Assembly: GCF_000003605.2 (NCBI RefSeq) | Contig: NW_003124905.1 | Coordinates: 173,838-219,968 of the forward strand | DNA from: Saccoglossus kowalevskii | Lineage: Eukaryota > Hemichordata > Enteropneusta > Harrimaniidae | Length of the DNA stretch: 46,131 nucleotides | Direction: 5' to 3' | Shown here: in pieces, positions 1-46,131 of the stretch | How positions within the stretch are numbered: position 1 is the stretch's first letter | How the letters are laid out: every line of letters starts with the position of its first letter | Translations under genes and position numbers: made by a program | Notes under the pieces: generated by a model | Database searches by the model: none | The model's input: the letters and a program-made list of their open reading frames with translations, nothing else | Told to the model about the DNA's origin: nothing

Positions 1-1092
1 AAAGAAGGCATCCAGTTCTGTTGCCCAATGACCACTACATATCGTATTTGATAATCCAGCATGTACATGAGCAAGGGCATTATGGGGTAGCAACAACTGC
101 TGCCAAAGTGAGGAGTGAATATTGGGTTGTAGGTGTGACAAGATTGGCAAAGACTATCAAATACAGATGCGTGACTTGCAGAATCCTCAAGCGCGAGACT
201 GAAACTCAGTTCAAGGCTAATCTCCCAGTTGAAAGAATGGCTCCATTTACGCCACCTTTCTATTTCACTGCATCTGATTACTTCGGCCCATATATTGTTA
301 AAATTGGAAGAAACAAAACGACAAAACACTGTGGCGTCATCTTTACTTGTATGAACACCAGAGCAGTTGACTGCTCTACAATGGAATTTTTACAAGTTCT
401 ACGAAGGTTCTTTGCTATTAGAGGAAGGCCCAAGTCTATTCAGATTGACAACGGTACTCAGTTTGTAGGAGCCGAAAGACAACTTCGAGAGATGGTGAAA
501 AGGTGGAGTGAAACAAAAATTCTGTGCAGAGCAACAGGTGACATGTAGGTTCACCACACCACTAGCTCCTCATCAGAATGGATGTGCTGAAGCTCTGGTT
601 AAAAGTTGCAAAGTGGCCCTGAGGAAAGCTTGGTGAGCAAAGACTCACTCCGTTTGAGTTGCACACCTGCCTTCAAGAAGTTGCTAACTTAGTAAATGAG
701 CGACCAATCGGAAGAGTACCAAATGATTCTGATGATGGCAACTATCTCTGTCCAAATGATGTTTTGTTTGGAAGGGCTTCTAGCAGAGTGCCACAAGGTC
801 CATTTCGTGAGACAAAAATCCAAGATAGAGACATCAATTTGTTCAATACATAGTTAATGCGTTTTGGAAATGCTGGATGAGAGATGTGTTTCCTTTGTTG
901 GTTCCTCGACAGAAGTGGAATGTAGACAAAAGCAATGTGCAAGTGAATGATATTGTTGTAGTAGCTGATCCATATGCAGTACTTGGAAAATGGAATCTCG
1001 GAAGAATTACAGAAATTATTTCTGGAAAAGATGGACGGGTGCGAAATGTTACAGTAAAAACTGTGACATGTGAATTGAGTCAAAACAAATGA
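1..1092 (+). pseudogene. BEL/Pao-like retrotransposon pol remnant (integrase and C-terminal domain)
   Basis: This is the 3' part of a retrotransposon pol gene; its 5' part lies outside the window. From 21 the frame reads an integrase zinc-binding region (HVHEQGHYG followed by CVTC), then an integrase core with the first catalytic Asp in TASDYFGP and the second in QIDNGTQF. The third catalytic residue, Glu, lies in the next frame near 575-600 (HQNGCAEAL). Fragments at 659-853 and 877-1092 continue in shifted frames. The last one resembles the C-terminal domain that follows BEL/Pao integrase (KWNVDK, then GRITEI and DGRVRNV). The SDYFGP/IFTC.NTRAVD pattern is typical of BEL/Pao rather than Ty3. 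Several frameshifts and in-frame stops (about 540, 645 and 853) make it inactive. Family assignment is from remembered motifs, not a search. Confidence 0.88.
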
Positions 1093-1284
1093 TACTGAGT
1101 AAGGGAATGAGTTTGTTGTGATGTATTTTTTACTGAAAATGTTTTTTACAAAATTGAATGGTTGATCAATAAAAGATCTCTCATACATTGAAACCGAGTA
1201 TAATTTTATGCGTTCTTATCCAGTCGGTTTCACCATTGAGCATTTTTCATTAAGAGACCTACTCCGGATTTTAAGGTAGTTTCC
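1093..1284. other. Spacer after the BEL/Pao remnant, possible 3' end of the element
   Basis: No gene is visible. An AATAAA signal at about 1169-1174 lies just after the pol remnant and may be its polyadenylation signal. Clear LTR boundaries were not found, because the matching 5' LTR would be outside the window. Confidence 0.3.
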
Positions 1285-2229
1285 TGTTTAGTCGTTATGT
1301 TTATCTCCTTTGAATTCATGAGACGACTGTATTACGTATTTTACTGCTGTGAACGTAAACCATCGGGATTTACGTATTTCCTGGGTTAGTTTCGTCCAGT
1401 GCGCCCCAAGCAGAAGTTGGATAGCATTGCACGACAAAATGTATCGTACTAGAGAAAAATAATAACTTAGTCGACAAACGGTACAATATGCCTGGTTTTG
1501 ATCAGTACAACGCACTCTAGTGTCGAGTTTTGTCGACAATACAGCTCTAACAGCTCGTTTGGACTTGTTAAAGGGCGACACTCCGAATGTCTTTAGGATG
1601 TGAAGTTTTTGAATAAATGTTTCCGAATGTTACTGAATACTCAGACAACTAATAAATAGACTGGCAACGCGGATATATCTTTTGCGATAACGTTTTAATC
1701 TTGTAAACAACTGGAGAGAAAGGAAAATGTCCACGAAGTCACGCGATAACGCACGACTTTTTTCAACAGAAAGTGACGCGAAAGGTCAGACCAAAGTTTC
1801 ATATTTTCCTTACGTTAGTGTTTCTCGCGGGCTCAAATACATTCATAAAACAGGTCCGGGTAACAATAAAACAAAGTGTACAATTCAGTTGCAAGTCAAA
1901 CTGAATAGTAGTGGAAATAAATCAGAAGTAAAAAAGCGTTCTCGTGACGCGACATTGCTACACACATGTACAAATTCAAAACATCGCGTCAGTACTATTT
2001 CGAGACCATTACATTAATTTTGCCTCAATTTATTTGACTGGGACAGTTTTTGCCCTGAAGTATCGTATTTTCAACGGCTTTGCATAGCATATCCGAAGTT
2101 GCAAGGTAAGTATAAGACAATTCAATTCTGATATTGAAAATGTGTATTTACTAGCTAGCTATCGCACTGTGACTTGTTGAGAGTTCCTGCTCAGGCTGCT
2201 CCGGCGTGTAGAGTCCATTCAATTGTGTC
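1285..2229. repeat. Left arm of large imperfect inverted repeat
   Basis: Read on the plus strand this arm matches the reverse complement of 3891-5222. The clearest blocks are 1285-1610 with 4895-5222, and 2040-2229 with 3891-4110. Matching is roughly three quarters by eye, with many indels. Both arms carry a splice-donor-like GTAAGTATA at equivalent places (about 2105 here) and end in CAATTGTGTCAC. A 96-codon open frame at 1727-2017 has no counterpart in the other arm, so I do not call it a gene. The arms could be two inverted insertions of one repeat family, or an inverted gene-fragment duplication. Confidence 0.75.
1323..1462 (+). other. Possible exon fragment in left arm
   Basis: A splice-acceptor-like tract (pyrimidine-rich, ending ATGAG) precedes an open frame of 45 codons from 1325, beginning DCITYFTAVNVNHRDLRIS and ending at TAA 1460-1462. 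The right arm has the same acceptor position followed by a clearly related stretch, DCFTHVTEVNVEHRELRIF, ending in TAG. Substitutions are conservative and slightly concentrated in third codon positions of this frame. Too few sites are available to be sure it is coding, and I recognise no family. Confidence 0.25.
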
Positions 2230-2235
2230 ACGTCG

Positions 2236-2412
2236 TCATGTTGTGCAAGTGAGTCGGGTTAGGTCCTCAAATAATAATAATACCTTATTAGTTTTATAAT
2301 TAGTGCAGTGAGTCGGATGAGGTCCTCTGTGATTAAATAATACCCACATGTCTTATTGGTTGTTAGTGCAGTGTGTCAGGTCAGGGCCTAAATAATTAAT
2401 AATACCCATTCT
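2236..2412 (+). repeat. Three degenerate tandem units of about 60 bp
   Basis: The motif GTGCAGTGAGTCGG followed by AGGTCCT and an AATAATACC tract appears three times with small variations, starting near 2243, 2305 and 2366. It lies in the centre of the large inverted repeat. No coding potential was seen. Confidence 0.6.
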
Positions 2413-3890
2413 TAGGTATTCAAGTATAGGGAAGAAATGTGTTAAAATTGAACTGTAGAGGGCGTTGGGGAGACTCGTGTCTTTTCCATAGAGCCCTATG
2501 TTAAAATCAGCTTTTTTCAAGCATCGTGTTAGTTATTTTCACAAATTTTATGGTTATATTGTTCAGTTCAATTTCCTATCCCACAATTCTTTGCGAAATC
2601 CAATATGGATTTAACACATCTTTTCCATATAGGAAACAATTGTCCAATTGATTACCAGTGCAGTGCATTGCTATGTAGTTATATTTGTTACAACCCTGAA
2701 CAAACTCTGACAATACAGTTCTTTGACAGCTAAATCCGCGACAAATTTCTTTGAAACAGTTGGTCTTCGATTTCGTTAGTGAGAAGTTTTTTCAACATAT
2801 CCAAGTAGTAATCCGGAAACCTACAGTTATACAGCTCTTTTAAGAGTTGACGTAGCTTTGATACTTGAGTAACTTAAGTAACACATAAGTAACACATATT
2901 CGGATTCTGGTTAAAGAATTCACCGCAAAATGTGGAGCCTCCCTTGTAACTGGCAACCAATATCACTGCTGGCCGAGTTGACTTCTCGTTATACAAGGCT
3001 GAAGGAGCTTGTTATGTAAACATATCGCTGGAAAGTACATTCCTTCCATTCATGTGGGATATCGCAATTATTACCAGCAATGTCGATACTAGCAGTGCCA
3101 TCCGTATATATCGCACTTGTCTCATTGTAAACAATATGCAAAAGTGCACTGATTTGATCAATGTATGCAGCATGTGTACAGACAGACACCACAATTCGAT
3201 GTATGCAAACGATTATAAACTTGTCGGTGACTTGCGACACTGTTCATTTTAATTGTCCTTTCGACAGCAGTAATATCCTGTTTTAAAACCATCTGATTAA
3301 AATTTGTTGTAATGTGCATCGTGTATTTCTTTTTAATTTCATATATTTTATTATTATACATCTGTCACCGTAACGCCATAAGTTACAGCGCGCCGTAATA
3401 GGAAATACGAATTATTAGTTGGAACATGAAGTTGTAACTAAATCCTGGTATGAGCACCCGTCCGGTAGGGCAGGCTTGAACTATGCCAGCTTAGAAGTAT
3501 ATTCAATCCTATAGATTTCTTATGTTTGGTAACTACTTACTGCAAATGCAACAAAAATCAATATAATATATTACCCACATAGGATTCTATAGGTTACTTG
3601 TTAATTTGTGAATTTGCTACGGAATAATTTAGAGAAATGCCTCTCAAATGGGAGAAAAACACAAAACTGCACATAGCATAGATGTCATCTTTCATTTATT
3701 TGTTATTTTTTAAATTGTCGCTTGGTGGCTCTGTTGTTGTCCGCCTGCTCAACGTCCACATATAGATTAATTAAAAATAAAGCTACGTGAAGTTTAAACT
3801 ATTATTCTCTTAGTCAGATGAACTATATACATGCCTATTAATTACCGTTTTATGAAATCGATGCACTAACACATTTGAAATTGGAATAGA
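2413..3890. other. Central spacer of the inverted repeat
   Basis: No supported gene. It holds a short interspersed motif at 3354-3397 that recurs at 10402-10445, and near 2430-2620 a locally self-complementary stretch (GTGTTAAAATTGAAC against TTCAATTTC...TTTAACACAT) that may be a small MITE. Open frames here are short and overlap each other on both strands. Confidence 0.4.
3354..3397. repeat. 44-nt conserved repeat motif, copy 1
   Basis: It matches 10402-10445 over about 44 nt with one visible mismatch (CGCGCC versus CGTGCC). It contains a small stem, GTAAC-GCCATAA-GTTAC. Flanking sequence diverges or shows indels. It could be the conserved end of a SINE or MITE. Confidence 0.6.
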
Positions 3891-5222
3891 TGTGACACAA
3901 TTGAATGGACTCTACACGCCGTAGCAGCCTGAGCAGGCACTATCAGCAAGGTACAGTGCGATAGCTAGCTAGTAAAAACACATTTTCAATATCAGAATTT
4001 AATTGTCATATACTTACCAAGCAACTTCGCCGAACAGTTTCCGTACACTAATACAATTTCAATCGGCGACGGATATGCTATGCAATTGATTTCTAAAAGT
4101 ACTACATGCTTAACTATGGCTGCCAGGACAGCTGATTTTAAGACCCCCTAAGTTAGCGTCACTGTGACTGCGTCAAAAAGATGATAATTCAGTCGGAAAA
4201 GATACGCAAGCAAAGAAAGGTTAAATTAAACATAACAAATTATTTCAAATTATATACAAACTATCCATAATTATCTAGAATTATGAGATTTATTGATTAG
4301 TGCAAAAAAACAACAACAAAAAACATTGGTTTTAATTATCGCGGGTACCAAAATAGTAGTAAATACCAAAATAGTGGCTTAACAAACAACTCAGTTCGCA
4401 TTTTGTTTAATAATACAATTATACACAATTACCAGCTGGCGCACAAGTGATACAAAAATGAATAGGATATTTCCTGTATTAGGGCCGCCATCTTGAATAC
4501 GGCATGAAACTAAATAAAGAGACAATTTGTGAAACGCGATTTTCAGATTCCCACGAATCAGTAAAAAATACCAATCTTTCACAGCCAGCAATCCGTTTGG
4601 GTAATATTAAGCCAGCCGCTAGCATAATTCGGCCGAATTCGCAGTTTTTGTGAGGAAAAATCCCTTGCATACGATCAGATCCTTTTCAATGGGCTGATAG
4701 AAACAAAGATTTAACCTGTGGTAAATACACTGCTATTAGTGGATCATTTCAGGAAGGACAAATACAATATCGAATCAGATGATAGAAGTAATAAAATACT
4801 AGCTGTAACATGCGCATCCTCGTTTATGATTACTACCAGCCGTTAACACGAAAATATCGCCGTATGTTTTATTTTCAGTAAAATTCTGAGCAAACATTAG
4901 TTCAAAAACTTCACATCCTAAAGACATTCGGCGTGTTGCCCTTTAATATGGCCAAACGTGCTGTTAAATTTGTAATGTCGACAACACGCTAAAGTGTGTT
5001 GTACTAATCAAAACCAGGCATATTGTGCCGCTTGTCGAATAAGATATTAGTTGTCTTCAGTACGATACATTTCGTCGTGTATTGCTTTTAAACTTCTGCT
5101 TGGGGACACATTGGATGAAGCTGCTAACCTAGAAAATACGTAATTCTCGATGTTCTACGTTCACCTCGGTAACATGAGTAAAACAGTCGTCTTATAAATT
5201 GAAAAGAAATAAACATAATGGC
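3891..5222. repeat. Right arm of large imperfect inverted repeat
   Basis: This is the reverse-complement partner of 1285-2229. It is longer because it carries extra material at about 4150-4890, including a 4431-4545 segment shared with 8271-8370. On the minus strand a donor-like GTAAGTATA sits at about 4016, equivalent to the left arm's donor. An acceptor-like tract ending ATAAG at 5191 precedes a frame related to that at 1325, but this one is closed by TAG after about 19 codons. Confidence 0.75.
4431..4545. repeat. Interspersed repeat segment shared with 8271-8370
   Basis: Both copies run from CAGCTGG[C/T]GCAC through GGGCC[G/A]CCAT[C/T]TTGAATA to ATGAAACTAAATAAA. The core GCCGCCATCTTG resembles a YY1 site but belongs to the repeat, so I do not call it a promoter. 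Confidence 0.6.
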
Positions 5223-6923
5223 TATATACAGGTAACAATTTTAGAGTCCGCAGTGGGTCCTAAACTAGTCTTAATGAAAAATGCTGCACATTGAAGGTTG
5301 ATTTCGTATTATGGGCAGAATACCGCCAGCGATTTGGTGAATTGATGACATGTTGAGATGCTGAAAGCATAAACAGAACAGGAAAGAACTGCTCGACGAA
5401 ATGCGGCTCTTGGCAATGTACATATATTGATGTTAACAGTACACACAATCCTTAAAAGGCCAAACTCTTTAAACAAATGTTACAAGCAGCTGTGCATTAA
5501 TCGTCGCTTTTCTAAGTCATTAAACATACAATATTATAAACCTATGTATGTTGAATTATAGAAAAATAAAATAAGCCATTATATTGATTATTTTCTGACT
5601 TCACGACATCGATAATTGTGATCAAAGAATGAACTAACCCATGCTGAAGTAATTGATTACACTGGGTCACGAGAATTTTTTTAATGGGAGTGTTTGATTG
5701 AATGCCATGTCAACAGAGTATCGTGATACTATTCCCACCCCACATCGCACATTGGTACATATTACTGGGGTATATTTGAAGCAATGTAAACATTTAATGT
5801 TTTCTTACATGACGAAATGTTCACATTTGATTCTCGAGGAAGTAGGTGAAAACAACACTTACAGCTCCGTTTACTTCTAGTAAGACTTACAACATGCAAA
5901 AGCAATCATACCACAATACACCATCTCACAAGGCAGGGCATATAGTGATTGTTTACTCTTTATTCTACGTCAAACAAAATACATCTTCTAAAATTAAACT
6001 TAGTATCAAGTGTATGAATCACACATCAAAATATTCGGTGTTTAGACATTAATATATTCCTACCATATACCATGATGGCAGTTCAGTATAAGAGAGGCAG
6101 TGTAATATTTTTCTATATGATCATACTATTTCATAAACATATAATATTCTTAGCTATATTTTATTAATATATACTTGGTTTAACACACTCGACGGGTTGC
6201 TAGGAATCATGGTAATTAATATTAATTTAAAATGTCTGGCATATCAGATAAATATAAGGTTTCCGCTATAAAAACGCATAACAGTATTTAAATTCTTATC
6301 ACAAACGCATTAAATCGTTTCAAGAATGTTTCAAGTTTTTATAATAGCACTTTATCTGCTTCAAAATTTGTAATTTTGTTGGGAATACATTCTCGAAACG
6401 CGACAAACGTCCTTAATACATTACATTTTAGTGTATATATTTCCAACAACAAAAAACACACGAAAGGTACATATAGGATTAAGAAAACGTTAAATGTCTG
6501 ACCCTATAAGAATGAATTCATCAAACGCTCGCGGTGAGTTTTTTTATCGCCAAAGACTCTGTGCAAATAACAGACACTACACAACTTTAGTATATTTGTG
6601 TAGGGTCACTCCTATGATATCCTCTATATGTACATACATATACCTGGATACACTGGAAATCAATTAAAAATGTTCGTGTTCCCAACTTACTCAATATTCA
6701 AATCAATTCTAACAAATATCCGGTATTTGAAATGTACTATATTAAAGACGTTTTGGGTGTAGACAATTTGTGCCTTTTTTGATCTTGATAAAGTTGCTTT
6801 ATGTCCTGCTACACACATTACTAAAGTTATTGTTACGCTATGTAGAGCGAAACCGTCTCTTTCATATTGTGCCATATATTATAAATGCAATGGTAAGTGT
6901 GGTGTTCGAATGTATAGAAGTTG
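5223..6923. other. Intergenic stretch downstream of gene A
   Basis: No supported gene and no recognised repeat. Short open frames are scattered on both strands without splice signals or family resemblance. It contains the presumed 3'UTR and polyadenylation region of gene A (minus strand), but I could not pick a convincing poly(A) site. Confidence 0.4.
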
Positions 6924-9085
6924 TCAGTCATGTCGTATGTCAACATATCGTACATAGCCACTAGCTTCCGTAGATCCGAGACTTGCTGTTATTCCGGTCA
7001 TGAAATATGGGGTTGGAGAAACTGATTTCGAGAGATCAGTCCATTTGAAAGTTATGTGCGTTAACTCGCGTTCTATGACAACACTCCCACCATCTATTGC
7101 AACTCCATAATCGTTGTAAATTTCATAATCTACCATTAACGGAGGAGAGAAAGAAGGGTCGACTCTCTCCATTTTAAACTCGTAACAGTCATCTGTCAGT
7201 CGACGGTACGTTACTGTTACATCGCCTGTGTGTGATCAGAAAAAAACACAATCAATAAATAATGTGTGGGGCTGGTGAAATACTATGCGTGTATGATAGA
7301 AATGTTGAAAGGCAAAACTGATATTAACATTTGAAGACGTCAGCAGCAAATAACGCTTTTGTAGATACTCAAATAAAAAAATATACGTTTTCTATCAAAG
7401 AATTATTATTAAATTTGCCTGAACGATTGTCACATATACCGTGTGATCGTATTGTGCAACAATTTTACAAACAATATGCATACATAATTACTATTATACT
7501 CTTTTATGGATGCCGCCTTGGAACAAAAAACAAACAAGTAAACAAAGTGTGATGATTAGTTAATACAGTTATAAACAGTCATGAATATATTGATTTGCAG
7601 AATAACCCCCAGGTATCCAATAGTAGAAATACTAAGTCATTCCCCTGCATTGGACAAACTAGTGGCCACTTCCTGAATACGGAATGACAATTATTAATAA
7701 AATCAATGTGTAATCGTAATTGAACACTACTTGTTTACTATTGGTGGACATATATTACAGCAAGCACATAGCAATTCAAAATCCGCAAATCTAAAGTGCA
7801 GTGATGAGTTGTAATATTATTTATTTTGGAACAGGTGTTCCAACATTCTCGGACATTTCCATTTCATCATGGGTAGATTAAAAGAATCAGCAAATTCTCA
7901 ATTTTATACAAATCTATTAACACACAAAAGTAGTATTTTGCTATAAATCGGAATTTATTTAATATTTCTTAACTTAAGTAGTATTTTGTAATCAAATCGC
8001 ATGCTCGACAATATGTCCAACATCAACTATTACTGTTTTCATAACAATGTTGTGTCGGTCCTAAAAAGCACGCACATTGGAACCGTACAACGTCGCTGTG
8101 AAATTAGGTCGTTAAAACGATCTGCTTTTTAAAATATCCTGCTTTTAAACTCTTGCAGTGGTGGTTTCATTGTAAACAGAGTGTTTCGCATACATTTGTT
8201 TCAACCTGTAAACAACAGTTGAAAAAATACCACTAACTCGGAACCATCAAATCTATGCCCACTACACAGTCAGCTGGTGCACGAGTGATACAATAAAAGC
8301 GACATTTACTAGATTGGGGCCACCATTTTGAATACGCCATGAAACTAAATAAACAAGTTGCGAAACGCGTTGTGCCGGCCACGAAGTACGCACACTAGAA
8401 CCGCGCTGTTTCGTTGTGAAAATAGGTCTATAAAACGATCTGCTTTTTAAAATATCCTGCTTTTAAACTTCTGCAGTTGTAGTTTCATTGTAAACAGAGT
8501 GCTTCGCATACATTTGTTTCAACCTTGAAACAACAGTTGAAAACTTACCACTAACATGGAATCATCAAATAGAATCGTCAACATGAACATATTTTTAAAT
8601 AGTGCGCAACCACCATATACATTATAGGTACGAAATCCCATATTCAAATTAGTAATAAATAAGATACGTATAATATTTAATAATTTATTATTATCAATAT
8701 TATCAAATAACAGCGAAAAATTATATATTATATTTGTTCGTAAATTCAGTACTGTCGTGTTGGATAATGTTAAGGCAGTGTTCGTTACATGAAAATGTAT
8801 TTCACATTTACGGCACGAAAATTAACATAAACCCTCGGCCACGTATTAGTTGATAGAACTTTAAAGGGCGGCAGTCGTCCTGCCGCGTCCTGTTCAATAT
8901 GGGACTCATAGCGACGTATACGACGCGTGTAAAATACATTGTTTATTTACATGAAATTCCAACACGAGCTGCGCGACGACTACCGCGCTTTAACAGAAAT
9001 GATCATACAGTTATTTACGTACCTCCAATTCCATGCACAGTGGGATTATTAGAGAGACACACATGGTGAGTAGAATATTCCACAT
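6924..9085 (-). CDS. Gene A: small secreted protein with unassigned domain, spliced
   Basis: Coding exons on the minus strand are 9085-9023, 7516-7492 and 7225-6924. Spliced, they give 129 aa. The first starts MWNILLTMCVSLIIPLC, a hydrophobic signal peptide, and ends at donor GTACGT. The second is a 25-nt microexon (AASIKEYN plus one base) with acceptor TTCCAAG after a long pyrimidine tract and donor GTAATT. The third opens at acceptor ACACAG, completes a split codon (AGC, Ser30), and encodes about 99 residues ending YVRYVDIRHD and TGA. Phases fit exactly: 0, then 1. The domain contains RVDPSFSPPLMVDYEIYN and AIDGGSVVIE, both identical in gene B. There is one mature Cys (Cys43). There is no membrane segment after the signal peptide, so secretion is inferred. 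I recognise no family; the pattern suggests a small beta-rich domain. The 11-kb-distant paralogue supports every boundary. Confidence 0.82.
7492..7516 (-). other. 25-nt microexon of gene A
   Basis: It encodes AASIKEYN plus the first base of codon 30. The acceptor (minus strand) follows a long T-rich tract ending TTGTTCCAAG, and the donor is GTAATTAT. The equivalent exon of gene B has the same length, the same phase and similar sequence (AKPIEDYN). An ATG-to-stop ORF scan cannot detect an exon this short. Confidence 0.78.
7669..8252 (+). repeat. Intronic repeat element in gene A intron 2
   Basis: It runs from CTTCCTGAATACGGAATG to CCATCAAAT and matches the reverse complement of 19558-20108, which lies in intron 2 of gene B. 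Shared blocks include GCATACATTTGTTTCA near 8190 and AATTCAAAATCCGCAAAT near 7775. There is no coding potential. The ends are not clearly inverted repeats, so the class is unknown. Confidence 0.7.
8050..8570 (+). repeat. Partial tandem duplication, period about 320 bp
   Basis: Segment 8050-8252 is repeated at 8371-8570. Both contain ACGATCTGCTTTTTAAAATA and end near ATCAAAT. The intervening 8253-8370 includes the segment shared with 4431-4545. The second copy lies outside the region matched in gene B, so it arose after the A/B split or was lost from B. Confidence 0.75.
8861..8993. mobile_element. 133-bp MITE with terminal inverted repeats, in gene A intron 2
   Basis: The left end TTAAAGGGCGGCAGTCGTC (8861-8879) and right end GACGACTACCGCGCTTTAA (8975-8993) are inverted repeats with two mismatches. 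The interior is richer in CpG than its surroundings. Gene B lacks it at the aligned position (about 20320-20330, reading ATAACTTATAATAGAAATG), so it is an insertion in A or a loss from B. A related element with similar ends is at 29116-29281. It is too short to encode a transposase, so it would be moved by a DNA transposase supplied elsewhere. Confidence 0.75.
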
Positions 9086-9250
9086 GATAATTCTGCAAAA
9101 TAGAGAACAAAACACAATGAGTTGACGTTAACCACCGCTATTCATAACAGTACTGCTACGCGTGTTCTACGTTATATCTCAAGTCAACACTTTATTTAAC
9201 ATTTCATGCAAACATAATGATGATACTGTTCCGATAACGACTGAACTTAC

Positions 9251-9330
9251 ACGGAAAAGGGTGTAAACGTTCGCTAGTTGTTGAGTCTTGAGAGCCGAGC
9301 GAGCAAGGTAAAACGGTTCAAACTTGACGA
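9251..9330 (-). other. 5'UTR exon of gene A (3' boundary defined)
   Basis: On the minus strand the donor GTAAGTTCAG begins at 9250, and the exon upstream of it is conserved with gene B (CTCAAGACTC, then AGC and GTGTA). The short intron 9250-9093 ends in TTCTCTATTTTGCAG. The exon is non-coding: in gene B the equivalent acceptor is followed by an in-frame TGA before the ATG. The transcription start is not known and 9330 is only a guess. Confidence 0.6.
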
Positions 9331-9410
9331 TAGTAATCCTTAATGTTTTTAGTACAGATTTACATATGTTACAATTTTAGTGCCTCCTACTGGTGGGGAA
9401 ACACGTCAGC
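9251..9410 (-). promoter_or_regulatory. Likely promoter and upstream region of gene A
   Basis: Similarity to gene B continues upstream of the first donor to about 9410 (gene B about 20725). It includes TTCAAACTTGACGATA and TACAATTTTAGTGC, then stops abruptly. A conserved upstream block of this size is where a core promoter would be expected. No TATA box could be assigned with confidence. Confidence 0.4.
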
Positions 9411-10134
9411 TTCCTGTCACACCTTATTTTCACGCCCAATTTAATTAGCTAATATTTTACAGATTAAGAGAATTACTTTTATTGTTTGGATGATTACATA
9501 TTCCACAATCACATATGTGTACCCAACGCGTCATCGCTGTGAACCGCGGGAGTTGGAAGCCACAAAGCCGCCATTGGTAGAAACTTTCTTACCCGGGCGT
9601 TCAAGAAGAAAAATATCAATTTCTGCCTGAAATGACTAATAAATTAGTGCTAGACGGTATTGCAGGAGGCGCCAAGCATCTAGAGCGGCTGCAAATAACC
9701 ATATTGAACAGCGGGGTTGAACAGTTAAAGTACACTCGAAGGTGAACTTTTTACCGCCTTCCATGAGAATCGTCGCCCAGCCATCATATTACCGCTACAA
9801 AAGCACCGGACCAGCGTTTTGGAGAAATTATGACAAATATATCACTGAAACTGTGGCTCATCGCTGACCAACGTAGCTGATTTGTTGGAGGTTTGTATAA
9901 AATCACAATAACGACAACCATGTGTTGCCATGTAGTTTTAATCCAACAATAACAGTAACAATCGAATAGTGTGAGTTATTAATATCGAATCATATGATTT
10001 CCCCCTGTGTTACATTAGATGAGTTTAGCGTGAATGTGAATTTATAACGTTGCGTCGTGAATTGTATTACAATTTAGTTGTTTGGCTATTTCTGAATTCC
10101 CTGCGCCGTTATAATTGGAGTATTTAGTATACTT
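9411..10134. other. Intergenic stretch upstream of gene A
   Basis: No supported gene. It contains a YY1-like core (GCCGCCATTGG, about 9569-9579) and a GC-richer patch at 9520-9800. The 5' end of the following LTR may extend back into 10000-10134, but the 3' LTR copy is truncated there and cannot define it. Confidence 0.35.
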
Positions 10135-10771
10135 AGTATAATATTCAGTATTTTGCTTGTGTACAATTTTACATAAATGCTATTGGATATTTCCTTGTAC
10201 TAGTATATTCCATGTACCCTTGGTCAATTTGACTGTTGCTATAGAGACGATAGAGTTAAATAACTGAGACATAATATCTGCATAGTAATTATTATTGCAT
10301 CGTGTGATTTACTATGTGCTCATTGATGGCAGTGTTAAATAACGAATATATACGTCCTGACTTGTGGTCAATGTATTTGATGTTTCCGTGCATGTTATAT
10401 CTATATTTTTATACATCTGTCACCGTAACGCCATAAGTTACAGCGTGCCGTAATTTTGCGGTATTTTACGGGGTATTTTCATCATACCATATAAAGAAAT
10501 GCGAATTCCTAATATGGAAGTACGCGCGTATGCGTCCTCTACCAGGGTTTGACCGGACTCCACAGAAAGAAGTTCGCTGATTCTGTTCCGAATATTTTGG
10601 ATTTCGGCATTTCTATGATGTATTCTTTGAAGGCAAACAAATATAATAATAATAAGAAAGTACTGCGCGTCAGGCAATACTCCCGCTCTACTGTCTTCGT
10701 GCATACTTTGAGGTATCCTAGTCATAACCTCATATAATTATTGTCATTAGGATTACAGCGCCCTCTATAGT
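10135..10771 (+). mobile_element. 5' LTR of decayed Ty3/gypsy-like element (with insertion)
   Basis: It is a direct repeat of about 15637-16078. Shared blocks include CAATTTTACAT, ATTCCATGTACCC, ACTGTTGCTATAGA, ATTATTGCATCGTGT and the end ATTACAGCGCCCTCTA. Similarity is interrupted here by about 340 bp (10396-10735) absent from the 3' copy. It flanks gag- and pol-like remnants, which supports the LTR reading. Exact TG/CA ends and a primer-binding site were not identified. Confidence 0.65.
10396..10735. mobile_element. Insertion of about 340 bp inside the 5' LTR
   Basis: It is absent from the 3' LTR at the aligned point (between GCATGTT and TATTATCATTAG). Its left end carries the 44-nt motif also found at 3354-3397. 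A 95-codon minus-strand frame (10725-10438) and a plus-strand frame overlap inside it, but neither resembles a protein I know. It may be a SINE or other non-autonomous element. Target-site duplications were not clear. Confidence 0.5.
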
Positions 10772-13264
10772 CAAACGTGACATGGCTTCGTTACAGATGC
10801 ATAAGATTCATTACATGGGAGTGCTAAAACGATGACCAATTTGATGACTGGTTCAGAGTAGTGGAGAATGCCATAGACTTACTATACAAAGATAGGGGAC
10901 AGGGTGAGAAGGAGTCTGTTGCACAGTATGCAGTCACATTTGAAATGGACTTAGATGTTATCTATAAACAGGGTAGTATCGATAGAGATAAAGTCTACCC
11001 TTTGCTGAGTACTTTCTGGAAGGGATTGGAGTCTGGAAACGTTCATCCTGCTATTCGACCTTGTATCATTTAAATGATGAGTTAATGATGATGAGTTAGT
11101 CATTGTTGCTCATGCCGCAGACGAGGAACTTCGAGAGAGAAAGTGCCAGCGACATTCCTCGAACCAAGCCACATTGGGAACCACATCACAATAGTCAGAC
11201 GATGTTGAAGAGTGCTCCAAAGTGGTCAAGGCTGAACCAACAAAAGAGACGTTGCAGATTGCACATGCTCTCAAAATGCAGAATGACACAACGTTTGCTA
11301 CGCTGCTGACCCGGTTGGAACCCCTGGAAGCACGGGCACCCCTTACACAACAACACAACTGCCAGCTATCTTTCCCAATGATATAGGTACATCCATACTT
11401 GTCATGCCCCCTACAGTGCCGAAAGTATATAGACTGCAGAGAGGATGTTACGATTGTGGTGACACAACGCATTTTTTCAGAGACTTCCAAGAAGAACAAA
11501 ATCATATCTTTAAATGCCACAAATGACGTATGAATGACCATTATTCAAGGGGGTGCCTAAACTGAACAAGATGCCTCAATCTTACAGCACCATACCGAAT
11601 CTCAGAGCCACACAGCCAATGGCTAAGCCAACTCGAATGCTTTGTGTGGTGTCCGACCTGAACGTAATCCTGTCGGATCGCAAAGTAAGAGGATGTCTCA
11701 TCACGTATATGGATAAAACCCTTGCCAATTCAATACATGCCCATAGCCACTACCAGACAACTACAAATGAGAATACTGTGAGGACCGGTAGGGAAGGCGC
11801 TTGAAGAAGCATATCAGTAGATGGACACGAATCATAGTGCCTGATAGACACAGGCTCCAAAATCACCAAAAGCACTAAATGGTTCTATGACCAGAACTTC
11901 TCAAACATACTGTTGGAGACAGTTAGATGATGATCCGGTAGTACAGGGAGTCGGCGATGAACCTGTTCCACCCAGAACAGTTTATGTTCTGCAACAGAAA
12001 CTTGATGTACATGCGATTGTCATCCTGAACATTGAGTATACTGTACGTGTCTGTTACATTGGGCATCAATGTGCTGAAACCACATTTACTCGCAGTTGAA
12101 TCCCATCAAAATGATTGGTTCCAGGTGACAGTTTGTAGGTCCCAGCAGACATATTCTACTTGATTTCTGAATTTGGTATAGGACTGACGCACTAAACGCA
12201 GATGCTGAAGCTCTGAGTCACTGGCTGGGAAAAGGCTACACAACCACAAACAAACGATTCCACAGTAGATGAACTGGATAACACTAGATGTACGTGATAC
12301 AGAAGTTGTAACAGCAGTCTTACATAGTCGACTTTGCCCGATGGAACTGGAGTCATTCACCAGATTTATGCTCAAACAGTGGCTGTTGTACTCCCGGAGA
12401 GCAACACAGCATTACCCAACATGAACTGTAGGAAATGGAAACAGTTGCAGCAAGCCGATACGACAATTGGAGTTATCTACCAATATGTGCTAAGTGAAAT
12501 TCCACAAGATCAATACCACTGCACAAAGCAGAGAAGTATCAGCTGCATGCTATAGAAGAAATATTAGAGGAAATACCATTTTCGTAACAGTGGTTGACTC
12601 AAACGGTAGGACTATCTACCAGTTATATCTAACGCCAGAATACAATGGAGTGGCTATGGAAGCATTCCACGAGGAAGTTAGCCACCTTTGACAGGAAATA
12701 TTTCTGGAATTAGGGAGATGACGGTTCTCCTGGCCCGGGGTGACACGCGATGTGATAAGACATGTCTGCTAATGTGACAGATGCACATGGCGCAAAATCA
12801 CAGTCGAAAAAAGAGAAATCACGCCCATGATGTTACCACCATGTCGCTTCTTGAACTACTTTGTAACGATTTCCTGACGCTAGAAAGACATCTATGATAT
12901 AGCCGACAATTTTGACAGACAAATGGGAGCACCATGGGGTCCATCACTGTTTATGTCATAAAAACCTGAGGATGGAGGCAAAAAGCGCACCATACACAGA
13001 AACTTGTTAATGCCAGTAATGCTTTGCCACGAAATACACAAGAAAGACCCAGGAGAGTGCCTAGGGACCACCATAACCAATAACAATACAGAATGACTAC
13101 ACGCTTAACACAACATGCAAACCATTCCTCATCGAATTAAATCCCTGAGTCAGACATCATTTTTCTGTTAGAAGCAATCCTAGTACAACCAGCACATATA
13201 CTATGTTTCAATTGCAAGGAGAAATGCAAGTTGTGACATAACACAATACTGCACCTGATTTGAA
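10772..13264 (+). pseudogene. Ty3/gypsy-like gag-pol remnant, heavily deleted
   Basis: Order is gag, protease, RNase H tail, integrase ends. Gag: a frame from about 10828 (FDDWFRVVENA...ESVAQYAVTFEMDLD) runs to 11073. Two zinc-knuckle-like motifs follow at about 11444-11485 and 11514-11555. The first lacks its last Cys (Phe codon) and the second has a TGA where a Cys is expected. Protease: LIDTGSKIT at about 11841-11867. Reverse transcriptase is missing. An RNase H end-like stretch (ALNADAEALSHW) is at about 12182-12220. The integrase zinc-binding region is at 12660-12795 (HEEVSH, RFSWPGVTRDVIRHVC, CDRC). A pol C-terminal-like KRTIHRNLLMPV at 12987-13022 means the integrase core is deleted. 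Many stops and frameshifts make it inactive. Confidence 0.75.
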
Positions 13265-15604
13265 GGATATGCCCAGGGCAAAGACAAAGACCCAGTGTTT
13301 TTAAAACATTGGAGACCACTAACTCTTTTGTGCTGTGATGTCCGTATCCTTGCAAAATGTCTTTCTCTTCGTGTGAAACATGTGATTTCAGATATAATTA
13401 ATGAAGACCAAACTGGGTTCATTCATGGTCGTTTTATTGCAGACAATATTCGAAGGTTGCTGGAAATTATTGATACATATGAAAAAAATGATGAACCGGG
13501 ACTGGTCTTTATAGCTGATTTTGAAAAAGCATTTGATAAGTTGAGAAGGGATTTAATTATAAAAAGTTTAGAATATTTTAATTTTGGTCAATCATTTGTA
13601 ACCTGGGTGAAACTCATGTACCGGGATATTAGTAGCCGTATAATCAATAATGGTAATATTTCAATGCAGTTTGGTATCTCCTGTGGTGTTAGACAGGGTT
13701 GCCCCATGTCACCTTACTTGTTTATCATTTGTGTTGAGCTTTTGGCCAATAGAGTGAGACGCTGTGACAAAATTAAAGGTTTATATACAGGTCCCTTAGA
13801 GAATAAGATCTCTCAATATGCGGATGACACGAATTCCCCGACGTATCCTTCCCGCGAATTACTTAACTCGTTGCTAAGTATTTTGTCTAATTTTGAAATT
13901 ATTTCTGGGTTGAATCCAAATTATGATAAATGCAATGTCTTGAGGGTTGGGTCTATAAAAAATACAAACTTTACTATTGAAACATCTCATCCTGTAACCT
14001 GGGCTGACGGTTCTGTTGATATGCTTGGAATACATCTTCCAGAATCCTGTTGATTATTCACAAATAACTACATTGAATTTTAATTATCGCATTGAAAAAG
14101 TGGGAAAGTTGTTGCAGCCATGGAAGGGCATGGGTCTGACGGTATATGGTAAAATAACGATTATAAAATCTTTGGCGATTTCGCAATTTACTTACTTGTT
14201 TATGTCTCTTCCCTCCCCGGACGCGGCTTTTTAAAAAAAATATGATAATATAGTTTTCCAGTTTTTATGGGGAGGTAAACGTAATTGGGTTAAAAAAGAC
14301 GATGTCTACAAACCAAATGATAAAGGTGGCCTCAACCTAACCAATTTAAGAGAATTCAATGCTGCATTAAAAGCAGCTTGGATGCCGAGACTTTATTGTA
14401 ATACAAAATCTTTCTGTAGTGTATATTACAAAGCTATACTAGGTCAGTTTGGTGGTATTTTACTCTTCGCAAATTTAGAAAAAAAAGACCATAGTACTCT
14501 CGACCCATTACCTTCCGCTTTTTTGAAAGAAATTATTTATCCATGGCTGCAATATAACTATACTCCAACTGATGAAATAGATAACATTTTGCATGAAATA
14601 ATTTGGAACAATTCCAATGTGCGCATCAACAGGAACCCTATTGTATGGAAACAATTTATAGATGCTGGTATTATCTTTATCAATGATTTATTTTGTGAGA
14701 CTTGTACATTTATGAAATATGATGAATTTATTGTAAAGTTTGGTAAGTTATGTACACATCACGAGTATAATCAGTTGGTATCAGCCATTCCATCTACTTG
14801 GAAAAAACAAAGCCGAATAATGAAAAGATTTGGGTATGTATGCCAAATATGCGCAAAAAAACATGGTTAGCAGGTGATAAAATTAACAGAGATATTTACA
14901 CGTATTTATTGAATTTGTATAGTTCAAATGAAATCTCTTTGCATATTAAACATAATTGGCATGACATTCTTGACTGCAGCATTCCGTGGAAAATAGTGTT
15001 TTTGCTTCCTTACAGGATAACAATGGATCCCAAATTAAGATATTTTCAATACAAGCTTATTATGAAATTTTTGCCATCAAATCGGCTTCTTCACTCATAG
15101 AATATGATTGATGATCCTGTATGTACGTTTTGTAAGGAAGTAATAGAGGACTATTTTCATCTCTTCTGGGATTGCGTTTTTATTTCAAAATTCTGGTCAT
15201 GCGCACTACAGAGGTATCGTACTATAACACGTTCCAACATATCATTAAATGCAATGAAATGTATTCTTGGTGATGTCGAAGACCATGCCAATATATTATT
15301 TAATGCATTTCTCCTGATGGGTCGATACTACATCTATCGTTGTAAAATATTGGGAAATAGTATCAACATGAATTGTTTTAAGCTTTATATTAAATCTGTG
15401 TATACTGTTGAAAATCAAAGTGCATGTATGAACGGAAAGCAATCTGAGCTTGCAGAGAAGTGGGGTGCGTTTGTACAATACTTTTAAATATAACAACTAC
15501 TAGTTGTGAACTCTTTCTTCCATTGCCTGTACATGGGTATACTTTTTTTCTGTACAATGTCGTGTATTTATGTGGTTATCCTCTAAGAAATAAAAAAAAA
15601 AAAA
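13265..15604 (+). mobile_element. 5'-truncated L1/Tx1-like LINE inserted in the LTR element
   Basis: Non-LTR retrotransposon ORF2 remnant. It opens within the reverse transcriptase (VFLKHWRPLTLL, DQTGFIHGRFIADNIR), lacks the endonuclease domain, and ends in an A-run at 15592-15604 overlapping AATAAA. Catalytic motifs are present: FIADFEKAFD (A), GVRQGCPMSPYLF (B) and YADDTN (C). A C-terminal CCHC-like motif is at about 15122-15175 (CTFC...HLFWDC). Frames: 13295-14053, then a shift to 14016-14870 with an in-frame stop at 14232-14234, then a shift back to 14798-15487 with a stop at 15098-15100. Truncation at the 5' end and a 3' A-tail are the usual result of target-primed reverse transcription. 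Its identity is more intact than the host LTR element's, consistent with later insertion. Confidence 0.9.
13295..15487 (+). pseudogene. LINE ORF2 reverse transcriptase, C-terminal part, broken
   Basis: This is the coding part of the LINE above. Palm-domain motifs A to C fall in the first 760 bp without interruption. Downstream 'thumb' and connection sequence (for example LWGGKRNWVKKDD near 14264-14302 and GGLNLTNLREFNA near 14323-14362) continues across one in-frame stop. The final 127-codon frame holds the Cys-rich C-terminal motif. Two frameshifts and two in-frame stops mean no functional enzyme is made from this copy. Confidence 0.88.
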
Positions 15605-15636
15605 TTATCCTTTCAGTGAGATATTTTACACCGACT

Positions 15637-16078
15637 TATTAAGTATTTTGCTTTTATACAATTTTACATGAATATAATTGTTCTGTGTTTTCATGTGGTA
15701 GATCATTTAGTCAGTGTCAACAACAAAATAATTTAGGTGAAGTCAGTTTTATAAAGTTTCCACGTTATTACGCATTGATAGTAACAGAAGTAGTCCTGAA
15801 CTATTTCATTCCATGTACCCACTTATTCAAACATTGTTCAATGGATGCATTATCTTGTTCAATGTAACTGTTGCTATAGAAACGGAGTTAAATATTTGAG
15901 ACATATAAGCTGCTATCAGGAATTATTGCATCGTGTAATTTGCTATGTGCTCATCACTGACATTGTTAGATAACAAATAAACAACGCGTCCTGGCTTCTG
16001 TGGACTCTTGGCCAGTGTGTTAGGTGTGTCTGTGCATGTTTTATAGTTATTATCATTAGAATTACAGCGCCCTCTATG
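15637..16078 (+). mobile_element. 3' LTR of the Ty3/gypsy-like element (5' part lost)
   Basis: Direct-repeat partner of 10135-10771, ending in the same ATTACAGCGCCCTCTA. It starts about 33 bp after the LINE A-tail, so the LINE insertion or a later deletion removed the region between pol and the LTR. It carries about 140 bp near 15690-15820 not seen in the 5' copy. Confidence 0.6.
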
Positions 16079-16754
16079 TTCGCATCTGTTCTCAAGTCCA
16101 GAGCAACAGGATCATACCGAACAACCTCCAATAGCGCTTGCAGGCACCAGGCCGGCAAGAGGAAAGGAATAAAGAGAGAGGAAGAATGCCTTACTTGCTT
16201 ACCTTACCCACCTCGTTGCCACGCCCCGTGATAGCTCAGCGTTCTACAATGAACACAAGTTTCCAATTTTATCGTATAGGGTTGAGTTAGCAGCTGGTCT
16301 TTGTGATTAACAGCGTTCTGCACAACAAAGACGGCGGCACGAGATTCTGCATGGGGCGACATCTATTGCAAACGAAACTCTCCACGATCTCTATGTCTAA
16401 GTCGATGTTTACCAAGTTTGTCAAAATCGAGTTTGACGCCTGACTAGTCTTCTCGTTACAAGGCAGGATATTGCGTATGTTCATACACCATGTAAACCAT
16501 CGATCGTTTAATAGAAAAAGATTCAAAATAAAAGCAGAAAAGACATTGACAGCCCAAGCCCGGATTCGTATTACATAACTTTGTTTGGATTTCGCGGTCA
16601 CCCCTATATTTATTTTTTAAGAATTTTTCACCGGAATCGCAACAGACTGCAAGCAAGTCTAACCAGGGTTCTTCTCGCATAGAAGACGAGTGCACTGACT
16701 AACAATAACGAATATTAATAGGACAAAAGTAATTCCGAATATTAGCAGTGTCAT
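16079..16754. other. Intergenic stretch with a repeat related to 21090-21500
   Basis: No gene is supported. Segments near 16243-16360 and 16495-16575 match 21099-21215 and about 21225-21490 in the same orientation (CTACAATGAACACA[A/C]GTTT, then TTTATCGTATA, later CGGATTCGTATT). A 30-nt purine-only run lies near 16157-16187. Confidence 0.45.
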
Positions 16755-17745
16755 CTATTCCACTCCGATCGTTGCCCTTAAATTCTGTATATAATATTAT
16801 CAAGCTCCAGTTAGTAACATTGATTAACTATTGTTTCAAGCAATGCGATATTTGATTCAGAAATATGGGATGTAAGATATTATTGTTGTTATAAACTTAA
16901 GGGCAAGTAATGTGAAAACAAAAATAAGACCACACACCATTAACACGAATTGAGAACTGCATTTCGCCTGTTAAATTCTGCAATATTTCTATGATTTTAT
17001 TTGGTAACTAATATCTTGTCTCTGGGGGGGGGGCTGTGTCGTTATGCATTACAGAATGATCTGGTCCTGTAAATGCATAAACTTGAGTTTAATCAGTTAT
17101 CCCGCACAGAAACAAATGGAGATCGCTGCAAATACCAATGCAGTACACGAATGCCAACGCTGACTCTATCAATTACACTTTCCACACGAGCCAAAACCTA
17201 GTAATAATAGCACCATACCTTCAGTTTTGTTTAGGATAACTTCCGGTTACCTTCTTTCCTCGGAAAATTAAAAAAAAATACATCATTCAGTTCAAGTTGT
17301 TACTCCCGATAGTATGATGAATGAGCATGCGCATGACACAAGTTAACAGTTACTTGAACTTGCAACATATAATAGTGATCGTCGTGGAAACCGTCGTTTA
17401 CGAAAGGTATCTCAAAATAGCAAAAAAGTAGCAAACTAATTAATTGTTCAATATTTGTCTTATATTGTATTTATTGTATTAAATACATATCTAAACAACA
17501 ATCAAGTGGTTATGTATTATTAGAGGCTTAAATGAGCTCGTTTAAGTTTGCCGCAAATTCGCACAGGTGCGTTGTAATCACCCCTCTCAGATATTGGAAT
17601 TCAACACCGAGGCTCCGCCAATAGAGATAAGACCTGTACATTTATCGCTACATGCACAGTATAACTTGCTGAGAAATGTGACGTGTGAGCCTTTTCCCAA
17701 TAATTGTGCTGCATACAGTCGATAATAGTGCATTTAGTTCAACTA
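16755..17745 (-). repeat. Inverted segmental duplication, minus-strand copy
   Basis: The reverse complement matches 22680-23810 on the plus strand over almost 1 kb with indels. Landmarks on the minus strand in order are TTATCGACTGTATGCA, CTGTGCGAATTTGCG, GAGATACCTTTCGTAAACGA, GGTATGGT, GTAATTGATAGAG, TTTACAGGACCAGA, and TTTTTGTTTTCACA followed by CAAATATCGCATTGCT. It lies about 95 bp beyond the stop codon of gene B. A run of 10 G (plus strand, 17025-17034) is a local expansion. Confidence 0.8.
16857..16967 (-). other. Possible C-terminal exon ending in a hydrophobic segment (minus copy)
   Basis: After an acceptor-like TTTAACAG, an open frame reads AKCSSQFVLMVCG then LIFVFTLLALKFITTIISYI and ends PYF plus TGA. 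The plus-strand relative (to 23713) ends in a similar hydrophobic stretch and the same TGA. The two indels between the copies are 18 and 12 nt, both multiples of three. A hydrophobic stretch reaching the very C-terminus would fit a tail anchor or GPI signal. However, similarity continues unchanged past the stop, so coding selection is not proven. Confidence 0.3.
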
Positions 17746-17838
17746 AGGTAAATATTACGTCATGAAGTGACAATCTGCGTCTTTCCCGTCATGTAATAAT
17801 TATTAATTGTTGATTCCCAGTCCGATGTGATGGTATTA
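17746..17838. other. Short downstream region of gene B
   Basis: Presumed start of the gene B 3'UTR on the minus strand. AATAAA in minus sense (TTTATT on plus) occurs only further on, near 17470, inside the inverted duplication. Confidence 0.3.
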
Positions 17839-20412
17839 TCAAGCATTGCTTATTTCGACGTATCGTACATAACCACTAGCTTCTTTTGGCCCAAGGCTTA
17901 CCGTTCTTCCGGTCATGAAAGTTGGATGCATTGACTCGAATGGAACATTCCATTTAAAAGCTATTTTCGAAAAAGCTGGTTCTATGACAACGCTACCACC
18001 ATCTATTGCAATGCCATCTTCGTTGTAAATTTCATAGTCGACCATTAACGGTGGAGAAAAAGAGGGATCGACTCTACTTAATACAAATTCATAGCAGATA
18101 ACTGTCAATTGGCGATACGTTACCGCTACATCACCTGCAAATTAGCAGAAACACAGTTTAACATTGGCTGTATATTGGTAAATGAAATGAAATTGAATTG
18201 AATTGAATAACATTGTTGACGCGAATATCTTTTTGATTTGCAAAAACGTTGTGTTATATGTAGTGTATGGATGAATTGTGCGAAAAACATACACACAATA
18301 CGTATAAATACTTACAATTGTAATCTTCTATGGGTTTCGCCTATAGTCAGAAATATTAAAAGAACAGTATAATAATGACATACAAGTTTTACACAGTCTC
18401 AAAAAATATACTAGTTTTTTTTTTTTTTATAAAATTTTCGGTTTCGATCAAATATGTAATGTGTCTATTTGAGAGGCTTAACTGAATGTCGAACATATTT
18501 CTTGGAAATCGTTGTATTAACCAGTTTAGTTGATTTGGATTTATCGTGTTTGAAAAAAAGTTATTGACATGTGAAATAATATTAATTATATACATAGACT
18601 TAATTTTTTCTGTCTATTTGATTATTTTGCGTAAAATCCACAATCTTCAAATTGTATTATTATGGATCACTATAATTACTGCACATAAGAATAACATGCC
18701 ATATACTAAGCGTGGTGTAGTAAGATAACGCCCTCTTTGAGCAAAGTAAAAATGCATGAAGGTCTCCTTGGATCACACAAACGATATTTTAGTTAATGAA
18801 TATGTCACTGCCGTCAAAAGCCTACTGGTTATCATGCAATCAAATAATCAATATTATCAGTAAAGCAAATCAATATCTTTATATGCTACGTTATATTTGT
18901 TCTATATTAACCCTTTACTGAAATATGATGTGCCTGCATGGAACCATGGTTTATCAATTTAGAGCAAGTTCAAGAACATTCGTTGGGAATTATTTTACAT
19001 TCTAAGCAAACGACATCAAGAGATGTTTTAGCTTTACAATACAATATCGCTTGAATTTTTCAAGTCATTTTAAGCATTGGTTATCTAGTAGTAATATTTA
19101 CGAAACAGCTTTGTGTCTACAAAAGTGTGATTTAAATAAATTATTTTACCTACTTTGATGTTTACTTTGATTGGGGATTCTATAGTAATTATTATTGTTT
19201 GACATTTAACGATCGTGACCATTTTTATTTAGCGAAATCTGCATTTTTACATGTACTCCGTTCTCGAATGTGACTGTCGATGCTAGTGGCAATATGGTCA
19301 ATCATTCCTATTTTGTGTTTTAAATAGACCATGATATCCCTGACCTTTGGTGACATGGACTGAACAATGGAATATTGTCACTGTATTTACAATACGAAAA
19401 CGCTAATTTCACAAATATTTCTATGCTGGTTCCTACTGCTAAATCTATGCCTATTTGTTAATTAAAATGTTAGGTTTTCTCGTGAATGAATATTATATGC
19501 TAAATCCAGAAAGATGCCTTATACGTTTTCGAATTCGTTGAAGCCAAATAGGTTTATATTTGATGATTAATGTTACTGGTATTTTGTTCAACTGATGAAA
19601 TAAATGTATGCGAAGCGTTCTGTTCACAATGAAACGAACAAAAGGTCGTATTAACGACGTCATTTCACAGCGACACTGAGTGGTTCCATTATGCGTACTT
19701 CAGGACCGGCACAACGTTTTAATAAATAATAATAGTTGATGTGGGATATGCTGTCGAGCATGCGATTTGATTTGCTTATTTATAATTACAAAATAAAACT
19801 TAGGTTATGGAATATTAAATAGACTCATATTTATAGCAAAATGCTACTTTCGTATGTTAATATATTCGCATAAAATTGAGAATCTGCTCATTCCTTTAAT
19901 ATACAACTGAAATGGAATCGTCCGTGAATGTTGCAACACCCGTTCCAAAGTAAACAATATTAATACCCATCAACTGCCATAGATTTACGGATTTTGAATT
20001 GCTATGTGTTTGCTTTAATATATGTCCTCCCAAGGTAAACACATGTAGTGTTCCATTAACATTACACATTGATTTTATTAATAATCATTATTCTGTATTC
20101 AAGAAGAATCAATTATTAGGAATAAGATAATCAGTATAATATTCAATTATTTATTAATATTATCAAATGATAGCGAAAAATGATATATTATAGTCATTCA
20201 TAAATTCAGTACGGTAGTGTTGGATAATTTTAAGATCGTGTTCGTTACATAAAATGTATGTCACATTTACGGCTGACAATCAAGATAAACCCTCGACCAC
20301 ATGTTAGGTAATATAACTTATAATAGAAATGATCGTAATGTTATTTACGTACCTCTGATTCCATACACAGTGGAATTAGAGAGACACACATGGTGAGCAG
20401 AATATTCCACAT
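17839..20412 (-). CDS. Gene B: small secreted protein, tandem paralogue of gene A
   Basis: Coding exons on the minus strand are 20412-20353, 18340-18316 and 18134-17839, spliced to 126 aa. Exon one encodes signal peptide MWNILLTMCVSLIPLCMESE and ends at donor GTACGT. The microexon (AKPIEDYN plus one base) lies between CTGACTATAG and GTAAGTAT, both good splice sites. The last exon follows TTTGCAG and completes a split codon TGT (Cys29). It encodes DVAVTYRQL...CYEF...RVDPSFSPPLMVDYEIYN and ends YVRYVEISNA then TGA. Compared with gene A there is one codon fewer in the signal peptide and two fewer near residue 100. Two mature cysteines (29 and 42) could pair, while A has only one. The start codon is supported by an in-frame TGA just upstream within the same exon. 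The function is unknown to me. Confidence 0.84.
18316..18340 (-). other. 25-nt microexon of gene B
   Basis: It is flanked on the minus strand by acceptor CTGACTATAG and a strong donor GTAAGTAT. Length and phase (in 0, out 1) equal those of the gene A microexon at 7492-7516. It encodes AKPIEDYN and the first base of Cys29. Confidence 0.82.
18341..19557. other. Distal part of gene B intron 2
   Basis: No gene is seen. It includes a 15-nt poly-T run near 18415-18429 and other AT-rich unique sequence. Gene A has only about 150 bp at the equivalent place, so the intron lengths have diverged by about 1 kb here. Confidence 0.45.
19558..20108 (-). repeat. Intronic repeat element in gene B intron 2 (opposite orientation)
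   Basis: It is the reverse-complement match of 7669-8252. It abuts the conserved intron segment (from about 20110) that is in the same orientation in both genes. The element is therefore flipped relative to its host intron between the two paralogues. Confidence 0.7.
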
Positions 20413-20561
20413 GATAATTCAGATCTGCAAAGTAGAGAACAAAACACAATGAATTGACGTTAATCACCAATTTTCATAACAGTACTGCTGTGCAAGTTCA
20501 AATCAATATTCTATTTGACATTTTATGCAAACATAATGGTGTTACCAACGACTAAACTTAC

Positions 20562-20640
20562 ACGGCAAAAAAGTGTACACGCTCGCTAGCTGTCGAGTCT
20601 TGAGAGACGAATGGGTAATGTGAAAAGGTTCAAACTTGAC
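20562..20640 (-). other. 5'UTR exon of gene B (3' boundary defined)
   Basis: On the minus strand the donor GTAAGTTTAG begins at 20561 and the 137-nt intron ends TCTCTACTTTGCAG at 20425. The exon sequence CTCAAGACTCGACAGCTAGC resembles that of gene A. The start site is not defined; 20640 is an estimate. The coding exon begins ATCTGAATTATCATG, so the upstream exon is untranslated. Confidence 0.6.
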
Positions 20641-20725
20641 GATAATAATGATTAATATTTTTTAGTAAAGACAGATTTACATATATTACAATTTTAGTGC
20701 TTCCTGGTGACGTAAACACTTCAGC

Positions 20726-22679
20726 TTCCAAACAAAAGAATCTATACACATAGTGATATACGCGTATGTTCAATCAATCATAATTAAGTTATATATAAAT
20801 ATAATTTATTATACACTATTATTATTTTATATGTTAAATTGAATTTTTTGAATGAACAAAAATGGTTTCAAAGTCAGTCTACGCCGATCTCATTTTTATG
20901 CATTATTTATTATTTTATTTCTTTTAACGAGGCTCTTTATTTGCATACATACATATTCTCGGTGACGTAGACAGAGGTATTTGCTGGTCAGTGGGCATTG
21001 CCGATATCACGTGTATATATGACACAATTCTTATTCAATTTTCTCGTCTTTGACTAAATTGAACCTCATTTACTTATTCGTCGAAGAAGAGTGGACTACA
21101 ATGAACACACGTTTTCAAATTTATCGTATATGGTATATGTCTTCGTGACCAACGGCGTACTGTACAATCACTTGTACGGTGGTCGATGAAGTCGGTTCAA
21201 ATGCCGACATATATTACACTGAAGTATATAATCGATTCATCTAAAAAATTAAAATAAAGTCAAAAAATAACTTTAAAATTCTTAACTTTGAACTATGGCG
21301 ATCAATAACATGAATGAATCGATGTCATCTTGAAATGTGATAACGACGAGGACAAGTGCTGGAATGGCGGCGTTTGATTGGGTAACAAAAATATCTGAGA
21401 GCGAAAAATAAAAAAAGTCGATCGTCATAATTATGACATCACTTTAAAAATAGGTGGTGGCAACGCCAAACTCGGATTCGTATTCTCAAACTTATTTCGA
21501 AGATCAAATAAAAAGACCAGGAAGTGTGAAGTCGTCTTGCAACACCAATCACCAAACCATTCAGAAACTTTTAAACAGCGATATTACAAACAATTAGAAG
21601 AGTCTAAGTGCTGCGAAATTTCCTGTTTGTTCGACGCTTCAGTTTCGCCTTCATTAGCGAAATTATTGTTACCTTTTTCATTAACACGAACAACGCGATA
21701 TTTGTCTTCGTCAGGATAGCACAACAGTGAAACCATTTGAAATACTTCCCTTCAGAATTCCACTGCGGTAAACATAGGCTGGTCCGGAATCTGTGTATGA
21801 CGAGGAGGTCAATCCCAGCGTTTCATTGATTCTATGGCATTCGTCCACTGATTAACATATATCGTTGAATGACGCAGTATGTCGGTTTGGCGCGAGAATA
21901 TTGCTTCCTCTTTGCTTCCTCTAATATTCACATATTGTGACATTTGGTGGCGTACTTTCACTTCGGCGAAAGTTGGGAAGCCGAAAACAGTCGACTGTTT
22001 TGAGTTCAAAGAACTGTGGGATATTTACTTGAAAAACCTCCACAACTGATTAGGATATGTCGATTACCATGAACGGGTTTCTAAAGATCATTGATCGCCG
22101 GGAACGACCAAAAACAATTTACTGTGCTGCCGGGAGATGGTGGGAAGGGGAATTTGTTTCAGTTCGGTGGATTAATTAAATAATTATCTTTATTAATACT
22201 TCATCAGTTAGCAGCATGTCAGTAACATTCGAGGCACCAGATTGTGGAATTAAAACAGCTGTATATATTGTTATATGGTTTTACTGACTTATAAGTACAA
22301 ATGGGAATCAGGACAAGTGGCGAGGTTATTCGTTGCCTAATGTAATTGGCGAATGGACGGGGTGGTTCGAATCACATCCAAACATTTACGCATGTGAGTT
22401 AAACCCACCTTCAAATGTTCAATTTGAAGCACTTGAAGCAAAATCACCAACGATGTTTCAACCCCCCCAAAAAACAGACAATATACGTTTCACAATATCC
22501 TTATATGAAAGACAAATTTGTGTTCATAAAACTAAACACTTTTCTACCAAACAGTTTTATTTTGTGTTTTCAGAAAACAAGCACATGCAATGTTTAAACG
22601 TAAGACACCCGATTATACATTTTCTATAAAGTGTTTACAGGGCAGTTTTGTATGCAGTCGACAGTGCACAACCATAATA
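20726..22679. other. Intergenic stretch, no convincing gene
   Basis: It contains 21090-21500, related to 16243-16640 in the same orientation. A 66-codon minus-strand frame at 22009-21809 (VFGFPTFAEVKVRHQMSQY...TNAIESMKRWD) has a protein-like composition, but no splice context or family was found. The plus-strand frame 22333-22629 contains a donor-like GTGAGT and no other support. Confidence 0.35.
21090..21500 (+). repeat. Direct repeat related to 16243-16640
   Basis: Shared blocks include ACTACAATGAACACA, TTTATCGTATA, GTGA[C/T]...AACG/CGT, and later CGGATTCGTATT, separated by indels. No coding potential is clear in either copy. It may be part of the same duplication history as gene B or an unrelated repeat family. 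Confidence 0.4.
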
Positions 22680-22705
22680 GCCACAGTGCTTATTATCGAC
22701 TGCAT
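22650..22705. repeat. Short palindromic hairpin
   Basis: TATGCAGTCGACAG and TTATCGACTGCATGC are inverted with a loop of about 30 nt. It sits at the left edge of the plus-strand copy of the inverted duplication. Confidence 0.45.
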
Positions 22706-23810
22706 GCAACATATGCAACATATGCTCACACACGTCACCAATGTGTGCAGACATACTGTGCACATAGCGATACATTATTGATTTTAGTTATTTCAATCAT
22801 TAACAGCTTTATATAGTCATTTATATTGCACGTGTACTTACCGTGTACCGTCATACGTTCGGTTACGGATAAAATTCAGCATGCACGCTGTTGTTATCAC
22901 TGTCCAAGCTGGACAGGCGTTAATTAATATAGTCAGTCATACTCGTTTTCTTCATAGCTATTATTCGATTGGCAGAGCTTAAATGTTGAATGCCTGCTGT
23001 GCGAATTTGCGTATAATTTCAACGAACCACTCTAAGTATATAATAGTACATAAATATTTCACTATTATTGAGAAATTTCATGAATAAAATACAATATGAA
23101 AACAAATACAGAACAATAATTTAAGTTGTTGATTTGTTTATGAGATACCTTTCTTGGACGACGGTGTTCACGATGAAGACTATTTAATGTTGCATGTTCA
23201 AGTAACTTGTAACTTGGGTCGTTACGCACGTTCATGCAACGATTTCATTTTACTATCGGAAGCGTATGGACATGTGACGTGTTCGTTGAAGAAGCAACAA
23301 CGACCTGAAGTGAATGCCCTTTAGATTTTCTAAGGAAAGACGGGAACCGGACGTTATCCTAAATAAACTTTAAGTTACGATGGTATTGCTACTCCCTTAC
23401 CAAACGAGTGAAAACTGTAATTGATAGAGCCAACGTCGGCAGCTGTGTACTGCCTTGCATTCGCAGAGGCCCCGATTTTTTGCATTATGTGCGGCGGGCT
23501 GGTACGATAAATGATGTAACTCAAATTCATGTTTTTACAGGACCAGAGAATTGCATTCTTCATAAATTCCTTGCCTACATCCTTCGTAGACGTGACCTGA
23601 AATGCCAATACAAATATGGAACCGTTAGGCAGAACTGGTTACTGGTTTGTTGTCATATTTTCGTTTTCACATACTTTATAACAACAGTAGTATCTTACAT
23701 CACATATCTCTGATTCAAATATCGCATTGCTAGGAACAATAATTATAATTAATTGAACATTACTTAATGGATTTTGATATTATTATATTCTTCAGATTTA
23801 GGATAAAAAA
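22680..23810 (+). repeat. Inverted segmental duplication, plus-strand copy
   Basis: Matches the reverse complement of 16755-17745. It contains an open frame from about 23149 (IPFLDDGVHDEDYLMLHVQV... to TAG near 23321). The other copy reads IPFVNDGFHDDHYYMLQVQV in the same place, and both follow a pyrimidine-rich tract ending GAG. It also contains a conserved TTTACAG acceptor-like site at 23540. Whether this is gene or repeat is unresolved. Confidence 0.8.
23541..23713 (+). other. Possible C-terminal exon ending in a hydrophobic segment (plus copy)
   Basis: After TTTTTACAG an open frame (starting in phase 1) reads PENCILHKFLAYILRRRDLKC, continues to a hydrophobic stretch LLVCCHIFVFTYFITTVVSY, and ends with ITYL and TGA at 23711-23713. 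It is related to 16967-16857 on the minus strand. The same frame is open back to 23408, across the acceptor. I recognise no family. Equal similarity beyond the stop weakens the coding argument. Confidence 0.3.
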
Positions 23811-25082
23811 TACAAGTTTGTAAGAGCTAATGTTGGAAATTAATTTTGTCTTTTCAATATGAATTATTGTTGGTTTAGTGTTTTCGTCCCCTGTGCCAGA
23901 AGAGCTCTGGTAAGATAGCGGTTATTTTAAAAGTTTTAAAACACAGTCGAACAATTAGACGGATAGAAGGCGAATTAAATACAATGGATGTAGTGCATAC
24001 ATGCATAATTGTGGATTGGGCTACGATGGGATTGGAATAGAATAAATTTATTTCTAGTTTCTCTATTTTCCCAGGAGTTTGATCTGCTCGAGGAGACTGC
24101 ACCCGAGACAACAAGACCACATGAGAAGACGTTGGGTTCGTCAATTTATATCAACGAGGAAGGAGTTTAAAGATGCTATTGCTTGTTTTAGTTTATTACT
24201 TATCAGTTTGTTTCAAGTGACCATGTCTACAATTATCTGCAGCTGTTTCACGAAAGGTTTGAATTTCAGTAAATATACTTATTCAGCTACACATAAGTCG
24301 AGGATTTAATTTGCACTTCTACATGCTATTGTTATTCTTCTTCACAATAACTATATATGTATGTTATTTTTTTTAAACGTTCTACTTGAATTTTTGATTT
24401 GTTTATTGTACGTTATGACTAGTGTACAAAAGTGCAAATAGTTTGATCGCGAAACGCATCATTTGATGTATTTTGGTGCTTGTTTCAGTATCTTTACAAC
24501 ACGTAACTACAGCCACATCTTTGGTTAATATCTCATACGACACATATCCCGAGAAGTTTGTGTTCAAAATAGGGGTTTGACTAGCAGTACGCAAGCATGG
24601 AAGATTTTGATATAAAATACAAGCCCTCGACACTGAGATGGGGTGAAGTAATGGCGATGTCATGTGTGAATGAATCGATTCAGAATCAATTTAATATTCT
24701 TTGAATAAACGTAGTGTTAATTTTTCAATACAATATGCACATTTTCGGAACTATTACAGTTTATGATGATGATTTCAGATCCGTCACAAACCAAGTAACA
24801 CTGAACGTACACCAAAACTATATTAGAATTTAAATATGTGTAACAATGAACACTATCCCCGGTCTGCATCACGAGATCGACATGTGTGAACACATCTCAC
24901 CCAACATCACCTCATTTAAAAGATCCGTATTACTTTTTGATTAATAAGGCTTTGAAGAACAGAGGTTGTTTCCTAACAATGTTTCTATTGATTATTACTT
25001 GCAGGAGTTTCTATAACGCAACAATCTTAGAAACAGAATATTTTTCGGGAATATGTAAATATATTTTCATTGTGGGGTTTGC

Positions 25083-25135
25083 TTAGACTGGTGGGCGCAT
25101 TTGCCGCGTTGAGAGTTCGAATCGCGCTTGTTGCG
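25083..25135 (+). repeat. Possible tRNA-derived SINE fragment
   Basis: GAGTTCGAATCG-like sequence at 25113-25123 is a good match to a pol III B box, and TTAGACTGGTGGG at 25083-25095 resembles an A box. The spacing is too short for a tRNA gene and no cloverleaf closes. A degraded tRNA-derived SINE is the best guess. Confidence 0.25.
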
Positions 25136-26175
25136 TATTCACATGTTAGTAATGTACCTGTAATTAATATTACTACACCTTTGACGTCAGAACCTTAATT
25201 AGATGGCCGGAATTACCTTCGAATGGTGAACAAAAATCAGTTTCAAATCGATGAAGCCAATGTGATTAGAAGCAACGCGACATGTTGCTTTGTATTTTTT
25301 TATAAGAAAAAAACATTTAATGCAGAGATAATATGACTCAAACATCAAGATTTAAAATTAAAGGACTAAATGAAAACATGTGATTAATTAAAGTGTCACC
25401 AATGTACGAAAACAGTATACACTTTTGTTTTTATTTTCAATTGCATATCGGGGCGCTGTTTCATTGAATATACATCGATTGATACATATTTCGTGGTTCC
25501 CAACAGTTTAAAAAAAAAAAGTGGCATATTTCAATATCTGGAATAACGGTAACATTTGTGCATATAATTTGAATTGTTTCTTAACATGTTCGTATCCAGG
25601 CTATATAACACGATACCTTGTTACGCAAATATGCATAATCAAAGACATGCTCTAGTATATGCCGTAATACATTCTAGAATTTATAGTAACGCAGCGTTAA
25701 TTGCCGCTTTGACGGCTTTCTATGCTGAACATCTCAAATATGCATCATTGATCTTGTTTGATTTTTTGGATTTAATGATATATTTTGTGCTCATTCCGAA
25801 CATTAAGTATAAATACGTATTTGTCCGTAATATCAGCAAGGTAGCTGATGAATAGTTTTGTAAAACGTATTCACAATAGCCTAAAATCCGGGTGTCGTGT
25901 AACGAACAACTAAACAAAATATACTTTGTGTTGATGTTCTTGCCAAAATCACGTTCATTTCTGTTCGTAACATTCCCAAATAATTTAAACAATTTTCTGT
26001 GTCCTAGCTGTTTCAAAATTCAACATATATTGTATCTCTGACATATCAAATGTCAGGAAATAATTAATGACGAGTTCATTTTGCAAAATAAATATTCACA
26101 TAATGTGGTCCTGACGCCCGACTCTGAATCACTCAACTAATATTCTCCACTTACTTCTCTGTATCATTTATTTGT

Positions 26176-27310
26176 CATCGATGCACGGTTACTAGAAGAA
26201 CGGTTAGGAAACTCTTTCACTTCTTTTGTTAGGATGCGTGTCTCGGTAAACATTTAAAACAAAGGGAATTGGCATACTGCCGACGTTGCGGCGATCATAA
26301 TTTGCATAAAATTACATATTCGTTCGAAGACGATTCCATCAATTGGGGTTTTCTGTAATGTTTGTTATTCGTAGCAAATTAATACAGCATTGTCAGGATT
26401 TAGTAGGAATATGAACACTGAAATAAAAAAATATATATATTCAGATTAAAACTGCACTATGGAACAACTTCCTGTGTCACGTACATTGCCACTGGCTGCG
26501 GTCAGGAATAAAAGGAGGCCGACATTGCAATCTGGGAGTAAAATGATTTCAAACTTTGATAAAATGAAATTAACATTGTTTAAACTATCATAGTGACTCG
26601 ATGATTATAATTCAATGTACAAAATAAACTTATGAAACGTTCAAAGATGCATTTTTGAGATACAAATCTTCGTCGCCATGTTGGACATCAGTAGACGCAG
26701 ATCATCCTAGTATTTAACCCACAGAAATGATAACAATGTAAACTATCAATATGAATTTAACAATGCGTTATACTAAAAGATAATTTAATCTGATTTTTCA
26801 ACAATTTTCCTGAACTGTTACGACAAAGTCAGACACAGTGGCTGACGTCGCTAACCTCAACAATAAAAGCGTTATTATCTAAAGTTATGATTGAAACTAA
26901 TTATGATATTCGTAGCACAACTTTAAAATATCCAAACAATAACGTTGTAACGAATACTAACATTTTAGAACATTCATAGACAGAGTTGTTAGGGTACAAA
27001 TTTCGATTCACAGGCGGCAAAACTGTCAACAAAACAAACTATAGGTATTTTAATTTTTTTTTCGAAAACAACGAAATCCTGAGTATCACACAACATTCGC
27101 AAGGAAGTCGGTGACACTTCTACGTTGATCTTCTGGCTTAATGAGCTCTATCTATTCAATTTAGTGGACACACATGGAAAACGAACGGCGATAGCAATAT
27201 AAGCAATGATGTCATAGTGGTTCGACACATATCAAAGGGAAGTCAATGATAATTACCATATCTAACAATAGAGTTTCCTAACCGTTCTTCTAATAACCGT
27301 TGTCGATGTG
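26176..27310. repeat. Inverted repeat pair, 39-bp arms about 1.05 kb apart
   Basis: The left arm 26176-26214 (GGTTACTAGAAGAACGGTTA, GGAAACTC) and right arm 27271-27310 (GAGTTTCC, TAACCGTTCTTCTAATAACC) are reverse complements with a few mismatches. They may be the terminal inverted repeats of a DNA element. The interior has no transposase-like frame. Confidence 0.55.
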
Positions 27311-29115
27311 AGCAAATGTCTTACTGATGCAGTTTTATGGACGTTAATATAATTCTGTTAAGGTCCATTCGCTGTTTTCATGCCTGTTTTCACCTCCCCG
27401 AGCAAGTCATTTGACGAGGACGCCATTGTGAATGAAGTCGTTAGTGTCGCTTGACCTCAACTAAAGCGGGAGGTTACACGTTTGTCAAAAAATGTCGACA
27501 GATAATAATTCTGACATACGTATATCATTTTATTTCACCGGACTACGTTATTATATTAATATTCATCCAAATTATGATGTACTTGGTGTCTGTGAATTCT
27601 ATGTATATATCTGTTGGTGTTTAAGATTCTATTACTTCATTAAATGAATTACCCCCCCGCCCCCAAATAAATAAAACAAATTAAATTAAAAAATAAGTTG
27701 ATAATGACATAGCGCTGTAATTCCGAGCGTTATCAATTGTAAATACAAGCTATTAGTGTGTAGTATGTATACACACATCATTGCTCTAGGCAATATTAGA
27801 AATACGTACGATTTGGGTAAAATGTATGCTATTTAATTTTACTGTACGTGAAATTACAATCATAATCTGAGGTGACACTTATATTTTACTGAATATATTA
27901 TAAACAATCCCAACGGGTGAATTTAGTACATGCGATAATAAGCGAATCAAATGAGACATCATGATACTCGTACTGAACTTAAGAAGAAAGGGAACTGAAG
28001 AACGACGGTACCATTCCACCATTAAATTAATTTCGATTACATTGTTCGTGTTAAACACGATCTCCTGTCCTAATTATCCACATTTTGTGTGAGTTCTAAA
28101 AAAAACATTACTATCAAACAATACGCAATCAAAGCGGCTGATAATCGTGACTCTGATGCATGTATATGTACTCGGCTAAATCAGGAGCTGTTTTCCATTT
28201 GATCTAGATTGAACATATATCTTTACACAGAATACGAGCTCGAGTAACCAAATCATGTCCATATTTATGAAATATAATTTTTCCAACAAAGACATCAACA
28301 AAACATTCTGGTGAAACGTAATGAATTTGGAACTATCATTTTATCAAACTGTAACGTAATTTTAAATTTTTAAAATGTTATTTTTTTTGCGGAGACAATA
28401 AAAGCATAATAATGGCATTTTGGGGTCTAAATTAGAGAAAAAAAAAATCTACGTAACAATGCATTATGTTCTTTTTAACCATGACTCGAATAATTAAAAC
28501 GGAGTGTATTCATTGCACAGATAGAGTTGAGTGATATACACTGCAATAAATGTAGCTCGTGATACTTTGAAAATCGTTACTACAAAATAGTAGAACATAA
28601 AATAAGAACGTAAATATATACGATGCTTGTTGGCGTCATCGTTGTTTGAAAGTCAGGTAGCATCTGTTGTCAAGAACCAACCATATAAAAATACGACACC
28701 TATTAAGACCGAATTGATACCTCACAAAACACTTGTCGGCTAATCAATATGACGCATTTTTTAAATGTATTTCCTGTTGTATGCGTTACGTTGCACAACG
28801 TGATTGAAAATTTAAAAAAAGAAGCACATGCTGAATTCTATGCGCGGAAAATGATTCTCTATTTATATTCACGTCATTACACTTAATTTGACACTGAAAT
28901 TTAAAACACTATCCGCGGGTCATGCAACGTTACTCTAAACATGGCGCCATTGTTCCAGTCTTCTGGACGGTGACAAAGATGCTAACTTTATTCAGTTGAT
29001 GTTTACGTGGAGCTCGGGATCGATGCGCATTACATCTATATCGAACTTCGCAATGTGTGATACTACATACAGTGCATCAATGAGTATATATATAAACGTC
29101 TCTTCATGCTTAATG

Positions 29116-29281
29116 TTTAGAGCGGGAGGGTCGTCATCTGCGCACGCGCGGGAATTGAGTCCCAAACGACAAAAGCAACACACGCTAAAAACGCAAAGGC
29201 TCATGGGTAGACGCTTGCTTGTAAACAATTACACGCTATGAACATCTGACGCATGCGCAAGTGACGACTACCCCACTTTAA
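29116..29281. mobile_element. MITE related to 8861-8993
   Basis: The left end TTTAGAGCGGGAGGGTCGTC and right end GACGACTACCCCACTTTAA are imperfect inverted repeats resembling the 8861-8993 element. The interior is CpG-rich (GCGCACGCGCGGG, GCATGCGC), which can look like a promoter but is also found in the other copy. Overlapping open frames on both strands across it are probably chance. Confidence 0.55.
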
Positions 29282-30974
29282 GTCACGTTAGGTCGCTTTA
29301 TTTATTGTGTAGGTTAAGACTGCACTTTATATCATAGACGCCTGCTAGCTTCCATATATTCATCTAAAACATAGTAAATATATAAAAAAAAGGAATATTG
29401 GATATTGTAAGTTTAATTTCACAATGTATCAATAAACTATCGGTAACCTATAGTAATGTAAACTATTCTGCCAGTGTTTTACTTTCCCGCTTTCGTTTTT
29501 ATGGTTAGTTGGGAGCGTTTTTAATTAACACGCAGTAAACGATAAATCATGTTTTTTGTTTGTGTTTAGCGCGAATAAAACACAACATATCTAAATATTT
29601 CTGTCACCTAAAATTTGCCAAAATATTATCTTGCGCTACTGACATAGAGCGTAACGAAGAGCATTGCACCCTTCGAGTATTTTGGGTTCAAATGAAATGC
29701 AACTTTTAAAAACTACGAAAACGCCGCCACAGAAATTATTGCTGTCTTATAAAAAAAAAGTTTGGTGAATCTGGAAGTTTTGTAAAACGTAATGAGCCTT
29801 ACGTCACTAGGCGTCTGATTGATTTTGAAATTATGTCGATTGAGATAATTTTTGAATTCATTAACGTTAACGCTAATGAGAAACAATTCAAATAAACCTA
29901 AATGTCGAAATACGTGATGAATTTGCGCCACAACTCGATGTACCTAATATCAATGTATTAAAGTCATATTTCATTCAACCTCGACTGAATAGTGCATGAC
30001 GATGTGTCACAATTGTACACGTTTTTTGGTGCATAAACGAAATATTCATGTCTCAATTTAACTTTTAAAATTGGTATAATAAAATAGTACTAAACCACCA
30101 TTGAAGTCGGGTATTCAACTTGGTATTTCAAAGAACGCTTTTTATATGTACTCGTAGGCGGCCCATGCATATAAGTGGTGACGATGGCGGTGGTTTATTC
30201 CTGAAATGTCACGACGTGATATTTTGAAAGCAGAACCAATTATTTAGTAATTTGTAGATCAGTACTGTACCGACACTATAACGTCGGGAATGACGCAATC
30301 TACTCTTTTATCCATACCTTTTCTGGAGAGTTAATGGTAATGGAAAATTAATTTCCTGTCAGAGGTCTGGGTAGTAAAAGGACAACACTTATCTTATCTC
30401 AAAAAAATAATAAAATGGGATGTGGCGGAAATATATTTGCTTCTGTTAGAAACAGATCTAAAACAGGTTGATGCAAGTTTTAGATATCATAATTTGTGCC
30501 AGTATGTACATCGATCTACAGTGCATACACATTGACATCATACTGCCTTGTTTTTTTCGAATATTTGTTAATTGTTTATGTTTTAATTAATGAATCGTAA
30601 AATAAATATTGGTAATTGGAGATGTAAATAAATAATGTATATTTCCAACAAATATGTATATTTTGTACCCGTGTTTATTTCTATATCATAGTCGTCGAGG
30701 TTCTTGATTTGTTTTACAAAACTGCATGTGATTTTTGTTTATGTGGGACACTTTAAGATCGTTTGTCTTAGTTCAGAAATCTATACTTATAATAGCCGCC
30801 CGCCATCGATATACAAAGTTAACACACGTGTCAAATTTAGAGACCATGACTTTGTCATTATGCAGCTAGCTGCAACGCCCATGCTAGGGTTCTGTCACGC
30901 AACAAGGAAATGGTAGGTTTTTGAAACTTGACAATGTCGGTCAAATATGTGTACGAATGCACGACATGAGTGCA
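29282..30974. other. AT-rich stretch, no gene seen
   Basis: Only short, unsupported frames are present, and I recognise no repeat or RNA gene. Confidence 0.4.
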
Positions 30975-31080
30975 TGGTCCGTTTAAACAATAACACATTT
31001 GTGAGGGCAGTATCACGATTTGTAGCCTGCCCAATGTATGGTGGTCATGACCGTAGTATAGATGATGCCAAGCCGAAATC
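30975..31080 (-). repeat. Repeat unit encoding a His-rich frame, copy 1
   Basis: Matches 31555-31682. On the minus strand the shared 66-nt core reads WHHLYYGHDHHTLGRLQIVI followed by LP. On the plus strand the core contains a GGGCA...TGCCC stem. It could be a short repeat family or a duplicated exon; no start, splice pair or known domain was found. Confidence 0.45.
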
Positions 31081-31554
31081 AACCAACAAATAGTGATATC
31101 GCCCCAGTAAACATGTATAATTATTCAAATATCAGATGGATGACGTTATTGAAACTACTGCGCAACGATACTGGCATGGCAGATTGTCGATGCTCATGGA
31201 AAAACCTCCAAGCTGAGTGACTTGTGAATGCACATAGAAGGTATGGTATGTTGTAGTCACTTCCACGGCATTCTGACATTTTTATCTGGCGAGTGGTGAA
31301 ATAACTTGCGTATGAGAAGTTCTCAATTCATTCAAATAATATTATACTCGATGAATTGATTTATTCACACTAGTGAAACTAACATTTACTGTGTATTTCG
31401 GAGATTTATGTTTCAATGTTTGTACAATGTATTTATCTTATTATTAAGTAATATGTCACTTGTTACAATACAAAAAATACAATATTGTATACTTCAAATG
31501 TAAGTGGTGCTATTTTGTGTGATGCCGGTGTGAGAGATGTATGTTAGGTGCAGT
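31081..31554. other. Spacer between the two His-rich repeat units
   Basis: AT-rich, without a supported gene. Confidence 0.35.
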
Positions 31555-31682
31555 TGTGCATGGAGAATGTCTGTTCGATGTGATAAAATAAATAACACTT
31601 GTATGTGCGGGCAATATCACGATTTGTTGCCTGCCCAAGTGATGGTGGTCATTACCGTAATATTGATGATGCCAGAATCGAG
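31555..31682 (-). repeat. Repeat unit encoding a His-rich frame, copy 2
   Basis: On the minus strand the core reads WHHQYYGNDHHHLGRQQIVI then LP. The 66-nt core is close to 90 percent identical to copy 1 by eye. The GGGCA/TGCCC stem is kept on the plus strand. Flanks differ between the copies. Confidence 0.45.
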
Positions 31683-34600
31683 GCGAGGGTATCGTAAATA
31701 TTATGGTCATGATCAATTGCCCAACTCTTTCGAATGGCTAAAGTTCCTTCTAAAACAGTGACCGGGACAGCAGCAGCGTAGCAAACGAAAATTTGTATTG
31801 CGCAGTATCGTTGCACAGTAGTTTCAGTGACGTCCTCCATGTGATATACCATGTGATAACCACTTGGCGAGCAATATACCATGTAATATTCATATGTTTA
31901 TAATGTCGCGCGAATCCCAACCAATCACAGCTGGCGTAACAGTGAAAGTGACAAGTGTTAATATTACAAACCTGATCGCTTCTCGTATAACCTATACCGA
32001 ACATATGCGTCCATGGAATGATTTAAATTGCGAGTGACATATTTTTGCCCGTGCGCTTGTCATCGTTATATATTTCTATATCAGGTAGTCCATTCCTATC
32101 TTTAAATCGTGTACGATCGAATATTTCAATACAGTATAATCTAATGCATTTAGAGACCAAATCTTTTTATATTTAGTAAGGTTCCGCCACGTGATAACAA
32201 TCTTGAACACGTGCATCCGTTAAAACCATAACACGCGGTACTACGGTCGGTGTTTGACATTTACTTGACAATCACGACTCGCATTTAGTATAATGTTATC
32301 AGTGCCAAGCCGTCTGACTGTCTGTCCGTCGTAACAATATCACAAAATTCAGCCATCCAGTTTTACAGTAATAGGGGGGCATTTTGAGTGAGTTTGATTC
32401 TGTACTGTCGTATTCAAATTGTGGTGAATCATTCTGGGAAAAGTTGACTTGTCAACATTTGAGATGAATTTTCTCATTTATTGACGACTTATGTTATTAA
32501 CCGCAACAGTTAATCACACCATGACTGTTCGCAATGCGCTATGAAATCGCACCTTCGTACACAGTCATATATTATGTATGTCTGTGTGCGCTGACCAGTT
32601 TGTAACGTCCATGATTTTTCGTCAATTTGAATTTGGAACTGATACATCTTAATCTGTGCTCATATAAGCATCAAGCTACATCTAGACGAACACTTATGCA
32701 ATGAGACAACAATTGCATTCATCTATTAAATTCAGAGGGATTAAAAGTAAACTGTTTCAGTTTGTGATTGGAATACGAAGCTTTAAATTAGTACTACCGG
32801 TCGGACCAGGCCATCACGTTTTCTAAGGCATATACGCAAAAAACTGGTCTAATGATAAACACATATCGTTAGACTCTACATTTGGTACCACTTCGGCAAC
32901 AAATCGGACCTGGTTCATGTACTAGATATGTAGTTAAAGATTCTTCGTAAGCACACTGAATTATTGCGCGTGCTGATTACTCGGGAGCGAAACCTAGCGG
33001 TTATTTCATTAAAACAGTATCATACTGACTTATAGATTCACCGTGAGTAGCTGAATAAGATTGTTAATGAAAGAGATGAGGCAATTTACTTGTTATACAA
33101 ACACTGTAACGTGCCACTAGTAATTCCCAGCAAATCATCAATCAAGATAAAGCAGTATATGAACATTCATGACGATACTCTATGACCCAAGAACAAATAA
33201 TATACTGCGCGGCCATAAGTAAATGTCACTGGAAAGGAAAGTCAATCTTTTGCATCCTTGTAATTTACAACATACGCGACTCGGGTGATCAGTGATGACA
33301 AGAAATCACACATTGGAAACCCGCTGTATGTTCAGTGTCTATTTCGTCAGGTTCTTTTTATACTATCATATGTAGCGAATATGCCTGGTGGGCTTACTCA
33401 CTGATGTAAATCTGTTGCAAATGATGTATATTTATTTACATTTCGTTATTTCCCTCGATGCAGATTAGTTTCAATTTACACTTGTGTGGACCGGATCACT
33501 AACGAGCAAAGTGTCTAGCGCAACTCATATGTCGTAGATTATATAAAGGCCTCTGAAACACACACGACCATGTGACAATTAGCGATGTTTCATTTAGTTT
33601 CCCGTCGTCGAAACGGGGTTTAGTCTATTCAATTTAACTAAGCATAGACAAATATATTGTCATAATAATATGATATGAATTAATATTCAGACTTGAAACA
33701 TAATTTGTTTTAGGTAACGTGAACTGAGTTTAAGTGTACTGTGTGAAATTAAAATCTAATAAATAATAGTTGCTGTCATTGAAAATATACTAAATGTATA
33801 TGTTCACATTGTCACTTTGTATCACTATGTCGATTACCATCAATACCACAGACTTGCAGACGTTTTTTTTTATAATACAAATAGTTCATCGGTGAATATG
33901 TAAAAAATATAACTATAAAAGTAACCTTCAAGAAATAATAGGGAAGATAATTCCGCAAAGGTTTGTGCAACTGGTCTCAACTGAAATCTATCACAATGTA
34001 TTGTAAATGTCATATCACAAGTTGTTTCAATGTGACTCTGTCAATGCCAGCGTATTTGTATAAAATATTGTGTGCTGAAAACGCTAAAATCATGTGTCAG
34101 CAGCCTCATAGCATTAATTAGTGAAACACCCGTGCCAAATCGAGTGTATGAGTTCATTCATTGTCCATATGTCTTCATAATAACAATTTGTAGACGATAC
34201 TATAATAAAATTGGTTGATTGCGTGAAAATAAAGTCACAATATTACGCACGGGATTTACAACTCGATAAACATGTAGTTACCCATATCAACAATGACGCA
34301 CGCTTCATTCTTGTCATAAAGAAAAATGATGTCTCGAGGGAAAGTATGAAACAAATTAGAATGCCGCAATTTCTCAATTTTTAGTATTCCATTAAATGAA
34401 AAAAATCTCGGTAGGATGCCAAGTAGCCAAGACTCTGTATTTATTAGTCGAGCAAACATCCATAGGTGTGATTTTCAATTTCGCCGAAAACCGAAAAACG
34501 AATTCAATAAAAAATATAACACGTCTCAAAAAAGTATTCCGCTTTTTTTTGCTTGAGGGAACACCTTTGATGCGATATTGCTCTGGTTGCGTAATTGACC

Positions 34601-37600
34601 GAATTGTGTTTTGGGCAACTCTGATTTGTATCTATTGAGACACGAATAAAATTCAATGCAGAGGGGAAGAAAAAATGATATACCCGGACACAACGATATG
34701 TTTTCGTTAGTTACGCGTCACTGGTAAAACTATATCAGTCGAATTGTATATGTTTTTTAGGCAATTGGTTTATAGATATATGAAGAGGTTTTAACAAATA
34801 CCGACTAAAACCTGGAATACCCTGTAGTGGTTTTTACATATACATAAACGATTGGACATCTCAATAACATAAAGACAATGTTATACACAAAAAAACACAA
34901 AACCGCTATTAATTTTTTTGTAAATGTATCCACATTTCTGCGGCGACAACAGCTAAAACAGTTTATATGGCATGTTCGTATGTATCTGCGTGTTTTCTGG
35001 TTGATGGTACACATACCGCACACATTGCTGTGTATATGTGCGTCCTGCGCGATTATGCTAATACGCCGTGTATAGGCGATACCTGTACTACATTCGTTGT
35101 CTGTCATTTCTGTTATGTTCAGTCTTTATTAGACAGATTTAAACTTTGATACATATATTGAAAACAGTTGTATGGTCGAATAATATAAAAAAATGACTTT
35201 TAATGTTTTGAGGGAGTTAGTATTAGTGTCGGATATGACGTCCACGAGAATTTGTTAAGGCAATTCAACGCACATCCAAACCCACTAAGTAAACCTGTCC
35301 CCTTGATAGGCATTAGTCTGTCGCATTGGATTATGGTTGTAGGCCGTTTGTTTGAGACATGGTGTTTTATATTCCAGCGTTTGAATTCACACATAATAAA
35401 TTTTATGGTTAAGACGGATTTGTATGTTTTATACGTCCCAGTGTTTGTATCATGCTACGCGTAACTACACGATGCGCCGCAATTTGGCTCAGTTTATTCG
35501 ATATAACTACCACTTTCAGACACACTAGAAATTTTATTGAAAACGATTGATTTCAGATACATTTCCCGCTGTTATATACTGGCCAATTTTGTATTTATTA
35601 TGTCGCCCTTTAAGCGTAATAGCGGCTGTAATCATAGTATTCATTCCGACTTATTTAACGGAAGGAAGTATAAAAATTTGCTTTCCAGCTCCACACTTTA
35701 AGTCTACTTCGCGTGAGATTTGTCAGTTATATATATATTTATCCTCAATAACTATTGAATTTTCCGTACGATATTTATTCATCCCCGCTGTTAGTAGCTA
35801 GCTATGTGCTAAATCGATTTATACTAAGGAAGGTGCAATGGATGTATGGCAATAAACTAAACGATACGCGATTCATTCTATGCATTATTAATAACACAAA
35901 AAAACTAAGAAATTCGTTTTTCTGTGAAGACTGACGCTATGTCTGACAGCTATAAACAGCAATCAAATAATGGGTTACCAATCCCCCGATGCTAGTCGTC
36001 AATATCTCAAGACGTTGCATATTCCCACGGGACTGGTACTGTTTTGATTCGTTGGCCTCGATTTCATTTTGCTAAATCGAGCGCCCAGAAGATGTATTAG
36101 AGTGTGATTGCTGTTTCGCGGATTTGGATGGGTATATTGCAATACTGTACATAATATAGCGAATGGAAATACAAATCGCTTCGTGTGCTATCTTTTTATT
36201 TTGTTCTTAGGCTTTAATAAATCGCGAGAATAGTTATTAAATTCAGATAGTTGTAAAGGTAGATATTTAAAAGGGTCAATCCAATTCGAATCACAAGAGA
36301 CGATGCTCGAAATACCTTTTGTAGCGATGTCTCTCCTCCATAGATTCCTCAATTTGAGTACTTCATTCATCGAAATTGACAATCTGTTCAGTATGTTATG
36401 CAAAATTGAGCATGTCATGTTTCATTTATTACGGGTCCATTGCAGATAAAAATAGTTTGCTTATCAATGCATTCGCTATAACTGAAATCCCCGAGCGAAT
36501 CATTTTATTATCAATAAAATTATGCAATAACACAATCTACTGTTCAATGAAACATGCCACGTTGGTGATGTACTATTTCATATATTGTGTGGTCTACTCG
36601 GGATATTCGAATTATGTTAATCGGTTATGATGATTGAACCGACATGAAAAATGAATACAATATTTTAAAAGCATACGAATGCAAAAAATGCTTGACTTTT
36701 CGCAAGGACGATAAAGAATGTTTTGTTGTAATATTTCGCAAAAAAAAATGGCTGTGTTATGTCACGTTAAATGTATGTTCGTTTCTGTCTGGTGTCATGC
36801 ATCGAAATTGACCACTAATGTGAATTGCAAAAGCACATCAGTTGTATATTACAGCGGTTGTTGCTGTAATGACCCCAGTTCTGTTCAGTTTTACTGAGCC
36901 AACATTTTTCTATTATCGTATGCTTTATTTTATTTTATGTTGTTAAATTTGCCCATAGTTACACCAATCAATCTCCTATTCAATAAAAGAAATTGGCGAT
37001 GTTTACAACATCTTTACTGCGGGGGAAACGAAAAGGTACGATAAAAGATGGCGAATACAAAACAGTATCATCGTGTGTTTTTTTCAACACTGGACGTGTA
37101 AGCAAGCAATTCTATTGTATTTGTGTCGACATTACAGTTAACTGCACCGACCATATCGGTAACCTCTGATACCTTGCATGTGACTGCGCTCCCATCGTTA
37201 CAATTTACGATGCTAGTGTTTTTTATTACTTCCAATAACATTACAGTGTCGTGTTGCAATTTTATTGGCTTTTGTAACATGAGATTAGTACAAGCACCTG
37301 CCCTCACGTTTTGTCGAAAAATCGTAGATTTAAATGTTTACGTCGATCAGTGTTTTATTCGTTTGTTTTTTTAAATTAAATCTATCTAGTTAAGATTTTT
37401 ATAAAATAAAATGTATATTTTGTAATTCTGGATATGTCAAACGATTGAGTGATAATCGACAAAAAGAGCTAACTCGTAGAAGGTTACATTGCCTGTATTA
37501 GTTAACGTCAAATCGAGTTTAAGGTAATCAGCTGTATTACTAGTCCAAGACAACCAGTTATTGGTACAAATACGCTCTAAATAAACCCGCATTCATGCAA

Positions 37601-40600
37601 GCGACTATATGCGATAATAATGTCACTATTCGGTGTCTTAATCCACAAGTGATTGGTTATTGAAAAAAAAGATGATAAACTTAATATGTATTTTAATTTT
37701 AAAAAAAAGAAAATGTGGTTGATGTACATGTTTATTTCTGGGTTCTAACTATCGCCCAAATCATCATTGTAATTTAAAAGTATCGCCTATTGGGAGTCTT
37801 AACGATAATGAAATACAACTGTTAAGACAACGCACTCGGCTCGACGTGTGAACAGATCTTGTAATGCAGGTATACGACCCCCGAGGGGAACACGCCTCAT
37901 GTGTCCTATGAATAAGCCGCCGATGCGAAGCTAGTGAAATCAATCACGATTAACGCCAGACAACACAATAATAATGACGGTACGTATTACGAAGTCTGTT
38001 TATTCAGTATATTATTATTGATCGCGCTCCACGTCCACATTTTAAAGCCATATTTTATAAACACACACAGTAGTCACTTACGTGGGTAGAACAGATTGGC
38101 TAATTAGTATATTTTGTTAATTTATATATAAAATAATATATATGATGATGTTATTTATGTCTAATTTTGCATACATTACTAACGCTAGTGGCATTTTTAT
38201 TTCACATAATATTATCCATATGATTGCGTAATTCAAAACAAATCAAACGATTAAATGAAACATGATTATATAACACATACACACACACTGTTAGTGATAA
38301 ATAGAAGCCTTGACTACTGAAAAGCTAAAGTAAATTAATAGGACATACGAGATGGATGATTGATTTTCTTTCTGGCATCAACTACAATTTTATAAATTTT
38401 AACTCATCGTTCACGTCATCGTCGTGAGTCATAGTTTTACTGTTCGATATTCAGTGAATAATTGTTTCCAGTATTATCGTGCATTCAGTCAAATTAGTAC
38501 AACATTAACGCCGTATTACTGAGGGATGCCTTCGGAGTACGTTTTCTCAGTCGATACAGTTTAAGATAAAATCAATCGGTGAAACGTCTGGAGCTTCAGG
38601 CCCTGGTTGTTACGAGAGACTACAGAATAGTTACAGTCGCAATAGGCATTATTTTAGACACATTATTTTGACACCAGTTCACAAAACTTATAATGAATTA
38701 TGTACTAGCACAATCAAATCTGACAGAACTTTGTCGCATGACTCGTAAGACCCAGGACATATATTTATATTACACACAACGTTTAAATTGTCTCATATAG
38801 GTCGCAATATTTCAGGGTGCATGTCAGGGCCAATCAATTCTCTTAAATACGTTTGACAGGGGTCATCTTAGTTCATAGAAAAGCCTGGTGCAAAGTGTAA
38901 TGTACTATTCCCTTTTGAGGTACTTTGACAAAGGTCAAGAAGAACAATAGTGACAGCAAATGTGCAGAAAATTACCTGAATAGGCGGCTATATACTACAT
39001 AATTCGAGAAATAAAAACTTACAGTGTGTTGTGTTTCCGTGTTGTGTTTCAACATTCATTCGCCGTGTATTATTACACTTTCTAAACAAGTCGCTGCATA
39101 TACGTAACAGTGATCCGTGTCACGAATATGACAGTTATATTTGAAGTCCCGACCTGATTATCACCATCAGTTAAATAGATAATTCAGATTATCAATGTGC
39201 ACATGGTGTTTGTTGTTGACGTGTTTTGAACTGCGTCGCACATACTGATTTGATCGTGTGTTTTACAGCCCACGAGACATGCGACACGATACACCGTACT
39301 GTTCCATTAACTAAAAAAAACTAACTCACCTGGATGTGTTACACTCCTGTTAATCTCATTTTTTTAACGTGAGAGCCTTACAATATGTCGCTATATCATC
39401 GCCATTAAAGTTTTAAGGCCATAAATTGATATTTGGATTTTATATACAGATAATATGTTCATGCCAATTTTTCTAATAAAAAGAACGCCTCAAACTGTGT
39501 TTGATAATGTAGAGTAAAAACAACTCTCAACTCAGACATTTTGGAATTTCTAATTCCCCTTTTCCATTTTCGTTACGTTTGGATCAATTGTTTATTCGTT
39601 TATATGAAAGTTTATCCGTTTGTTTGTATACAGGTTACACATTTAAACCGCCACATTTATATTGCTTGCAAATCACACGCTGTATTCATTTCAAATATTA
39701 CATATTGTGCACAGAAAACTATATCTACAGCCTAACGCAGATTGTAAACAGTCAGATTGATCAGTTTCACGGTAACGAGTAAAGAGGTGACAGAAACAGG
39801 AATACGATCTGAAATATTTGATTATAGGTTCAGCACAAAAAAATACATTCAATTCAATGCTATAGACGCATTCGATGTCATATTATATTTATTCAAATAT
39901 TAATTAGCATATTATGTTCATTAATACCGAAGGAAGTTGATTTCTCCGACATTTTGTTTTTTAGTGATTCAAATCTCGCGTCGTTTTATACATCTCGTGA
40001 TGTGATATACTGGATGAAGCTTAAGACAAATTACTTTCGAATGAATATCCACAAAACCTCCAAGCTAAAATATAATTCCCCAGCAGCGAAGTTAATTCGA
40101 AATATACGCCTCTTTGTACTAATGCGACGGCCCGGGTATCTTTTTGATGAAACCATATACTATTAATACTGACAATACTGACAATAATTTCTAATAATTC
40201 ATATCCACTGATTTAATAAAAGAGTCAAGAGTAGACCGAAACACGAATAAATCATGGCCAATGCGAGGTGATTTGTTTCCCTGACATTGGCAATATAATT
40301 CACAATGTAATAAAGTCGGCGCATGTACTGTCTGACTTCGATAAAATAGATGAGCGTCACCCGTGTAGTTCTTAACGCAGTCGTTCATTTAAGTATAGCT
40401 AGTTGTGCACATCCCCATGCTAAATAGCTAACTCTTAAGTACGCCTTGTTATTGTGCTTTTATTTGCTCATAAACAAAAACAAATCACGTAACTTAATTT
40501 ATCTCAACAATTTTATTTCATATTTATATTTATTTTACTCATTCTTAGATATGACGAAGCTGACGATTAAATCTGGATTGTTGCAGTATGTTAATTTAAA

Positions 40601-41730
40601 AATGTACTGGTACATTTCAGTTGCTCGCTAGATTACCTATATTTGCCTATGCTAATGTCAAACATACGAGTTGTCTTAGAAAAGAAGTGTGATTTAAGCC
40701 ACATTTTTGATCAATTTATGTTATTCTTTTTTACATAAAGAAATAATATCAGCTGCTTACAAAGTGTATTTATGCACTTACAGAAGTACTTAATTATTTA
40801 TATTGAAACTAAGCAAAATGCATATGTAATTACTGTCAAGGGCAGTTTAGCTTCATTTCATACAGGGTAAGGCGGCGCTAATCCCCAAACTTTTAATTAA
40901 TTCAAGTATTCATTCAGAGCAAAGGGATTCAAGATTCTTTCTAAAAAGCTGGTATTTGTCAAAGGCGATCTTGTTATGGCTTTGCCGTATTCGGTTTTTA
41001 CAATAATGTCTACTTGTATCGTGAAATTAGGCATTGTATACCGCGAAATGTTTATCAATGTAAATGGGTGTTTCGTGCGTCCTTTATATACTGTACCATA
41101 TATACTGTTCCATATGCTATACTGCCAAGTGCTCGGAGAATGGATGAATACTGTTCTTATATTATCTATATATGGTATTCCTTCAAGGTGCCTGTGACGC
41201 ACGTAATAAACTCATCCTGTATCCAGTTGTCCTGATTACAAATTACTTGTATATGATTGTAATCGTTAAACTCGTTACACGCACGAATCTGCATGTGAAT
41301 ATGAGTAGTTCAATACTTGGTGAAATTGGATTTGTCGTAATCAACAATGAGTGTATGAGACATATTTTTCAACCGTCCTTCATAGCATCGCAATTGTGCA
41401 GTGATTTATCTATGTGAATCACGTCACATGGCAGTTTTAGTTTTATTAATTACCCAACGTGGTATATGAATTTTAATTATCATCGGGTGTGATGATTAAT
41501 TGTACCACAGTACTGCGTTCTTGTTTACTGTGAAATAAAAATGTACGTAGCATATCCAGGAAGCATATTTATCAGTGCACATGCGCGGTACTACTATAAG
41601 TCTGCACATCTCGTCTTGTTCATTGGTCCGTGTGGCGTTCTCGAGTGGTTACATAGGTACTGGCTAATATGTATAAGCTTAATATCGAGCCACGTTACTC
41701 CTTCATTGTCTTGATAGTGCATTTCGCTCG
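31683..41730. other. Ten-kilobase stretch upstream of the receptor gene, no gene seen
   Basis: No frame here has family resemblance or a convincing splice context. Only short simple repeats are evident, such as paired ATATACCATGT at about 31844 and 31877, and GTGTTGTGTTTC twice at about 39024-39049. It may hold regulatory sequence or upstream non-coding exons of the receptor gene, which I cannot distinguish by reading alone. Confidence 0.35.
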
Positions 41731-41777
41731 AGGTTGATTCCGTGTCTAATGTCTACGTAAATCATAGCCTGACCGTG

Positions 41778-41788
41778 TTATATAGATA
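41778..41788 (+). promoter_or_regulatory. Possible TATA box upstream of the receptor gene
   Basis: TTATATAGAT lies about 85 bp before the ATG at 41872, a plausible distance if the 5'UTR is short. AT-rich background makes chance matches common, so this is weak. Confidence 0.25.
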
Positions 41789-41871
41789 TTGGCACAGACG
41801 TTCGATTACAGTGAGCAGGGAGTTATACAGCGCGTTAACAGGGATTTATACGTCTTGGGAACGTCATTACA

Positions 41872-42646
41872 ATGGAATTTGTGGTATACCGTATGCTTTT
41901 GTTGGTGAGTGTTTTGTCACGATTTTTTATTATGTATCACGGTGCACAAAGCGGCGAAGTATTACTTGAAATACGAATCGGCGTTATGGTTACAGAGCCG
42001 GGTCATTTTCACGTTTCGGATGATTTGAACATCAATCTCATGTACCCGTACGTAAAACCTATGATTGCACCGGGTATTGATATTGCTGTAGAAAAAGTGC
42101 GAAATGATCGTAATTTACTGACGGGTGCCAATATATCCGTTGCCTACGTCGATTCCGAGTGTTCAAACCATGCCTCGATGATACGAGCTGTGGAACTCAT
42201 GGGAAATATTAAGGGTCTCGGTGTGGAGGCATTCTTTGGACCCGCTTGTGAATACGCCGCTGCTCCTGTTGCAAGATTCGCCTCACATTGGCAAATCCCC
42301 GTATTAACAACGGGAGCGAAAGCCCAGACATTCGGACACAAGACAGAAGAGGAATACGAAATGATCACGAGGGCTCACCCTCCTCACATAAAAATGGCGG
42401 AGGCGTTTGTGGAGGTGTTACAATATTTTAATTGGAAGCGAATAGCAGTACTACACCAAGACGATGGTACCCGTCCTTTCCGGGATTGTTGGTTTTTTAA
42501 CGCCGCGCTCCTTGCAGCCATGACAGCCGCTGGAATCGAGTACCCAGACGAAAAACGTTACGAGACGTTCAGTGAATATTCCCCCAGAGAAACGGACCAT
42601 GATTACTCTGAGCTTCTGAAGACGATGGTTATACCGCAGGCTAGAA
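41872..42646 (+). CDS. Natriuretic-peptide-receptor-like protein, first coding exon (partial gene)
   Basis: The exon encodes 258 codons plus one base and ends at donor GTAAGTCC (42647), phase 1. The start MEFVVYRMLLLVSVLSRFFI gives a signal peptide cleaved around residue 27. Residues about 34-258 resemble the N-terminal half of the ANF-receptor ligand-binding fold (periplasmic-binding type I). Evidence is MIAPGIDIAVEKVR, FFGPACEYAAAPVARF, WQIPVLTTGA and NWKRIAVLHQDDGTRPFRDC. Cys97 and Cys126 have a spacing like the first conserved disulfide of natriuretic peptide receptors, and Cys206 matches the third cysteine. Such receptors bind peptide ligands outside the cell. Some carry an intracellular guanylate cyclase and others (clearance type) have only a short tail. 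The missing 3' exons decide which this is. No second exon is certain in the window. Confidence 0.9.
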
Positions 42647-45600
42647 GTAAGTCCAATTTATTTTCGCTGATAGGATATAACTTCAAAACAATTAAAGTTA
42701 ACAATATAGATTTTGTGTGTATTGAGAATTTCGAGTTTACTATCTCCTATGAATTACCTATGTACATTGCATATAGTCCCCTGGTTGCTATGCCATGCAA
42801 AACCGTCAGAAGATGATGGTACGATATGCAGCACAGATGCAACACTGACTATAACAGTGAGACAGAGTGAACTGTTGATACAAAAAGAATGCATCGGATG
42901 AAGTTGCATGTAGTCACTGAAACGCAATGCGTTTACCGTGTCCTAGCTAATATTACATGTGTTGTATATTACAATCATCCATCTACCGTCACGGTTGCTT
43001 CAAGCATTCATTAATCAATGAAAAGAAACAACAGTTCACGATATTATAGAAGATAAATGCGATGGTAAAATGACTTATATTATAGTGTGTATTGTAACTT
43101 TTTTTTAAACGGCACTTTGAAATATGAATATCAAGCATACGTGTAAATAAAAAAGATTCAATTTCTATGATTATATACTTTGAAGGAATTAATGTAACTT
43201 GTATTGCAGGTTTAATTTCAACGATTCGCAAAAGCTCAATGATTGTGACCCCCTTAATTTCGCGAAAGGTTTAATCAGCAGTGATCATCTGGCAAAGCAG
43301 AAAGGTATAGTGTGTTAACGATGAATACACACTGTACATTGAATGGCCTAGAAGCCAGTGACGTCATCCGGACGAAGCACTATCTTAAATTATAAGTTGG
43401 TACATGACATTATTCATAACTGTGCGACGTTTAGGGGAGGCTCAATATTTGTTCATAGCTTATCATCGCTACCCGACGAGAACATCTCTGTCAATATAAA
43501 CCTTTCATTTTACAAATGATTCCGATTGCCCACGATTCTCGGCAACCAACTCGCAAGGGTTTCTAAGGTCCATGTGGCACTCGTTAGTGATGAACGTCAC
43601 ACCACAATCGGCTAGGCAGGTAATAACAGAATATTATGTGTGTACAGGGATGTGTATACAATGTCATGATGGTTATAGGGACAGAGTCATATGTTTAGTG
43701 CACTCCAGTGGCAGTCACGATCTGTACTACGCCACATGAATGAAAACTGCAATAATATTGCTTATCGCATGTGCATCGACACAGACATGCAACATAAGCT
43801 GACTATTCAATGCATTAGATGGCATATATCATCGAAGCAGACAGTAGTAATGACTAAAAATACACGTACACCATTCCTCAATGTCTGCGGCTCAATTGAT
43901 TTGATAAATTGATTTGAGAGATTTGATAACCACAGCTCTTCTACACGGCGTTATCTAATGGTTGGTATTTATTGACATTGTCTTGTGAGCTCCCATTCTC
44001 TCAATACAGTACGCATAATTTAGCAATTAACAGTTTTCACGTATTCACAATGCGTTTCTTAACGAGATACATGTTTCCCTTTTTTGGAATTATTATCGCG
44101 GATTTATTTTGCACAATATGTCATTCCCACTAGTACGCTTTATTTTCGGAACTCGGATCACAGAATATCTCTTCACTGTATGTTTAATTTTTCAGACTCG
44201 CCAGAGGATTATTGAATTAAAATATTAACTAACAACTCGGATCCAATGAAATATAATTTTACTGAAAACATTTTGATTATTCACCGGTTCATCACAAGAT
44301 GTCAAGTTTGTAGCATGAATCGTGCACGCAAACTCTACTATTTATATAACCAACACGCGCATCTGTATTTTAAAGAACTTCGGGGAGCGGTGTGTACGAG
44401 TGTCTTGATCACCCATACTGCTTCATTGTATGGCTTAACAGTACTGAATAATTGTCATGTCTAATTTCCTTAGTATGGCCATGACTGAGATCAAGTCAAC
44501 TTCCATCAGTGTTATATGTATAAAGTCTGTTCATAAATAACACGTGGTGGTTTTACTTTGAGAAGTTGGATCGCCGAGTCGGAACACGAACCATTAACTA
44601 TAAGCACTTGATTATATTTATAACGTCAGATATACGTGTCGCTAGTGAGGCTAATACTACCACCACATGTAATTTGAACGAAACGAAAAACATGTTTTCT
44701 ATTATAATTGGTCGTATTACTCTATAAGCATATAAGCCCGAGTCAAACAGGTTTATTATTCTAGTGAAAAAGATGATATAACAACTACGCATATACCATA
44801 TACTTTAATTGCGAAATGCAAACAAGATTATAGCTGGCGGAGAATATTGCAAAGCGGAATGATACGCCCATGTAATGTAATACGAATTTACTCTGAGACA
44901 TTGACAACCCAATTGGTTTCTGTGTATATCGGATTGTTCTAATACGCTTTTTGATGGAAATCCGAACGTACATACGAAAAGACTAGGGCTAATTCAATTC
45001 ATCAGGCAATGTTACATCGCCCTGCGTACCGACCAGAAAGCCAATACGTCCCAGGGGCCGGTATTGGGTTGCGAAAATTAGATTGAAGAAGCATAAGCCA
45101 GGATAGAGAATACGACAATGCAAGTAAACATGACTAGTGAGGTTAAAACTCAATTTTTTCCATTGGTTAGATATGTCATCATTGAATGCCGTGAATAATT
45201 ATATTATATTATGCACTAATTATGACCAATTAAGGGCACGTTCTAAAAAAACGAACAATTAACATGGAGAATAAAAAGTGTTTAGTTTTAGTAAAAACAA
45301 TCAGACATCCCATTGTTCGTATACGGACTTACAATCTATTTGAAAACAAATGTGGCAATAAATCAAACAGTTTGTGTATCGAGATTTCGTGATAATTAAG
45401 AACTGATTACTATAAATTGTTTTCGTAATATATGTGAAGATACACAAAGATGATGATTGTGCAAATAAGCCAATGCTTATTTCTTGGCACACTGCACACA
45501 ATAAACCATTATTTAAACAGACAGAACTGAAACATGTTGACAAAATGTGTTTTCCATTTTACGAATACAACAAATAAACTATTTTTTGAGGCTGAAAAAC

Positions 45601-45757
45601 ATGTATTTACGATATTGTAAATATATTGGAACATAGCGCATGCGTAATACGTCGTAAGGACTCAGTCCGTTCATTTGTTTCTCTAGCAGACGATACTAGA
45701 CTCACCGACACCCCTCACTAATATATTTGACAACTGATTGATCTCTTAGATCACTGG
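42647..45757. other. Receptor intron 1 and beyond
   Basis: Presumed first intron. The frame stays open to 42816 after the donor but loses family resemblance, as expected for intron read-through. A weak candidate second exon begins after TATTGCAG at 43210 (phase-compatible; reads LISTIRKSSMIVTPLI) but lacks a good donor and a pyrimidine tract. No further receptor-like sequence was found. Confidence 0.5.
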
Positions 45758-46131
45758 CAAATCTTATAATCGATAAAACATAACACAAGTACACATTAAA
45801 TTATTAATATTAATTCAATTATTTCATTTTAAATATTTATTTTTTTATTTTAAGGAATTATACGAACTTAATCAATTTAAATTCGTGGATGCTTCACACA
45901 AGAGTCAAAATGAGTAGCGTGCTTAAACAGATATGAGTGTTCCACCCACTGCTCGAATGCTTTGTAATATAACAAATCTTATAATCGATAAAACATAACA
46001 CAAGTACACATTAAATTATTAATATTAATTCAATTATTTCATTTTAAATATTTATTTTTTTATTTTAAGGAATTATACGAACTTAATCAATTTAAATTCG
46101 TATGCTTCACACAAGAGTCAAAATGAGTAGC
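45758..46131. repeat. Two nearly identical direct repeat units at the window edge
   Basis: Units 45758-45918 and 45973-46131 are identical except for a 2-nt deletion (TTCGTGGATGC versus TTCGTATGC). The period is 215 nt. A 54-nt segment separates the units, and the second one reaches the last base of the window, so more copies may follow. The units are very AT-rich and non-coding. This could be a young minisatellite or satellite, or an assembly artefact. Confidence 0.85.

Follow-up and report, generated by a model that had tools for sequence, protein, structure and literature searches.

The window, a stretch of 46,131 nucleotides of Saccoglossus kowalevskii DNA with 36% GC, contains two related genes on the minus strand, A and B (Table 1), for which three-exon models were obtained by mechanical testing of exon combinations. 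Each model consists of a signal-peptide exon, a 25-nt microexon (phase 0 to 1) and a domain exon, and predicts a protein of 129 (A) or 126 (B) amino acids. These lengths, exact only with the microexon included, and the minus-strand positions of both domain exons reproduce the preliminary description of this locus, the splice models being made from sequence. A tblastn search of the window with the A protein found the B domain exon at 65% identity (E = 5.6e-39), and 89 of 126 aligned residues are identical between the two proteins. The blocks RVDPSFSPPLMVDYEIYN and AIDGGSVVIE, which had been reported as unchanged between the genes, are indeed identical in A and B.

Table 1. Features of genes A and B (positions in the window) and domain exons of the related copies on contig C1340
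Feature	Position	Strand	Remarks
Gene A, coding exons	9085-9023, 7516-7492, 7225-6924	(-)	three-exon model
Gene A, promoter region and putative non-coding 5' exon	9251..9414	(-)	ends at GTAAGT donor
Gene A, signal-peptide exon and short 5' UTR	9023..9092	(-)	ATG at 9085; MWNILLTMCVSLIIPLCMELE; acceptor ttttgcag and donor GTACGT, both kept in B
Gene A, change-over interval in intron 1	7586..8648	(-)	bounded by the end of the direct A-B match (8648) and the start of the A-C match (7586); largely repeats
Gene A, 25-nt microexon	7492..7516	(-)	AASIKEYN + 1 nt; phase 0 to 1; B, C and four relatives have homologous exons
Gene A, domain exon including stop codon	6924..7225	(-)	96% identity to C, 75% to B
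Gene B, coding exons	20412-20353, 18340-18316, 18134-17839	(-)	three-exon model
Gene B, promoter region and putative non-coding 5' exon	20562..20729	(-)	sequence conservation with A
Gene B, signal-peptide exon	20353..20424	(-)	ATG at 20412; MWNILLTMCVSLIPLCMESE; three-exon model, conserved splice sites
Gene B, 25-nt microexon	18316..18340	(-)	AKPIEDYN + 1 nt; Cys codon completed by next exon
Gene B, domain exon including stop codon	17839..18134	(-)	model; structure predicted from translation
D4 domain exon	C1340:143017-143319	(-)	
D0 domain exon	C1340:156518-156802	(-)	
D2 domain exon	C1340:171797-172093	(+)	
D1 domain exon	C1340:190560-190862	(-)	
D3 domain exon	C1340:196463-196756	(-)	

Between exon 1 and exon 3, an open segment of the form AG-25nt-GT occurs twice in A and once in B; in the pair that the two genes share, 18 of the 25 bases agree. 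Both genes also have GTACGT as their first donor. Models lacking the microexon, which are open only with other donors (GTAAAT 4 nt downstream in A and B, and a weaker one in B), were rejected; such forms could arise by alternative splicing, against which stands the retention of the microexon across the family. A GTAAGT donor after 9251 in A and after 20562 in B and the acceptor before the ATG are both conserved, which suggests a further non-coding 5' exon in each gene, and the regions concerned (9251-9414 and 20562-20729) are 82% identical (133 of 162 aligned positions). The putative signal peptides were recognised from the sequence as hydrophobic stretches. A and B are predicted to be secreted, and their mature chains are acidic, with about 105 residues and a pI of 4.6-4.7 if the cleavage site is guessed correctly. 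The introns of the two genes had been described as diverged, which is true of intron 2 (55% identity, 99/180) but not of the 5'-UTR intron (117/137 aligned positions identical, 85%) or of a block in intron 1 (173/205, 84%), which are still close, although divergence is understated in these alignments because they take in only the stretches that can still be aligned.

The domain of B (translation of 17842-18132) was modelled with a pLDDT of 86.5 (two of five models above 80) and has seven strands in the model, at residues 2-10, 13-20, 29-36, 42-50, 56-62, 72-79 and 86-93; the model of the A domain was poor (pLDDT 58.9). The domain shared by A and B is thus predicted to be a seven-strand beta-sandwich of Ig/FN3-like type. 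The likeness to fibronectin type III and Ig-like folds lies in the model of the B domain, whereas sequence identity was only 3-15% in the structural alignments shown of this model with solved FN3/Ig-type domains, and A and B are without a Pfam match. HMM and structure searches matched no curated family: the full-length proteins gave no Pfam match at E <= 10, neither fn3 nor ig families appearing under that limit, although hits weaker than about 0.1 are mostly removed by the filters, and Foldseek gave none at E <= 0.001. The earlier statement that the domain could be placed in no known family therefore stands in so far as no Pfam model matches it, but the fold predicted for it is common. Matches to Pfam PapD_C (E 0.13), DUF6520 (0.18) and DUF7055 (0.062) were discarded as below cut-off, and two PDB sequence matches from a six-member profile (E 0.19 and 0.35) were taken as chance.

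The genome (572 Mb in 4830 contigs) was searched with four domain queries, B, E1, D0 and D2, which yielded 9 (one at E 3.49), 11, 12 and 5 matches, respectively. When merged, these form a family of at least eight stand-alone domain-exon copies (A, B and C on contig C1740, E1 on C2617, E2 and E3 on C1737, E4 and E5 on C56) and at least five distant copies on C1340, both counts being lower bounds; C2521 (E 0.24) and C56:117742-117798, a 19-residue piece beside E5, were left out. The larger cluster that had been suspected beyond the window thus exists, with gene C about 11 kb before the window start on the same contig and other members on the four further contigs. Among the relatives checked (C and E1-E5), the microexon is present in C, E1, E2, E3 and E4 (25 nt each) and was not found for E5, and a signal-like first exon was recovered in C, E1, E3 and E4 and not for E2 or E5; the full architecture of signal exon, 25-nt microexon and domain exon is found in A, B, C, E1, E3 and E4. 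Because three of the eight stand-alone copies (C, E4 and E5) have in-frame stops inside the domain, and E2 and E3 have altered, shorter tails, part of the stand-alone branch is, to judge from these reading frames, decaying. No relative was confirmed in the viral contigs, prokaryote genomes and phages searched. Four peptide strings were absent from a literature text search, although searches of this kind cannot prove a family unpublished.

Over 126 codons, dS between A and B is 0.775 and dN is 0.174, giving a dN/dS of 0.225 (bootstrap 2.5-97.5% interval 0.12-0.40), and none of 2000 bootstraps was at or above 1. By region, dN/dS is 0.066 in the core (columns 49-81), 0.72 in columns 80-100, and 1.26 in the microexon, the last value being from 8 codons only. 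These values fit the proposal of purifying selection on a core with variable edges, selection being strongest in the core and weak in columns 80-100. In comparisons of A, B and C with the E copies (15 pairs), dN/dS ranged from 0.28 to 0.50, and among the E copies (10 pairs) from 0.28 to 1.30, with the highest values involving the broken E5; the value for A and C (0.44) is derived from 10 changes in all.

Gene C (L014, C1740:154000-163500) lies on the opposite strand to A and B, and has a signal exon (MKLNLLTVCISLLHMGSVLQ) and a microexon (AASVEEYN); its domain exon carries an in-frame stop. Compared with B and with C, respectively, gene A is 83% and 60% identical in the upstream 330 nt, 92% and 57% in the coding part of exon 1, 65% and 51% in the first 60 nt of intron 1, 59% and 82% in the last 100 nt of intron 1, 72% and 92% in the microexon, 55% and 93% in intron 2, 75% and 96% in the domain exon, and 46% and 79% in 200 nt of 3' flank. 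Because identity to B is high in the 5' part and identity to C is high in the 3' part, gene A is, on these comparisons, a mosaic of a B-like 5' part (promoter and signal exon) and a C-like 3' part (microexon, domain exon and 3' flank), with the change-over in intron 1. Divergence between A and B at silent sites is unequal in the two parts, with 12 of 31 fourfold sites differing in exon 3 versus 20 of 137 positions in the 5'-UTR intron (of seven such comparisons, two were not significant), and this inequality is explained by gene C if the mosaic is read correctly from the alignments. Inversion or conversion between inverted copies is proposed since C is inverted relative to A, and would produce such a mosaic.

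The secreted proteins that contain VWD domains (PF00094) include those of the BMPER, mucin and vitellogenin kinds. All five domain exons on C1340 end with a phase-1 donor (gtaag or gtgag), and a comparison of open frames over a 70-kb stretch of this contig revealed a second conserved set beside four of them, downstream on the same strand, in which Pfam identified VWD in all three pieces tested out of eight (E 1.4e-11, 2.6e-06 and 2.6e-12). In these four copies, the first VWD exon has a phase-1 acceptor that matches the donor phase of the domain exon, across a gap of 380-970 nt; D0 is without a VWD exon of its own, the next VWD exons on its strand being those of D4. The domain and VWD exons of C1340 would form joint transcripts, presumably for larger extracellular proteins. 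A and B resemble VWD-domain proteins in that four of five C1340 paralogues of their domain lie directly upstream of VWD exons with matching phases, and differ from them in having no VWD domain within the gene: their domain exons end in a stop, and no VWD match above chance was obtained in the window. Rather than a new system on their own, as had been suggested, A and B are single-domain members of a larger family, and a domain without a Pfam model is added to those seen next to VWD domains.

No VWD match better than E 0.55 was obtained in the window; the other flanks read yielded nothing at E <= 0.1. Profiles of the VWD exons recover the C1340 exons at 181-183 bits, but their scores after A, B, C and E1 (3.45 kb in the case of E1) did not clearly exceed those for shuffled or reversed sequence. 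A stretch of 11 residues resembling VWD (21962-21994, E about 0.9) was taken as chance, and a VWD-like match of 20 residues with a stop, located 0.65 kb after E1 on the same strand (E 0.01 and 0.04), was not counted as a relic; it scores -0.2 bits versus -0.3 and -1.5 for the best shuffles (two profiles). On C1340 itself, a piece of the second half of VWD with no domain exon nearby (183237-183542, plus strand; L048) has probably decayed.

The ends of the domain exons were aligned by eye, the C1340 copies ending in ATGGGTGAG (D2), ATAGGTGAG (D4) and ATGGGTAAG (D0, D1 and D3), and the stand-alone copies in ATGGGTGAC (E1), ATGACTGAC (A) and ATGCTTGAT (B), with E2-E5 and C left out. The TGA stop of A, B and E1 falls at the donor position of the C1340 copies, one base off the D2 reading frame, so that an indel is needed besides loss of the donor. 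We read this coincidence as donor loss plus a one-base shift, with chance as a possibility; if this reading is right, a trace of the old donor may persist at the stop. Such a loss predicts relics of VWD exons downstream only if it was recent. In a phylogenetic tree (unrooted, drawn with a midpoint, D0 forming a long branch), the stand-alone copies (seven rows, E5 left out) are split from the C1340 copies with support of 99/98. In this unrooted tree of copies from one genome, descent is not polarised, and linkage to VWD could be the younger condition; we infer the direction of descent to be from VWD-linked to stand-alone. The opposite course, in which the stand-alone genes are ancestral small secreted proteins whose domain became attached to VWD exons on C1340 at a later time, seems unlikely. 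In its favour, each branch of the unrooted tree is a single group, the C1340 exons are phase 1-1, a shufflable form, and the profile search found no VWD relic after A, B, C or E1; against it, the stops of A, B and E1 at the C1340 donor position are easier to obtain by donor loss.

Three other explanations were weighed. That the two genes are leftovers of a decaying family, duplicates that have been silenced and now lack a function, is improbable. At a dS of about 0.8 and a dN/dS of 0.225, both still have uninterrupted reading frames, splice sites and signal peptides; in favour of this reading, in-frame stops occur in three of the eight stand-alone copies, and C, the near twin of A, is broken. 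Signal exons that are almost identical beside a 3' part that has diverged, together with the relaxed columns 80-100 (dN/dS 0.72) and the microexon (1.26 over 8 codons), might indicate diversifying effectors of an immune, venom or pheromone-like nature, in which a common 5' module is combined with swapped mature modules. This is considered quite unlikely, as selection over the whole domain is purifying and no known effector family was matched by A or B in Pfam or PDB sequences. The mosaic of gene A could be an assembly error that joined two haplotypes or copies, and the change-over does fall in the repeat-rich intron 1; however, the open frame of A is complete and the exons from both sides splice in phase, which makes such an error very improbable.

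The best explanation overall, which we hold to be probable, is that A and B descend from VWD-type extracellular proteins and became soluble through loss of a splice donor. They would be functional genes for small acidic secreted proteins with one Ig/FN3-like domain each. When the donor after the domain exon was lost, translation would have run on to a stop located there and so released a soluble product with a single domain. Copies in the stand-alone branch would then have multiplied, some of them decaying, and would have traded their 5' parts (promoter and signal exon), gene A being one hybrid. This anatomical and evolutionary account of A and B is held with good confidence. The soluble products may bind the partner, ligand or polymer of their VWD-linked relatives, by way of two variable regions, the N-terminal tail and the segment that follows the conserved core, and so act as free binding modules or competitors. 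The only direct support for a binding role is paralogy to the VWD-linked copies, and soluble binding modules that share targets with these relatives are put at somewhat less than an even chance. Tentative, and on balance doubtful, is the broader suggestion that the domain defines an extracellular family not yet described, whose VWD-type proteins yield free single-domain products by one donor loss, after which these products swap promoter-plus-signal modules between inverted or tandem copies, giving binding domains new expression control. If true, this would provide a readable case of a soluble secreted protein born from a larger extracellular one, with gene A as an example of copies exchanging their promoter and signal exon.

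The micro-exon genes of schistosomes carry many microexons with lengths divisible by 3, whereas A and B have a single one of 25 nt, which is not divisible by 3. A Schistosoma japonicum family (PMC3434034) shares a signal sequence and core promoter, and repeats are proposed as agents of recombination. A promoter and signal module is common to A and B too, and the difference from that family is that the mature domain of A and B is under purifying selection and their relatives are linked to VWD exons.

Several repeats and unrelated features were noted. Intron 1 of both genes contains a repeat of about 450 nt (7669-8123 and 19643-20106, in opposite orientation, 79% identity), and intron 1 of A also has a tandem duplicate (8049-8252 and 8369-8570) and, outside the A-B matches, a 130-nt element (8864-8993) with 90% identity to L014:721-850, about 1.6 kb upstream of the first coding exon of C. 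An old inverted repeat of about 910 nt (16658-17566 and 22997-23915) has 65% identity, and two copies of about 160 nt at the window end (45758-45918 and 45973-46131) have 98.8%. Between A and B, at 13259-15487 on the plus strand, lies a LINE-kind reverse transcriptase in several frames (13259-14053; RVT_1, E 1.6e-30), with a zf-RVT-like piece below cut-off, and a retroelement integrase piece (3-548, plus strand; Integrase_H2C2, E 9.9e-08) runs off the window start. No tRNA and no Rfam match at gathering score were found in the window, whose natriuretic-peptide-receptor-like exon and LINE-kind reverse transcriptase are in keeping with animal DNA. On the mitochondrial contig (C4830:13523-14863; L052), COX1 and ND1 are on opposite strands, TGA stands for Trp, AAA is found at presumably conserved Lys positions, and AGA occurs twice in ND1, once at a presumably conserved Ser position. 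As a lead only, this codon use would speak against the echinoderm/hemichordate, vertebrate and tunicate codes and would fit a lancelet. The first exon or exons of a natriuretic-peptide-receptor-like gene are located at 41839-42813 on the plus strand of the window (ANF_receptor, E 1.2e-28), with the clearance receptor as the best PDB match (E 4e-27).
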